Shown here: positions 1 to 54,525 of the stretch, one piece after another
Position numbering within the stretch: position 1 is the stretch's first letter
Layout: every line of letters begins with the position of its first letter
Source of the DNA: an uncultured Alphaproteobacteria bacterium
Lineage (GTDB): Bacteria; Pseudomonadota; Alphaproteobacteria; Rhizobiales; Aestuariivirgaceae
Reading direction: 5' to 3'
Assembly: GCA_937873445.1 (NCBI GenBank)
Contig: CALMWF010000007.1
Coordinates: 1-54,525, forward strand
Length of the DNA stretch: 54,525 nucleotides
Translations under genes and position numbers: made by a program
The notes under the pieces: model-generated
The model's input: the letters and a program-made list of their open reading frames with translations, nothing else
The model's database searches: none
What the model was told of the DNA's origin: nothing

Positions 1-230
1 CGAACCTGCGCGAGACGACGACGCGGGTGCTGGCGTCGCTGACGCCGCGCGAGGAGCGCGTCCTGCGCATGCGCTTCGGCATCGGCATGAACACCGACCA
101 CACGCTGGAGGAAGTGGGCCAGCAGTTCTCGGTGACGCGTGAACGCATCCGCCAGATCGAGGCCAAGGCACTGCGCAAGCTGAAACACCCGAGCCGCAGC
201 CGGAAGCTGAGGAGCTTCCTCGACAACTAG
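1..230 (+). CDS. rpoD: RNA polymerase primary sigma factor, C-terminal fragment (region 4)
   Basis: The reading frame is open from the left edge (first full codon at base 3) and stops at 230, so only about the last 75 residues are here. The visible part is sigma70 region 4: the [16 protein letters not shown] segment, then the helix-turn-helix that reads the -35 element ([23 protein letters not shown]) and the short end [10 protein letters not shown]. This is the near-invariant tail of the housekeeping sigma factor RpoD. A rho-independent terminator follows directly. The rest of the protein lies outside the window, so domain order cannot be checked. Confidence 0.95.
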
Positions 231-233
231 GCC

Positions 234-258
234 AAGGCCGCCGACGAGGCGGCCTTTT
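234..258 (+). terminator. rho-independent terminator after rpoD
   Basis: A perfect 9-bp stem (AAGGCCGCC / GGCGGCCTT) with a 5-base loop starts four bases after the rpoD stop codon and runs into TTTT. It also separates rpoD from the convergent TetR gene. Confidence 0.9.
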
Positions 259-262
259 CGTC

Positions 263-796
263 TCAGCGCCGGGTGAGTGTCAGGAACGCCTCATAGAGGT
301 GGTTCACATCACCTGTGCTGGTTGGCGCCATCTGCTGCAGTCCGACAAAGGCGGCGTATTCGATGCTGGCCAGGGCCTCGGCCTCCTGGGGGGAATAGCG
401 GCCGGTGTCGCGGTAGAGCTTTGACAGATAGTCCATGCGGGTCTGGTCCACCGCGGCGGCGACGGCCGCCACCGCGTCATTCACATTGGCAAGCCTGCGC
501 ATGCCCTGTTCCACCCTGGGGTTCAGGCGGAAGGCCAGTTCATTCAGGCAGTCCAGCCGCCGGGCCGCGCCGCGCTGGGCATTGGCGGTTTCGATCAGGC
601 GGGTGGTGTAGCGCTCGCGCCAGTGGTCGGCGAGGGCGGCGAGAAAGCCCGCCATGTCGGCAAAATGGGCATAGAAGGAGCCGCGGGTTTTGCCGGCGCG
701 GCGGGTGAGCGCATCAATGGTGAGCGCCGGGGGCCCGCCCTCGGCCACGGCGGCCAGACCCAGCGCCAGCCAGTCGGTTTTGGCAAAGCGCGCCAT
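263..796 (-). CDS. TetR/AcrR-family transcriptional regulator
   Basis: A 177-residue protein with an N-terminal TetR helix-turn-helix: W-L-A-L-G-L-A-A-V-A-E-G-G near residue 8, then L-T-I-D-A-L-T-R-R-A-G-K-T-R-G-S-F-Y-A-H-F near residues 25-45, the family's DNA-recognition stretch. The C-terminal part is helical and divergent, so no ligand can be named. The ATG at 796 is preferred over an upstream frame extension because its ATG overlaps the TGA of the membrane-protein gene before it (ATGA), the usual layout for translational coupling. The two genes form one operon, and the palindrome at 1187-1204 in front of that operon is the likely autoregulatory operator (inference). Confidence 0.88.
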   Translation of the reverse strand: MARFAKTDWLALGLAAVAEGGPPALTIDALTRRAGKTRGSFYAHFADMAGFLAALADHWRERYTTRLIETANAQRGAARRLDCLNELAFRLNPRVEQGMRRLANVNDAVAAVAAAVDQTRMDYLSKLYRDTGRYSPQEAEALASIEYAAFVGLQQMAPTSTGDVNHLYEAFLTLTRR

Positions 797-1167
797 CACC
801 ACAGACCCGGCAGGGCCAGCGCCACCACCAGGGCGAAAAGCCAGCCCTGCGGATAATGCCACAGGGGGCGGAGGCGCAGGGCGGCGATCATCACAAAGCT
901 CCAGGCCATGCTGCCTGCCGCCAGGGCGAGGCCCGCCCAGGCCAGTTCCACCGGGCCGCCCCAGAAGGCGACATGGGCCAGCATGGCGGCCATGGCGAAG
1001 ATCATCAAGCTGACCAGATGCCAGCAGTAATACATCGTGTATTTCGGCACATCGGCCAGAACCCGGGCGGCGAGCAGGGGCCGGGCAATTTCGCGCCCGC
1101 CGAGGATGAGGTGGATGAGCAGCGTGAAAAAAGCAGCCGCCGCCGAAGCCCAGAGCCAGAAGTTCAT
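796..1167 (-). CDS. small integral membrane protein co-transcribed with a TetR regulator
   Basis: A 123-residue protein, almost wholly hydrophobic, with about four predicted membrane helices (residues about 3-22, 45-65, 72-92 and 100-120). I see no signature that gives a function. The start has a good ribosome-binding site (AAAGGTG, six bases before ATG). The stop overlaps the start of the downstream TetR gene by four bases, so the two are probably made together, and the membrane protein is a likely target or effector of that regulator's response. An efflux or stress role is only a guess from the pairing. Confidence 0.7.
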   Translation of the reverse strand: MNFWLWASAAAAFFTLLIHLILGGREIARPLLAARVLADVPKYTMYYCWHLVSLMIFAMAAMLAHVAFWGGPVELAWAGLALAAGSMAWSFVMIAALRLRPLWHYPQGWLFALVVALALPGLW

Positions 1168-1186
1168 GATGGCACCTTTAATACCA

Positions 1187-1204
1187 TAACATACGGTATG
1201 TTTA
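1187..1204. promoter_or_regulatory. palindromic operator candidate for the TetR operon
   Basis: TAACATAC-G-GTATGTTTA is a near-perfect inverted repeat (ACATAC / GTATGT around a single G). It lies 20-37 bases upstream of the membrane-protein start, where the promoter and leader of the minus-strand operon must be. Its length and symmetry suit a TetR dimer. The assignment is inferred from position and symmetry only. Confidence 0.55.
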
Positions 1205-1268
1205 TTCGCCTGTCAATTGGCGGTGGCGCCTCGCGGTGGCGGAACTGGGGGGGTGCCGGGTGGTGATG

Positions 1269-1330
1269 TTGCGGTGGCGGTGCGGGGGGCAGTGCAGGGG
1301 GAGGTGTTTTGCGGTGGCGGTGCGGGGGGC
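1269..1330. repeat. 22-bp direct repeat in a G-rich intergenic tract
   Basis: TTGCGGTGGCGGTGCGGGGG followed by GC occurs at 1269-1290 and again at 1309-1330, a 40-base period. The surrounding tract (about 1205-1350) is strongly G-rich on the plus strand, with runs of five to seven G. It lies between the 3' end of the Crp/Fnr gene and the TetR operon promoter. No open frame here looks like a gene. Confidence 0.6.
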
Positions 1331-1367
1331 GGCGCGGCGCGCTGCCAGGCGCAGGGCTGCTGTCGGG

Positions 1368-2093
1368 TCAGCGCGGTTCCACCCGGTCGGAAAGATAGGT
1401 GCCGTCAAACTCGCCCAGTTTGGCCAGGGCGGCAAAGTCGTGAATGGTGATGTGCGGCCCCGTCCAGCTGACCAGCCCGCTTTTGCGCAGCCTCTGCACG
1501 GCGCGGTTCACATGCACATCCGACCGGCCCATGAGGGCGGCGATTTCCTTCTGCTTCAGGGGCAGGGAAAAGCTGTGGCCATTGGTCATGCCGACAATAG
1601 TCAGCCTGCGGAACATTTCGCACAGGAAATGGGCGATCTGCTGCTCGGTGCGGCGCCGGCCCGCCGCCAGAATCCAGGCGCGGTGAATGGCGGCATCGAT
1701 GACGGTGGACATCCACAGCAGCCGGGTGAGGCTGGGTTCGGCCACCGAAAACTCGCGCAGGCGGCTGTGTTTCACGGTCATGAAGGTGCAGTCGGTGAGG
1801 GCGATGAGGCCATGGTCGATCTGACGCAGAAGCAGGCCGTGCAGGTCGACGAAATCACCGGGAATGTGAAGCGCGGTCAACTGGCGGGTGCCGGTGGATA
1901 ATGGATGATAGCGCGCCACAAAGCCCGCGGTGATGAGAATGCTGACGGTGGGGCGCGCGTCCGGCTCCAGCACCACCGTGCCATCGGCCACAAAGCGGCG
2001 GCGCAGATCAAAGAGCTGGCCCAGCACCCGCCGGTCGCGGTCCGAAAGGGCGGTGCGGGCCGAGAGATATTTGAACAAGGGTTCCGGCAGCAT
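1368..2093 (-). CDS. Crp/Fnr-family transcriptional regulator
   Basis: A 241-residue regulator with an N-terminal cyclic-nucleotide-binding-type beta-barrel (about residues 15-130) and a C-terminal winged helix (about 150-230). The recognition region is L-K-Q-K-E-I-A-A-L-M-G-R-S-D-V-H-V-N-R-A-V-Q-R-L-R-K-S-G-L. The cysteine cluster that holds the FNR iron-sulfur centre is absent, so it is not a classic oxygen-sensing FNR; the barrel could bind a nucleotide or nothing. The start at 2093 has a GGAGA site six bases upstream and aligns with the usual N-terminus. An in-frame ATG at 2153, also with a strong purine-rich site, would add 20 residues. Targets are unknown. Confidence 0.85.
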   Translation of the reverse strand: MLPEPLFKYLSARTALSDRDRRVLGQLFDLRRRFVADGTVVLEPDARPTVSILITAGFVARYHPLSTGTRQLTALHIPGDFVDLHGLLLRQIDHGLIALTDCTFMTVKHSRLREFSVAEPSLTRLLWMSTVIDAAIHRAWILAAGRRRTEQQIAHFLCEMFRRLTIVGMTNGHSFSLPLKQKEIAALMGRSDVHVNRAVQRLRKSGLVSWTGPHITIHDFAALAKLGEFDGTYLSDRVEPR

Positions 2094-2153
2094 GGGCGTC
2101 TCCGTGGGGCTGGGAGATTGCCGAAGCTGCTGGTGCTGCGCCAGAGGCGGCAT

Positions 2154-2478
2154 GACGCTTTCCCCCTTATCATTTGCTAAGAAAACCCGAAATTTTCATG
2201 GCACCTTGCCGCTTTGGCCATGGAAATCAGGCCGTCGCATCCCCTTATGTGGCCGGTCTGGAACGCGGGGGTTGGATTAGCCGTCACACCCTTCGTCCGG
2301 GCTGGTCCGGCGGCGACCCCCAAAGTGCCGCCGGACCGCTTTTCCCGGCAGGCCATGTCATGCGCGCGGGTCTGGAATGAGCGCTTCCCGTGGATGCCGC
2401 ATTGCCAGCTTGCGATTTATGGGTTTCTAATGTGCGTATGAGGTGATGGATTGCGTGGCACCTCGCAAGGAGAAGCAC
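2154..2478. other. intergenic region with an orphan terminator-like hairpin
   Basis: This stretch separates the divergent Crp/Fnr and DUF2147-like genes and must hold both promoters. Its open frames have no recognisable product and no convincing ribosome-binding site. The one clear structure is the hairpin at 2304-2343, listed separately. Confidence 0.5.
2304..2343 (+). terminator. terminator-like hairpin not preceded by an annotated gene
   Basis: A perfect 11-bp stem (GGTCCGGCGGC / GCCGCCGGACC) with a 12-base loop is followed by GCTTTT on the plus strand. No plus-strand gene ends just before it, and on the minus strand no T-run follows. It may end a short untranslated transcript from about 2180, or act as an attenuator upstream of the 2479 gene. 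Confidence 0.45.
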
Positions 2479-2841
2479 ATGACTTACGGAAAGCTCGTGA
2501 TGTTGGGATTCGCCGCTCTGGCCTTCACGGCGGGGCAGGCCTTGGCCGATGGGCCGCAGGGCACCTGGAAGCGCGCCAATGGCGACACGGTGAAAGTGCT
2601 GGTGAGCAACGGCAAGCTCTATTGCAAGATCACGGCCGGTTCAAAGCCCGGCTTTGAAATGTGCCATGGCATGGCCGGTGGCGGCAATTCCTGGTCGGGT
2701 GGCGGCATGAAGCATCCGTCAATGCCGGGCTTCATGACCTTCAACGGCAGCGTTTCGGTGTCGGGGAATACCCTGTCCATCAAGGGCTGCGCAGTGGGCA
2801 AATCCATGTGCGATGCCGAGAAGTGGACGCGGGTGAAGTAA
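2479..2841 (+). CDS. secreted DUF2147-like protein
   Basis: A 120-residue protein with an N-terminal signal peptide (L-V-M-L-G-F-A-A-L-A-F-T-A-G-Q-A-L-A, cleavage expected before D-G-P-Q). The mature part starts with G-T-W-K-R-A-N-G-D-T-V-K-V and ends with C-A-V-G-K-S-M-C-D-A-E-K-W-T-R-V-K. That resembles the beta-rich DUF2147 fold, in which a modified-looking W segment and a late C...W-x-R/K end recur. Four cysteines may pair in the periplasm. The ATG at 2479 is chosen for its AAGGAG site eight bases upstream; an extension upstream would bury the signal peptide. A good terminator follows. Function unknown. Confidence 0.75.
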   Translation: MTYGKLVMLGFAALAFTAGQALADGPQGTWKRANGDTVKVLVSNGKLYCKITAGSKPGFEMCHGMAGGGNSWSGGGMKHPSMPGFMTFNGSVSVSGNTLSIKGCAVGKSMCDAEKWTRVK

Positions 2842-2863
2842 CTTCATCTTTCCTTTGAGCAAG

Positions 2864-2887
2864 CGGCGGCCCAAGGGCCGCCGTTTT
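2864..2887 (+). terminator. rho-independent terminator after the DUF2147-like gene
   Basis: A perfect 9-bp GC stem (CGGCGGCCC / GGGCCGCCG) with a two-base loop is followed by TTTT, 22 bases after the stop codon at 2841. Confidence 0.88.
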
Positions 2888-2930
2888 GCGTGGTTTGACA
2901 GGTGCGATCAAACCCGCCATGCAGCAGCCG

Positions 2931-3353
2931 ATGAAGCAGACGCAGGAACGGATCACGGTTTCGACCCGCGGCGCCGGTCTTTACGACGTGACCACAACGG
3001 TGGCGGCGGTGGTGGCGCGGGCCGCCATCGGCACGGGGTTGGCCACGGTCTATTGCCGCCACACTTCGTGCTCGCTCATCATCAACGAAAATGCCGACCC
3101 CGATGTGCAGCATGACCTCAACGCCTTCCTGCGGCGGCTGGTGCCGGATGGTGATCCGGCCTTCATTCACACCCTGGAGGGGCCGGACGATATGGCGGCC
3201 CACATCAAGACGGCGCTGACCGCCACCTCGCTTGCCATTCCGGTGAGCGGCGGCCGCATGGTGCTGGGCACCTGGCAGGGCATCTATCTGTTCGAGCATC
3301 GCGCCGCTGCCCACCGCCGCGAACTGGTGGTGCATGTCATGGGTGAAGCGTGA
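2931..3353 (+). CDS. YjbQ family protein (UPF0047)
   Basis: A 140-residue protein matching the YjbQ/UPF0047 family in length and motifs: T-R-G-A-G-L-Y-D-V-T near the start, Y-C-R-H-T-S-C-S-L-I-I-N-E-N-A-D-P-D-V in the middle (histidine and cysteine of the presumed active site), then H-I-K and G-T-W-Q-G-I-Y-L-F-E-H-R. Family members have thiamine-phosphate synthase activity in vitro, but their true role is unsettled. ATG codons at 2919 and 2931 are both possible and neither has a clear ribosome-binding site; 2931 gives the typical family length. Confidence 0.88.
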   Translation: MKQTQERITVSTRGAGLYDVTTTVAAVVARAAIGTGLATVYCRHTSCSLIINENADPDVQHDLNAFLRRLVPDGDPAFIHTLEGPDDMAAHIKTALTATSLAIPVSGGRMVLGTWQGIYLFEHRAAAHRRELVVHVMGEA

Positions 3354-3383
3354 TAGTCTGGTCTGACAACAGGGGGTGTGCCC

Positions 3384-3671
3384 ATGTCGTTCTGGAAACG
3401 TCTGTTTGGCGGCGGCGCTGGTGAAGCGCCCAAGGTGGCAGCCAGCGAAAGCTACAAGGGCTTTGTGATCGAGGCGCGGCCCTATCAGGACAATGGCCAG
3501 TGGCAACTGGCAGGCGCCATTAGGCGTGAAAGCCATCCCGGCAGCGAGCACGCCTTCATCCGCGCCGACCGCTTCACCGATGCTGAAACAGCGGCGCGCT
3601 TTGCCCTCATCAAGGGCAGGCAGATCATCGACGAGCAGGGCAAGCGGCTGTTTCCCGATGACCAGGGCTAA
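3384..3671 (+). CDS. HlyU-family protein
   Basis: A 95-residue protein starting M-S-F-W-K-R-L-F-G-G-G and containing the HlyU-like body (Y-K-G-F-V-I-E-A-R-P, A-I-R-R-E, H-A-F-I-R-A-D-R, A-A-R-F-A-L-I-K-G-R-Q-I-I-D-E-Q-G-K-R-L-F). This is the small alphaproteobacterial family named after HlyU, whose original member is a winged-helix activator; the members here are not shown to bind DNA. AGGGGG lies seven bases before ATG 3384. Its 3' end overlaps the next gene by 14 bases, so it heads a compact unit with the membrane protein and the amidohydrolase. Confidence 0.8.
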   Translation: MSFWKRLFGGGAGEAPKVAASESYKGFVIEARPYQDNGQWQLAGAIRRESHPGSEHAFIRADRFTDAETAARFALIKGRQIIDEQGKRLFPDDQG

Positions 3672-4026
3672 GGGTCTGTCCTCTGGGCGGGTGTTTGCCG
3701 GGCGCTGGCGGCGCAACGGTTTGTGGGCGGCGGTCATCATTGTCGTTGCGCTGGCGGTGGGCATTGCCGGCTATGCCTGGTTCGGCGGGCTGGGCTTCTG
3801 GGCAGCCTTCGCCAATGCCGCCATGATCCTGTCCGGCATGGGGCCGCTGGACCGCATGGAAACCACGGGCGGCATGGCCTTTGAAGGCCTCTATGCGCTG
3901 TTGTCGGGCTTTGTGTTCTTTGCGGCGGTGGGGCTGTTTCTGCTGGCGCCCTTTCACCGGCTGATGCGGCGCTTCCATCTGGAGGATGATGCCGAGCCGG
4001 ATGCGAAGGCGCGGGAGAAATCATGA
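3658..4026 (+). CDS. two-helix inner-membrane protein of unknown function
   Basis: A 122-residue protein with two clear membrane helices (about residues 22-43 and 73-97) joined by a loop containing F-A-N-A-A-M-I-L-S-G-M-G-P. The C-terminus is charged and cytoplasmic-looking. Real coding sequence begins at ATG 3658, inside the end of the HlyU-like gene, and stops in an ATGA overlap with the amidohydrolase start. It is therefore translated in step with both. I do not recognise a named family. Confidence 0.65.
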   Translation: MTRAKGLSSGRVFAGRWRRNGLWAAVIIVVALAVGIAGYAWFGGLGFWAAFANAAMILSGMGPLDRMETTGGMAFEGLYALLSGFVFFAAVGLFLLAPFHRLMRRFHLEDDAEPDAKAREKS

Positions 4027-4919
4027 GCCGCACCATCCGCATCGCTGCCGCGCAATATGATCTCACGGCACCCGCCCGGTTCGCCGACTGGGCGGCCCGG
4101 CAGGAGCAATGGGTCGCCGAAGCGGCGGGGCAGGGGGCAGAGCTTCTGGTGTTTCCCGAATATGGGGCCATGGAACTGGCGGCGCTGACCGGCCGGGGCG
4201 GCGACGTGCAGGCGAGTTTCGATGCCGTGTCGGACCTGTGGGACAAGGCCAATGACGTGCACCGCGCCCTGGCCCAGGGCCATGGTGTCACCATTGTCTC
4301 GGGCAGCGGGCCGCAACGCCGCGCCGACCGGACCTTCAATGTCGCCCATGTGTTCGGGCCGCGCGGGTGGGTGGCGCGTTTTGACAAGATCATGCCGACG
4401 CCATGGGAGCGCGACATGGGCCTGTCGGGCGGGCGCGATCTCATGGTGTTTGACACCGGCGGGGTGAAATTCGGTCTGGTGATCTGTTACGACATTGAGT
4501 TTCCGCTGCTGGCCAGGGCGCTGGCCGAGGCCGGGGCCGAGGTGATCCTCGCCCCGTCCAACACCGAAACCGAATGGGGCTATTGGCGGGTGCGCACCGG
4601 GGCCATGGCGCGGGCTCTGGAAAACCAGTGCCATGTGGTGCAGGTGCCCACGGTGGGGGCGGCGGCGTTTGCCGCCGTGGCCATGAATGTGGGGGCGGCG
4701 GGCGTGTTTGCCCCGTCCGACCAGGGCTTTCCGGCGGGCGGCGTGGTGGCGCTGGGCGAGATGAACCGGCCGGGCTGGGTGCATGCCTCGCTTGATCTTG
4801 ATCTGCTGGCCCAGGTGCGGGAGAGCGGCAGTGTCCAGACCCTTCGCCACTGGCCGGAACAGCCGGGGGCAGGAGCGCTGCCCGCCGCTCGGCTTATTGA
4901 CATTGCCGCGGCGGGGTGA
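4023..4919 (+). CDS. carbon-nitrogen hydrolase (nitrilase superfamily)
   Basis: A 298-residue enzyme with the full nitrilase-superfamily catalytic triad: Glu46 (L-V-F-P-E-Y-G), Lys122 (R-F-D-K-I-M-P-T) and Cys155 (G-L-V-I-C-Y-D-I-E-F-P). These enzymes hydrolyse non-peptide C-N bonds in amides; the motif around the cysteine suits the amidase branches more than true nitrilases. No signal peptide is visible, so it should be cytoplasmic. The start overlaps the stop of the membrane-protein gene (ATGA). The substrate cannot be read from sequence, and the neighbouring carbonic anhydrase gives only a weak hint of CO2-releasing chemistry. Confidence 0.9.
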   Translation: MSRTIRIAAAQYDLTAPARFADWAARQEQWVAEAAGQGAELLVFPEYGAMELAALTGRGGDVQASFDAVSDLWDKANDVHRALAQGHGVTIVSGSGPQRRADRTFNVAHVFGPRGWVARFDKIMPTPWERDMGLSGGRDLMVFDTGGVKFGLVICYDIEFPLLARALAEAGAEVILAPSNTETEWGYWRVRTGAMARALENQCHVVQVPTVGAAAFAAVAMNVGAAGVFAPSDQGFPAGGVVALGEMNRPGWVHASLDLDLLAQVRESGSVQTLRHWPEQPGAGALPAARLIDIAAAG

Positions 4920-4930
4920 TGTGAAGCGCC

Positions 4931-5566
4931 ATGCTTCTGCCGCCCCGACTTGTTGAAGGCTATGCCTCGTTCCGCACCGGCCGCTACGCCGAGAACGCCG
5001 AACGCTACCGCAGGCTTGGCGAGGGTTCGCAAAAACCGCGCGTGATGCTCATTGCCTGCTGCGACAGCCGGGCCGCGCCGGAGACCATCTTCGACGCCGG
5101 GCCGGGCGAAATCTTCGTGGTGCGCAATGTCGCCAATCTGGTGCCGCCCTATGCGCCGGACGGCGGGCGCCACTCCACCAGTGCGGCGCTGGAATTTGCC
5201 GTGCTGTCGCTGCAGGTGGAGCACATTGTGGTCATGGGCCATGGCCGCTGCGGCGGCATCAACGCCATGATTGATCCGGGCACGCCGCTGTCGTCGTCGG
5301 ATTTCATCGGGCGCTGGATGGCCAATGTGGCCGAGGTGGCAGCCGAAGTGCGCCTTCACCATCAGGACTGCCATGGCAAGCTGTCCACGGCGGTGGAGCG
5401 CGCGCTGGTTGAGCATTCGCTGGCCAATCTGCACACCTTCCCGTGGATCCGCTCACGCCTCAAGAGTGGTGCTCTTGGCGTCCATGGGGCGTGGTTCGAC
5501 ATCGCCGAGGGCATTCTCCATGCCTATGACGAGCCGAACCACCGCTGGGTGGAAGTGCCGGCCTGA
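4931..5566 (+). CDS. beta-class carbonic anhydrase
   Basis: A 211-residue zinc enzyme interconverting CO2 and bicarbonate. The zinc-binding and active-site motifs are C43-x-D45-x-R47 (A-C-C-D-S-R-A) and H-x-x-C in M-G-H-G-R-C-G-G-I-N. The rest (N-V-A-N-L-V-P-P-Y, S-A-A-L-E-F-A-V) is typical of bacterial Can/CynT proteins. It begins 11 bases after the amidohydrolase gene and probably shares its transcript. No cyanase gene is near, so the CynT name is avoided. Confidence 0.95.
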   Translation: MLLPPRLVEGYASFRTGRYAENAERYRRLGEGSQKPRVMLIACCDSRAAPETIFDAGPGEIFVVRNVANLVPPYAPDGGRHSTSAALEFAVLSLQVEHIVVMGHGRCGGINAMIDPGTPLSSSDFIGRWMANVAEVAAEVRLHHQDCHGKLSTAVERALVEHSLANLHTFPWIRSRLKSGALGVHGAWFDIAEGILHAYDEPNHRWVEVPA

Positions 5567-5593
5567 GACCTGAAGCCGACGGAAATTCCGGGG

Positions 5594-6298
5594 TTACTTG
5601 ATTTCCCAGACCATGGTCATGTCAATGGCCAGCGTCTGCTCGCCCTGGGCAATGGGCACCGCCCCGGCGGCATCGGCGCGCATGGCCTTGGCATAGAACA
5701 TGGGCCGCGGCTCGGCTGTGCCAGCCTCGCTCATGGACAGGATGTTGCCGAGGCTCACACCGGCGGCCGTTGTGTAAAGGGCAGCCTTTCGCTGGGCGTC
5801 CTTCACGGCTTCCTTGCGGGCTTCATCCATCACCTCATCGGCCTTGGACGAGCGGAAGGAAATGCTGTTGATCTGGTTTGATCCGGCGGACACAGCGGCA
5901 TCGAGCAGCGGCCCCAGGGCGGCCACATCGCGCACCGTGACGGTGACGGCATTGCTCACGTCATAACCGGTGATGCGCGGCGGCTGCTGGTTCTGCGGGT
6001 CATATTCCATGTGCGGATTGACCGAGAAATTGTTGGTCTGCACGTCCTTGGCGGCAATGCCCGCCTTGGTGATGGTGTCCATCAACGCGTTCATGGCAGC
6101 GGTGTTGGCGGTCAGTGCCTCGCGCGCCGTGGGGGCATTGGCAGACACGCCCAGCGAAATGTCGGCAATGTCGGGAACGACGCGGGCTTCGCCGTGGCCG
6201 GAAATGGTGATGGTGCGATTCATGGGGGTTGGCTCTGCGGAAAAAGCTGCGGTTGAGAGGGCCGTGGCAAGGAAGGCGGCAGTCATAAGACGAAACAT
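5594..6298 (-). CDS. SIMPL-domain (DUF541) secreted protein
   Basis: A 234-residue protein with a signal peptide (A-F-L-A-T-A-L-S-T-A-A-F-S-A, cleavage about residue 21). The SIMPL body follows: R-T-I-T-I-S-G-H-G-E-A-R-V-V-P-D-I-A-D-I-S-L-G-V, then V-Q-T-N-N-F-S-V-N-P, Y-D-V-S-N-A-V-T-V-T-V, I-N-S-I-S-F and A-V-K-D-A-Q-R-K-A. Family members lie in the periplasm or outer membrane; proposed roles include oxidative-stress defence and oligomeric ring formation. It converges with the carbonic anhydrase gene across only 27 bases, with no obvious terminator between them. Confidence 0.9.
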   Translation of the reverse strand: MFRLMTAAFLATALSTAAFSAEPTPMNRTITISGHGEARVVPDIADISLGVSANAPTAREALTANTAAMNALMDTITKAGIAAKDVQTNNFSVNPHMEYDPQNQQPPRITGYDVSNAVTVTVRDVAALGPLLDAAVSAGSNQINSISFRSSKADEVMDEARKEAVKDAQRKAALYTTAAGVSLGNILSMSEAGTAEPRPMFYAKAMRADAAGAVPIAQGEQTLAIDMTMVWEIK

Positions 6299-6369
6299 GG
6301 GAGGCTCCAGTTCATGATGGGGCGCTTGTTGCGGGATGATTGCGGCTGGACCATGACGGCTTGCGGTTA

Positions 6370-7824
6370 TCAGCGGAAGGGCGGCTCGTCGAAGCTGCGC
6401 AGCTTGCGCGAATGCAGGCCGGCCCGGTTCTCCTTCAGCTTTTCGATGGCGGCGATGCCGATGAGCAGATGCTCGCCCACCGCCCGGTCATAAAAGACAT
6501 TGGCAGCCCCCGGCAGCTTGATTTCACCGTGCAGCGGCTTGTCGGAGACGCACAGCAGCGTGCCATAGGGCACGCGCAGGCGATAGCCCTGGGCGGCGAT
6601 GGTGCCGGATTCCATGTCCACCGCAATGGCGCGGGACAGGTTGATCTGCTTTCTCTCCGGCGTCCAGCGCAGTTCCCAGTTGCGGTCGTCATTGGTCATG
6701 ACCGTGCCGGTGCGCAGGCGGGATTTCAGCGCGGCCCCGGTTTCGCCCGTCACCTCGGCGGCGGCGGCCTGCAGTGCCACCTGCACTTCGGCCAGGGCGG
6801 GAATGGGAATCTCCGGCGGCAGCAGCTTGTCGAGAATGTGGTCCTGACGCAGATAGGCATGGGCCAGCACATAGTCGCCGATGCGCTGGGTCTGGCGCAG
6901 GCCGCCGCAGTGGCCGATCATCAGCCAGCAATGGGGCCGCAGCACCGCCAGATGGTCGGTCATGTTCTTGGCATTGGAGGGGCCGACGCCGATGTTGACG
7001 AGGGTGAGGCCCTCGCCGCCGTCACCGCGCGCCAGGTGATAGGCCGGCATCTGAAAGCGGTGCCAGGGCGAGGCGGCCACCACGGCTTCCGCGGCGGCGC
7101 GCTCCATGCCGCGGGTGATGGTGGCCCCGCCGGGCAGGTGCAGCGCTTCATAGGGTCCGTCCTCGGCCAGCCGGTCCATGCCCCAGGCAATGAACTGGTC
7201 GACATAGCGGTGGTAATTGGTGAGCAGAACCCAGGGCTGGACGAACTGCCAGTGGGTGCCGGTGTAATGCTGCAGGCGTTTCAGCGAATAGTCGGTGCGC
7301 ACAGCGTCAAACAGGGCGAGCGGGTGGGGGTCGTCCGGCTGCCGGTCCCAGCGACCGTCGGCCACCTCGTCGCCCACCCGGGCCAGCAGCGGCACGGGAA
7401 AATGCAGCGCCAGTTCGGCGGCGCTGACCCCGCCCTTGCCCAGATCGTCGCCGCCGTCCACCACATAGGGATAGGGGATTTCCTCGTCCGAGACGTCAAC
7501 GGTGATGGTGGCCGCGTAGTCACGCACCAGATGGGTCATCATTTCGATGAGATAGGCGCGGAAGTGGCCGGGCTGGGTGATGGTGGTGACATAGTGGCCC
7601 GGGCCCTGAAACTTGGCATAGGCGCGCGACAGGGTGGGCATGGTCCCGCCCGCGGGATAGGTGAGGGTGAGGCGCGGGTAGCAGAAGTTCCGGCGTTCTC
7701 CGGCGGTGGGCGGCGTGCGCTGGTCAATGTATCGGTCCAGGGCCTCGCGCAGGGCGGTGGTGGCCGCATCGAAAAGCTGCTCAAGACGCTGGACGGCGGT
7801 TTCGGGGGTAAGAGCTTTTGCCAT
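6370..7824 (-). CDS. amn: AMP nucleosidase
   Basis: A 484-residue enzyme that hydrolyses AMP to adenine and ribose 5-phosphate in purine salvage and adenylate control. It has the N-terminal AMP-nucleosidase domain (about residues 1-200) and a C-terminal purine-nucleoside-phosphorylase-type catalytic domain with L-V-N-I-G-V-G-P-S-N-A-K, L-M-I-G-H-C-G-G-L and A-V-D-M-E-S-G-T-I-A-A-Q-G. Length matches the E. coli enzyme (484). It is a single gene, with the SIMPL gene downstream and the CAU tRNA divergently upstream. Confidence 0.96.
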   Translation of the reverse strand: MAKALTPETAVQRLEQLFDAATTALREALDRYIDQRTPPTAGERRNFCYPRLTLTYPAGGTMPTLSRAYAKFQGPGHYVTTITQPGHFRAYLIEMMTHLVRDYAATITVDVSDEEIPYPYVVDGGDDLGKGGVSAAELALHFPVPLLARVGDEVADGRWDRQPDDPHPLALFDAVRTDYSLKRLQHYTGTHWQFVQPWVLLTNYHRYVDQFIAWGMDRLAEDGPYEALHLPGGATITRGMERAAAEAVVAASPWHRFQMPAYHLARGDGGEGLTLVNIGVGPSNAKNMTDHLAVLRPHCWLMIGHCGGLRQTQRIGDYVLAHAYLRQDHILDKLLPPEIPIPALAEVQVALQAAAAEVTGETGAALKSRLRTGTVMTNDDRNWELRWTPERKQINLSRAIAVDMESGTIAAQGYRLRVPYGTLLCVSDKPLHGEIKLPGAANVFYDRAVGEHLLIGIAAIEKLKENRAGLHSRKLRSFDEPPFR

Positions 7825-7879
7825 GCCGCCCTATAGCATGGCTGAACAAAATGCTGTAGCCATCGCAACCGTCCTTGGG

Positions 7880-7955
7880 GGGCCCGTAGCTCAATGGTTA
7901 GAGCTGACGGCTCATAACCGTCTGGTTCCAGGTTCGAGTCCTGGCGGGCCCACCA
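7880..7955 (+). tRNA. tRNA with CAU anticodon, probably tRNA-Ile2 (lysidine-modified); alternatively tRNA-Met
   Basis: A 76-base cloverleaf with encoded CCA: acceptor GGGCCCG / CGGGCCC, D-arm GCTC-AATGGTTA-GAGC, anticodon arm GACGG-CTCATAA-CCGTC (CAT at 7913-7915), T-arm CCAGG-TTCGAGT-CCTGG. Three kinds of tRNA carry CAU. The initiator is unlikely because the 1-72 pair is intact G-C. The short D-loop and the consecutive pairs C4-G69 and C5-G68 are features used by TilS to choose tRNA-Ile2, and elongator tRNA-Met of E. coli lacks them. I therefore favour isoleucine decoding of AUA; this is an inference. Confidence 0.93.
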
Positions 7956-7977
7956 GGGGGCATGGCCGCTACACCCC

Positions 7978-8937
7978 TTATTCCGGCTGCAGCAAATGGC
8001 CCCGGGCGGCGGCGCGGAGCGTGCACAGGGAAACCACTGTGATGATGGCGGTGGCGGCCAGCAGCACCAGCCACAGCAGCGGCGCCATCCACGCGGCGCC
8101 CAGATCATGGGCGGCCTTGAAGCAGGCGATGGCAAAGGCGGCACTGGGGAAGGTATAGGCCCACCAGCTGACGGCATAGGGCACTTTGGCAAAAGCCTTC
8201 ACAAGGCTGACCAGCACCATCGCCACAAAAACCGCCAGGCCGAAAATGATCAGCGAGGCGGGGTTGCTGCCGCCCATGAGATTGGTGAGCGCCACTGACC
8301 CCACGGCAGGCGGGGCAAGCAGAATGACGAGTGTTGGCCGCAGACGCTCCGGCAGGGGCGGCCCCACCACGATGCGCCACAGCAGAATGGGCTGGATCAT
8401 CATCCACAGCAGGGCACCGATGCCGAACAGCATCCAGGACAGCGCCAGCCAGCCCAGCTTGGCGCCGATGACGGGGGCCAGAATATTGCCCACCAGCGGA
8501 ATGAGCAGCGGCGGGGTGAGGGTGGCAGCCTCGCGCGGGGCGTTGATGAGGCCGCGCACCGTCCACACACCGATGACGAGATGAACCACCACCGCCACCA
8601 GCCACAGCCAGTTGGCAGCCACCGGGGCATAGGGCAGGGCGGCAGCGGCCAGCAGCATCATGCCGATGGTGATGGCGCCGGCAAAGGCGGCGCGCACGGG
8701 ATGTCTGAGGTCGCCCTTGAGGGCCTCGGGGTGGCGGAACAGGCGGAGCAGATGAAGGCTCGCCACCACCAGCCAGACCATGGCGGCCAGCGCCAGAATG
8801 ACTTCGCCGACAAGGCGCGGCGCCCCCAGCAGCATGGCGGCTTCGCGCCAGGCCAGACCCAGGCCGCCCAGGCCCATGGGCGCAGCAAAGAGGGGGAGGG
8901 GCAGATGGGCTAGGCTTTTGGCAGAAGTGTCAGTCAT
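7978..8937 (-). CDS. TehA/SLAC1-type transporter (voltage-dependent anion channel family)
   Basis: A 319-residue protein with about ten hydrophobic helices, starting L-P-L-P-L-F-A-A-P-M-G-L-G-G-L-G-L-A-W-R. It carries the family signature P-L-L-I-P-L-V-G-N-I-L-A-P in mid-protein and S-W-W-A-Y-T-F-P near the end. The family includes TehA (tellurite resistance), Mae1 dicarboxylate carriers and plant SLAC1 anion channels, so the likely job is movement of an anion or organic acid across the inner membrane; the substrate cannot be told. An AGGA site precedes the start. It stands alone, with the tRNA just beyond its 3' end. Confidence 0.9.
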   Translation of the reverse strand: MTDTSAKSLAHLPLPLFAAPMGLGGLGLAWREAAMLLGAPRLVGEVILALAAMVWLVVASLHLLRLFRHPEALKGDLRHPVRAAFAGAITIGMMLLAAAALPYAPVAANWLWLVAVVVHLVIGVWTVRGLINAPREAATLTPPLLIPLVGNILAPVIGAKLGWLALSWMLFGIGALLWMMIQPILLWRIVVGPPLPERLRPTLVILLAPPAVGSVALTNLMGGSNPASLIIFGLAVFVAMVLVSLVKAFAKVPYAVSWWAYTFPSAAFAIACFKAAHDLGAAWMAPLLWLVLLAATAIITVVSLCTLRAAARGHLLQPE

Positions 8938-9029
8938 GGCGCGGTCCTGAATATCAGCATCAGCTTATATATAGCGCCCCGGCGGGGTGATGCGCCATGC
9001 AGCGATTGCCGCAGCCCCTCCAGCAAAGG

Positions 9030-9053
9030 AAAACCCGGCCAGAAGGCCGGGTT
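9030..9053 (-). terminator. rho-independent terminator for the nucleotide-sugar dehydrogenase
   Basis: AACCCGGCC / GGCCGGGTT form a perfect 9-bp stem with a 4-base loop. On the minus strand it is followed by T-rich sequence (TTTTCCTTT). It lies 30 bases past the stop of the dehydrogenase gene. Confidence 0.82.
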
Positions 9054-9082
9054 CCTGTCGCCGTCCCGAATTCTGGGCGGGC

Positions 9083-10462
9083 TCAGGGCCGCCAGTAGCG
9101 GAACCAGTCATGCACTTCGGGGCATTCAAAATTGCCGCGCATGTCGATGAGGGGGGCCCCCTTTTTGGCCAGCCCCTTCAGGGTTTCGGCATCGAGCTGC
9201 TGGCGGAACACGGTGTGACCGAGGGTGATGATGATGGCGTCATAGGGGCCTTCGGCGGCGGGATCGTCGATCAGCTTCACGCCGCGGCCGCCTTCGAAGT
9301 GATCGTCGAAGGCCACGGGATCGAAGTTGAACACATCAGCGCCGCGCGTCCACAGGGCATCCATCATGGGGAAGGCCTTGGAGTTGCGGGTGTCGGGGCA
9401 GTCTTCCTTGAAGGCGCGGCCGAGCACCAGAACCTTCATGCCGTGCAGGCCATGGCGGCGCGGCCCGGCCAGCTGCTCCACCTTTTCCACCAGGAACAGG
9501 GCGGTGTGCTCATTGACCTGGCGGGCGGCAGAAACCAGTTCCATGGCAAGGCCATGGCGGCGGCCGGCGTCCACCAGATAATAGGGGTCAACGGCGATGC
9601 AGTGGCCACCCACCAGACCGGGGCGATAGTGGTGGAAATTCCACTTCGAGCCGGCGGCGGCGATGACATCGGAGGCGCGCAGGCCCATCTTGTCGAACAG
9701 GGCCATCATCTGGTTCATCAGCGCAATGTTCACGTCGCGCTGGGTGTTTTCCAGAATCTTGGCGGCTTCCGCCACCTTGATGGAGGCGGCCTTGAACAGA
9801 CCGGCCTTGATGACGCGGGCATAGAGGGCCTCAACGAAATCGGCGACCACGGGGGTGGAGCCCGACACGATCTTCTTGATGTCCGGCAGCTTGCGGGTGG
9901 GGTCGGCGGGGTTGATGCGCTCCGGCGAATAGCCGAGGTAGAAATCGACGCCTTCCTTCATGCCGGAATGATGCTCGATAACCGGCTGGCAGCGTTCCTC
10001 GGTGGTGCCGGGATCAACGGTCGATTCGAAAATCACCACGGCGCCGCGCTTGAGATTCTGGCCGATGGACCTGGAAGCGGCAATGAGCGGCGAGTAGTCG
10101 GGATGATTGTGGCTGTCGACCGGGGTTGGCACGCAGACAATGATGACGTCGGCGTCCTTCATGGCGGCGGGGTCGGTGGTGTAGGAGGCGTCGGCCGCGC
10201 GCAGGTCCTCGCCCGAGACCTCGCCGGTGAAATCCACGCCGCTGCGCAGTTCGGCAACCTTCTTTTCATTGATGTCAAAGCCAATGGCATGCGAGCCCCT
10301 GGCAAAGCCAAGCACCAGCGGCAGCCCGACATAGCCCAGGCCGATGATGGCAACACGGGCGGTGGCCGGATCCGGCAGGGCGGCGGGCTGTTTGGTGATC
10401 AGACGAACATGAGAGGTGGCGCCCCGGACCGGCTCTTCCGCGGACAACTTCTGAATCTGCAT
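9083..10462 (-). CDS. nucleotide-sugar dehydrogenase, UDP-N-acetylhexosamine (TviB/WbpA) type
   Basis: A 459-residue NAD-dependent enzyme oxidising a UDP-sugar at C6 to the uronic acid. The Rossmann motif is V-A-I-I-G-L-G-Y-V-G-L-P at residues 37-48; the catalytic cysteine is Cys288 in G-L-V-G-G-H-C-I-A-V-D-P-Y-Y; G-Y-S-P-E-R-I-N-P-A-D lies between, and F-K-E-D-C-P-D-T-R-N-S-K in the UDP-binding C-terminal domain. The S-P-E-R-I-N-P and G-G-H-C-I-x-V-D-P-Y-Y versions are typical of enzymes acting on UDP-GlcNAc or UDP-GalNAc, not of UDP-glucose dehydrogenase (G-G-x-C-L-P-K-D). It is divergent from the glycosyltransferase operon, whose substrate it probably supplies. Confidence 0.92.
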   Translation of the reverse strand: MQIQKLSAEEPVRGATSHVRLITKQPAALPDPATARVAIIGLGYVGLPLVLGFARGSHAIGFDINEKKVAELRSGVDFTGEVSGEDLRAADASYTTDPAAMKDADVIIVCVPTPVDSHNHPDYSPLIAASRSIGQNLKRGAVVIFESTVDPGTTEERCQPVIEHHSGMKEGVDFYLGYSPERINPADPTRKLPDIKKIVSGSTPVVADFVEALYARVIKAGLFKAASIKVAEAAKILENTQRDVNIALMNQMMALFDKMGLRASDVIAAAGSKWNFHHYRPGLVGGHCIAVDPYYLVDAGRRHGLAMELVSAARQVNEHTALFLVEKVEQLAGPRRHGLHGMKVLVLGRAFKEDCPDTRNSKAFPMMDALWTRGADVFNFDPVAFDDHFEGGRGVKLIDDPAAEGPYDAIIITLGHTVFRQQLDAETLKGLAKKGAPLIDMRGNFECPEVHDWFRYWRP

Positions 10463-10537
10463 GGTAAAATGGCCCCAAGCTGCTTGTTGTTATGCAACCA
10501 TCTAGGCGCTGAAGTTGTGCAGGGATGGTTAAGGCCT

Positions 10538-10619
10538 GGGGGAAAATCCCCCCACAGTTAAGAGCTGGTTTATGGGCGGTCAGCAAGCGTCACAAACCCG
10601 ACTAGGGGATTTTAACCCC
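10538..10619. promoter_or_regulatory. two GGGG-N7-CCCC palindromes in the divergent promoter region
   Basis: GGGGGAAAATCCCCC (10538-10552) and GGGGATTTTAACCCC (10605-10619) lie 67 bases apart between the dehydrogenase and the glycosyltransferase operon. Both have G-runs and C-runs around a 7-base A/T-rich core. They could be binding sites for a shared regulator of the two divergent units; no regulator is identified. Confidence 0.4.
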
Positions 10620-10685
10620 ATCGCAAGCATTCACGGTTAATAGGTTAAAGGTGCCGGAGTGTGTTTCCGGAGACGGTGAGTGTGT

Positions 10686-11924
10686 ATGCTTGCGTTGGTA
10701 GCGATCGAATGGCTGTTTGCCATTCTTGTGTTGGTGGTGTTCACCAATCGCTATGTGTTCGGGTCGGCCCTGCGCCTTGCCGACCGGCGGACCACGCCTG
10801 CGCACGACCAGGACCCGAGGGTGTGGCCCAGTGTGGCCATCATTGTTCCGGTCTTCAATGAAGGCCCGTCCATCGTCAGGACGGCCGAGAGCTTTGCCAG
10901 CCTTGATTATCCGCGCGACCGGCTGAGCGTCTGCTTCGTCGACGACCGCTCCACCGATGATACCTTCCGCCATCTCATGGCGGTGGAGGCCAAATTTCCG
11001 TGGATGCGGGTGGAGCAGAACCCGGTCAACATGGGCAAGCGCCTGGGCATCAAGAATGCCGTGCTGCGCGACCGCTCCGACCTCATCCTGTCGGTTGATT
11101 CCGATGTGGTGGTGGAAAAGCAGGCGCTGCGCAATCTGGTGCGCCATCTCATCACATCAGGATCGGATGCGGTGGGCGGCTGCGTGTTTGTGTCCAATGC
11201 CGATGTCAACTGGCTCACCCGCATGCAGGCGGTGAAATACTGGATCGGCTATCAGTTTCTGAAAAATCTCGAAAACGCCTTCAGCCATGTCATGTGCCTG
11301 TCGGGCTGCCTTACCCTCTACCGGCGCGCGGCCTTGGTGGCGGTGGACGGTGATCTGGAGAAGCGCACCTTCCTCGGCGATGAAGTCAAATACGGCGAGG
11401 ACCGGTTTCTCACCCGCAAGCTGGTGGAACACGGCTTCCGCACCCGCCTGTGCTTCACGGCCCGCTGCTATACCAAGGCGCCCGCCACGCTCAATCACTA
11501 TCTGAGCCAGCAGCTGCGCTGGCGCCGCTCCAACACCGTGGATTTTCTGACGGCCATTCCGCACCTGAACCAGTTTCATCCCATGGTTCTGGTGCATTAC
11601 ATGGCGATTGCGCTGCTGCTGTTCTTCTATCCGCTGTTTCTGGTCAGCCAGATCATGCGGCTCGGCTTCGTCGTTCCGATGCTGGAACATGCGCTGCTGG
11701 TGTCGGTCTTTGCCATGGCCTATGAGCTGAACAAGCACCGCCTGCCGAAGATGGCGCAAACCTCGGGCGTGTGGTTTCTGGCCATGGCCTTCGTTTTTCC
11801 GGTCATGTACATCACCATGACGCCGCTGGCCATTGCCACCCTCGGCACCACAAGCTGGGAAACGCGCGGTCATAACAAGGTGGCGGCGGCCCAGAAGGCG
11901 GCAGCACCGGGAGGGGGGACATGA
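10686..11924 (+). CDS. family 2 glycosyltransferase, NodC/hyaluronan-synthase-like processive synthase
   Basis: A 412-residue inner-membrane enzyme. After one N-terminal helix (about residues 4-22) comes a GT-A catalytic domain: V-P-V-F-N-E-G, D-D-R-S-T-D-D near 87, D-S-D at 138-140 for metal and UDP-sugar, G-E-D-R near 237-240 for the catalytic acid, and Q-Q-L-R-W-R-R-S near 275-282 holding the growing chain. Three or four helices follow, forming the export pore. The Q-x-x-R-W plus R-S arrangement and L-S-G-C-L-T-L-Y-R-R resemble NodC, chitin and hyaluronan synthases. GGTGAG precedes ATG 10686; a GTG at 10680 is the alternative. The end overlaps the next gene by ATGA. Confidence 0.92.
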   Translation: MLALVAIEWLFAILVLVVFTNRYVFGSALRLADRRTTPAHDQDPRVWPSVAIIVPVFNEGPSIVRTAESFASLDYPRDRLSVCFVDDRSTDDTFRHLMAVEAKFPWMRVEQNPVNMGKRLGIKNAVLRDRSDLILSVDSDVVVEKQALRNLVRHLITSGSDAVGGCVFVSNADVNWLTRMQAVKYWIGYQFLKNLENAFSHVMCLSGCLTLYRRAALVAVDGDLEKRTFLGDEVKYGEDRFLTRKLVEHGFRTRLCFTARCYTKAPATLNHYLSQQLRWRRSNTVDFLTAIPHLNQFHPMVLVHYMAIALLLFFYPLFLVSQIMRLGFVVPMLEHALLVSVFAMAYELNKHRLPKMAQTSGVWFLAMAFVFPVMYITMTPLAIATLGTTSWETRGHNKVAAAQKAAAPGGGT

Positions 11925-13480
11925 ACCATCCCTCCGCCAAGGCGCCGCTTGCCCGCTCTGTGCCGGTGCGTGCGGTGCTTTATGTCGGCCAGCATGCCGA
12001 TGAAATCCAGCACATCTACAATGGCCACATCGGCGAGGCTGAGTTCCACTATTGCCGCCAGGTGGCCGAGGCGCTGACGGCGCTGCGGGCCAGGCCCTTC
12101 GATCTCATTGTGCTTGACCAGCGCGAGGGGGACAATGCGCTGCGGCTGCTGCTGCCGCTGGCGGCCACGGTTAGTGCACCCATGCGGGTTGTGGTGCTGG
12201 CCCGGCCCGAGCAGGTGAGCAGTTTCCTGCGGCTTTCAGGTGTGGCCCAGGTCATTACCGTGCCGGTGCAGCCAGGCCAGTTGCTGCGGGCCAGCGGCTT
12301 TGCCGTGAAGCCCGCCGCTGCCCGGCTGTCGCTGCGGCCGCCGCGCCGTGATGGCCCGGCCACATCCGACACGCCGGCGCGGGTGTCGCGGCTGTCGGCG
12401 GCGGGCATGACGCTGGTGTCCAACCTCTACAAGCGCGGCGCCTTCCTGTTGCTGGCGGCGCTGTTTTCGGCCTTTGCCTTCTATGGGCTGATGATCGGCT
12501 ATTTTCTTCTGTCGTCGGGCTGGGCCGCCCCGGTCACCCTGAGCCGCGGCCATGAAATGGTGGCGCGCGCCGAACGCGAACTGGGCGATCTCAAATTCAA
12601 CCTCAATCTGGTGAGCCAGCGCCTGTCGGAAGCGCAGCTTGAGGAAGACAAGGCCAGCCGCGCCCATGCGGATGCCAAGATTCTGGTGAGCTATGCCACC
12701 GGCACGGTGAGCAAGGAACTGGAGGCGCGCGAGCGCCAGGCCAGGACCACCGGCAACCAGATTGCCCGCCTGAAGAAGGTGCGCGACGGCTTTGCCCGGC
12801 AACTCAAATCCGGCGGCATGGCCGATGATCTGGGCCGGCTTTACAGTCAGCGGCTCATCGACAAATCGACCTTCGAGGCGGGCACGCTGGGCCTGCTGGA
12901 GGCGGCCCAGCGCGTGTCGGCCGTGGAAGGCGAGATTGCCGAACTGGAAACACAGGCCGCCAATGAAGGGGCCATCCATGACATGCTGGTGTCGCTGCGT
13001 GATCAGCTTCAGGCGGGGCAGATGAGCACCATTACCGCGGCCTCGGCCGATCTCATGCTGCTCACCAAACAGGCGGTGGATGCGCGTTCGGCCTTTGAGC
13101 AAAGCAAGACGCAGATGGACTCGGCCCGCCACCGCCGCGAAATCCTGAGCCAGAGCAAGACCGATCTGGAGGCGCAGATTGCCGCCCTGCAGGCAACCCC
13201 GCTGGGCCGCGCCATCAATGGCCGGGTCGATGTGTTGTTCGTGCCCTATGGCAACGAGAAGAACTTCAAGCCGGGCACGCGGCTGGTGTCGTGCCGCCTC
13301 ACCATTCTGTGGTGCGGCAGGGCAGGCACCGTGGGCGAAGCCATTCCGGGCGAGTCAACGGCGGTGCATCCCTTCTTCGGCAAGCCGCTGCGCGGACAAT
13401 TCGTGGAGGCCCACCTCGCCAATCCGGAGGCGGCCACCCGGGAGATCATTCATGCGAAACGCTCTCCGCTGTTCTTCTAG
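11921..13480 (+). CDS. inner-membrane coiled-coil protein with N-terminal degenerate receiver domain (HlyD-like)
   Basis: A 519-residue protein. Residues about 16-130 look like a response-regulator receiver fold: V-R-A-V-L-Y-V, F-D-L-I-V-L-D66-Q, V-V-V-L-A, V-I-T-V-P-V. The acidic pair after the first strand is missing and the conserved Lys-Pro lysine is replaced, so phosphorylation is doubtful. One membrane helix (about 173-197) follows, then a long coiled coil (about 205-425) and a C-terminal beta-rich part (V-D-V-L-F-V-P-Y-G to the end) like HlyD/Alg44-type periplasmic adaptors. The strong GGAGGGGGG site and the ATGA overlap tie it to the synthase gene. Probable role: coupling and regulating polymer export (inference). 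Confidence 0.75.
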   Translation: MNHPSAKAPLARSVPVRAVLYVGQHADEIQHIYNGHIGEAEFHYCRQVAEALTALRARPFDLIVLDQREGDNALRLLLPLAATVSAPMRVVVLARPEQVSSFLRLSGVAQVITVPVQPGQLLRASGFAVKPAAARLSLRPPRRDGPATSDTPARVSRLSAAGMTLVSNLYKRGAFLLLAALFSAFAFYGLMIGYFLLSSGWAAPVTLSRGHEMVARAERELGDLKFNLNLVSQRLSEAQLEEDKASRAHADAKILVSYATGTVSKELEARERQARTTGNQIARLKKVRDGFARQLKSGGMADDLGRLYSQRLIDKSTFEAGTLGLLEAAQRVSAVEGEIAELETQAANEGAIHDMLVSLRDQLQAGQMSTITAASADLMLLTKQAVDARSAFEQSKTQMDSARHRREILSQSKTDLEAQIAALQATPLGRAINGRVDVLFVPYGNEKNFKPGTRLVSCRLTILWCGRAGTVGEAIPGESTAVHPFFGKPLRGQFVEAHLANPEAATREIIHAKRSPLFF

Positions 13481-14723
13481 CCTGTCGCGCCTTGGCGTGA
13501 CGGTGGTGGTGGCCGCGGCACTGGCACTGAGCGGCTGCGGCCGGATGCCGGGGTTCATGCAGCGCCAGCCGCAAGGCCCGGCAAGCAACGCGCTTGCGGT
13601 TCCGCCGGGCATGGCGGAACCGGCACCGGCCAAGGCTTCCGGCCTGGCCAAGGTGCCGGTGACGGCGGCGCACACCGGCCAGCCACCCATCAGCCAGCCG
13701 GTGCAGATCATTCCGGCGCGTGATGTGACGCCCGCCAGTTCGCGCTGGTGCGAATATCTGAAGGAAGATTCCGCGGCTGAGGCCACGGTGCTGCGGTCGC
13801 CGTCGGTGTCGGGCAGCGTCAATGACTCGGGTGATGCCAGTGTTGGACTGGCGCTCAGCCTGTCCAGCCTGCACAAGGCCAATCTGGTGGAGGAGGCAGC
13901 ACAGGTGAAGTGCCGCCGCTATGCCGCTGAAATGGGCCTGCAGAAAATCGCCTTTCTGGCGCCGCAGGGACTGACCGCTGCGGGCTATCGCGCCAAGGCC
14001 GATGCCATTTTGCGCGAGCGTCAGGCCATGTCCGGCCTCAAGGCCGAGATCCGCCGGCAACTGGCGGCGGGCGCCATCAACAAGGAAAAGGCCACCCAGC
14101 TTTCGGTGATGGTGGATCAGCTGGCGGCGGAGGCCAATGCCGCGCGCTCCCAGGCCGACCGCCGGCTGACGGATGAAGCGGGGCCGACGGGTGACGTGCG
14201 CCGTCTGGGGCTTGATCTCATTGCCGCGGAACGGGACATGGATGCCCTCAACAGCCGGATGCGCACGGCGGATGCCATGGATGTGTCGCTGCATGCGGGC
14301 TGGAACCAGGGCAGCGTGGCCGATGGCCTCGATGTCACCAATGACTCCTTCAGCGGCAAGGTCAGTTTTTCCATGAAACTGGGGGCCCTCAACCCGTCGC
14401 GTTTCGAGCATGAGCGGCGCGCCAGCGAAGCCAAGATTGCCTCGCTGCGCGAGGAGGAGGGGGGCGCGCTGTGGCAGATCGCCGTGCTGCGCCATGCCCA
14501 TGAACGGGCCATGGCGGGGCTGGCCGATTCCCGCAGCAAGCTGGAAACTGCCACGGCGGAGGCGGAGCGGCTGGTGGCGGCGCTGCGCGGGGTGCGCAAT
14601 CCGGAATTTGCCGGAACGCTGATTGCGGCGCGCATTCAGGTCATGAAGCTCAGGGCCGAAACCGCCGGGGTGGACGGCTCACTGGCTGAAATCAAGGCCA
14701 ATATGGACCGCCTGCGGGGCTGA
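13452..14723 (+). CDS. outer-membrane lipoprotein with TolC-like repeats
   Basis: A 423-residue lipoprotein: hydrophobic signal then lipobox L-S-G-C with Cys29. After a Pro/Ala-rich linker (residues about 35-105) come two similar halves, each a beta-strand pair followed by long helices: strands near S-V-S-G-S-V-N-D-S-G-D-A-S-V-G-L-A-L-S-L and near V-S-L-H-A-G-W, then F-S-G-K-V-S-F-S-M-K-L-G-A. The twofold strand-helix-helix layout resembles TolC-type outer-membrane factors, but it is diverged and a search might not find it. ATG 13452 lies inside the end of the previous gene (29-base overlap) after GGGAGA. It is the likely outer-membrane exit for the polymer. Confidence 0.68.
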   Translation: MRNALRCSSSLSRLGVTVVVAAALALSGCGRMPGFMQRQPQGPASNALAVPPGMAEPAPAKASGLAKVPVTAAHTGQPPISQPVQIIPARDVTPASSRWCEYLKEDSAAEATVLRSPSVSGSVNDSGDASVGLALSLSSLHKANLVEEAAQVKCRRYAAEMGLQKIAFLAPQGLTAAGYRAKADAILRERQAMSGLKAEIRRQLAAGAINKEKATQLSVMVDQLAAEANAARSQADRRLTDEAGPTGDVRRLGLDLIAAERDMDALNSRMRTADAMDVSLHAGWNQGSVADGLDVTNDSFSGKVSFSMKLGALNPSRFEHERRASEAKIASLREEEGGALWQIAVLRHAHERAMAGLADSRSKLETATAEAERLVAALRGVRNPEFAGTLIAARIQVMKLRAETAGVDGSLAEIKANMDRLRG

Positions 14724-14771
14724 AGCGGGCCTCACAAAGCGATTCCGGTATTTTCTCTAACGCATTGATAT

Positions 14772-14804
14772 AAAAGAAAAGAGCCGAGGCTTTCGCCCCG
14801 GCTC
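14772..14804 (-). terminator. rho-independent terminator for the RTX gene
   Basis: GAGCCGAGGC / GCCCCGGCTC pair with one mismatch around a TTTC loop. On the minus strand the stem is followed by TTTTCTTTT. It ends transcription of the RTX gene in the convergent gap. Confidence 0.75.
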
Positions 14805-14844
14805 CCCCTCGTTCCAGTCAGGCGCTGGCAGCGCGCCTTTCCGC

Positions 14845-17550
14845 TTACGAGAAGATGAAATCGTCGGCCACCAGGCTGGCAGCGCTCACCCCGGCGAAGG
14901 TGATGGTATCGCCGGAGGCGAAGGCCAGAACCGCGCCCTGGGCCGTGTCGGTGAGGTGCGACTGCACGCCGGCAAAATCACTGACGCCAAGGCCTGTGAG
15001 CCAGACCCGGTCGGTGCGTCCGGCACCGGCCCAGAAATCGGTGAGGGTGTCCTGACCCAGTCCGGCGGTGAAGACAAAGACATCAGCCCCCGCGCCGCCG
15101 GTGAGCAGGTCATTGCCCGCCTCGCCGAGGAGGTAGTCGTTGCCGCCCGCGCCATCGAGCACGTCATTGCCCGCCCCGCCGGTCAGGCGGTTGATGGCGG
15201 CATCGCCGGTGATGATGTCGTTGAAGGCAGAACCCCAGACATATTCGACGCCGGAATAGGTGTCGCCCGCCGCTTCGCCGCCGGTGCCGCCGGTGACGAG
15301 ATTGACGATGACGCCCGCCGTTGCCGCCTGATAGTCGGCCGCATCGGCATCGCCGTCGCCGCCGATCAGCGTGTCGGCGCCGTTGCCGCCCACCAGCACG
15401 TCGTTGCCGGCACCGCCCGAAAGCGTGTCGTTGCCGTCGAGGCCGACGAGGCGGTTGACATTGGCATCGCCGCTGATCTGGTCATCAAAGGCCGAGCCGG
15501 TGACGTTCTCGACATTGACATAGACATCGTTGGCGGCTTCAGCACCCGACCCCCTGCCGGTGGCCAGGTTCACCACGACGAGGCCCCAGCTGTCGTCATA
15601 GGTGACGGTGTCAACACCCGCGCCGCCATCGACATAGTCATAGCCGCCGCCGGTGTCGAAGGTGTCGTTGCCAGCGCCGCCATACATGTGGTCGGAACCC
15701 TGCAGGCCCACCAGGCGGTTGTTGCCCGCATCACCGATGAGCGTGTCGTCAAAGTTGGAGCCGGTCAGGTTCTCGATGCCGGTGAGCGTATCGCCCAGGG
15801 CTTCGCCCGCCGTGCCGGTACCGGTGGAAAGGCTCACCTCCACGCCATCGCGCGAGTAGCGGTAGTCCGCGGTATCAACACCGGCGCCGCCGATCAGCGT
15901 ATCCGCACCGAGACCGCCATAGAAGCGGTCATCGCCCGTGCCGCCATCCAGCGTGTCATCACCCGCGCCGCCCTGCAGTGCGTCGTCGCCGCCAAGGCCG
16001 AGGAGGACGTTGGCGCCATCGCCGCCGGTGATCACATCGTCATAGGCAGAGCCGGTGACGTTTTCGATATTGCTGAAGCTGTCGCCGTCGGCCAGGCCGC
16101 CCACGCCATTGCCGGACATGAGATTGACGGTGACAGCCGCCGTGGAGGCGGAGAAGACGAGCGTGTCAACACCGTCGCCGCCGTTCATCACATCGGCGCC
16201 GAGGCTGCCGTAGAAGGTATCGTCACCCGCCAGGCCCATAAGGACGTTGTCAGCAGCCGAACCGGTGAGCGTGTCATTGAAGGCCGAGCCGATGACGTTT
16301 TCGATGGCAATGAGCGTGTCGCCGGTGGCGTCGCCGCCGGTTGCCGTGGCGGTGGCCAGATCAACGGTGACCGCAGCGGAGGAGGCGGCATAGGAGGCCG
16401 TATCCAGGCCATCGCCGCCGTTCAGCGTGTCAGCGCCCGCGCCACCCTGCAGCGTGTCGTCACCCGCCAGACCCAGAAGGACGTTGGCGGCGGCAGAGCC
16501 GGTGAGTGTGTCATTGAAGGCCGAGCCGGTGAGGTTTTCGACCGCCACCAGCGTGTCGCCCGCAGCGTCGCCGCCCGTGCCCGTGCCCGTGGCAAGGTTC
16601 ACGCTGACCGCCGCAGACGAGGCGGTGTAACTGGCGGTGTCCACGCCATCGCCGCCATCAAGGCGGTCAGCACCCGCGCCGCCGGTCAGAAGGTCATCAC
16701 CCGCCAGGCCGATGAGGACGTTGGCGGCGGCCGAGCCGGTGAGCGTGTCATTGAAGGCCGAACCGGTGGCATTTTCGATGGAAATGAGCGTGTCGCCCGT
16801 GGCATCGCCGCCGCTGGCGGTGGCGGTGGCCAGGTTCACAGTGACGGCTGCCGCCGAAGCCGCATAGGCGGCGGTGTCCTGGCCGTCGCCGCCATCGAGA
16901 CGGTCAGCACCCGCGCCGCCCGTCAGAAGGTCATTGCCGGCCTCGCCATAGAGGGTGTCATTGCCGGCACCGCCGTCGACACTATCGTCGCCGCTTCCAA
17001 GCCAGACCGTGTCATTGCCCGCTTCGCCATAGACCGTATCTGCCACGGCATAGGCAGGGTTGGTGTCAAACACGTCGTTGCCGGCCCCGAGCCAGAAGGT
17101 CATGGGCGCGGCCCCGCCGCCCACGTAATCGCCATAGGCAGAGGTGATGACGGTTTCAATGTTGGCAAAGGTGTCGCCGTTGGCATCACCATAATAGCCG
17201 CCCGGCGAGCGCAGCACATAATAGAGGCCGCCAATGCCATTAATATCCGTGGTGGCAAAGGCCATGTCCACCGGGCCGGTGGCGTCCGCGTAGCTCACCG
17301 TGTCGGTGCCGGGGCCGCCATCCATGCTGTCGCTGCCCGTGCTGCCGATGAGCGTGTCGTCGCCTTCACCGCCCCGCAGGGTGTCGTTGCCGGTGCCGCC
17401 CACCAGCGTGTCATTGCCGGAGTCGCCATTGAGAATGTCGGAGCCGCCCATGCCGTAAAGCGTATCGTTGCCCGCGCCGCCGTTAAGGGTGTCGCTGCCG
17501 GGGCCGCCGGTGATGATGTCGTCAAATGTGGTGCCATTCTGTGTGGGCAT
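14845..17550 (-). CDS. large RTX calcium-binding repeat protein, type I secretion substrate
   Basis: A 901-residue acidic Gly/Asp/Asn-rich protein, about 90% made of RTX nonapeptides (G-G-x-G-x-D-x-L/I-x), for example G-G-A-G-N-D-T-L-Y-G near the N-terminus. Four 79-residue units in perfect register occupy residues 218-533; each has beta-strand filler (A-Y/S-Y-x-A-S-x-A-A-V-x-V-N-L-A) followed by an RTX block. Looser copies follow. The end (A-D-V-F-V-F, D-T-L-T-D-F, D-D-F-I-F-S) resembles the serralysin-type C-terminal secretion signal. There is no protease HExxH motif and no Sec signal. ATG 17550 follows CAGGGA; an upstream TTG overlaps its own ribosome-binding site. Likely a surface adhesin or matrix protein. 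No ABC exporter gene is nearby. Confidence 0.9.
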   Translation of the reverse strand: MPTQNGTTFDDIITGGPGSDTLNGGAGNDTLYGMGGSDILNGDSGNDTLVGGTGNDTLRGGEGDDTLIGSTGSDSMDGGPGTDTVSYADATGPVDMAFATTDINGIGGLYYVLRSPGGYYGDANGDTFANIETVITSAYGDYVGGGAAPMTFWLGAGNDVFDTNPAYAVADTVYGEAGNDTVWLGSGDDSVDGGAGNDTLYGEAGNDLLTGGAGADRLDGGDGQDTAAYAASAAAVTVNLATATASGGDATGDTLISIENATGSAFNDTLTGSAAANVLIGLAGDDLLTGGAGADRLDGGDGVDTASYTASSAAVSVNLATGTGTGGDAAGDTLVAVENLTGSAFNDTLTGSAAANVLLGLAGDDTLQGGAGADTLNGGDGLDTASYAASSAAVTVDLATATATGGDATGDTLIAIENVIGSAFNDTLTGSAADNVLMGLAGDDTFYGSLGADVMNGGDGVDTLVFSASTAAVTVNLMSGNGVGGLADGDSFSNIENVTGSAYDDVITGGDGANVLLGLGGDDALQGGAGDDTLDGGTGDDRFYGGLGADTLIGGAGVDTADYRYSRDGVEVSLSTGTGTAGEALGDTLTGIENLTGSNFDDTLIGDAGNNRLVGLQGSDHMYGGAGNDTFDTGGGYDYVDGGAGVDTVTYDDSWGLVVVNLATGRGSGAEAANDVYVNVENVTGSAFDDQISGDANVNRLVGLDGNDTLSGGAGNDVLVGGNGADTLIGGDGDADAADYQAATAGVIVNLVTGGTGGEAAGDTYSGVEYVWGSAFNDIITGDAAINRLTGGAGNDVLDGAGGNDYLLGEAGNDLLTGGAGADVFVFTAGLGQDTLTDFWAGAGRTDRVWLTGLGVSDFAGVQSHLTDTAQGAVLAFASGDTITFAGVSAASLVADDFIFS
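15952..16899 (-). repeat. four tandem 237-bp repeats inside the RTX gene
   Basis: Four units of exactly 79 codons run head to tail. At the DNA level the phrase GGTGAGCGTGTCATTGAAGG (with small changes) recurs at about 16264, 16501 and 16738, each 237 bases apart. High identity between copies suggests recent duplication or gene conversion, so copy number may vary between strains. Confidence 0.85.
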
Positions 17551-17934
17551 CGGTTGAATTCCCTGTTGCGGCGTAGAGCCGGAAGTCACAATCCAATGCA
17601 ACTCCTAATCCGCCAGATGGTGCGGAGGGCTTAACCTGATCGGTGAAATTATAATTAATGCCTGGCCAGGGCGGGTTTCTTCGCAACTCTGGTTTCCGAA
17701 TGATTGATCCGGGTTGCAGTATGCCAATTGTTAAGGCTGGCGGCTGAATGGCGTGGGGCGGAGGAAAATGATGCGTGCGGATTCAAACATCATTTACCAA
17801 GAAGTGAGTGGTTGCAGAAGATTGACAAAGCCAAAGGTGTTTTAGGAACAGCAGAAAGACTCCATTAACGCCGCTTAACATAGTCTGCAGGCTGATTGAA
17901 AAAAGCGCTTAAGTTTGTCGAAAAGGCCTGCCTG
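17551..17934. other. divergent intergenic region between the RTX and histidine-kinase genes
   Basis: No gene is visible in these 384 bases, which are AT-richer than their surroundings. Candidate signals: CCAATTGTTAAGG at 17724-17736, which shares CCAATTGTTA with the ftsZ upstream site; TTAA-N6-TTAA at 17865-17878 (a CtrA-like pair with spacing one short of the usual seven); and TTGACA at 17822-17827, without a convincing -10 partner. A TTG at 17896 would lengthen the kinase by 13 residues. Confidence 0.45.
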
Positions 17935-20004
17935 ATGACCATCTCCGCCACTTCTGCCGCTCCCGCCTTCACCGGCTGGGAAGAGCTTGGCCCACGCGCT
18001 GCCGGATGGAAGATTGAACGTCCGGAATTGCAGCGTGACACGGTGAGCCCGTTTCTGCCGGACCTTCCGAGCCGCCTGCACGACCAGATCCTGTTCAACC
18101 TGCCGGTCATGCTGCATGTCATGGACAGTTCGGGGCGGCTGGTGTCGGTCAACAAGAACTGGTGCGATGTGCTTGGCTATGAGGCCAAGGATGTGCTCGG
18201 CCATTCGTTCAATGAATATCTGGCGCCGCAGTCACGCACCCAGCTGGTCACTCAGATCTATCCGAAATATCTGGCCACCGGCGCCTGCTATAATGAAGAA
18301 TTGTTCGTGCAGCGGCAGGATGGGTCACTGGCCCAGGTGCTGCTGACCATGATGGCACAGCGTTCCGACAAGGGCCGCATTGAGCGGTCGATCTGCCATT
18401 TGCAGGACGTGACCCAGCGCAAGCTGGCCGAAATGGCCAATGGCCGCACCGACCTGCGCTTCCGCAGCGCCTTCATGGCGGCGGCCCATGGCATGGCCAT
18501 TGTCACGCCCACCGGCCTCATTGAAGCGGCCAACAGCGCGCTCAAGGACTTCACCGGCCGGCCGGATCTGGAAACCGCCACCTTTGCCTTCGACGAGATG
18601 CTGCACAAGGATGACCGCACGGCCTATTTGAACGGGGTGCGCAAGCTGCTGTCGGGCGAGACCAGCCTGTTCAAGCAGGAACTGCGCTTTGTCAGCGGCG
18701 AGGCCGCACCGGTTTATGGCAATGTGTCCATCTGCCTCAACCGCAATGAGCAGGGCGACACCGAACAGCTCACCGTGCAGGTGGTGGACATGAGTGAGCA
18801 CCACCAGGTGAGCCAGCGTCTGCAGAAGGCCCAGAAGATGGAAGCCATCGGCCAGCTGACCGGCGGCCTGGCCCATGACTTCAACAATCTCCTCACCATC
18901 ATCATCGGCAACCTGCAACTGCTGGACGGCAAGATCGTGGCTGATGAAAAGGCCATCCGGCGCCTGGCCGAGGCGGCCGACGCCGCCCGCAAGGGCTCCG
19001 AGCTGACCCGCCAGCTGCTGGCTTTTGCGCGCAAGCAGGAACTGGAACCGCGCGAGGTGGTGGTCAACGAGCTGGTGCACGGCATGGAGGCGCTGATTGC
19101 GCGCACCCTGGGCGAGAACATGGAACTCAAGGTTCACCTGATGGAGGGAGAACCCCGGGTCACCATCGATCCCTCGCAGCTGGAATCGTCCATTCTCAAT
19201 CTCGCCATCAATGCGCGCGACGCCATGGGCAATGGCGGCAAGCTGACCATCGAGACGCAGCCGGCCTATCTCGACGAAGCCTATGCCGAGAAACACCCGG
19301 AGGTCACGCCCGGCCATTATGTGATGGTGGCGGTGACCGACACGGGTGTTGGCATGTCGCAGGAACTTCTGGAAAAGGTGTTCCAGCCCTTCTTCACCAC
19401 CAAGGGCGCGGGCAAGGGCTCCGGTCTTGGCCTGTCCATGGTCTATGGCTTCATCAAGCAGTCCGGCGGCCACATCAATGTCTATTCCGAGCTGGGCCAC
19501 GGCACCGCCTTCAAGATGTATCTGCCGCGCCGCCTGTCACCGGCGGAAATGCTGACGGTGGACAATGCAGCACCGGTGCCGGTGGCGGTGAAGCCGCAGT
19601 CCGTGACCGACCAGCCCGCCGCCAAGCCAAAGGCCAAGGCCAAGATTCTTGTGGTGGAAGACCAGGAGGCCGTGCGTGCCGTGGCCTGCGGTTTCCTTGA
19701 GGATTTCGGCTATGAGCTGGTTGAGGCCGGCGACGGTTTCGAGGCGCTGGCCAAGCTTCAGGAAATGCCCGACATCGACCTGATGTTCTCGGACGTGGTC
19801 ATGCCGGGCGGCATGAACGGTTTCGACCTGGCCCAGGCCGCCGCGGGCATGCGGCCCGGTCTGAAGATCGTCCACACCACCGGCTATCCCAAGGGCGCCA
19901 TCGTTCATCAGGATGAGCCGCGGTTCAAGGAAGGCTTCATCATCATGAAACCCTATCGCAGGGAAGAACTGGAAAAAATCATCGAAAGCGCGCTTAACTC
20001 ATAG
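17935..20004 (+). CDS. hybrid sensor histidine kinase (PAS-PAS-HisKA-HATPase-receiver)
   Basis: A 689-residue cytoplasmic kinase with no membrane helix. Two PAS-like domains (about 45-165 and 170-290) are followed by a HisKA H-box with phospho-accepting His314 (G-G-L-A-H-D-F-N-N-L-L). A HATPase domain follows: N-L-A-I-N-A-R-D-A-M, D-T-G-V-G-M, G-S-G-L-G-L-S-M-V-Y-G-F. After a Pro/Ala-rich linker comes a receiver domain with Asp620 (L-M-F-S-D-V-V-M-P-G-G) and K-P. This H-box and N-box set belongs to the HWE-unlike, CckA-type class common in alphaproteobacteria; CckA itself has membrane helices, so this is a relative. ATG 17935 is preferred to TTG 17896. It is an orphan: no separate response regulator adjoins. 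Confidence 0.93.
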   Translation: MTISATSAAPAFTGWEELGPRAAGWKIERPELQRDTVSPFLPDLPSRLHDQILFNLPVMLHVMDSSGRLVSVNKNWCDVLGYEAKDVLGHSFNEYLAPQSRTQLVTQIYPKYLATGACYNEELFVQRQDGSLAQVLLTMMAQRSDKGRIERSICHLQDVTQRKLAEMANGRTDLRFRSAFMAAAHGMAIVTPTGLIEAANSALKDFTGRPDLETATFAFDEMLHKDDRTAYLNGVRKLLSGETSLFKQELRFVSGEAAPVYGNVSICLNRNEQGDTEQLTVQVVDMSEHHQVSQRLQKAQKMEAIGQLTGGLAHDFNNLLTIIIGNLQLLDGKIVADEKAIRRLAEAADAARKGSELTRQLLAFARKQELEPREVVVNELVHGMEALIARTLGENMELKVHLMEGEPRVTIDPSQLESSILNLAINARDAMGNGGKLTIETQPAYLDEAYAEKHPEVTPGHYVMVAVTDTGVGMSQELLEKVFQPFFTTKGAGKGSGLGLSMVYGFIKQSGGHINVYSELGHGTAFKMYLPRRLSPAEMLTVDNAAPVPVAVKPQSVTDQPAAKPKAKAKILVVEDQEAVRAVACGFLEDFGYELVEAGDGFEALAKLQEMPDIDLMFSDVVMPGGMNGFDLAQAAAGMRPGLKIVHTTGYPKGAIVHQDEPRFKEGFIIMKPYRREELEKIIESALNS

Positions 20005-20056
20005 GACAGACCGAGGCCGGGCGGGGTACGCTGCAGCACCACCCGCTCCCTCCCTT

Positions 20057-20094
20057 CGCGCCCCGGCCCATTTGGGTTGGGGCGCGTCTGTTTT
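20057..20094 (+). terminator. terminator-like hairpin after the hybrid kinase
   Basis: CGCGCCCC / GGGGCGCG form an 8-bp stem, with a smaller CCC/GGG pairing inside the loop, followed by TCTGTTTT. It lies about 50 bases past the kinase stop. Confidence 0.6.
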
Positions 20095-20143
20095 CGCCGT
20101 GCCGTTGCCTGAACCGTCTGCTATCAAGGGCTGGTGATCTTGG

Positions 20144-20704
20144 ATGTCATCCGGGTCTGGAGGCGCTTCAGCAGTGACCGTATTGCAGACGAAAAACCTG
20201 ACCCTGCGGCCGTGCAGCCCGGATGATCGTGATGATTTCATGGATCTGGAACGCGATCCGGCGGTGATGCGCTTTCTCAACGGTGGTCATGCTGTTGACG
20301 AGGTGGAGGGTGACCCGGATTCACTGTTTCTCATGCCCCGCGGCAGGGAGGAACACGTCTGGACGGCGCGCAGCACGGTGGGCGGGGGGTTCATCGGCTG
20401 GTTCTGCCTGTGGCCGAATGGCAACCGGGAGGCCGAACTCGGCTACCGGCTGCGCCGGGCGGCGTGGGGCAGGGGGCTGGCCTCAGAAGGAGCACGCGCA
20501 CTGATCCACTGGGGTTTCAGCAGCGGCCGCTATGACACGGTTGTTGCATGCACCATGGCCGCGCATGGGGCCTCACGCCGGGTACTGGAAAAGGCAGGCC
20601 TGCGGCTGGTGCGCACGGTTGCGGTGGATTGGGCGGAAGCTATTCCGGGCGGTGAGCAGGGTGAAGTTCACTATGCCATGGCCCGCCCCGGCGGGTCTGG
20701 CTGA
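20144..20704 (+). CDS. GNAT-family N-acetyltransferase
   Basis: A 186-residue acetyltransferase of the RimJ/RimL-like branch. It starts with the family's L-T-L-R-P-C-S-P-D-D strand and later has the acetyl-CoA motif A, E-L-G-Y-R-L-R-R-A-A-W-G-R-G-L-A-S-E-G-A-R-A-L, then N/H-x-A-S-R-R-V-L-E-K-A-G-L-R, the usual C-terminal signature. The substrate is unknown. ATG 20144 has a poor ribosome-binding site; a GTG at 20174 with GGAGG ten bases upstream is a good alternative start, giving 176 residues and a more typical N-terminus. Confidence 0.88.
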   Translation: MSSGSGGASAVTVLQTKNLTLRPCSPDDRDDFMDLERDPAVMRFLNGGHAVDEVEGDPDSLFLMPRGREEHVWTARSTVGGGFIGWFCLWPNGNREAELGYRLRRAAWGRGLASEGARALIHWGFSSGRYDTVVACTMAAHGASRRVLEKAGLRLVRTVAVDWAEAIPGGEQGEVHYAMARPGGSG

Positions 20705-20801
20705 GTCTGGCGCCGGGCAGCCGGAAGTTCGGTTCGTGCCCCCTGTGCCCCTCATGAAGAACGGCTAATATGGCCCGCAGGGAATCGCTTGAGGACTTAC
20801 C

Positions 20802-21629
20802 ATGGCCGATCTGTTTGCCAGCCTGTTCACGGTCGAAAATCTCATGACCTTGATGATCCTGACCGCTCTGGAAACAGTGCTGGGCTTTGACAACCTGCTT
20901 TATATTTCCATTGAGGCAAAGCGGGTGGCGCCGGAAAAGCAGGCCTGGGTCAGGCGCTGGGGCATCATTCTCGCCATTGGCTTGCGCATTGTGCTGCTGT
21001 TCGTGGTGCTGAAACTCATCGAACTGTTCCAGGCATCGTGGTTCAAGCTCGACACGTCCTTCTTCCATGGTGACTTCAACGGCCACAGCCTGATTGTTCT
21101 GGCGGGTGGCCTGTTCCTCATCCACACGGCGATGAAGGAGATCTTCCACATGCTGGCGGTGGACGATCTGGGCAAGGGCGGCGAAGGTGCCCCGGTGGCA
21201 ACGCGCACGGTGGGGTCGGCGATTTTCTGGATCCTGGTGATGAACATTGTGTTCTCCTTCGACACGGTGCTTTCTGCCGTGGCGTTGACCAAGCATTTCC
21301 TGGTCATGTCGATCGCCATCGTTCTGTCCGGTCTGCTCATGGTCATGCTGGCCGAGCAGGTGGCGGCGTTTCTGCAAAAGAACCGGCTCTATGAGGTGCT
21401 GGGGCTGTTCATCCTGCTGCTGGTGGGCGTCATGCTGTTCACCGAGGGCGGCCACCTCGCCCACATCAGCTTCTTCGGCTATCCGGTGGAGGCCATGTCC
21501 AAGACCACCTTCTATTTCGTGGTGGGCGCGCTGGTGATCGTCGATATTCTTCAGGGGCGCTATCAGAAGAAACTCAATCTGGAAGCCGCGCGCACGCCCG
21601 AACCGGGGGAGGGGCGGGGCCACGGCTGA
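20802..21629 (+). CDS. TerC-family integral membrane protein
   Basis: A 275-residue protein with about eight membrane helices and the two TerC acidic motifs: E-T-V-L-G-F-D-N-L-L-Y-I near residue 25 and N-I-V-F-S-F-D-T-V-L-S-A-V near 150. TerC relatives are linked to tellurite resistance and, in better-studied cases, to manganese export and metal supply to secreted enzymes. This one lacks the CBS and CorC domains fused to some members. GAGGA precedes ATG 20802. The ettA gene starts 72 bases later on the same strand. Confidence 0.92.
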   Translation: MADLFASLFTVENLMTLMILTALETVLGFDNLLYISIEAKRVAPEKQAWVRRWGIILAIGLRIVLLFVVLKLIELFQASWFKLDTSFFHGDFNGHSLIVLAGGLFLIHTAMKEIFHMLAVDDLGKGGEGAPVATRTVGSAIFWILVMNIVFSFDTVLSAVALTKHFLVMSIAIVLSGLLMVMLAEQVAAFLQKNRLYEVLGLFILLLVGVMLFTEGGHLAHISFFGYPVEAMSKTTFYFVVGALVIVDILQGRYQKKLNLEAARTPEPGEGRGHG

Positions 21630-21701
21630 ACCGTTGCCCTTTCACTCCCGCTCCGTTACAAGCGCGCCACATTCATCACCATTGCGAGGGTTTGAGCCGC
21701 C

Positions 21702-23357
21702 ATGGCGCGCCAGTTCATTTATCACATGCAGGGTCTGTCCAAGACCTACGCCGGGGGCAAGAAGGTTCTCGACAACATCCACCTGTCCTTCTACCCGGAC
21801 GCCAAGATCGGCGTGCTCGGTCCCAACGGCTCGGGCAAATCCACGCTGCTGCGCATCATGGCGGGGCTGGACAAGGAATTCACCGGCGAAGCCTGGGTGG
21901 CCGAGGGCGCCACGGTGGGCTACCTGGAGCAGGAGCCGCACCTTGATCCCGGCAAGGACGTGATGGGCAATGTGATGGAGGGGGTGGCCGAGAAGAAGGC
22001 CATTCTCGACGAATACAATGCGCTGATGGCCGATTACAGCGACGAGAACGCCGAGAAGGCGGCCAAGCTGCAGGACGTGATCGACGCGCAGAACCTGTGG
22101 GATCTGGAAAGCCAGGTGGAGCAGGCCATGGATGCGCTGCGCTGTCCGCCGGGCGATGCGGCGGTGGATAAGCTGTCGGGTGGTGAAAAGCGCCGCGTGG
22201 CGCTGACACGGCTTTTGCTGTCGAAGCCCGATCTCATTCTGCTCGACGAACCGACCAACCATCTCGACGCCGAAAGCGTTGCCTGGCTGGAGCATCACCT
22301 GCGCGATTATCCGGGCGCCATTCTCATCGTCACCCATGACCGCTACTTCCTCGACAATGTGACGGGCTGGATCCTTGAACTCGACCGCGGCCGTGGCATT
22401 CCCTATGAGGGCAATTATTCCGCCTATCTCGGCCAGAAGGCCAAGCGCTTTGCCCAGGAGGCGCGCGAGGACGCCGCCCGCCAGAAGGTTTTGGAGCGCG
22501 AGCAGGAATGGATCGGGCGCAGCCCGCAGGCCCGCCAGGCCAAGAGCAAGGCCCGTCTCAAGGCCTATGACGAGCTGCTCAAGATCAACGAGGAGCGCAC
22601 CAAGTCGTCGACCGCGCAGATCATCATTCCGCCGGGCGAGCGCCTGGGCAGCGTGGTGATCGAGGTGGACGGGCTGAACAAGGCCTATGGCGACCGGCTG
22701 CTCATCGAAAACCTGTCCTTCAAGCTGCCGCCGGGCGGCATTGTCGGCATTATCGGCCCCAATGGCGCGGGCAAGACCACGCTGTTCCGCATGATCACCG
22801 GGCAGGAGACGCCGGACAGCGGCACCATCCGCGTGGGCGACAGCGTGAAGCTTGGCTATGTCGACCAGAGCCGCGATGCGCTGGACCCGGACAAGACCGT
22901 GTGGCAGGAAATTTCCGGCGGGGCGGATGTTATCTATCTCGGCAAGCGCGAGATGAATTCACGCGCCTATACGGGGGCGTTCAACTTCAAGGGCGGCGAC
23001 CAGCAGCAGAAGGTGGGCAGCCTTTCCGGCGGCCAGCGCAACCGCGTGCATCTGGCGAAAATGCTGAAGTCCGGCGCCAATGTGTTGCTGCTTGACGAGC
23101 CGACCAACGACCTCGACACCGAAACGCTGGCGGCGCTGGAAGAGGCGCTGGAGGATTTCGCCGGTTGCGCCGTCATCATCTCCCACGACCGCATGTTCCT
23201 TGACCGTCTGGCCACCCATATTCTGGCCTTCGAGGGCGACAGCCATGTGGAATGGTTCGAGGGCAACTTCGAGGCCTATGAGGAAGACAAGAAGCGCCGC
23301 CTGGGCGAGGACGCGGTGAACCCGCACCGGGTGAAATACAAGAAGTTCGAGCGCTAG
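21702..23357 (+). CDS. ettA: energy-dependent translational throttle protein EttA (ABC-F ATPase)
   Basis: A 551-residue soluble ABC-F protein with two ATPase cassettes: Walker [10 protein letters not shown] at 40-48 and G-P-N-G-A-G-K-T-T at 352-360, signatures L-S-G-G-E-K-R-R and L-S-G-G-Q-R-N-R, and Walker [10 protein letters not shown] twice. The inter-domain linker ([17 protein letters not shown]) is the P-site tRNA-interacting region. EttA binds the ribosomal E site and gates the first elongation step according to the ATP/ADP ratio. Length matches E. coli EttA (555). No membrane helices are present, which rules out a transporter. Confidence 0.97.
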
Positions 23358-23404
23358 GGCGGAACATGGTGCTGGGTCTGAGCGACCGCTCTGCCTGATG
23401 GTGG

Positions 23405-23453
23405 AGAGCAGCTTTCTGACTTTTGCCGTAACCGACAAAAGTCAGGCTGCTCT
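23405..23453. repeat. long imperfect inverted repeat between ettA and the lipid kinase
   Basis: AGAGCAGC-TTT-CTGACTTTTG pairs with CAAAAGTCAG-GCTGCTCT, giving 18 base pairs with a three-base bulge and a 10-base loop. No T-run follows on either strand, so it is not a classic terminator. It resembles an intergenic palindromic repeat or an mRNA-stabilising hairpin. Confidence 0.7.
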
Positions 23454-23501
23454 GGGGAACTTTGCCGCCGTTCTGCCGTTTCGCACGCCGGGGAGAGGGA
23501 C

Positions 23502-24488
23502 ATGGCCAGGGCGCGCACAGAAAAACAGACGAAGGGCAAGGCCGCGCCGCATTCACGGTCGGCTCTGGTGCTCATCAACCGCGGTTCCGGCACAGTGCGC
23601 ACGCGCGGGCCCGAGGCCGTTCAGACACTGGTGAAAGAGGCGCTGACCCCGGTGTTCGCGCCGCTCACGGTGAAGCTCTTTGACGGCGACATTCGCACCG
23701 AAATCGAGCGGGCCCTGAAGGCCCGTGATGCCCCATCCGTCATCATCGCGGGTGGTGGTGACGGCACGCTGGCCGCGGCCGCGCAGGCACTGCTGGGCAG
23801 CGAAACGGTTATGGGCGTGCTGCCGCTGGGCACCATGAACCTGTTTGCCCGCGCCCTGGGCTTTTCACGCGTGCTGGAGGAGGCGCTGGCGCAGTATGCC
23901 CAGGTGACACCCGCTGCGGTGGATGTGGGCGAGGCCAATGGCCGGGTGTTTCTGCATCAACTGTCGCTTGGCCTGCAACCACGCATGGCGCGTTTGCGCG
24001 AGCGCATCGGCTATTCCAGCCGGTTCACCAAGATGCTGGGGGCGGTGCGGGCCTTTGTCACCCTCATGCTGCGGCCCAAGATGGTGCGGGTGCGGCTGGC
24101 CGCCGATGGAAAGTCGCGCAAGATCAGAACCCCCATGCTGGCGGTGACCAACAATGAGCTGGGCGGCGCGGGCGATCCGTCGCTGCCCGCCCGCCTCGAT
24201 GCCGGGGTGCTGGGCGTTTATGTGCTGGAGGGGTTGCGCTTTGCCACGCTGTTTTCGCTGGCGCGCGACTATCTCGCCGACCGCGTGCCGGACAATCCAG
24301 CCATTGAGACCCTGGCGACCACAGAGCTGACGCTCACCCGCCGCCCCAGCCGGATGCTGCGGCGCCCGCGCAAGGGGGTTCTTGTCTCGCTTGATGGCGA
24401 GGTGATGGTGCTGGACAATCCGGTGCACGTGGTGGTGAAGCCCGGCGCCCTGAAGGTGGTGCGGGCCGGCCCTTCAAAGGGTCTGTGA
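23502..24488 (+). CDS. diacylglycerol/lipid kinase family protein
   Basis: A 328-residue protein of the DAGK-catalytic (YegS/DgkB) family. Key motifs: L-I-N-R-G-S-G near residue 24, the nucleotide-binding G-G-G-D-G-T at 84-89, and L-P-L-G-T-M-N-L-F-A-R-A-L near 108. The C-terminal beta-rich domain carries S-L-D-G-E near the end. Family members phosphorylate lipids such as diacylglycerol or sphingoid bases at the membrane; the substrate here is open. AGAGGG precedes ATG. Its last 15 bases overlap the convergent DUF2062 gene. Confidence 0.9.
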   Translation: MARARTEKQTKGKAAPHSRSALVLINRGSGTVRTRGPEAVQTLVKEALTPVFAPLTVKLFDGDIRTEIERALKARDAPSVIIAGGGDGTLAAAAQALLGSETVMGVLPLGTMNLFARALGFSRVLEEALAQYAQVTPAAVDVGEANGRVFLHQLSLGLQPRMARLRERIGYSSRFTKMLGAVRAFVTLMLRPKMVRVRLAADGKSRKIRTPMLAVTNNELGGAGDPSLPARLDAGVLGVYVLEGLRFATLFSLARDYLADRVPDNPAIETLATTELTLTRRPSRMLRRPRKGVLVSLDGEVMVLDNPVHVVVKPGALKVVRAGPSKGL

Positions 24489-25058
24489 ATTCTGCCGGGC
24501 CAGACGCCGCCGTTCGCGGCGATGATGCAGGCTCAGAAGCCCCATGCGCACCAGCTTGTAGGACACCACCGCCGAAATCAGCCCGAGTGGAATGGAACCG
24601 ATGGTCATGGGCAGAAAATAGGGGCCAAGGGCTTTCATCATGGCGTGGACCATGCCCATGGGGCCTTCATGCAGCAAAACGCCGCCTTCTTCCGGCACGG
24701 CAATGGCCAGATTGCCAAGGCGGGGCCGGCCCAGCAGCGTGGCGCCGAGATTGTAATCGGCCAGAAACAGGAAGGGCAGGGTGATGGGATTGCCGACCAT
24801 GGTGCCGAGTGCTGCCGCCAGCACGTTGCCGCGAATGACCAGGGCAATAAGGGCCGCGAGAATGAAGTGAAAGCCGAGCAGCGGCGAAAAGGCCACGAAG
24901 GCCCCGGCGGCAAAACCCAGGGCAATCTGATGGTCGGACACGCGGATGCGGTGCAGGCGAAGCAGGGTGAGGTGCCACAGGCGCGCCAGGCCCATGCGCG
25001 GCCAGACGTGGTCGCGCAGCTTCTCTCCTAGGCTTTTCTGGCGTCGTGAACGGAACAT
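24474..25058 (-). CDS. DUF2062-domain membrane protein
   Basis: A 194-residue protein with the DUF2062 pattern: a basic N-terminus, then A-L-G-F-A-A-G-A-F-V-A-F-S-P-L-L-G-F-H, a second helix with G-N-V-L-A-A-A-L-G-T-M-V-G-N-P-I-T-L-P, and a third hydrophobic helix near 150-172. The family is widespread in proteobacteria, with no firmly shown function. On its upstream side (25095-25102, minus strand) lies TTAACCAT, a CtrA-like half site. Confidence 0.9.
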   Translation of the reverse strand: MFRSRRQKSLGEKLRDHVWPRMGLARLWHLTLLRLHRIRVSDHQIALGFAAGAFVAFSPLLGFHFILAALIALVIRGNVLAAALGTMVGNPITLPFLFLADYNLGATLLGRPRLGNLAIAVPEEGGVLLHEGPMGMVHAMMKALGPYFLPMTIGSIPLGLISAVVSYKLVRMGLLSLHHRRERRRLARQNSQTL

Positions 25059-25094
25059 GACTCAAACCCGGTGCCACCAGAGCTTGCGGCAACA

Positions 25095-25102
25095 ATGGTT
25101 AA
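25095..25102 (-). promoter_or_regulatory. CtrA-like half site TTAACCAT upstream of the DUF2062 gene
   Basis: On the minus strand the bases read TTAACCAT, 37-44 bases before the DUF2062 start codon. TTAACCAT is a described alternative CtrA-binding motif in Caulobacter. A single 8-mer can occur by chance, so this is suggestive only. Confidence 0.35.
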
Positions 25103-25146
25103 TGGGCCTCAAATGCCCCGCGGGTGCCCGCTGCGCAAGTCACATT

Positions 25147-25833
25147 TCAGCCTTCCGCCCGTTCCGGCAGTTTCCAGTCAACGGGCGGCTGGCCGTGCTC
25201 GATCAGAAAGGCATTGGCGCGGGAGAAGGGCCGGGAGCCGAAGAAGCCGGCATGGGCAGAAAGCGGCGAGGGGTGGGGCGAGGCAATGACCAGATGGCGG
25301 CTGCGGTCCACGAAGGCCGCCTTCTTCTGGGCATAGCTGCCCCAGAGAATGAACACCACCGGACGCGGCTGGTCATTCACCAGCCGGATGACGGCATCGG
25401 TGAAGCGCTCCCAGCCCTTGCCTTGGTGCGAGGCGGCGCGGTGGGCCTCCACCGTCAGCACGGCATTGAGCAGCAGCACACCCTGCCGCGCCCAGTGTTC
25501 CAGATGGCCGTGGCGCGGCGGGGCAAGGCCCAGATCGGTCTGCATTTCCTTGTAGATGTTGATGAGGGAGGGCGGCGGGGCCACACCGTCACGGACCGAA
25601 AAGCACAGGCCATGGGCCTGACCATCGCCGTGATAGGGATCCTGACCGAGGACCACCACCCGCACCTGATCCAGCGGTGTCACATCCAGCGCGTGAAACC
25701 ATTCCGACCCCTTGGGAAAAATCCGCTTTCCCGCCTCGCGCTCGGCCAGCAGGAACTCGCGCAGGGCGGCCATATAGGGGGCGTCGAATTCGGCCTTCAG
25801 GGGGACAAGCCAGCTGTCATGCAGTTTCACCAT
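25147..25833 (-). CDS. ung: uracil-DNA glycosylase
   Basis: A 228-residue family-1 uracil-DNA glycosylase that starts base-excision repair by removing uracil. The water-activating motif is [16 protein letters not shown], and the second catalytic motif [13 protein letters not shown] lies near the C-terminus. N-A-V-L-T-V-E and W-G-S-Y-A-Q-K are also conserved. The ATG at 25833 (M-V-K-L-H-D-S-W) gives the standard length; an ATG at 25869 would add 12 unconserved residues. Neither has a strong ribosome-binding site. Confidence 0.96.
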
Positions 25834-25932
25834 GGTGCAAGTCTGGGCAGGCGGACTCGGTCTGTCCATGGGGTGCGGCGCTTTTCCGCCGGGTCTTTTG
25901 CGAATCCCGGAAAAGGTTATGTTCCCGGCAGG

Positions 25933-26703
25933 ATGGCTGACTGGAACCCCGCCCTGTATCTGACCTTCGCCGACGAGCGCGCCCGCCCGGCGCGCGACCT
26001 GTTGCAGCAGGTGCCGGTGAAGCAGCCCAGGCTGGTCTATGATCTGGGCTGTGGCCCCGGCAATTCCACCGCCCTCATCTATCGCGCCTTCCCCGAGGCT
26101 GAGGTGATCGGGGTTGATGCTTCGCCCGCCATGCTGGTGGAGGCGCGCGCCGCCCAGCCGCAACTGGAGTTCATACAGGCCGACATCACCGACTGGCGCG
26201 CCCCCGCCACTGCCGATCTCATTTTTTCCAACGCTGCCTTCCAGTGGCTGCCGGACCATGCCGGGCAGATGCTGCGGCTGCTGCGCCAGTTGCGCACCGG
26301 GGCGGCGCTGGCGGTGCAGATGCCGGACAACATGGCCGAACCATCGCACCGCATGATGCATGAAACCGCCCTCTACGGATCGTGGGCGTCGCTTCTGCAC
26401 AATGCGTCGGAGTTCCGGCAGGCGCTGCTCAGCCCCGGCCAGTATTATGAAATGCTGAAGCCCTATTGTGCCCGGCTCGACATCTGGCGCACCACCTATA
26501 TGCATGCGGTCAATGGCATACAGGGCATTGTCGACCTGTTTTCGTCAACCGGACTCAGGCCCTGGCTCGATCCGCTGAATGCAGCCGAAAAGCAGGCCTT
26601 TCTCATCGACTACACGGTGCGGTTGGCCAAGCATTATCCGGTGCAGCGCGACGGCAAGGTGCTGCTGGCTTTTCCGCGCCTGTTCATCGTGGCGCAGCGA
26701 TAG
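25933..26703 (+). CDS. tam: trans-aconitate 2-methyltransferase
   Basis: A 256-residue SAM-dependent methyltransferase. Motif I is [12 protein letters not shown] near residue 37, with [10 protein letters not shown] and A-A-F-Q-W-L-P-D-H after it. The N-terminus ([21 protein letters not shown]) and late segments ([19 protein letters not shown]) match Tam, which methylates trans-aconitate, a by-product that inhibits aconitase. Length equals the family norm. The GST gene follows after ten bases, suggesting co-transcription. Confidence 0.9.
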
Positions 26704-26712
26704 GAGGGTTTC

Positions 26713-27348
26713 ATGTTCATCCTGTACGGACGTCCGGGGTCGGCCTCGGCGGCGGTGGAGGCTTTGCTGGCCGAAGTGGAAGCACCGCATGAGGTGGTTC
26801 ATGTGCCGCGCACCGACGAGGCCAGAATAGCCGCCTCCGGCCACCGCAATGTGCCGGAGGTGGAAATTCCCACGCTGGAATTTCCCGACGGCAGCCGCAT
26901 GGCGAAATGTGCGGCCATTCTGCTGCATCTGGCTGATCTTTATGCCGCCCACGGGCTGGCACCGGCGCTGCGCGCTGCCGATCGGCCGCGCTACATGGAG
27001 TGGATGATCAATCTGGCGGCGAAAATCCATTCCGCCGATCTGCGTCTGTTTCAGCCGCTGCGTTTTGCCGGCAGCGCCGACATGGCGGCGGCGGTGGAGG
27101 ATCAGGCGCGGGCCGAAATCGCCCTGCGCTTCGGCAAGCTGGCGGCCGCGGTGGGGGAGGGGCCGTTCCTGCTGGGCGAGAGGCTGTCGGCGGCCGACAT
27201 CTATGCCGCCATGCTCATCGGCTGGGCGCCGGATGTGGAGGCCCTGCTGAAGCAGCATGCGCCCCTGGCCCGGCTGTATAACGGCGTGGCGGCGCGCCCG
27301 GCCATTGCCCCGGTGTGGCACCGCAACGGCATGATTGCGGCGCGGTGA
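26713..27348 (+). CDS. glutathione S-transferase family protein
   Basis: A 211-residue protein with an N-terminal thioredoxin-like domain (M-F-I-L-Y-G-R-P-G-S-A-S-A-A-V, V-P-E-V-E-I-P-T-L-E-F-P-D-G-S) and a helical C-terminal domain containing F-L-L-G-E-R-L-S-A-A-D-I-Y-A-A-M, the GST N-capping box. In the region that usually carries the E-S-x-A-I glutathione contact this protein reads M-A-K-C-A-A-I, an altered form, so glutathione use is uncertain. An excellent AGGAGG site lies seven bases before ATG. Confidence 0.88.
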   Translation: MFILYGRPGSASAAVEALLAEVEAPHEVVHVPRTDEARIAASGHRNVPEVEIPTLEFPDGSRMAKCAAILLHLADLYAAHGLAPALRAADRPRYMEWMINLAAKIHSADLRLFQPLRFAGSADMAAAVEDQARAEIALRFGKLAAAVGEGPFLLGERLSAADIYAAMLIGWAPDVEALLKQHAPLARLYNGVAARPAIAPVWHRNGMIAAR

Positions 27349-27350
27349 AC

Positions 27351-28217
27351 TTACTCTGACGGCAGGCCGAGGCCGAGAACGCGGCAGATGGCATAGACCA
27401 GATCGGCCCGGTTCAGCGTGTAGAAGTGGAAGTCGGTGACGCCTTCGCGGCGCAGCGCATGGACCTGTTCGGCGGCCACCATGGCGGCCACCAGATTGCG
27501 TGTTTCCGGCTCAGCATCCAGTCCGGCGAAGCGGCGGGCCAGATCGGGCGGAATGTGGGCGCCGCATTTGCCGGCAAATTCCGACACGCGGGCAAAATTG
27601 GTGATGGGCAGAATGCCGGGCACCAGGTTGATGTCGATGCCGCGCGCCGCCACCCGGTCGCGCAGGCGCAAAAAGAAACTGTTGTGGAAGAAGAACTGCG
27701 AGACGGCGCGGGTGGCGCCGCTTTCGGCCTTGTCGGCCATGAAGGCCAGGTCTTCCTCAATGGAAACGGAATCGGGGTGGCGCTCTGGATAGGCCGAGAC
27801 GGTCACTTCGAAATCGCCGATGTCGCGGATGCCGCGCACCAGATCGGCGGCGTTGCGGTAGCCCTGCGGATGGGGGGTGAATTTTTCGCCCACCCCGCCG
27901 GGCGGGTCGCCGCGCAGGGCCAGTATGTGGCGCACACCGGCCGCCCAGTTGGCGCGGATCACCTCGTTCACCTCATCCTTGCTGGCGGCCACGCAGGTGA
28001 GATGGGCGGCGGGCTTCAGGGTGGTTTCGGCGGCAATGCGCGCCACTGTGGCAAGGGTGCGGTCGCGGGTGGTGCCGCCCGCGCCATAGGTGACGGACAC
28101 GAAGTCGGGGCCGATGGGCTCCAGCTTGCGCAAGGTGGTCCAGAAGGCCGCTTCCGCTTCTACCTTGGGCGGGAAAAACTCGAAGGACACGGTGAGGTCA
28201 GATGATTTTGCGTTCAT
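27351..28217 (-). CDS. metF: methylenetetrahydrofolate reductase
   Basis: A 288-residue flavoenzyme reducing 5,10-methylene-THF to 5-methyl-THF, the methyl donor for methionine synthesis. Motifs: V-S-F-E-F-F-P-P-K at the N-terminus (catalytic Glu), V-S-V-T-Y-G-A-G-G-T-T-R-D-R-T, A-H-L-T-C-V, L-A-L-R-G-D-P-P-G and G-I-L-P-I-T-N-F. The ATG at 28217 gives the standard length and overlaps the stop of the ArsR-methyltransferase gene (ATGA), so the two genes form an operon. It converges with the GST gene with only two bases between the stop codons. Confidence 0.96.
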   Translation of the reverse strand: MNAKSSDLTVSFEFFPPKVEAEAAFWTTLRKLEPIGPDFVSVTYGAGGTTRDRTLATVARIAAETTLKPAAHLTCVAASKDEVNEVIRANWAAGVRHILALRGDPPGGVGEKFTPHPQGYRNAADLVRGIRDIGDFEVTVSAYPERHPDSVSIEEDLAFMADKAESGATRAVSQFFFHNSFFLRLRDRVAARGIDINLVPGILPITNFARVSEFAGKCGAHIPPDLARRFAGLDAEPETRNLVAAMVAAEQVHALRREGVTDFHFYTLNRADLVYAICRVLGLGLPSE

Positions 28218-29233
28218 GTCTTCACCGCCTTGCGTTCGCGGCGCGGGGCGCCGGTCATGGTGCCGCCGGTCCGCCGTGCCAGCCACAGCGACACGGTTAG
28301 TCCCTGCCGGGTTTTCAGCCATGGCGGCGGCAAAACCTGGTGGGCTTCCAGCCGCAGTCCGGCGCGGGCCAGCCAGTGGCTCATCTGCTCAGCCGAAATG
28401 CCAAGCCGCCGGTGGGCATGGTCGGTGCGCAGCTCCTCCAGTTCATGGGGAGCAAAATCGGCCACCAGCAGACGGCCATCGGGCCTGATGATGCGCGCCG
28501 CCTCGACCACAGCGCGCTGCGGGTCATCGAGATAGTGCAGCACCTGATGAAGGGTGACGAGATCGGCAGCATCATTGGCAAAGGGCAGGGCGTAAATATC
28601 GGACTGGCGCAACTGGGCGCGGGCCAGACCGGCGCGGTCAAGGTTGGCGCGGGCAATGGCCAGCATGGCGGGGCTCTGGTCAACACCGCTCAACTGGCCG
28701 GCGGCGGGCGCAAACAGTTCGAGCATGCGGCCGGTGCCGGTGCCAAGGTCAATCAGGGCGGAAACCGGGCTGGTGCCCACCATGGCGCGCATGGCGGCCT
28801 CCACCTCCTCCTCGCGGACGTGCAGCGAGCGCAGCCTGGCCCAGTCGGCGGCGTTTTCCTGGAAATAGCTCTGGGCACGGTCGGCGCGCTGGCGGCGCAC
28901 CTCCTCCAGCCGGGCCAGATCCTCGGCCAGGGCCTGTTCGCCACCTGGCAGCATGTCCACGATGGCCCGCGACAGCGCCCCGCCCAACCCCTCATCGCGC
29001 AGCCGGAACAGCACCCAGTTGCCTTCCTTGTGGCGGGCCAGCAGTCCGGCCTCCACCATCAGCCTGAGGTGGCGGCTCACCCTGGGCTGGCTTTGCTGTA
29101 AAATATGGGTGAGTTCGCTGACATTCATCTCGCCATGGGACAGAATGAACAGGACGCGGATTCGGGTTGCCTCGGCGGCGGCACGCAAACCGGCAAGCAG
29201 TTCGTCCATGGCTGGGGCGGCGGAGGCATTCAT
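28214..29233 (-). CDS. ArsR-family regulator fused to a class I SAM-dependent methyltransferase
   Basis: A 339-residue two-domain protein. Residues about 8-85 are an ArsR winged helix (R-I-R-V-L-F-I-L-S-H-G-E-M-N-V-S-E-L, S-Q-P-R-V-S-R-H-L-R-L-M-V-E-A-G-L-L). Residues about 150-300 are a Rossmann methyltransferase with motif I L-I-D-L-G-T-G-T-G at 160-168 and V-D-Q-S-P-A-M-L. No ArsR metal-binding cysteine pair is seen. It overlaps metF by four bases, so it very likely senses or serves the methionine/SAM cycle. Whether the methyltransferase half is catalytic or just a SAM/SAH sensor is open. Confidence 0.9.
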   Translation of the reverse strand: MNASAAPAMDELLAGLRAAAEATRIRVLFILSHGEMNVSELTHILQQSQPRVSRHLRLMVEAGLLARHKEGNWVLFRLRDEGLGGALSRAIVDMLPGGEQALAEDLARLEEVRRQRADRAQSYFQENAADWARLRSLHVREEEVEAAMRAMVGTSPVSALIDLGTGTGRMLELFAPAAGQLSGVDQSPAMLAIARANLDRAGLARAQLRQSDIYALPFANDAADLVTLHQVLHYLDDPQRAVVEAARIIRPDGRLLVADFAPHELEELRTDHAHRRLGISAEQMSHWLARAGLRLEAHQVLPPPWLKTRQGLTVSLWLARRTGGTMTGAPRRERKAVKT

Positions 29234-29249
29234 GAGGCTACATAAACAT

Positions 29250-29263
29250 ATCTTTATATAGAT
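29250..29263. promoter_or_regulatory. inverted repeat upstream of the ArsR-metF operon
   Basis: ATCT-TTATAT-AGAT lies 17-30 bases before the ArsR-fusion start, in an AT-rich stretch that could contain the -10 element on the minus strand. It suits autoregulation by the encoded ArsR protein, but the arms are only four bases. Confidence 0.3.
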
Positions 29264-29397
29264 GGCAACGGCTGGCCGTTTTTGGCGGGCAAAGCGGCGG
29301 ATTTGCTGCGCCGGCTCAGCAGGTGTCTTGATTTCTTCGCCAACACCCCCCTATTTCAGGGGCGGCGGGCGTTTGCTGCGGATGTGAGAGGCTGACC

Positions 29398-30006
29398 ATG
29401 GACGTGCAGGATTTGGGACGGCGGCGCTTTCTGGCCGGACTTGCGGGAGTGATGCTGGCTGGTTCGGCGCTGAGCCCGGCCTGGGCGCTGTCGGGGCCGG
29501 AGGGCTATGTGGACGGGATTGCCGCCGATGTCATGCAGCTGGCCAATGGCGGCACGCGCGGCGAAACGCTGAAGGGCCAGTTTGCCGATCTGCTGAACCG
29601 CTACATCAACCTGCACAACATCGCCAATTTTGCGCTGGGGCCGTGGCAGAAGCAGTTGCCGGCCGGTGACCGCGCCATGTTCTACACACTGGTCAGCCGC
29701 TATGCGGCGGCGCTGTTCGTCTACTATATCGACGACTTCAAGGGCTCCAGCCTGGAAATCAAGTCCACCAGCCAGCAGGGCCAGTTCATCACCATCCAGA
29801 GCGCCATCAAGCTGAAGGGCGGCGGGCGCGAACAGGTGCAATGGCGGGTGACCGGCAGGGACGGCGGCTACCGCGTTGCCGACGTGAATTTGAAGGGTGT
29901 TTGGCTTACCATTGCCATGAAGCAGCGCTTCAAGGATGTGCTGACCCGCTCCAGGGGTGATTTTCAGGCCCTCTACGAAGAGTTGCGGAAGGCGGAAACC
30001 TGGTAG
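29398..30006 (+). CDS. MlaC/Ttg2D-family periplasmic protein with Tat signal
   Basis: A 202-residue protein with a twin-arginine signal (G-R-R-R-F-L-A-G-L-A-G-V-M-L-A, cleavage near W-A-L-S-G). The mature part has MlaC-family elements: F-A-D-L-L-N-R-Y-I-N-L-H-N-I-A-N-F-A-L-G-P-W, Y-T-L-V-S-R-Y-A-A-A-L-F-V-Y-Y, W-R-V-T-G-R-D-G-G-Y-R-V-A-D-V-N-L-K-G-V-W-L. MlaC shuttles phospholipids between the outer-membrane complex and an inner-membrane ABC transporter. No mlaDEF or mlaA gene is in the window. GAGG precedes ATG. A second paralogue follows. Confidence 0.87.
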   Translation: MDVQDLGRRRFLAGLAGVMLAGSALSPAWALSGPEGYVDGIAADVMQLANGGTRGETLKGQFADLLNRYINLHNIANFALGPWQKQLPAGDRAMFYTLVSRYAAALFVYYIDDFKGSSLEIKSTSQQGQFITIQSAIKLKGGGREQVQWRVTGRDGGYRVADVNLKGVWLTIAMKQRFKDVLTRSRGDFQALYEELRKAETW

Positions 30007-30041
30007 TTTGCCGCTCATATCCGGCTGGCATTCAGGTCCCG

Positions 30042-30049
30042 TTAACCAT
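30042..30049 (+). promoter_or_regulatory. CtrA-like half site TTAACCAT before the second MlaC-like gene
   Basis: GTTAACCATGA lies 44-51 bases upstream of the ATG at 30093, in the short gap between the two MlaC-like genes. It matches the TTAACCAT motif known for CtrA. Chance occurrence is possible. Confidence 0.35.
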
Positions 30050-30092
30050 GACTGGCCGATGATGGCAGGAACCACCGAACGAAAGACGATCC

Positions 30093-30647
30093 ATGATCTC
30101 GCGCCGCACTGTTCTTGGCCTGCTGGCCATCACCCTTGCCACGCCTGCCCGGGCCGAGCACCCGTCGCTTTCCTATATGCGCAGCCTGGGCAAGGACATG
30201 CTGGCGGCCCACCGCCAGGGCACGGTGTCGGCGTTCATGCGCGTCATCCAGCGCCATGCCGACGTGCCGGGCATCGGCGCCTATTCGCTGGGCGATTACA
30301 ACGACAAGGTCGGCAGCGGCCAGCGCGCCCGCTACAATCACGGTGTGGCCAATTTCATGGCGCGCTATTTTGCCGAACAGTCACACATTTTCACGGTGGC
30401 GAAATATGACATCGGCGAAGCCACGGTGGATGGTGACGACATTCTGGTGAACAGCCGGGTCTATCTCATGGACGGCCAGAGCTATGCGGTGATCTGGCGG
30501 CTGCACTGGAAGGGCGGGCGCTATCGGGTGACCGATGCCAAGGTCATGGGCATTTCGCTCACCTACATGCAGCGCGGCATCTTCACGCGCTTCGTGGCCA
30601 AGCAGAACGGCAATGTCGGTCCGCTCATCGTGGCGCTGAACCGCTGA
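30093..30647 (+). CDS. second MlaC/Ttg2D-like periplasmic protein with Tat signal
   Basis: A 184-residue paralogue of the previous protein, more diverged. It has its own twin-arginine signal (S-R-R-T-V-L-G-L-L-A-I-T-L-A, cleavage after P-A-R-A) and ends V-I-W-R-L-H-W-K-G-G-R-Y-R-V-T-D-A-K-V-M-G-I-S-L-T-Y-M-Q-R, matching the W-R-V...Y-R-V-x-D...L-x-x-M-x-R pattern of the first copy. The pair is 86 bases apart and may come from an old duplication. Likely role: lipid-related periplasmic carrier; no partner is visible. Confidence 0.8.
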   Translation: MISRRTVLGLLAITLATPARAEHPSLSYMRSLGKDMLAAHRQGTVSAFMRVIQRHADVPGIGAYSLGDYNDKVGSGQRARYNHGVANFMARYFAEQSHIFTVAKYDIGEATVDGDDILVNSRVYLMDGQSYAVIWRLHWKGGRYRVTDAKVMGISLTYMQRGIFTRFVAKQNGNVGPLIVALNR

Positions 30648-30663
30648 GGCCGGTCATCCTTTC

Positions 30664-30694
30664 TTAACCACGCCTCACCACCGCGCATTAACCA
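30664..30694 (+). promoter_or_regulatory. two TTAACCA motifs upstream of the extensin-like gene
   Basis: TTAACCA occurs at 30664-30670 and again at 30688-30694, a 24-base spacing, 41-71 bases before the ATG at 30735. Two same-strand copies in one 70-base promoter gap is more than expected in GC-rich DNA and hints at CtrA-type control. Confidence 0.4.
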
Positions 30695-30734
30695 GCGGGC
30701 AGCGATAATCGCCCGGTTCATTCCGGGGGTGGTC

Positions 30735-31379
30735 ATGGTTGTGCGTTATCTGGCGGTGGCAGGGCTTGCGGCCCTTGCGCTGGCAGGCTGTTCCGACGAG
30801 AAGCCGAAGAAGTATTTTGAAACCCAGGGTCTGGTGGCGCCCATCAGCGCCTGTGCGGTTGACCCGCGCGCCTTTGGCGAGGCCGAGAAGGTCGCTGATT
30901 TTCATGAGGGCAATGGCTGCGGCGTGGACAATGCCTGGCGGCTTTATGCCGTGTCGGGAGTGCGCCTGTCACAACCCGCCACCTTTAACTGCCGCCAGGC
31001 AGGGCAGGTGAACCGCTGGCTCGATGGCCCGGTGCAGGCGGCAGCCCAGAATTATTTCGGTGAGCGGGTGGTGGCGGTGCAGGTCATGGCTTCCTATTCC
31101 TGCCGGCCGCGCAACAATGTGCGCGGCGCCAAGATGAGCGAGCATGGCTTTGGCAATGCCGTTGACGTGGGCGGCTTCACGCTGGAAAGCGGACGCACCG
31201 TGTCGGTTCTTGACAACTGGAACGGCAGCCGGGACGAACGCGGCTTCCTGCGTCAGGTCAGGGCCGATGCCTGCGGTCCGTTCCGCACCGTGCTGGGGCC
31301 GGGCAGTGATGCCAATCACCGCGATCATCTGCATCTCGATCTGCAGAACCACCGCAGCGGCGGCAGCTACTGTCACTGA
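30735..31379 (+). CDS. extensin-like family lipoprotein (LAS/M15-type peptidase fold)
   Basis: A 214-residue protein with a lipoprotein signal (L-A-L-A-G-C, Cys near residue 20). The body is the extensin-like C-terminal family: C-A-V-D-P at the start, F-N-C-R-Q-A, S-Y-S-C-R-P-R-N-N, then M-S-E-H-G-F-G-N-A-V-D-V-G-G-F and H-R-D-H-L-H-L-D near the end. H-x6-D and H-x-H are the zinc-ligand pattern of LAS-type D-Ala-D-Ala peptidases, so a peptidoglycan-trimming role is plausible. GGGGG lies five bases before ATG 30735. Confidence 0.88.
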   Translation: MVVRYLAVAGLAALALAGCSDEKPKKYFETQGLVAPISACAVDPRAFGEAEKVADFHEGNGCGVDNAWRLYAVSGVRLSQPATFNCRQAGQVNRWLDGPVQAAAQNYFGERVVAVQVMASYSCRPRNNVRGAKMSEHGFGNAVDVGGFTLESGRTVSVLDNWNGSRDERGFLRQVRADACGPFRTVLGPGSDANHRDHLHLDLQNHRSGGSYCH

Positions 31380-31587
31380 AGCCGGAGGCGGTTGCCCCAG
31401 GCGGGCCACTGTCAACGGCCAGGATGAGGCATCGCAGCCCAGGTGATGATTCAACATCTCCACGGATAATCAGTGGGTTGCGGAATAATCCTGATTTTTT
31501 GATTCATCCCCTGTCCGGGCAGCGGGCGGTCATCAGCAGGCCATGATTGGCCGGCACTCTGCCGCCCGCAACAGAGGAGACGGCATC

Positions 31588-31908
31588 ATGCTTGCGGTGG
31601 CACTGATTCTGGCGGGCACCAGCTGGACAGCGGTGGACGGTCCGCAGACCCTGGCCTTTCAGCAGGGCAAGATGGGTGGCCATGGCGGCTGCAACGGCTA
31701 TGGCGCGGCCTATCATCAAAAGGGCAGCGCGCTGCGCTTCGGCCCCATCATGGCAACGCGGATGGCCTGTGCGCCCGCAGTAATGCGCGGCGAGCAGCGC
31801 TGGTTCGAGCGGCTGGATGCGGTGCGGCGGGCCGATGTGTCGCGGGGTCAGCTGGTGCTGCGCAACGCGGCGGGCCAGGTGCTGCTCAGATTGAAGCGCC
31901 AGCCGTGA
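31588..31908 (+). CDS. META-domain (HslJ-like) small protein
   Basis: A 106-residue protein with the META pattern: L-A-G-T-S-W-T-A-V-D-G, then G-H-G-G-C-N-G-Y-G-A-A-Y, L-R-F-G-P-I-M-A-T-R-M-A-C and E-Q-R-W-F-E-R-L. The two cysteines match those usual in the domain. Relatives include E. coli HslJ (heat-inducible, novobiocin resistance). The hydrophobic N-terminus (M-L-A-V-A-L-I-L-A-G) may be a short signal or part of the first strand. A strong AGAGGAGA site precedes ATG 31588. Confidence 0.82.
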   Translation: MLAVALILAGTSWTAVDGPQTLAFQQGKMGGHGGCNGYGAAYHQKGSALRFGPIMATRMACAPAVMRGEQRWFERLDAVRRADVSRGQLVLRNAAGQVLLRLKRQP

Positions 31909-31950
31909 CGGTGGTTGCAAAGGCGCAGGCGAAGGGGCATATCTGCGGCC

Positions 31951-32322
31951 ATGAGCACGTCATCCAGATCCACCCCGCCGCAGACCGCCGCCGAGACGGA
32001 GGTGCTGCGCCCCGAAACCGCACCCAAAGCATCAAGCCATGCCATCAGTCCGCTGGCCTGTTTCCTGGCATCGGCGGGGGCCGGGGCCATGGCTTTGACC
32101 ATGCTGGGCTATACGGCCGCCGTGTCGGTGTGGGCGCTGACGGAACTCATGGGTCTGCCGCACTGGATGCTCTATGGGCTTTTGGGGCTGGTGGCGCTGC
32201 CGGTGATCTGGGCGGCGCTGTGGGTGGCGGGCCGCGCCTGGCATGTGGAGCAGCTCATCAGCCAGGACAAGGATGTGGACGCGCCGGTCTTCAGCCTCGG
32301 CCGCTACTGGTCGCGGCGCTGA
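31951..32322 (+). CDS. two-helix membrane protein of unknown function
   Basis: A 123-residue protein: a polar Ser/Thr/Pro-rich N-terminus (about 30 residues), two membrane helices (about 38-64 and 72-96) with a short loop, then a charged tail ending G-R-Y-W-S-R-R. GAAGGGG lies before ATG 31951. The same-strand DjlA-like gene begins 30 bases downstream, so the two probably share a transcript. No family recognised. Confidence 0.6.
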   Translation: MSTSSRSTPPQTAAETEVLRPETAPKASSHAISPLACFLASAGAGAMALTMLGYTAAVSVWALTELMGLPHWMLYGLLGLVALPVIWAALWVAGRAWHVEQLISQDKDVDAPVFSLGRYWSRR

Positions 32323-32352
32323 AGCGGCAGGGGGCGGCCGCCGGAGAGTAGC

Positions 32353-33027
32353 ATGTCCATCTGGTCGGCCATTGAAAGCATCGGCGATGTGCTGGGCGCC
32401 TTCTTCGCCGGTGGCCGTGAGGCGGGCAAGCCGCCAGAAAAAACCGTTGCCTTCACCATTGCCATGATTGCGCTGTCGGCCAAGATGGCCAAGGCCGATG
32501 GCGTGGCCACCCATGACGAGATGGAAGCCTTCCGCCAGGTTTTTCACGTGGCCGAGGATGACATGCAGGCCGTGAACAGGGTCTATGATCAGGCGAAGAA
32601 GGATGTGGCGGGATTTGACGCCTATGCCCGCCAGGCCGCGAAACTGTTCGACGCCAAGGCCGAGGTGCTGGAAGATGTGATGGACGGCCTGTTCCACATC
32701 GCCAAGGCCGATGGCGTGGTGCATGAGGCGGAACTGCAATACCTCGAACAGGTGGCAGTGATCTTCGGTTTCGGCGCCGGCGATTTCACCCGCATCCGTG
32801 CGCGCCATGTGCGCCTTAGCCATGAAGACCCCTATGATGTGCTGGGCGTTGAGCATGACGCGCCATTGGCCGCCATCAAGAAACGGCACCGCGAACTGGT
32901 GCGTGAAAACCACCCCGACCGCCACATGGCGGCCGGCATGCCGCCGGAGATGGTGGCCATCGTGACCGAGCGGCTGGCGCGCATCAACGCCGCCTTCGAC
33001 CGGATCGAGAAGGAGCGCGGGGCGTGA
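32353..33027 (+). CDS. DjlA-like co-chaperone (TerB domain plus J domain)
   Basis: A 224-residue protein. Residues about 30-155 form a TerB-like helical domain (M-A-K-A-D-G-V-A-T-H-D-E-M-E-A-F and I-A-K-A-D-G-V-V-H-E-A-E-L, two acidic helix-loop repeats). Residues about 160-224 form a J domain (D-P-Y-D-V-L-G-V-E-H-D-A) with the essential H-P-D motif (E-N-H-P-D-R-H). E. coli DjlA is membrane-anchored by an N-terminal helix; here the first 25 residues are only mildly hydrophobic. It would stimulate DnaK. The stop overlaps the next gene's GTG start (GTGA). Confidence 0.92.
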   Translation: MSIWSAIESIGDVLGAFFAGGREAGKPPEKTVAFTIAMIALSAKMAKADGVATHDEMEAFRQVFHVAEDDMQAVNRVYDQAKKDVAGFDAYARQAAKLFDAKAEVLEDVMDGLFHIAKADGVVHEAELQYLEQVAVIFGFGAGDFTRIRARHVRLSHEDPYDVLGVEHDAPLAAIKKRHRELVRENHPDRHMAAGMPPEMVAIVTERLARINAAFDRIEKERGA

Positions 33028-33773
33028 AGCGCTCGCCCCTGGCGCAGAGTTTTGTTGCCGCCGCCAATGCCGAGGCGCGCCGCAATGGCCGCCTGCCGGA
33101 CATGCTCATTCTGCATTACACGGGAGTGCCAAGCGCGGCGGAATCGCTGGCCATGCTGTGCAGTGCCGAAAGCGGTGTGTCATGCCACTATCTGGTGGAT
33201 GAGCAGGGCGGCATCATCCAGATGGTCGACGATCATTTGCGCGCCTGGCATGCCGGTGTGTCGTCCTGGCAGGGTGAGAGCGACATCAACTCGCGGTCCA
33301 TTGGCATTGAAATCCAGAATCCCGGTCATGGTGATGGCTATCCGGATTTTCCGCCCCGGCAAATGGCGGCGGTGGCGGCGCTGTGCCGCGATCTGATCCG
33401 CCGGCATGCCATTCCGGCCCGTCACATTCTGGCCCATTCGGATGTGGCGCCGGGGCGCAAGATCGATCCGGGCGAGAAATTTGACTGGGCCTATCTCGCC
33501 CGTGAGGGAATCGGTCACTGGGTGGCCCCCGCCGCCATCACCGGTGGCAGCTTTCTGCAGGAGGGCGATCAGGGTCAGCCGGTGGAAGCCCTGCAGGCCA
33601 TGCTGAAGCTCTATGGCTATGGGGTGGAGCTGAGTGGCGTCTATGATGCCCGCACGCGCGTGGTGGTGGAGGCGTTCCAGCGCCATTTCCGCCCCGAACG
33701 GGTGGACGGCATTGCCGATCCCTCCACCGTTACCACGCTTTACCGCCTGCTCGAGCCTGCCGCCCAAGCCTGA
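33024..33773 (+). CDS. N-acetylmuramoyl-L-alanine amidase (AmiD type) with peptidoglycan-binding domain
   Basis: A 249-residue amidase_2 enzyme. Zinc ligands are expected at the His in M-L-I-L-H-Y-T-G (about 31), the His in I-L-A-H-S-D-V-A (about 138) and the Asp in P-G-R-K-I-D-P-G; the conserved Glu is in S-I-G-I-E-I-Q-N. Residues about 180-245 are a PG_binding_1 domain (G-D-Q-G-Q-P-V-E-A-L-Q-A-M-L...V-E-A-F-Q-R-H-F-R-P). It cleaves the bond between MurNAc and the stem peptide. No signal peptide is seen, so it may act on recycled fragments in the cytoplasm. The start is GTG 33024 with AAGGAG upstream. Confidence 0.92.
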   Translation: MKRSPLAQSFVAAANAEARRNGRLPDMLILHYTGVPSAAESLAMLCSAESGVSCHYLVDEQGGIIQMVDDHLRAWHAGVSSWQGESDINSRSIGIEIQNPGHGDGYPDFPPRQMAAVAALCRDLIRRHAIPARHILAHSDVAPGRKIDPGEKFDWAYLAREGIGHWVAPAAITGGSFLQEGDQGQPVEALQAMLKLYGYGVELSGVYDARTRVVVEAFQRHFRPERVDGIADPSTVTTLYRLLEPAAQA

Positions 33774-34241
33774 TCAGGGCCTGGCACAGGCCGCCAGCAG
33801 GCCTGGAATATCCGCGTCGCCCAGCGGATAGGCCGTGTCACGGCCGTTGATCCGCAGCTTCATCACCTGGGCCCTGGCGAGGGCGCGGGTAATGCCGGTG
33901 ATGGGCCGAAGGTCGGCTTCGGCGTTGAGCCTGCCGGTGGCGTCATCGCGGCTGAGCCGGGCGGGCAGGCGCCAGACCCTGCCGCCAAGGTCAAGGCGCA
34001 GCGGCAGGCGCTGGCCTTCGCGCGCCTTGCCGGCCACCGGCACGAACAGGCTGATGCGGCCTGACTGGAGCCTGCACCAGAGGCTGAGGCCCACATCATC
34101 GGTGTCGGGAACGCCGAACATCAGGAAGGCATCGTCTTCGGTGGTCTGTAAGCCCCACTGCCGTTCCTGGGCGGCGGCAGGCATGGTGAACAGGGCGAGG
34201 GCAACAAGCAGGCGGGCAGCGCGCATCAGAAATCCATGCAT
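33774..34241 (-). CDS. secreted protein of unknown function
   Basis: A 155-residue protein with an N-terminal signal peptide (A-A-R-L-L-V-A-L-A-L-F-T-M-P-A-A-A, cleavage before Q-E-R-Q-W). The mature domain is beta-rich (W-G-L-Q-T-T-E-D-D-A-F-L-M-F-G, W-C-R-L-Q-S-G-R-I-S-L-F-V-P-V, L-P-L-R-L-D-L-G-G). Two cysteines lie far apart (about 57 and 152). It faces the amidase gene tail to tail with no gap. A second ATG at 34226 is equally possible as start. I do not recognise a named family. Confidence 0.65.
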   Translation of the reverse strand: MHGFLMRAARLLVALALFTMPAAAQERQWGLQTTEDDAFLMFGVPDTDDVGLSLWCRLQSGRISLFVPVAGKAREGQRLPLRLDLGGRVWRLPARLSRDDATGRLNAEADLRPITGITRALARAQVMKLRINGRDTAYPLGDADIPGLLAACARP

Positions 34242-34341
34242 CAGGTGGTGCCATCCACGGGAAGCGGTTTCTATAGCCGCAGAGTGGCGCCGGGCAAAGC
34301 CCGGCAGGGCCCGTCATGCGCAGTTTGTTGTCATCCCGCGG

Positions 34342-34746
34342 TCAGGCCGACCCTTTGCTGGTCTCGCCCAGGTGATCAAGCAGCAGGTTGAGGTTGCGGA
34401 TGTTGGACTTGAAATAGACGTCGAAGATGTCGCCCAGGATGGGCACCGCGCCAAGGCCTGTGTCCATGGCGATGTTGCCCGCCATTTTCACCAGCAGGGT
34501 ACCGGGCGCGCCAAGTCGCCAGGCTTCGGCCAGCACATAGCTGGAGACGAGGAGGCCCGCCATGTCGCCGAGACCGGGAATGAGGCCGAGCAGGGCGTCG
34601 GCCCCCAGCCGGGTTTTGACAAAGGGGATCTTGATGGCCGTGTCCATGGTGCGGGCAAGGCGGGAAAGGCGCTTCAGCGTCTTCGCCCGGTCGGCGGCGG
34701 TGACGGCGGCGCGTGGGGCAGAGGCGGTGGCGGTGAAAACGGCCAT
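34342..34746 (-). CDS. DUF4112-domain protein
   Basis: A 134-residue protein matching DUF4112: L-A-R-T-M-D-T-A-I-K-I-P, T-R-L-G-A-D-A-L-L-G-L-I-P-G-L-G-D-M-A-G-L-L, then M-A-G-N-I-A-M-D-T-G-L-G-A-V-P-I-L-G-D-I-F-D-V-Y-F-K-S-N-I-R-N. Two short hydrophobic, Gly/Pro-rich segments may sit in the membrane. Function unknown. The ATG at 34746 has a strong AAAGGAG site. It is divergent from rnpB. Confidence 0.88.
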   Translation of the reverse strand: MAVFTATASAPRAAVTAADRAKTLKRLSRLARTMDTAIKIPFVKTRLGADALLGLIPGLGDMAGLLVSSYVLAEAWRLGAPGTLLVKMAGNIAMDTGLGAVPILGDIFDVYFKSNIRNLNLLLDHLGETSKGSA

Positions 34747-34820
34747 GGCTGGCTCCTTTCCAAAACCCGCTACAGATGGGGGGTGCGGGCGGGCTTTCAA
34801 GCCTTTTCTTGCAACGGCTC

Positions 34821-34848
34821 TTGCAACGATGGAGGCATGGGCCTAACT
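34821..34848 (+). promoter_or_regulatory. sigma70-type promoter of rnpB
   Basis: TTGCAA (34821-34826) and CTAACT (34843-34848) are 16 bases apart, and the predicted start, about seven bases on, falls at the first base of the RNase P RNA at 34856. The same TTGCAACG also occurs 11 bases earlier (34809-34816), forming a short direct repeat. Confidence 0.65.
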
Positions 34849-34855
34849 CGTCACC

Positions 34856-35243
34856 GCCAGTCGGCCGGATGGCCGCCGCCGCAGGGTCCGAAAGGACGCG
34901 GGGGAGGAAAGTCCGGGCTCCATGGAAGTACGGTGCCGGGTAACGCCCGGCGGGGGCGACCCCAGGGACAGTGCCACAGAAACAAACCGCCCAAGGCGCT
35001 TCGCGCGGCGGGCAAGGGTGAAAAGGTGCGGCAAGAGCGCACCGCGGCCCCGGCAACGGGGACGGTCCAGGCAAACCCCACCGGGAGCAAGACCGAATAG
35101 GGACGGCAGGGAGCTTCGGCTCCGGGGCGATTTCCGGCCCGCTGTCCGGGTTGGTTGCGCGAAGCCGCCGGCGACGGCGGCTCCAGATGAATGGCCATCG
35201 GCGGGGCAACCCGTCACAGAACCCGGCTTACAGGCCGACTGGC
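34856..35243 (+). ncRNA. rnpB: RNase P RNA (bacterial class A)
   Basis: About 388 bases forming the catalytic RNA that matures tRNA 5' ends. The ends pair perfectly: GCCAGTCGGCC (34856-34866) with GGCCGACTGGC (35233-35243), helix P1. Conserved landmarks in order: GAGGAAAGTCCGGGCTCC, CACAGAAA, GGTGAAAAGGTGCGG with the AAGAGCGCACC stretch, GACCGAATAGGG, AGATGAATGG and ACAGAACCCGGCTTA. These match the universal cores CR-I to CR-V. A T-containing tail (ATTTTACCCCCTTTT) follows. The protein-like frames over this region are artefacts. Confidence 0.96.
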
Positions 35244-35283
35244 ATTTTACCCCCTTTTGAACAGCCCCGCGCCGGGTTGAAAT

Positions 35284-35352
35284 GAATCGCTTTTGAAACG
35301 ATTTGTTAAGAAGCGCGGGGGCAATGTCGGGTGATCGTTAACCAGTTGTTCA
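35284..35352 (+). promoter_or_regulatory. GANTC site and CtrA-like site upstream of rsmH
   Basis: In the 127-base gap between rnpB and rsmH lie GAATC (35284-35288) and TTAA-CCAGTTG-TTCA (35338-35352). The latter matches three of four bases of the second half of TTAA-N7-TTAA, and its core TTAACCAGTTGTT recurs with one change upstream of ftsZ. This gap must hold the promoter of the dcw cluster. No TGGG repeats of the MraZ operator type were seen. Confidence 0.5.
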
Positions 35353-35370
35353 CCGCGAGTTTGAAGCCCC

Positions 35371-36378
35371 ATGCGCGCGCCTGCCGCCGCCCCCTTGTCC
35401 ATGCCGCATGTGCCCGTCCTGCTGGACGAGGTGGTGCGCTGGCTTGCGCCGCGCGATGGCGAGGTGTTTGTGGACGGCACCTTCGGGGCGGGGGGCTATA
35501 CAAGGGCGCTGCTCAAGGCGGCGCAAACCCGGGTCATCGCCATTGACCGCGACCCCACGGCCATTGCCGCCGGACAGGCGCTCGCCGGTGACTATGCAGG
35601 GCGGCTGACACTGGTGGAGGGGCGGTTTTCAGCCCTTGCCGGGCATGTGCGGGCGCTGGGCCTGCCCGCCGTTGATGGCGTGGTGCTGGATATCGGCGTG
35701 TCATCCATGCAGATCGACCAGGCCGAGCGCGGCTTTTCCTTCCTGCGCGAGGGGCCGCTCGACATGCGCATGGGTGGCGCTGGCCCCAGTGCCGCCGACC
35801 ATGTGAACCACATGGGCCAGGAGGCGCTGGCCAATGTCATCTACAGCTACGGCGAGGAGCCGCGGGCCCGCGCCATTGCCCGGGCCATTGTCAAGGCGCG
35901 CACCGAAACACCCATCGTCACCACGCTGGATCTGGTGCGCGCGGTGGAGCGCGCCACCGGGCCGCAGCGGGCGCGCGACCGCATTCACCCGGCCACGCGC
36001 ACCTTTCAGGCGCTGCGCATTTTCGTCAATGACGAGCTGGCCGAACTGGCCGCCGCCCTGTCCGGGGCGGAACAGGTGCTGCGGGCCGGGGGACGGCTGG
36101 TGGTGGTGAGTTTTCATTCGCTGGAAGACCGGATCGTGAAGCGTTTTCTGACGGAGCGGGCCGGCCACACGCCGCATGGCTCGCGCCATCTGCCGCAGGA
36201 CGTTTCCGGGCCGGAGCCCAGCTTCAGCCTGCCGTTCAAGGGCCATGTGGAAGCCGGTGAGGCCGAGGCCGCGCACAACCCGCGCGCCCGTTCGGCCAAG
36301 CTGCGCTGCGGGGTGCGCAGCGCGGCCGCACCGTGGCCCGCCTTTGCCGCCGTGCCGCGGCCTGCCGAGGTGATGTGA
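35371..36378 (+). CDS. rsmH: 16S rRNA (cytosine(1402)-N(4))-methyltransferase
   Basis: A 335-residue SAM enzyme (old name MraW) that N4-methylates C1402 in the ribosomal P site. Motifs: [10 protein letters not shown] near the start, [16 protein letters not shown] (SAM loop), [29 protein letters not shown], and [16 protein letters not shown]. It opens the dcw cluster. The ATG at 35371 is the upstream choice; an ATG at 35401 just before H-V-P-V also fits the family. Its stop overlaps the ftsL start by one base. Confidence 0.96.
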
Positions 36379-36734
36379 TGGTGAAACTGCTCAATGCCCT
36401 GCTGGTGCTGGCGGTGCTGGCTGCTGCAGCCTTTCTCTATGGTCTGGAGCACCGCACGCGCGGGGCGGAAAAGGCCATTGCCGGGATAAAACGCGACCTG
36501 GCCGAGGAGGCCGAGGCCACAAAGCTGCTCAAGGCCGAATGGACCAGCCTGATCCGGCCCGACCGGCTGCAGAAGCTGGCCGAGACGGGAGGCAAGCTGA
36601 AACCCGCCGCCGTGGACCAGTATGTCAGCCTCAACCAGTTGCTGAACCGGCTGCCGGATGCGCCAGTGCGGGCGCCGCAGGCGGCGAGTGATGATCCCAT
36701 TGGTGCCATTCTCAAGGACATGGAAGAACAATGA
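36378..36734 (+). CDS. ftsL: cell division protein FtsL
   Basis: A 118-residue bitopic protein: a short cytoplasmic start, one membrane helix (residues about 4-22), then a periplasmic heptad-rich helix (about 25-65) and a Pro/Ala tail. FtsL joins FtsB and FtsQ and activates FtsW/FtsI septal synthesis. Identification is by position between rsmH and ftsI and by topology; the sequence itself is poorly conserved across bacteria. Start ATG 36378 overlaps the rsmH stop (TGATG), and the end overlaps ftsI by ATGA. Confidence 0.87.
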   Translation: MVKLLNALLVLAVLAAAAFLYGLEHRTRGAEKAIAGIKRDLAEEAEATKLLKAEWTSLIRPDRLQKLAETGGKLKPAAVDQYVSLNQLLNRLPDAPVRAPQAASDDPIGAILKDMEEQ

Positions 36735-38431
36735 GCGGCGATGACACCATGACCGCCAGCCCGCGCGCGCTTGCCGGGCAGAACCGCATCCGGCTGGTGG
36801 CGCTCGGCTTCTCGCTGGCCTTTCTGGCCATTGCCGGCCAGCTTGGCACGCTGACCGTGCTGCACGGGCGGAACGGCGCTGAAACCGCCAGCGCCGTGCC
36901 GGAAACGCGCCTGCCGCGGCCCGACATTGTGGACCGCAACGGCACCATCATGGCAACCGACATTGCGGTGGCCTCGCTTTATGCCGACCCGCGCAAGGTG
37001 CTCGATGTCGACGAGGCGGTGGAACTGATCACCGCCGCCTTGCCCGATGTTGATGCCGGGCAACTGCGCGCCAAGCTGACCAAGCCCGGTTCGGCCTTTG
37101 CCTGGATCAAGCGCCAGGTATCGCCGGAGGAGCGCGACACGGTCTATAACCTCGGCATTCCCGGCGTTGCCTATGTCAATGAGCGGCGGCGCGTTTATCC
37201 GCTGGGAAGGCTTGCGGCCCATGCGGTGGGCTATGTCGATCTCGACACCAGGGGCATTGCCGGCATCGAGAAATATCTCGACACTGACGGGGCCATCTAC
37301 ACCGCTTCGCTGGCCGATCCGGAGAAGCCGGAAATGGCCCCGGCGCAAATGTCCATGGACATGCGGGTGCAGCATGCCCTGACCGATGAATTGCAGAAGG
37401 CCATTACAAAATTCCGCGCCAAGGCCGGCGGCGGTGTCATCATGGATTCGGAGACCGGCGAAATCCTCGGCATGGTGTCGCTGCCCGACTACAACCCCAA
37501 TGAGGAAGACAAGCACCTCACCAGCGCCCAGCAGAACCGCATGACCTCCGGCGTGTTCGAGCTTGGCTCGGTGATCAAGGCCATCACCTTCGCCATGGCC
37601 TTTGACTATGGCGTGACCGATCTGCACGGCTCCTATGATGCGCGCTATCCGCTGGTTATCGGCAATGCCCGCATCGACGACTATCACGCCAAGCACAAGG
37701 TGCTGACGGTGCCGGAAATCTTCGTCAATTCCTCGAATATCGGCACCGCCAAGATGGCGCTGGCGGTGGGCGAGGAAAACCACCAGGCCTTCCTGCGCAA
37801 GGTGGGGCTGTTTGACCGCATGACCACGGAAATTCCGGAAAGCGCCAAGCCGCTGCTGCCCCGGCGCTGGAGCAAGCTGGTTACCGCCACGGCGGCCTTC
37901 GGCCATGGCTTCGCGGTGCAGCCGCTGCAGGGCATTGCGGTCATTGCCGGCATTCTCAACAACGGCAAAATGTGCCCGCCCACCTTTTTGAAGCGCACGG
38001 CCGAGGAGTGCCAGGTGCTGGCCAAGGACATCGTCAAGCCCGCCACCTCGGAGAAGATGCGCTATCTGTTCCGCCTCAATGTGGAGGAGGGCACAGCCGA
38101 AGGGGCTGACGCCATTGGCTATCGGGTGGGCGGCAAGACCGGCACGGCCGAAAAGGTCATCAACGGCCGCTATTCCAAGGATCACCGGCTCAATTCCTTC
38201 ATCGGCGCCTTCCCCATGGAAAAGCCGAAATATGTCATTCTGATCATGCTGGATGAACCGCAGCCGCTGCCGGAAACCTTTGGCTTTGCCACCTCCGGCT
38301 GGAACGCCGTGCCGACGGCGGGCAAGGTCATCGGGCGGGTCGCCCCCATTCTGGGCGTTGCGCCACAATTCACCCAGAAGGATCTGGAAAAACTCGCCAG
38401 GCAAAGGGCCAAGGCGAAGAAGGACGGCTGA
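36731..38431 (+). CDS. ftsI: peptidoglycan D,D-transpeptidase FtsI (PBP3)
   Basis: A 566-residue class B penicillin-binding protein, the septal cross-linking enzyme. It has one N-terminal helix (about 20-42), a pedestal domain ([12 protein letters not shown] at about 60, [11 protein letters not shown] near 154) and the transpeptidase domain with all three active-site motifs: S280-V-I-K283, S334-S-N336 and K469-T-G471. The usual S-x-x-K form here reads S-V-I-K. Length matches family members. It overlaps ftsL by four bases. Confidence 0.96.
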
Positions 38432-38433
38432 CG

Positions 38434-39894
38434 ATGGTTAACCGGCTGGTTTCTCTGGTGGGGCAGGATGGCGGGGTGCCGGCGGGTGCTGGCGACATTG
38501 CCGCCCTGGGCATCACCGCCGACAGCCGCCGGGTGGCACCCGGTTTCATTTTTGCCGCCCTGCCGGGCAGCAAGGTTGATGGCACCCGGTTCATTCCGCA
38601 GGCGCTGGCCCAGGGGGCAGTGGCGGTCATTGCCCAGCGCGGGGCCTATCAGGGCCCGGGGGTGGTGATCGAAACCGACAATCCGCGCCGCCTCTATGCG
38701 CTGATGGTGGCGCGGCTCAGTGGTCCGCAGCCCGACACCATTGTGGCGGTGACCGGCACCAACGGCAAAACCTCGGTGGCGGCCTTCGTGCGCCAGATCT
38801 GGTCGGCGCTCGGCTTCCGCGCCGCCAGCCTTGGCACCATTGGCGTGGTGGGACCGTCGGGGGCGCAGTATCTGTCGCACACCACGCCCGACCCTGTGGA
38901 ACTGCACGCCATTGCGGCGGGGCTGAAGCAGGACCATGTGGACCATCTGGCGATTGAGGCATCAAGCCATGGCCTCGACCAGTTCCGGCTGGACGGCCTC
39001 AGGCTGTGTGCCGGCGGCTTCACCAATCTCACCCGCGACCACATGGATTATCATCCGACCGAACAGGCCTATTTCGACGCCAAGATGCGGCTGTTCGAGG
39101 AACTGCTGCCGCAGGGGGCACCCGCCGTCATCAATGTTGATGCGCCCTATGGCGCCGAGGCGGCGGCACGGGCGCAGAAGGCGGGGCTTGCGCTTTTCAC
39201 GGTGGGCCGCAAGGGCGAGCAGCTGAAGCTCGTCAGCGAGCGGCGCGAGGGCATGGTGCAGGTTCTGAGCCTGGCCACGGCGGGTGGCACGCATGAGGTG
39301 ATGCTGCCGCTGGCCGGGGCCTTTCAGGCGGCCAATGCGCTGGTGGCGGCGGGGCTGGTTCTGGCCACGGGCGGCGAGGAAGCGCAGGTGCTGCGCGCGC
39401 TGGAAAGCCTGAAGGGGGCGCCGGGACGTCTGGAACAGGTGGGCCAGACGGCGGCTGGCGGCGCGGTGTTTGTGGATTATGCCCACACGCCCGATGCCCT
39501 CGACAACGCCATTCTGGCGCTCAAGCCCTATACCACCGGCAAGCTGACGGTGGTGTTCGGCTGCGGCGGCGACCGCGACCGCGGCAAGCGCCCGCAGATG
39601 GGGGCCATTGCGGCGCGGCTGGCCGACCGGGTGATCGTCACCGACGATAATCCGCGCACGGAGGATCCGCGCGCCATCCGGGCCGAAATTCTGGCGGCAG
39701 CCCCCAAAGCCGAGGAGATTGGCGACCGCGCCAGGGCCATTCGGGCGGCGGTTGAGGCGTTGCAGGCGGGCGACGTGGTGCTGGTGGCGGGCAAGGGCCA
39801 TGAGCCGGGCCAGACGGTGGGAACCGAGGTGCGGCCGTTCAGCGATCATGACGCGGTGCGGGCTGCCCTTGCCGGTGAGGACTATCATGGCTGA
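38434..39894 (+). CDS. murE: UDP-MurNAc-L-Ala-D-Glu--2,6-diaminopimelate ligase
   Basis: A 486-residue Mur ligase adding the third stem residue. ATP loop G-T-N-G-K-T-S at 108-114; the [11 protein letters not shown] and [10 protein letters not shown] segments are typical; D405-N-P-R408 ([11 protein letters not shown]) is the signature for meso-diaminopimelate rather than lysine. So the organism has DAP-type peptidoglycan. It starts two bases after the ftsI stop and overlaps murF by eight bases. Confidence 0.97.
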
Positions 39895-41314
39895 GCGGGC
39901 ATTGTGGACCCTTGACGAGGCCGCGGCCGGAGCGGGCGGCAGGCTTTCCGGGCGGGCGGCGGGCGCGCTGAACGGGGTGTCCATCGACACGCGCAGCATT
40001 GCGCCGGGTGATCTGTTCGTAGCCCTGAAGGGCGACAGCCGCGACGGCCACGATTTCGTGGTGCAGGCTTTGCAGGCGGGTGCCGGGGCGGCGCTGGTGT
40101 CGCGGGTTACACCTGAGATGGAAGCGGCGGGCGCGCTCATTGTGGTGCCGGATGATGTGCTGAAGGGTCTGGAACGGCTGGGCCGGGCGGCGCGGGCACG
40201 CAGCACAGCGGGCATTGCCGCCATTACCGGCAGCGTGGGCAAAACCTCGACCAAGGAAATGCTGCGGGCGGCTCTTTCGGCCTGTGGCGCCACCCATGCT
40301 TCGGCGGCGTCCTTCAACAATCACTGGGGCGTGCCGCTGACCCTGGCGCGGATGCCCGCCACGGCCCGCTTCGGCATTTTTGAAATCGGCATGAACCATG
40401 TGGGCGAGATCACGCCGCTGGTGGCCATGGTGCGGCCGCAGGTGGCGGTCATCACCAATGTGGCGGCCAGCCACCTGGGCAATTTTGCCTCGCTGGACGA
40501 GATTGCCGCCGCCAAGGCGGAAATCTTCACCGGTGTGGAGAAGGACGGCACGGCGGTTCTGAACCGCGACAGCGCGCATTATGAATTTCTGGCCGCCCAG
40601 GCGCGGGCCCAGGGCATCCGGCACATTGTGGGGTTCGGCATGCACGCCGAGGCCGCAGTGCGGATCGAGGATCTGGTGCTGCATACAAGCTGTTCCTGCG
40701 TCACCGCCGCGGTGATGGGCGAGCGCGTGATGTACAAGCTTGGCGTGCCGGGCGAGCACATGGCGCTGAACAGTCTGGCGGTGCTGGCCACCGCGAAGCT
40801 TCTGGGCGCTGATCTGGCGCGCGCCGCCCTGGCGCTGGCCGAGGCCACACCGGCCAAGGGCAGGGGCCAGCAGAGCAAGCTCACACTGCCCGGCGGCGAA
40901 TTGCTGCTGATCGATGAAAGCTACAATGCCAATCCGGCCTCCATGGCGGCGGCACTGGCGCTGCTGGGGCGGGTGAAACCGCGCCACGGCGGCCGCCGCA
41001 TTGCGGTGCTGGGCGACATGCTGGAACTGGGCCGCCATTCGGCCGAATTGCATGCCGGGCTGGCCCGCCCCATGGACGAGCAGGGCATTGATGTTCTATA
41101 TGCCGCCGGCCCCGACATGGCCCATCTGTTTCAGGCGATTCCCGCCGGAAAACGGGGTGTCCATGCGGCCCGGGCGGCGGATCTTGAAGCCGTGCTGCTG
41201 GCAAGCCTCAGGGCCGGGGATGTGGTGATGATCAAGGGGTCGAACGGCAGCCGCATGGGTCCGCTGGCCGATGCCATCCGGGCGAAGTGGCCGCCCGCCA
41301 ACAAGGACGTGTAA
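39887..41314 (+). CDS. murF: UDP-MurNAc-tripeptide--D-alanyl-D-alanine ligase
   Basis: A 475-residue Mur ligase adding the D-Ala-D-Ala dipeptide in the cytoplasm. The ATP loop is [12 protein letters not shown] at 113-124; [20 protein letters not shown] and [11 protein letters not shown] are family hallmarks. ATG 39887 lies inside the last codons of murE (8-base overlap), and its TAA overlaps the mraY ATG by one base (TAATG). Confidence 0.97.
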
Positions 41315-42402
41315 TGCTCTATTATCTGCTGACCAGCCTGACCAGTGAGGTCTCTGCCTTCAACGTGTTCCGCTACCTGACGACGCGGACCGGCGGGGCC
41401 ATTCTGACGGCACTGCTCATCGGCTTCATTCTCGGACCGAAAATCATTTCGCTGCTCAAGGTGAAGCAGGGCAGGGGCCAGCCCATCCGCTCGGACGGGC
41501 CGCAGCGCCACATCGTGGAAAAGGCGGGCACCCCGACCATGGGCGGGCTGATGATCCTGCTGTCGGTGTTCGTCTCCACCCTGCTGTGGGCGGATCTGTC
41601 CAACCTCTATGTCTGGGCGGTGCTGTTTGTCACCCTGGGCTTCGGCGCCATCGGCTTCTATGACGACTATCTGAAGGTGACGCGCTCGTCGACGCGCGGT
41701 TTTTCAGGGCGGGTCCGGCTGCTGGCCGAATTTGTGGTGGCGGGCATCGCGGTCGCCTGCTTCATGTGGATCGGCGACTGGCCGCTGTCATCGTCGCTGG
41801 CGGTGCCCTTCTTCAAGGATGTGCTCATTCCCTTCGGTCCGTTCTTCATCCTTGTCGGCATGCTGGTCATCGTCGGGGCGGGCAATGCCGTGAACATGAC
41901 CGATGGTCTCGACGGCCTCGCCATCATGCCGGTGATGATTGCGGCAGCAAGCTATGGCCTTATCGCCTATCTGGTCGGCAATGCGGTGTTCTCCAATTAT
42001 CTGCAACTGCATTTCGTGCGCGGCACCGGCGAACTGGCGGTGATCTGCGGTGCCCTTGTGGGGGCGGGGCTGGGCTTCCTGTGGTATAATGCGCCACCGG
42101 CCATGATCTTCATGGGCGATACGGGCTCGCTGTCGCTGGGTGGGGCGCTGGGCGCCATGGCGGTGGCGGTGAAGCACGAGATCGTGCTTGGCATCATCGG
42201 CGGGCTGTTCGTGCTCGAAACCGTTTCCGTCATCGTGCAGGTCATCTCCTTCAAGATGACGGGCAAGCGCGTCTTCGCCATGGCTCCGCTGCATCATCAT
42301 TTCGAACAGAAGGGCTGGAAGGAACCGACCATCGTGATCCGCTTCTGGATCATTGCGCTGGTGCTGGCGCTGGTCGGCCTGTCCACCCTCAAGCTGAGGT
42401 AA
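41314..42402 (+). CDS. mraY: phospho-N-acetylmuramoyl-pentapeptide transferase
   Basis: A 362-residue inner-membrane enzyme with ten predicted helices that makes lipid I from undecaprenyl phosphate and UDP-MurNAc-pentapeptide. Conserved catalytic stretches: G-F-Y-D-D-Y-L-K (Asp pair), [13 protein letters not shown] and [13 protein letters not shown] near the C-terminus; K-A-G-T-P-T-M-G-G lies near the start. Length equals the family norm (about 360). The start overlaps the murF stop. Confidence 0.98.
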
Positions 42403-42404
42403 TC

Positions 42405-43808
42405 ATGTTTCCGGCCAAGCGCTTTCACAACAAGTCGGTGGCGGTTTTCGGTCTGGCACGCTCCGGCATTGCCTGCGCCCAGGCATTGATGGCGGGCGGC
42501 GCCCGGGTGTTTGCCTGGGACGATTCCGACCCGTCGGTGGAACAGGCCAGGGCCGCCGGCATCACCATCACCAATCTGCACACGGTGGATTTCCGCGACC
42601 TTGATGCGCTGGTCTTGTCGCCCGGCGTGCCGCTGACCCACCCGGAGCCGCACTGGACGGTCATCAAGGCGCACAAGGCCGATATTCCGGTGATCGGGGA
42701 TACGGAAGTTTTTGCCCGCGAGCTTGCGGGCACGGGTGCGAAGATGGTGGCCATCACCGGCACCAACGGCAAATCCACCACGACCGCGCTCACCGGCCAT
42801 GTGCTGAAGGAGGCGGGGCTTGATGTTGAGGTGGGCGGCAATATCGGCAAGGCGGTGTTCCTGCTTGATCCGCCGAAGCCGGGCCGGGTCTATGTGCTGG
42901 AACTGTCATCCTTCCAGATCGACCTGATGCCGACCCTGGCCCCCGATGTGGCCATCCTGACCAATCTGACGCCGGACCATCTCGACCGCCATGGCGGCAT
43001 GGAACATTACGCCCAGGTGAAGGCGCGCATCTTCGCCCGCCAGGGCAAGGGCCAGACGGCCCTCATCGGGGTTGATGACGAATGGTGCGTGGGCATTGCC
43101 GACCGGCTCAAGACCCAGGCCGATGTGCGCCGCGTGTCGGTGGATCATGTGCTGGCCGAGGGCATTTCGGTGCCCAATGGCATTCTCACCGATCAGCGCG
43201 CGGGCGAAAAGCCGGTGACCATCGACCTCAACCAGTGTCCGGCGCTGAAGGGTCTGCACAACTGGCAGAATGCCTGCCTCGCCTATGGCGTGGCGCGGGC
43301 GCTTTCTGTGCCGGTGGACAAGATCGCCGCCGCCATGATGAGCTTCCCCGGCCTTGCCCACCGCATGCAGGAGGTGGGCCGGGTGCAGGGTGTGCCCTTC
43401 GTCAATGATTCCAAGGCGACCAACGCCGATGCGGCAGCCAAGGCGCTGGCCTCCTTCACCAACATCTACTGGATAGCCGGCGGCATTGCCAAGGCGGGCG
43501 GCATTGAAAGTCTGCGGCCGTGGTTCGGGCGGATCACGCGGGCCTATCTCATCGGCGTGGCGGCAGAGGAATTTGCCGGCACACTGAAGGGCAAGGTCGA
43601 TGTGGTGATGACCGACACACTGGACCATGCGGTGAAGGCCGCGGCGCGCGATGCCGCCGCCGACCGCAACGGCAATGCCGTGGTGCTGCTGTCACCGGCG
43701 GCAGCGTCCTTCGACCAGTTCAAGAATTTTGAAGTGCGCGGCGATGCCTTCGTCAAGCTGGTGGCGGAGCTGCCGGGCGCGGTCATGGCCAGGGAGGCCA
43801 CACTCTGA
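42405..43808 (+). CDS. murD: UDP-MurNAc-L-alanine--D-glutamate ligase
   Basis: A 467-residue Mur ligase adding D-Glu. N-terminal Rossmann domain V-A-V-F-G-L-A-R-S-G; ATP loop G-T-N-G-K-S-T at 119-125; L-E-L-S-S-F-Q-I-D, N-L-T-P-D-H-L-D-R-H and F-V-N-D-S-K-A-T-N-A-D-A-A are conserved. ATG 42405 follows the mraY stop by two bases, and its TGA overlaps the ftsW ATG by one base. Confidence 0.97.
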   Translation: MFPAKRFHNKSVAVFGLARSGIACAQALMAGGARVFAWDDSDPSVEQARAAGITITNLHTVDFRDLDALVLSPGVPLTHPEPHWTVIKAHKADIPVIGDTEVFARELAGTGAKMVAITGTNGKSTTTALTGHVLKEAGLDVEVGGNIGKAVFLLDPPKPGRVYVLELSSFQIDLMPTLAPDVAILTNLTPDHLDRHGGMEHYAQVKARIFARQGKGQTALIGVDDEWCVGIADRLKTQADVRRVSVDHVLAEGISVPNGILTDQRAGEKPVTIDLNQCPALKGLHNWQNACLAYGVARALSVPVDKIAAAMMSFPGLAHRMQEVGRVQGVPFVNDSKATNADAAAKALASFTNIYWIAGGIAKAGGIESLRPWFGRITRAYLIGVAAEEFAGTLKGKVDVVMTDTLDHAVKAAARDAAADRNGNAVVLLSPAAASFDQFKNFEVRGDAFVKLVAELPGAVMAREATL

Positions 43809-44953
43809 TGCTGGTATCACGCTCGGATCGCGGATTGCTTGCCCGCTGGTGGTTCACGGTGGACCGGCCGCTCATGTCGGCGGTGCTGCTGCTGATGGCC
43901 ACGGGGGTGCTCATTTCCATGGCGGCCAGTCCACCGGTGGCGGCGCGCATCGGGCTGGATCCGTTCCACTTCATCAAGAGCCAGCTGTTCTATCTGATGA
44001 TTGCCGTGGTGGTGCTGGTGACGGTGTCGTTCTTCGATGTCATCTGGGCGCGGCGGCTGGCGCTGTTCACCTTCCTTGCCATGCTGGGGCTGATGGTGGC
44101 GGCCCTGTTCTTCGGCCCGGAGATCAAGGGTGCGCACCGCTGGATCAACATCGGGCCGATCAATCTGCAGCCGTCGGAAATTGCCAAGCCAGCCTTTGTC
44201 ACGGTGGCGGCCTTCTTCCTGGCCGAGCATGTGCGCCGCCCGGAAATGCCGGGGCACATCATTGCCTATGGGCTGTTTGCGGTGTTTGTCGGCCTTCTGG
44301 TGCTGCAGCCGGATTTCGGCCAGACGCTGCTGGTGCTCGCCACCTTCGGCGTCATGCTGCTGGTGTTCGGCATTGCCTGGCGGATCATCTTCGCGCTGTT
44401 GGGCATGGCGGTGGCGGGCGGGGTTCTTGCCTATTTCACCGTGTCGCATGTGGCCTCGCGCATTGACCGCTTCCTCCACCCCGACAAGGGCGACACCTTT
44501 CAGGTGGATACGGCCATTCAGGCCTTTCACAATGGCGGGCTTCTGGGGGCGGGGCCGGGGGCGGGCGAGGCCAAGCTCATTCTGCCCGATGCCCACACCG
44601 ACTTTTCCTTTGCGGTGGTGGGCGAGGAATTCGGCCTGGTGGCCTGTCTGGCACTGATGGCGGTGTTCGGCTTCATCATTTTCCGGGTGCTGCGCCGGGC
44701 CAAGGCCGAGAGCGACCCCTTCGCGGCGCTGGCCATGACCGGGCTTGCCGCCATGTTCGGCCTTCAGGCCTGCATCAACATGGGGGTGAATGTGGCGCTG
44801 TTGCCGGCCAAGGGCATGACGCTGCCGTTCATCTCCTATGGCGGCTCGTCACTCATCGGCACGGCGCTGGCCATGGGGCTGGTGCTGTCGCTGGCGCGCG
44901 AACGCCCGGCACTGGGCCTTGCACCCCGGCTGTGGCAGGCGGTGCCCGCGTGA
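43808..44953 (+). CDS. ftsW: peptidoglycan glycosyltransferase FtsW
   Basis: A 381-residue SEDS polymerase with about ten membrane helices that strings lipid II into septal glycan together with FtsI. Hallmarks: K-G-A-H-R-W-I-N-I-G-P-I-N-L-Q-P-S-E-I-A-K-P, L-Q-P-D-F-G-Q-T-L-L-V, H-T-D-F-S-F-A-V-V-G-E-E-F-G, and G-M-T-L-P-F-I-S-Y-G-G-S-S. A positively charged N-terminal tail of about 20 residues precedes the first helix. It overlaps murD by one base. Confidence 0.96.
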   Translation: MLVSRSDRGLLARWWFTVDRPLMSAVLLLMATGVLISMAASPPVAARIGLDPFHFIKSQLFYLMIAVVVLVTVSFFDVIWARRLALFTFLAMLGLMVAALFFGPEIKGAHRWINIGPINLQPSEIAKPAFVTVAAFFLAEHVRRPEMPGHIIAYGLFAVFVGLLVLQPDFGQTLLVLATFGVMLLVFGIAWRIIFALLGMAVAGGVLAYFTVSHVASRIDRFLHPDKGDTFQVDTAIQAFHNGGLLGAGPGAGEAKLILPDAHTDFSFAVVGEEFGLVACLALMAVFGFIIFRVLRRAKAESDPFAALAMTGLAAMFGLQACINMGVNVALLPAKGMTLPFISYGGSSLIGTALAMGLVLSLARERPALGLAPRLWQAVPA

Positions 44954-44964
44954 GGGGGGAGAGC

Positions 44965-46077
44965 ATGAGCGACAAGGGGCTTGTCATGCTGGCCGCCGGG
45001 GGAACCGGCGGTCATCTGTTTCCCGCCCAGGCGCTGGCCGAGGTGTTGCGGCAGCGCGGCTGGCGCACCCAGCTCATGACCGATGAACGGGTGCGCGACT
45101 ATGGCCGCAACTTTCCCGCCGAAACGGTGCATGTGGTGCCATCGGCCACGCTGACGCCGGGCAGGCCGCTGCGGCTTGCCGGTCAGGCGCTCCGCCTGCA
45201 TGCCGGGTTTCGCAAGGCCAGGGCCATTCTGCGGGCGGAAAAGCCCGCCGTGGTGGCGGGTTTCGGCGGCTATCCGTCCTTTCCGCCCATTCTGGCGGCG
45301 GCGGCGCTGAAAATCCCCAATCTGGTGCATGAGCAGAATGCCGTGATGGGCCGGGCCAACCGGGTGCTGGCGCGTTTTGCCGGGCGGGTGGCGTCATCCT
45401 TCCCGGAGGTGCGCGGGCTTACCGACAGGGCCAGGGGCAAGCTGGTGTTCACCGGCAATCCGGTGCGCGCTCTGGCGCTGGCCGAGAAGGCTGCTGCCTA
45501 TCCGCCGCTCACCGCCAGCGAACCCTTTCATGTGCTGGTGTTCGGCGGCTCGCAGGGGGCGCGCTTCTTTGCCGAGTTCATGCCGAAGGTGCTGAAGGAG
45601 CTGGCCCCGGCCATGCGCAGCACGCTGGCGCTGACCCAGCAGGTGCGGCACGAGGATTTTGAGCATCTCACAGCACAGTATCAGGCGCTGGGCATCCAGG
45701 CCGAATTGCAGCCCTTCTTCATGGACATGCCGGCGCGCATTGCCCGGAGCCATCTGGTGATCTGCCGGTCGGGCGCCTCCACCATTGCCGAACTGGGGGT
45801 GATCGGCCGCCCCGCCATCATGGTGCCGCTGCCGGGTTCGCTGGACAGCGACCAGCTCTACAATGCCAAAAGCTTCGCCGCTGCCGGGGCCGGCTGGGTT
45901 CGTCCACAGGGTGATCTTGTGGCCTCGGATTTTGCGGCATTTCTCACGCGCCTGCGCTATGAGGAGCGTGATCTGGCGGCAGCCGCCCAGGCGGCCCTTG
46001 GCCACGGGCGGCCCGACGCCGCCGAACGCCTGGCCGATGTGGCCGAGGCGCTGGCGCTTCACACTGACATGACATGA
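44965..46077 (+). CDS. murG: UDP-GlcNAc:lipid I N-acetylglucosaminyltransferase
   Basis: A 370-residue GT28 enzyme on the inner face of the membrane that makes lipid II. The N-terminal glycine loop is [43 protein letters not shown] and [11 protein letters not shown] follow. ATG 44965 is chosen for the strong AGGGGGGAGAG site just upstream and starts 11 bases after the ftsW stop. Confidence 0.97.
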
Positions 46078-46090
46078 CGGATTGCAATTC

Positions 46091-47503
46091 ATGAAACTTC
46101 CCCGCGACATCGGACCCATTCACTTCATCGGCATCGGCGGCATCGGCATGAGCGGCATTGCCGAGGTCATGACCACGCTGGGCTATCGCGTGCAGGGCTC
46201 TGACCTGTCCGACAATTACAATGTGGCGCGGCTGCGCAAGGCCGGCATTCCGGTGGCCATCGGCCATGCCGCCAGCAATCTCGGTGACTCGCAGGTGGTG
46301 GTGATTTCATCGGCGGTGAAGCCCGACAACCCGGAACTGGTGGAGGCGCGGGCGCGCTTCCTGCCGGTGGTGCGGCGGGCTGAAATGCTGGCGGAACTGA
46401 TGCGCTTCAAGTCCTGCGTGGCGGTGGGCGGCACCCATGGCAAGACCACCACCACCTCCATTGTGGCGGCACTTCTCGATGCGGGCGGCTTTGACCCCAC
46501 GGTGATCAACGGCGGCATCATCAATGCCTATGGCACCAATGCGCGCCTCGGCAAGGGCGACTGGATGGTGGTGGAATCGGATGAATCCGACGGCACCTTT
46601 GTGAAGCTGCCTGCCGATGTGGTGATCGTCACCAACATCGATCCCGAACACCTTGACCACTACGGCACCTTCGACAAGGCCAAGGAAGCCTTCCGTGCCT
46701 TTGTGGAGAACATTCCCTTCTACGGCTTTGCCGTGATGTGCATGGACCATCCGGTGGTGCAGGAACTGATCGGCCATGTCCATGACCGCCGCGTCATCAC
46801 CTATGGGCGCAGCCCGCAGGCCGACTACCGGCTGGGCGAGGTGAGTTATGGCGAGGGGCAGACGCGCTTTTCGGTGCGCTACACCAACCGCCGCACCGGC
46901 GAGATTGAAGACATCAACGATCTGGCCCTGACCATGCCGGGTGACCACAATGCGCTCAATTCCACTGCCGCCATTGCGGTGGCGCGCGAACTGGGCATCA
47001 AGGCCGAGGCGCTGCGCCGCGGCCTGTCGGGCTTCGAGGGGGTGAAGCGCCGCTTCACCCGCACCGGCGCCTATAATGGGGTGACCGTGTTTGACGATTA
47101 CGGCCACCATCCGGTGGAGATTGCCGCCGTGCTGGCGGCGGCGCGGCGGGTCACCACCGGCAAGGTGGTGGCGGTCATGCAGCCACACCGTTACACGCGC
47201 CTGCATGACCTGTTCAACGAGTTCTGCTCGGCCTTCAATGATGCTGATGCGGTGGTGGTGGCGCCGGTTTATGCGGCGGGTGAACAGCCCATCGAGGGGG
47301 CCAGCCACGCCGCTCTGGCCGATGGCATTCACGGCCGCGGCCACCGCGCCGTGCACAAGATTGACGGGCCGGAGCAACTGGCGCCCATGGTGCGCGGTCT
47401 GGTTCAGCCCGGCGACATTGTGGTGTGTCTGGGGGCGGGCACCATCAGCCAGTGGGCCTATGCGCTGCCGGGGCAGCTGGCGGCCTTTGACGGAAAGGCG
47501 TGA
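46091..47503 (+). CDS. murC: UDP-N-acetylmuramate--L-alanine ligase
   Basis: A 470-residue Mur ligase adding the first stem residue. It begins [16 protein letters not shown], has the ATP loop G-G-T-H-G-K-T-T at 113-120, and [21 protein letters not shown] and [11 protein letters not shown] are conserved. ATG 46091 is the only ATG before the conserved start but has no clear ribosome-binding site. murB begins four bases after its stop. Confidence 0.97.
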
Positions 47504-47506
47504 GCC

Positions 47507-48436
47507 ATGGTGCAGCTTGACGGGGACGCCCTGCTGAAGCGCCTGCCTGCGGTGCGGGGGCGGCTGGAGGCCAATGCGCCGCTGGCCGATCTCACCTGGT
47601 TTCGGGTCGGCGGCCCGGCGGAAGTGCTTTACTCCCCAGCCGACGAGGCCGACCTTGCCCATTTCCTGAAAAACACGGCGGACGACATTCCGGTCTATGT
47701 CATCGGCGTCGGCTCCAACCTGCTGGTGCGCGATGGCGGCGTGCCGGGCGTGGTCATCCGGCTGGGTCGTGGCTTTGCCGGGCTTGAGGCCGAGGGCGAT
47801 CACCGCATCCGCGTCGGCACGGCGGTGCCGGATATGCGGGTGGCGCGCTTCGCCGCCGACAATGGTATCGATGGGTTAACCTTTCTCAGAGGTATACCGG
47901 GCACAATTGGCGGGGCGCTGCGCATGAACGGCGGCGCCCATGGCGGGGAAACCAGGGACGTGCTGGTGGAAGCCCGCGCGGTGGACCGGAAGGGGACGAT
48001 CTCGGTGCTGAGCAATGCCGACATGGGCTACAGCTATCGCCATTGTGGCGCGGCGCCGGACCTGATCTTCACCGAGGCGCTGTTTCAGGGCAGGCCGGGG
48101 CGGGTGGAAGACATCATTGCCGCCATGGACGACATCACCGCCAAGCGCGAGGCGTCACAGCCCATCCGCACCAAGACCGGCGGCTCCACCTTCAAGAACC
48201 CGCCGGGCCAGAAGTCGTGGCAGCTGATCGACAAGGCCCATATGCGCGGTTACATCCTCGGTGGTGCGCGGGTGTCCGACATGCATTGCAACTTCCTCAT
48301 CAATGAGGGTGGGGCCACTGCCGCCGACATTGAAAATCTCGGCGAGATGGTGCGCAAGCGGGTCAAGGAAACGTCGGGCATTGATCTCGAGTGGGAGATC
48401 AAGCGCATCGGCGTGGCGCAAGAGGGGCAGGGCTGA
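47507..48436 (+). CDS. murB: UDP-N-acetylenolpyruvoylglucosamine reductase
   Basis: A 309-residue FAD enzyme that reduces UDP-GlcNAc-enolpyruvate to UDP-MurNAc with NADPH. FAD-domain motifs: [41 protein letters not shown]. The catalytic serine is in T-G-G-S-T-F-K-N-P, and the last conserved part is [13 protein letters not shown]. The stop overlaps the ddl ATG by one base. Confidence 0.97.
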
Positions 48437-49389
48437 TGCTGGTGGGGATCAAACGCATTCCACGCGAAACCACGGTGGCCGTGCTGATGGGCGGCTGGTC
48501 GGCGGAACGCGAAGTGTCGCTGGCCTCGGGCGAGGCGTGCACCTTTGCGCTGAAGAAGGCAGGTTTCAATGTGGTGCCCATTGATGTGCGCGCCGACACC
48601 ATTCACAGCGTGCTGCAGGATCTGAAGCCCGATGTGGCCTTCAATGCGCTGCACGGCAAGTGGGGTGAGGACGGCATGGCCTCGGCGCTGTTGGAAACCC
48701 TGAAGATTCCCTACACCCATTCCGGCGTGCTGGCCTCGGCACTGGCCATGCACAAGGAAAAGTCCAAGGCGATATTCCGCGCTGCCGGCGTTCCCGTGGC
48801 TGAAAGCCTGCTGGCCGATGTGGAAACGGTGGCCAGCCGCCATGTCATGTCGGGTGCCTATGTGGTGAAGCCGGTGGACGAAGGTTCCAGTGTCGGCGTC
48901 TACATCGTGGACAGTGCGCGCAATGCACCGGCGTCGGAAATTCTGGAAAAGCGCGATCTGTTCGGCGAACAGGCCATGGTGGAGCGCTTCATTCCGGGCA
49001 AGGAACTGACCTGCGCGGTGATGGGCGATGTGGCGCTCGGCGTCATCGAGATCATTGCCGATGCGGGCGAATTCTATGACTACAAGTCGAAATACGCACC
49101 GGGCGGCTCGCGCCATGTGCTGCCCGCCGATATTTCGCGCGACCTTTACCGCAAGTGCCAGCAGTATTCGCTGATGGCGCACCGGGCGCTGGGCTGCCGC
49201 GGCGTGTCGCGCGCCGACTTCCGGCTTGATGACTCGCCCAACCGCGAGCCCGAACTGATCCTGCTGGAAGTGAACACCCAGCCGGGCATGACCGGCACCT
49301 CGCTGGTGCCGGAACTGGCGGCGCATGCCGGACACCCCTTTGAGGAACTGGTGACATGGATGGTGAACGACGCATCGCTGAACCGCTGA
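48436..49389 (+). CDS. ddl: D-alanine--D-alanine ligase
   Basis: A 317-residue ATP-grasp enzyme (DdlB type) making the dipeptide used by MurF. Motifs: V-A-V-L-M-G-G-W-S-A-E-R-E-V-S-L near the start, A-L-H-G-K-W-G-E-D-G, Y-T-H-S-G-V-L-A-S-A-L-A-M-H-K, V-V-K-P-V-D-E-G-S-S-V-G-V and L-L-E-V-N-T-Q-P-G-M-T-G-T-S-L-V-P. Where many relatives have G-G-x-S-A-E this one reads G-G-W-S-A-E. The last 34 bases overlap ftsQ. Confidence 0.97.
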   Translation: MLVGIKRIPRETTVAVLMGGWSAEREVSLASGEACTFALKKAGFNVVPIDVRADTIHSVLQDLKPDVAFNALHGKWGEDGMASALLETLKIPYTHSGVLASALAMHKEKSKAIFRAAGVPVAESLLADVETVASRHVMSGAYVVKPVDEGSSVGVYIVDSARNAPASEILEKRDLFGEQAMVERFIPGKELTCAVMGDVALGVIEIIADAGEFYDYKSKYAPGGSRHVLPADISRDLYRKCQQYSLMAHRALGCRGVSRADFRLDDSPNREPELILLEVNTQPGMTGTSLVPELAAHAGHPFEELVTWMVNDASLNR

Positions 49390-50222
49390 CGCGGCGCAGA
49401 CACGGCCCCGGCCGGGCTTTGGCGGTGGCGCAGTCGCGCGCCCTGCGCGGACTGGCGCGGGCGGGCGCCGTTCTGTTCCTCGGCCTGACGCTGGCGCACG
49501 GCCTCAGTGCGGGCGGCCATTTTGATTTTGACGGCAGCCCGGTGAAAGCCTTGCCCGGCAAACTGGCGGGGCTGGCGGGCCTGGCGGCAGACGACATCCG
49601 CATCACCGGCCTGGTGCACCAGCAGCCGGATCAGGTGCTGTCGGCCATCGGCGTCAAGCCCGGTGGTTCGCTCATCGGCTTTGACGCCAACCGCGCCCGG
49701 CGCCTGCTGGAGGGGCTGGACTGGGTGGCCAGCGCCAAGGTGCAGAGGCTTTATCCCAATCAGCTGGAAATCGCCGTGACCGAACGCGCGCCCTTTGCCA
49801 TCTGGCAGCGGGCGGGGGTCTATTACGTCATTGACCAGTCGGGCTTTGCCATGAGCGGGCTTGATCCGCAGCAGTTGCCTGGCCTGCTGCTGATCACCGG
49901 CGAAGGCGCCAACATGAAGGTTTCGGCACTTGTTAACCATCTGGAAGCCACTCCCGCCTTAAAGTTGAAGGTCAAGGCTGCGGCCCGGGTGGGCGATCGG
50001 CGCTGGACCCTCTATCTCGACAATGGCGTGAAGATCGCGCTGCCCGAGACGGAGGAGGCGCAGGCGCTCAAGCGGGTGGCGGCGCTGGACCAGAGCCAGC
50101 GGATTCTCTCCAAGGCCATCAGCCTGATTGATCTCAGGACGGCGGGGGAGATGACGGTGGCGGTGGCCGAGGCGCCGGACAGCGGAGTGGCTCAGGGGGA
50201 AAAGCTGAGCCAGGCAGAGTAA
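49356..50222 (+). CDS. ftsQ: cell division protein FtsQ
   Basis: A 288-residue bitopic divisome protein: a basic cytoplasmic tail (about 1-32), one helix (about 33-50), then a POTRA domain (about 75-145; I-R-I-T-G-L...I-G-F-D-A-N-R-A-R-R-L-L-E-G-L-D-W-V-A-S-A-K-V-Q-R-L-Y-P-N-Q-L-E-I-A-V-T-E-R-A-P-F-A) and the FtsQ C-terminal domain. It scaffolds FtsL and FtsB in the periplasm. The start lies 34 bases inside ddl, so the genes are translationally linked. A CtrA-like TTAACCAT lies within the gene at 49933. Confidence 0.95.
   Translation: MDGERRIAEPLTRRRHGPGRALAVAQSRALRGLARAGAVLFLGLTLAHGLSAGGHFDFDGSPVKALPGKLAGLAGLAADDIRITGLVHQQPDQVLSAIGVKPGGSLIGFDANRARRLLEGLDWVASAKVQRLYPNQLEIAVTERAPFAIWQRAGVYYVIDQSGFAMSGLDPQQLPGLLLITGEGANMKVSALVNHLEATPALKLKVKAAARVGDRRWTLYLDNGVKIALPETEEAQALKRVAALDQSQRILSKAISLIDLRTAGEMTVAVAEAPDSGVAQGEKLSQAE
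49933..49940 (+). promoter_or_regulatory. CtrA-like half site TTAACCAT inside ftsQ
   Basis: TGTTAACCATCTGG lies in the ftsQ coding region, about 310 bases before the ftsA start. Alphaproteobacterial ftsA can have its own cell-cycle promoter in this area. The position is far for a simple promoter site, so the call is weak. Confidence 0.25.
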
Positions 50223-50247
50223 GTTTCGTCGTGTGGGGTAAAGCGTT

Positions 50248-51573
50248 ATGGGTGTGGTTCCGCTGAATGGCCGTCCGGTCAGCCGTGGCCAGAACACGGC
50301 AAAGCGTAACATCGTGGCCGCGCTCGATGTCGGCTCCACCAAAATCACCTGTCTCATTGCCGAGGTTCTGCCGGCGCGCCAGCGTCTGGCCGGGGTGGGG
50401 GCGCACGCACAGTTGAAGGTGCTGGGCCTCGGTCATCAGGCGGCACGCGGTGTCAAGGGTGGCGCGGTGGTCAATGTCGATGAGGCGGAGCGGGCCATCC
50501 GGCTGGCGGTGGACGCCGCCGAGCGCATGGCCCAGACAACGATTTCCGCCGTGCATGTGGCCGTCTCCGGCGGCAAGCCGCAGTCGCGGGCCTTTTCCGC
50601 CAGCATCAGAACGCAGACCGGCGTGGTCAGCCCGCGTGACCGCGACACGGTGGTGGCGCAGGCGCTGGCCAAGGCCGACGCCAAGGGCCGTCAGGTGATG
50701 GCCCTTGCACCAAGTTATTACACAATCGACGGCGGCCGTCTGTCGGGCGAGCCGCTGGGGCTGCATGGCGCGGTTCTGGGGGTCGAGGTGGGGCTGGTGA
50801 CGGTTGATCCTGCCCCGGTGCACAATCTTGCCACGGCCATCGGCCGGGCTCATCTCAGCATTGCCGGGCAGGTGCTGTCGGGCCAGGCGGCGGCGCGCGC
50901 GGCGCTGGTGGAGGACGAACTGGAACTCGGCACGCTGGTCATCGAGATGGGCGGGGCGGTAACCAGCCTTGCCCTGTTCCATGACGGCAGGCTGGTGGCG
51001 GCGGATGTGGTGCCGGTGGGCGGCCTTCATGTCACCCATGACATTGCGCGCGGCCTGTCCACCACCATTGCCCATGCCGAGCGCATGAAGACGCTGTGGG
51101 GTTCGGTCTATGCCACGGCTGCCGATGACCGCGACATGCTGACGGTGCCGCTGTTGGGCGAGCGCGGCGCCGACATGGTCAACAAGGTGCCGAAGTCGGC
51201 GCTGTCAGGCATCATCCGGCCCCGGCTGGAGGAGACCTTTGAACTGATCCAGCAGAAACTGGCGCTGCCCGCCTTTGCCCGCTTTGGCGGGGCGCGCGTG
51301 GTGCTGACGGGTGGGGCGAGCCAGCTCACGGGCCTGCGCGATTTTGCCCAGCAGATGCTGGCCGCGCCGGTGCGGCAGGGCAGCGTGGCCACGCTTTCCG
51401 GCATGCCGGACATGGCCCGTCACCCCGGTTTTGCGGTGGCCTCGGGCCTGTTGCTGCAGGCCATTGACCCTGCGCCGGTTTATGCCATGCCGCAGGCGGC
51501 GGCAGCCGCAGTGACCGAAGCTCATATGGGCTATGTGCGCCGGGTGGGGCGGTGGCTGGCCGAGGCGCTGTAG
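50248..51573 (+). CDS. ftsA: cell division protein FtsA
   Basis: A 441-residue actin-like ATPase that tethers FtsZ filaments to the membrane. Phosphate-1 motif A-A-L-D-V-G-S-T-K-I-T-C-L-I near residue 23; S-H-U-type SHS2 domain between (A-V-H-V-A-V-S-G-G-K-P); phosphate-2 T-L-V-I-E-M-G-G-A-V-T-S-L; adenosine motif V-V-L-T-G-G-A-S-Q-L-T-G-L. The C-terminal amphipathic helix is V-R-R-V-G-R-W-L-A-E-A-L. It starts 25 bases after ftsQ, the first real gap in the cluster since murG-murC. Confidence 0.96.
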   Translation: MGVVPLNGRPVSRGQNTAKRNIVAALDVGSTKITCLIAEVLPARQRLAGVGAHAQLKVLGLGHQAARGVKGGAVVNVDEAERAIRLAVDAAERMAQTTISAVHVAVSGGKPQSRAFSASIRTQTGVVSPRDRDTVVAQALAKADAKGRQVMALAPSYYTIDGGRLSGEPLGLHGAVLGVEVGLVTVDPAPVHNLATAIGRAHLSIAGQVLSGQAAARAALVEDELELGTLVIEMGGAVTSLALFHDGRLVAADVVPVGGLHVTHDIARGLSTTIAHAERMKTLWGSVYATAADDRDMLTVPLLGERGADMVNKVPKSALSGIIRPRLEETFELIQQKLALPAFARFGGARVVLTGGASQLTGLRDFAQQMLAAPVRQGSVATLSGMPDMARHPGFAVASGLLLQAIDPAPVYAMPQAAAAAVTEAHMGYVRRVGRWLAEAL

Positions 51574-51681
51574 CCGCCAGCAACTCATCCTGTGTTTCAG
51601 CTTTTTCAGATAAGCCACTGACAAGGCTTTTCTTTATGCTGTTTGCCGCAATCCGTAGCGTTAACTGCAGCTTGGCGAACT

Positions 51682-51749
51682 GAGTCACTTTGACTCACAT
51701 TTGACCTGCATTTTGCCGGTTTGGTTAGGCGGTGTTAACCAATTGTTAG
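51682..51749 (+). promoter_or_regulatory. GANTC pair and CtrA-like full site upstream of ftsZ
   Basis: The 226-base gap before ftsZ holds GAGTC (51682-51686) and GACTC (51692-51696), which together form the inverted repeat TGAGTC-ACTTT-GACTCA, and TTAA-CCAATTG-TTAG (51735-51749), one base from the CtrA consensus TTAA-N7-TTAA. A further TTAACC lies at 51777-51782. GANTC is the target of the alphaproteobacterial methylase CcrM. In Caulobacter the ftsZ promoter is controlled by CtrA and by GANTC methylation through GcrA. Confidence 0.6.
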
Positions 51750-51799
51750 AGTTTGGGTAAGAAAACTCAACGCGGGTTAACCTTTTCGCGGGCCGCGCC

Positions 51800-53272
51800 A
51801 TGACCATTAATCTTGCTGTTCCCAATCTCCACGAGCTCAAACCACGCATCACCGTGTTTGGTGTCGGGGGAGCGGGCGGCAATGCCGTCAACAACATGAT
51901 CGAAAGCCGCCTCGAAGGGGTGGAATTCGTGGTCGCCAACACCGATGCGCAGGCGCTGCTGCAATCGGCGGCGCAGCGCCGCATCCAGATGGGCTCGGCC
52001 CTGACGCAGGGTCTGGGCGCCGGTTCCCACCCGCAGGTGGGGGCCGCGGCGGCCGAGGAGGCGCTGCCGGAAATTCTCGACCATCTGGCGGGGGCGCATA
52101 TGTGCTTCATCACCGCCGGCATGGGCGGCGGCACCGGCACCGGGGCAGCCCCGGTCATTGCCCGGGCCGCCAAGGAGCAGGGCATTCTCACCGTCGGCGT
52201 GGTCACCAAGCCGTTCCACTTCGAGGGCGTGCGCCGCATGGCCACCGCCGAACGCGGCATCGAACAGCTGGCGCAGTTCGTTGACACGCTCATCGTCATT
52301 CCCAACCAGAACCTGTTCCGCGTCGCCAATGAGAAGACCACCTTCGCGGCGGCCTTCGCCATGGCCGACCAGGTGCTCTATTCCGGCGTGGCCTCCATCA
52401 CCGAACTGATGACCAAGGAAGGCCTGATCAATCTCGACTTCGCTGACGTCCGCGCCATCATGAGCGAGATGGGCAAGGCGATGATGGGCACCGGCGAAGC
52501 CTCGGGCGAGAAGCGCGCCATCGAAGCCGCCGAAGCCGCCATTTCCAATCCGCTGCTTGACGATGTGTCGATGCGCGGCGCGCGCGGCCTGCTCATTTCC
52601 ATCGCCGGCGGCCCCGATCTCACCCTTTACGAGGTGGACGAAGCTGCAACCCGCATCCGCGAAGAAGTGGATCCGGAAGCCAACATCATTCTCGGCGCCA
52701 CCTTTGATGACTCCCTTGAAGGCACCATGCGCGTGTCGGTGGTAGCCACCGGCCTGATGCAGGAGCGCGCCGCATTGCCCGCGCCGGAAGCGGAAGAAAA
52801 GCCCGCCCCGGTGCAGAAGGTGGTGACGCCAGCCCCCATGGCCGCACGCGTAGCGCCGCCCGCGCCGCCGGCCCCTGAAGTGGTGCATGAGGACATGATG
52901 GCCGAGGTGCCGCCGCCCGCCGTGGTGCGCCCCGCCGCAACCGCTGCCAAGGCGCAGCCGCGCATGCCGGCGCTGGAAGACTTCCCGCCCATTGCCCAGC
53001 AGCAGATTGCCCGCCAGCACAACCGCATTGAGCAGATTGCCAGCGGCGCCACCAAGAAGAAGATGGGCCTGTTCGAACGGCTGGCCCAGGTGGGCCTGGG
53101 CCGCCGCGAAGACCCGGTGCTGGCGCCCAAGGAACCCACCATTGCTCCGCGGGGCGAGGCCAAGGTCATTCCGGCCAAGCCGCGCCAGCCGGAACTGCCG
53201 CAAATCCACGATCACGCGCTGGATGACGACAATCTGGCCATTCCGGCCTTCCTGCGCCGCGCCAGCAACTGA
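51800..53272 (+). CDS. ftsZ: cell division GTPase FtsZ
   Basis: A 490-residue tubulin-like GTPase forming the Z ring. N-terminal [13 protein letters not shown] and the tubulin signature G-G-G-T-G-T-G at 109-115; the catalytic T7 loop is N-L-D-F-A-D-V-R. A long Ala/Pro-rich linker (about residues 320-470) separates the core from the C-terminal peptide [13 protein letters not shown], which binds FtsA and other partners. The linker length is typical for alphaproteobacteria. A strong terminator follows. Confidence 0.98.
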
Positions 53273-53299
53273 GTTCTGTCACCCTGTCTCACTCTCCAG

Positions 53300-53329
53300 C
53301 CCGGCGGCCACACTTCCGCCGGGTTTTTT
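53300..53329 (+). terminator. rho-independent terminator after ftsZ
   Basis: CCCGGCGG / CCGCCGGG form a perfect 8-bp stem with an 8-base loop, followed by six T. It closes the dcw cluster and separates it from bamD. Confidence 0.93.
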
Positions 53330-53427
53330 GCGTCTTTCAGGCCATGGCACGGAGCAATGGCAGCCCGGGCTTTTCCCCTTGTCCCGGCTGGGCTAGAAGG
53401 GGGTTTCACAGCAGCGGAAGCGGGTTC

Positions 53428-54351
53428 ATGCAGTCAGGTTCGGTCCATCATCGCCGCAGGGTTTCCCTGGGCTGGCGCGCAGCGGTGGCGGGGCTGGCGG
53501 CCCTCATGCTGGCCGGTTGCTCCAATCCGCTGAAGGGCATGCTGGACAGCGGTGACGACACCATGGCCGCCTCGGCCGGCGGCGCACTGGCGCCCGACAT
53601 GGGAACGGCCAATGACGGGGCGGCGGTGGCCCGCCTCTACAATGACGGTCTTTCCGAAATGAACAGCGGTTCCTACAAGCAGGCGGCCAAGAAATTCGCC
53701 GAGGTGGAACGCAAATATCCCTATTCGCAATGGGCCACCAAGGCACTGCTGATGCAGGCCTATGCCAATTATCAGCGCAACGCCTATGACGATGCCATCA
53801 ATGCCGGACAACGCTTCATCTCGCTGCATCCCGGCCACAAGGATACGCCCTACGCCTATTATCTGGTGGCCATTTCCAATTACGAACAGATCAACGACGT
53901 GAAGCGCGACCAGTCGCAGACCCAGAAGGCGCTGGACGCGCTGGACGAGGTGCAGAGCCGCTTCCCGCAGTCGCCCTATGCCGCGGATGCGGCGCGCAAG
54001 GCGGCGGTGGCGCGCGATCACCTGGCCGGCAAGGAAATGGAAGTGGGCCGCTATTACGTGAAGCGCGGCGACTATCTGGCGGGCATCAACCGCTTCAAGA
54101 ACGTGGTGACCAACTATCAGACCACCAGCCACACGCCGGAGGCGCTCTACCGCCTGACCGAATCCTATACGGCGCTGGGGGTTTCCTCCGAGGCGCAGAC
54201 GGCGGCGGCGGTGCTGGGCCACAATTATCCCAACAGCGAATGGTATCACGACGCCTATAATCTGGTGGCCAATGGCGGGCAGGCACCGGTTGAAAACAAG
54301 GCGTCGTGGATTTCCAAGGCGTTCCGGTCGCTCAACCCATTGGCTAATTGA
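53428..54351 (+). CDS. bamD: outer membrane protein assembly factor BamD
   Basis: A 307-residue lipoprotein of the BAM complex (old name ComL). The signal ends in the lipobox L-M-L-A-G-C; the mature part is a stack of five TPR-like repeats (Y-N-D-G-L-S-E-M-N-S-G-S-Y-K-Q-A-A-K-K-F-A-E-V-E-R-K-Y-P-Y-S-Q-W, A-D-A-A-R-K, Y-Y-V-K-R-G-D-Y-L-A-G-I-N-R-F). It helps BamA insert beta-barrel proteins. ATG 53428 places the signal peptide properly; upstream codons in frame are not conserved. The stop codon is the first part of the downstream repeat. Confidence 0.96.
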   Translation: MQSGSVHHRRRVSLGWRAAVAGLAALMLAGCSNPLKGMLDSGDDTMAASAGGALAPDMGTANDGAAVARLYNDGLSEMNSGSYKQAAKKFAEVERKYPYSQWATKALLMQAYANYQRNAYDDAINAGQRFISLHPGHKDTPYAYYLVAISNYEQINDVKRDQSQTQKALDALDEVQSRFPQSPYAADAARKAAVARDHLAGKEMEVGRYYVKRGDYLAGINRFKNVVTNYQTTSHTPEALYRLTESYTALGVSSEAQTAAAVLGHNYPNSEWYHDAYNLVANGGQAPVENKASWISKAFRSLNPLAN

Positions 54352-54427
54352 TGCCCATCACCTGATCCCAAAAGTGCGTGGCACTTTTGGGGGTGATGTG
54401 TTGATGCCCATCACCTTATCCCAAAAG
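54348..54427. repeat. REP-like intergenic palindromic repeat, two copies
   Basis: TTGATGCCCATCACCTGATC continued by CCAAAAG (27 bases) occurs at 54348-54374 and, with one change, at 54401-54427. The first copy forms a strong hairpin: CCCAAAAGTGC / GCACTTTTGGG around GTG, extended by CATCACC / GGTGATG (54356-54398). The second copy keeps the left arm but the right arm has decayed. Such AAAAGTG palindromes are common between genes in Hyphomicrobiales. Confidence 0.8.
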
Positions 54428-54525
54428 CGTCACGCAGTTTTCGTTCAGGGGGCATCCATAGTGATGGCAAGCCCATAAGTTCCCCTTTTGTTCAAGGCGA
54501 TGGCGGGCTATAAGGCGGCATGCTG

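Follow-up and report, generated by a model that had tools for sequence, protein, structure and literature searches.

Four adjoining genes in the window, by which we mean the whole 54,525-nucleotide stretch of contig CALMWF010000007.1, probably encode an exopolysaccharide system of the synthase-dependent kind that has a TolC-type exit of its own. The open reading frame calls reproduced the four coding regions of the first-pass annotation at their original positions, and the locus is laid out as follows:

9083..10462, minus strand: UDP-N-acetylhexosamine 6-dehydrogenase, TviB-like (Pfam, NCBIfam, nearest solved chains)
10463..10679, no strand: intergenic region between the divergent dehydrogenase and synthase operon (gene positions)
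10680..11924, plus strand: GT2 membrane synthase, NodC/hyaluronan-synthase-like (Pfam, NCBIfam, solved chains, hydropathy)
11921..13480, plus strand: putative inner-membrane periplasmic adaptor (predicted structure)
11966..12295, plus strand: degenerate receiver (REC) domain inside the adaptor (fold and alignment)
13452..14723, plus strand, ATG at 13452: predicted TolC-fold outer-membrane lipoprotein, OMF (predicted structure, lipobox)

The synthase starts at either GTG 10680 or ATG 10686, and its gene overlaps that of the adaptor by 4 bases, while the adaptor and OMF genes overlap by 29 bases. The intergenic region 10463..10679 presumably holds the promoters of both the dehydrogenase and the synthase operon. 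Comparison with the nearest relative (G014) yielded dN/dS values of 0.095 for the dehydrogenase, 0.103 for the synthase, 0.241 for the adaptor and 0.230 for the OMF, showing that all four genes are under purifying selection and are therefore not chance open reading frames. No polymer-modifying gene was found within the four-gene unit of the window. The first-pass annotation described the motifs of all four products as directly visible, which holds for the dehydrogenase and the synthase, both with clear Pfam matches, but not for the adaptor and the OMF, neither of which has a Pfam or NCBIfam match above cut-off.

The dehydrogenase consists of the N-terminal, central and C-terminal UDPG_MGDP_dh domains (UDPG_MGDP_dh_N, 9e-36 in Pfam). 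Among the NCBIfam models, it exceeded the NDP-sugDHase cut-off (360.6 bits against 189.8), reached 372 bits with TviB, under the equivalog cut-off of 592, and scored 111 bits with the TuaD UDP-Glc dehydrogenase. TviB was the best model for the dehydrogenases of the window, of genome G617 and of Paraburkholderia sp. PGU19 (372, 399 and 393 bits), with the UDP-Glc dehydrogenase models far below at 79–150 bits; the dehydrogenase of locus L017 scored 361 bits with NDP-sugDHase and 354 bits with TviB. The closest solved chains are the UDP-ManNAcA dehydrogenase 4r16 and Cap5O. By these scores the window enzyme groups with the UDP-GlcNAc/ManNAc types, as had been proposed; it is TviB-like, and its substrate is predicted to be a UDP-N-acetylhexosamine.

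The synthase matches Glyco_tranf_2_3 (1.2e-29 in Pfam) and carries DD, DxD, GEDR and QQxRW motifs; DD, DxD, ED and Q(Q/R)xRW are invariant in 9/9 aligned rows (alignments omit G009 and the partial sequences of G008, which has one stop, and G012). Hydropathy analysis placed one hydrophobic segment at the N-terminus and several at the C-terminus. NodC is the top NCBIfam model at 171 bits, under the TIGR04242 cut-off of 550, and the closest solved relatives are hyaluronan synthases, led by hyaluronan synthase 1 (8smm, 9.2e-35). Among 223 plasmid records, the synthase of the PGU19 module was the best by E-value of the 25 matches listed for the window synthase (1e-46, 179 bits), the other 24 scoring at most 131 bits. 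The motifs, membrane flanks and relatives agree with the NodC/hyaluronan-synthase-like, presumably processive, glycosyltransferase of the first-pass annotation, and the sugar chemistry, a UDP-HexNAc-type dehydrogenase paired with a synthase of the HAS/NodC/PgaC group, is consistent across the three lineages.

The predicted structure of the adaptor comprises a pseudo-receiver (residues 17–125), a transmembrane helix (about 174–192), a long coiled-coil hairpin (204–424, tip about 310–314) and a C-terminal β domain (436–511) with two conserved cysteines at positions 458 and 465. EmrA (4tko) ranked first in Foldseek (E 1.9e-4, TM 0.21/0.32, rmsd 14.3 Å), with unrelated long helices close behind (designed bundle, 1.1e-3; Smc, 1.9e-3). 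The 50 VIA rows listed for the whole adaptor align to the receiver part, rank 32 being stretched over more, so that the lack of adaptors among them is uninformative. The split lipoyl domain typical of adaptors was not evident in the secondary structure of the model, Pfam HlyD and biotinyl-lipoyl gave no match at E ≤ 1, and hhalign against a three-row adaptor profile (EmrA/CusB/L074) gave no meaningful match (0.6%). PDB profile searches for HlyD or TolC membership also yielded nothing usable, their top matches being a designed-type coiled coil at E 0.23 and ribosomal protein S20 at E 0.011. The canonical RLS/RLT motif, given as RxxxLxxxxxxS/T in the available text of PMC3391258, is absent from the predicted tip, where the window protein shows Leu307-x6-Asp314 and the Arg position is taken by Asp; the tips of the L060 and L065 adaptors read L-x5-T, and that of E. 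coli EmrA reads R-x3-L-x6-G. The model thus moderately backs an adaptor. The transmembrane-hairpin-β layout and the first rank of EmrA, at a low TM-score, fit the earlier term 'HlyD-like', but with no HlyD Pfam match, no canonical RLS/RLT tip and an extra pseudo-receiver the label is a loose one.

That receiver-like domain at the N-terminus of the adaptor did not figure in the first-pass annotation. Its receiver fold was recovered by structure search, and the acceptor Asp66 is kept in 10/10 rows. When aligned to three proteins of the receiver type encoded in other genomes, one of them likewise with an incomplete acidic pair, the domain shows neither the acidic pair after β1 nor the Lys after β5. 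The domain is degenerate, without the full residue set of an active REC domain, and it is receiver-like, not a PilZ domain of the Alg44 kind. It is absent from the adaptors of both distant lineages (G617 and PGU19).

The lipoprotein has an LSGC lipobox, a Pro/Ala-rich linker extending to about residue 90 and conserved Cys100 and Cys154. TolC-family channels occupy Foldseek rows 1–39 and VIA rows 1–29 for its model, the superpositions being loose (query TM-scores 0.33–0.46, rmsd 8–11 Å, in 37 Foldseek rows at E ≤ 0.001), and the predicted structure shows the two β-hairpins, each followed by long helices, of a TolC protomer. Because Pfam OEP (PF02321) gave no match at E ≤ 1, we call the protein TolC-fold and not a member of the OEP family; OEP matches in the whole genome are confined to C3, C38 and, weakly, C21. 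hhalign against a four-row TolC profile gave a 35-column match at 7% probability, and the fold was resolved by structure prediction alone, sequence and profile searches having returned nothing usable. The modelled fold is clearly that of the TolC/OMF type, in keeping with the TolC-like lipoprotein first proposed. In the window genus the lipobox fits anchoring in the outer membrane; none was seen by eye in the OMFs of G617 and PGU19.

The four-gene set recurs in three lineages with differing gene order. In the window genus, the dehydrogenase lies on the minus strand opposite a synthase-adaptor-OMF series, an order conserved across the genus, and the divergent dehydrogenase/synthase arrangement is kept wherever both genes are visible in relatives. 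G617 has the order synthase-adaptor-OMF-dehydrogenase with start/stop overlaps at the synthase/adaptor and OMF/dehydrogenase junctions, and PGU19 carries adaptor-OMF-dehydrogenase-GH16-synthase on a plasmid. The same 12 of 37 genus genomes have the synthase, the adaptor and an OMF that is complete or almost so. This count includes G009, whose adaptor and OMF (L023/L034) are frame-split, perhaps by assembly errors, and G022, where all four genes were found by tblastn only, both kept out of the alignments; the OMF of G014, on a separate contig (C23), is omitted from the OMF alignments, and that of G013 enters one of them only. The dehydrogenase was seen in 10 of the 12, and in the other two (G008 and G012) the contig starts inside the synthase gene; of the 25 genus genomes that lack the module, only 2 have a homologue (E ≤ 1e-80), both at 42–43% identity. 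Three genomes (G005, G010 and G023) retain a shortened OMF reading frame alone and G033 the receiver part alone, next to the same neighbours. These findings support a single evolutionary module; a lack of co-occurrence elsewhere would have counted against the first-pass proposal, and the gene set was found in three lineages.

Beyond one genus of metagenome-assembled genomes (MAGs), the module is rare. A genome-contig scan of sites matching one of two peptide patterns gave 10 adaptor loci, all in MAGs (Alphaproteobacteria 4, Hyphomicrobiales 4, Proteobacteria 1, bacterium 1). Matches numbered 12/397 in the window order (3 of them full-length and confined to the genus, the other 9 of the receiver part only) and 14/398 in the phylum sample (G000 and G617 real, 12 of the receiver part only), with at most 3 candidates scored per genome, so that diverged copies may be missed; these two samples contain 20 distinct marginal loci, of which 11 were inspected by eye and four showed response-regulator-like reading frames. 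With at most 5 or 6 candidates scored per genome, where diverged copies may likewise be missed, the order of G617 gave 4/300 (G617 and 3 marginal), its class 2/303 (one marginal) and the class of the window 1/352, the window genome itself; relatives of G617 gave 1/60. Among 72,556 plasmid records, one carries the adaptor, and the PGU19 query added a match spanning 112 residues in Caballeronia sp. SBC2. No OMF relatives were found among viral contigs.

The gene next to the OMF offers another use for the exit proteins. RTX proteins are typical substrates of type 1 secretion systems (T1SS), and one (14845–17601) adjoins the OMF in the window, as in G014 and G029. However, this makes 3 of the 12 module genomes (the next gene was not determined in G008 and G022), the RTX gene lies on the strand opposite to the OMF in the window, no ABC transporter is encoded in the units of the window, G617 or PGU19, and the window genome encodes two further, OEP-positive TolC proteins. 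We therefore reject an adaptor and OMF serving as a T1SS for the RTX neighbour, a reading with very little probability left, and drop the label 'T1SS-like' used in the first-pass annotation. A polymer lyase was also considered for a 660–680 aa gene downstream in several relatives and rejected. The product is of hydantoinase/oxoprolinase type in the four tested (L017, L018, L026 and, in part, L023), and a gene of this kind, judged by eye, persists where the module is lost, making it a neighbour only.

A polymer released into the periplasm only, with the TolC-fold lipoprotein serving drug or small-molecule export or a structural role, is unlikely. Most channels of the TolC fold work with efflux pumps or in protein secretion, our literature search found no experimentally proven synthase exit through a TolC channel, and polysaccharide transport by this OMF is itself inferred. 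Against this, the genes of adaptor and OMF overlap, and the OMF gene is complete or almost so in the genomes that have the synthase, is shortened in three that do not, and shares a unit with the synthase in G617 and PGU19, with no inner-membrane pump gene in any of the three units. Similarly improbable is a neutral or PNAG-like amino-sugar polymer, with the dehydrogenase serving another surface glycan: PgaC/IcaA is the top model for the G617 and PGU19 synthases (146 and 129 bits) and the dehydrogenase is divergently transcribed in the window genus, yet it is present in each of the three units, overlaps with the stop codon of the OMF gene in G617 and largely follows the module among the genus genomes. 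The top rank of NodC could instead indicate a chito-oligosaccharide-like or other short signal saccharide in place of a long matrix polymer. This is less likely again, given a score far under the NodC cut-off and hyaluronan synthases as the top solved relatives; NodC is not known to use a uronate donor, to which the linked dehydrogenase points, and the GH16-like hydrolase in the PGU19 unit fits processing of a polymer.

For the preferred exopolysaccharide system, the analysis shows which genes are present, how their products are built from domains, the likeness of the predicted folds, co-inheritance and purifying selection; substrate, processivity, complex formation, export and regulation are inferred. 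The dehydrogenase would oxidise a UDP-N-acetylhexosamine, most likely UDP-GlcNAc, to the uronic acid, and the synthase would polymerise this donor, either by itself or in alternation with UDP-GlcNAc or a related sugar, and pass the growing chain across the inner membrane. The adaptor would sit beside the synthase and dock on the TolC-fold lipoprotein, the chain crossing the periplasm within, or along the surface of, a ring formed by very long α-hairpins and leaving through the lipoprotein. In the window genus, the pseudo-receiver would lie on the cytosolic side of the adaptor, in the position of the Alg44 PilZ domain, and probably links synthesis to a cellular signal through protein-protein contact, not phosphorylation. 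The complete picture remains tentative and falls somewhat short of probable: a tripartite machine of synthase, adaptor and dedicated TolC-fold channel encoded with its donor dehydrogenase in a single unit, an N-acetylhexosaminuronate (glycosaminoglycan-like) product, gating in one genus by a pseudo-receiver and not a c-di-GMP domain, and adaptor and channel families outside current Pfam/NCBIfam models.

The locus bears on the route by which polymers made by synthases exit Gram-negative cells that have no BcsC, AlgE or PgaA barrel; alphaproteobacterial cellulose operons lacking BcsC have been noted, in the available text of PMC7112194, as suggesting a new export mechanism. If true, the proposal would add two protein families that Pfam and NCBIfam lack, together with a new way of making polymers that contain uronate. 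Because all parts lie in one short unit, with one copy carried by a plasmid in a Paraburkholderia strain that is named and sequenced, the idea of a synthase feeding a TolC tunnel is directly testable by gene removal.

No recognisable description of the four-gene module was found in the literature searched, a coverage with few subscription journals, but several known systems share parts of it. NodC and class I hyaluronan synthases give the nearest sequence scores and have the GT2 motifs and hydrophobic segments in common with the window synthase, whereas the latter is under the NodC equivalog cut-off and linked to a predicted envelope-spanning exit. EmrAB-TolC and related tripartite efflux systems resemble the predicted long α-hairpin adaptor and TolC-fold channel; unlike in those systems, the inner-membrane partner is a glycosyltransferase in place of an MFS, RND or ABC transporter, and the canonical RLS motif is absent. 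The alginate system (AlgD-Alg8-Alg44-AlgK-AlgE) likewise combines a sugar-nucleotide dehydrogenase with a GT2, and Alg8-Alg44 is, in the accessible part of PMC8461298, a precedent for a synthase whose partner has a cytosolic regulatory (PilZ) domain, one transmembrane helix and a periplasmic membrane-fusion-like part. Its exit is a TPR lipoprotein with a β-barrel, in contrast to the predicted TolC fold, its regulatory domain is PilZ where the window genus has a pseudo-receiver, and the window unit has no epimerase, acetylase or lyase genes. The rhizobial mixed-linkage β-glucan pair BgsB-BgsA joins an HlyD-domain protein and a synthase that are thought to build an exit channel, BgsA being, unlike the window synthase, cellulose-synthase-like and c-di-GMP-binding (PMC9495663, available text); 'TolC' and 'outer membrane' do not occur in the main text as available. 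Corresponding parts make up XcsAB-TolC, an exit for cyanobacterial cellulose proposed in 2018 (Maeda et al.) from a GT2 synthase, an HlyD-like adaptor and a TolC-like outer-membrane channel; by the available text of the review PMC12430437, that model lacks experimental validation, XcsA is a PilZ-bearing cellulose synthase, and questions arise from the fact that the three genes do not share an operon. The window unit differs from XcsAB-TolC, as far as that text describes it, in its linked uronate-donor dehydrogenase, a HAS/NodC-like synthase without a PilZ match, the pseudo-receiver on its adaptor and an OMF of its own encoded within the unit. The different architecture claimed at first, with a predicted TolC fold in place of a BcsC/AlgE/PgaA-type exit, is not wholly new in view of XcsAB-TolC and of BgsA with its HlyD-like partner; the gene set and predicted folds of the window fit an exit of the XcsAB-TolC type, in which the products would act jointly.

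The four genes that the first-pass annotation placed in this stretch were all found there, on a contig from a genome of 2.58 Mb (98% complete, 47 contigs):

9083–10462, minus strand, sugar-nucleotide dehydrogenase (DH)
10680–11924, plus strand, GT2 synthase, its end overlapping the adaptor gene
11921–13480, plus strand, putative periplasmic adaptor, overlapping GT2 and the lipoprotein gene at its ends
13452–14723, plus strand, TolC-fold lipoprotein (OMF), overlapping the end of the adaptor gene

A tRNA-Met gene (7880–7955) lies near the module, flanked by a SLAC1-type anion channel gene (7978–8937) and by an ORF that ends at 7824. At 36731–41314, Pfam identifies a penicillin-binding protein and a pair of Mur ligases, the apparent start of a cell-division/peptidoglycan cluster. 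An RTX nonapeptide-repeat protein adjoins the OMF in 3 of the 12 module genomes (the window genome G000, and G014 and G029); a hydantoinase-type gene follows the OMF in several others. The RTX genes beside the OMF are located as follows:

Window 14845–17601, minus strand
L078 1432–3753
L025 2698–4659

Model scores agree with the proposal that the DH is of the UDP-N-acetylhexosamine type: it reaches 372 bits with TviB, the UDP-GlcNAc dehydrogenase model, versus 111 bits with the UDP-Glc dehydrogenase model TuaD, and the general model for NDP-sugar dehydrogenases gives 360.6 bits, over its cut-off of 189.8. Among proteins of known structure, its closest matches are enzymes of the UDP-ManNAc(A) type. 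Because the TviB equivalog cut-off of 592 is not attained, the assignment is to the HexNAc type, with no single hexosamine fixed. The DHs of two distant lineages, G617 (399 bits) and Paraburkholderia sp. PGU19 (393 bits), show the same TviB pattern. The GT2 was likewise borne out as NodC/hyaluronan-synthase-like, with NodC as best model (171 bits, below the cut-off of 550), hyaluronan synthases as nearest solved chains (8smm, 9.2e-35) and DD, DxD, GEDR and QQxRW signatures that do not vary across nine aligned homologues. The cysteine pairs Cys100/Cys154 of the OMF and Cys458/Cys465 of the adaptor are invariant across aligned rows from three lineages, a conservation that suggests structural disulfides.

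Within the genus, GT2 is present in 12 of 37 genomes (E ≤ 1e-30), and the adaptor, full or split, occurs in the same 12, with a receiver-only fragment in G033; adaptor matches were found in 13 of 61 relatives searched, all inside the genus. The ten titled relatives recovered are uncultured MAGs, eight of them labelled Hyphomicrobiales or Alphaproteobacteria. The OMF is found in 15 of the 37: these 12 have it too, and three others carry short fragments of it. DH occurs in 12 (E ≤ 1e-80), 10 of which are module genomes (identity at least 74%); homologues of 42–43% identity occur in G023 and G027, both lacking the module, and G007 has a second copy (41%). In G008 and G012 the DH is out of sight because the contig starts within GT2. 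Since the module genes adjoin one another, co-presence by itself is weak evidence. The pattern of loss in G005, G010, G023 and G033 is stronger. The first three keep the hydantoinase-type and histidine-kinase-type neighbours and lack GT2, the adaptor and the module DH, and their OMF is reduced at the empty site to a shortened ORF (216–247 aa) without beta hairpins:

L067 8238–8981
L068 7690–8373
L069 8562–9212

These reading frames are still open and mutually similar, so they are either decaying slowly or have been put to new use, encoding a small coiled-coil protein. A further stage of loss is seen in G033, where only the receiver part of the adaptor is left as a 180-aa ORF (L027 3091–3633) adjoining the hydantoinase-type gene. 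The dN/dS values against G014 are 0.095 for DH, 0.103 for GT2, 0.241 for the adaptor and 0.230 for the OMF; two genes of the neighbourhood give 0.225 and 0.136. We conclude that the four-gene module is real and that its OMF exit decays once the synthase is lost. Elsewhere in the window genome, a canonical OEP-positive TolC lipoprotein (contig C38; L072 1339–2796) lies beside an ORF of opposite orientation, the start of which we take, by eye, to resemble large secreted adhesins; this lipoprotein is a likelier protein-secretion channel.

A survey of genomes outside the genus recovered the same four genes in G617 and PGU19. In G617 (same phylum, other class) they share a single strand in the order GT2-adaptor-OMF-DH, and start and stop codons overlap at the GT2/adaptor and OMF/DH junctions. 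In PGU19 (source Physopelta gutta) the unit lies on a plasmid of 1.44 Mb and reads adaptor-OMF-DH-GH16-GT2. The window GT2 matched 223 plasmid records; among the 25 listed, the synthase of the PGU19 module ranks first by E-value (1e-46, 179 bits), with NodC and a Paenibacillus GT2 below it (at most 131 bits). No further full-length adaptors were found in the sampled order, phylum and classes, with a limited number of candidates scored per genome, and the module appears rare outside these three lineages. A 112-residue, 47% match to the coiled-coil part of the PGU19 adaptor on a Caballeronia sp. SBC2 plasmid (NZ_CP049321.1, 34397–34705) is possibly another copy or remnant in a different genus. 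Both distant adaptors lack the receiver domain; this pseudo-receiver is a one-genus add-on, presumably with a regulatory role. The GH16-like protein inside the PGU19 unit (L065 12494–13171) scores 22.4 bits against a Pfam cut-off of 22, and its EIDIE motif agrees with the GH16 catalytic pattern; it may be a polymer-trimming enzyme and hints at a beta-linked product. EAL or GGDEF-EAL proteins close to the module in PGU19 (L065 7446–8765) and G024 (L024 2136–4244) point to a possible c-di-GMP link.

The architecture had been proposed to be different from known systems. A synthase-HlyD-TolC exit, XcsAB-TolC, has been put forward for cyanobacterial cellulose; a review describes this model as experimentally unvalidated and its genes as scattered over more than one operon (PMC12430437). 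In rhizobia, a synthase has an HlyD-domain partner, BgsB (PMC9495663). The idea itself is thus not new. The literature searched did not, however, yield a dedicated all-in-one unit that combines a pseudo-receiver and an enzyme for the uronate donor with adaptor and channel proteins of unrecognised families. Two surveys report no Alg44-type PilZ+HlyD protein in cyanobacteria (EPS genes, phylum-wide; PMC4594306) and alphaproteobacterial cellulose operons without BcsC that suggest a new export mechanism (PMC7112194). The alginate system, like the module, pairs a sugar-nucleotide dehydrogenase and a GT2 with a protein of the inner membrane. In alginate this is Alg44, described as having a regulatory domain in the cytosol, a single TM and a part in the periplasm that resembles membrane-fusion proteins (PMC8461298); the adaptor has the same layout. 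From this parts list, which fits alginate logic apart from the exit, we infer that the product would be a uronate-containing amino-sugar polymer that GT2 would hand to the adaptor and the adaptor to the OMF, a TolC-fold lipoprotein where alginate uses a TPR protein and a beta-barrel.
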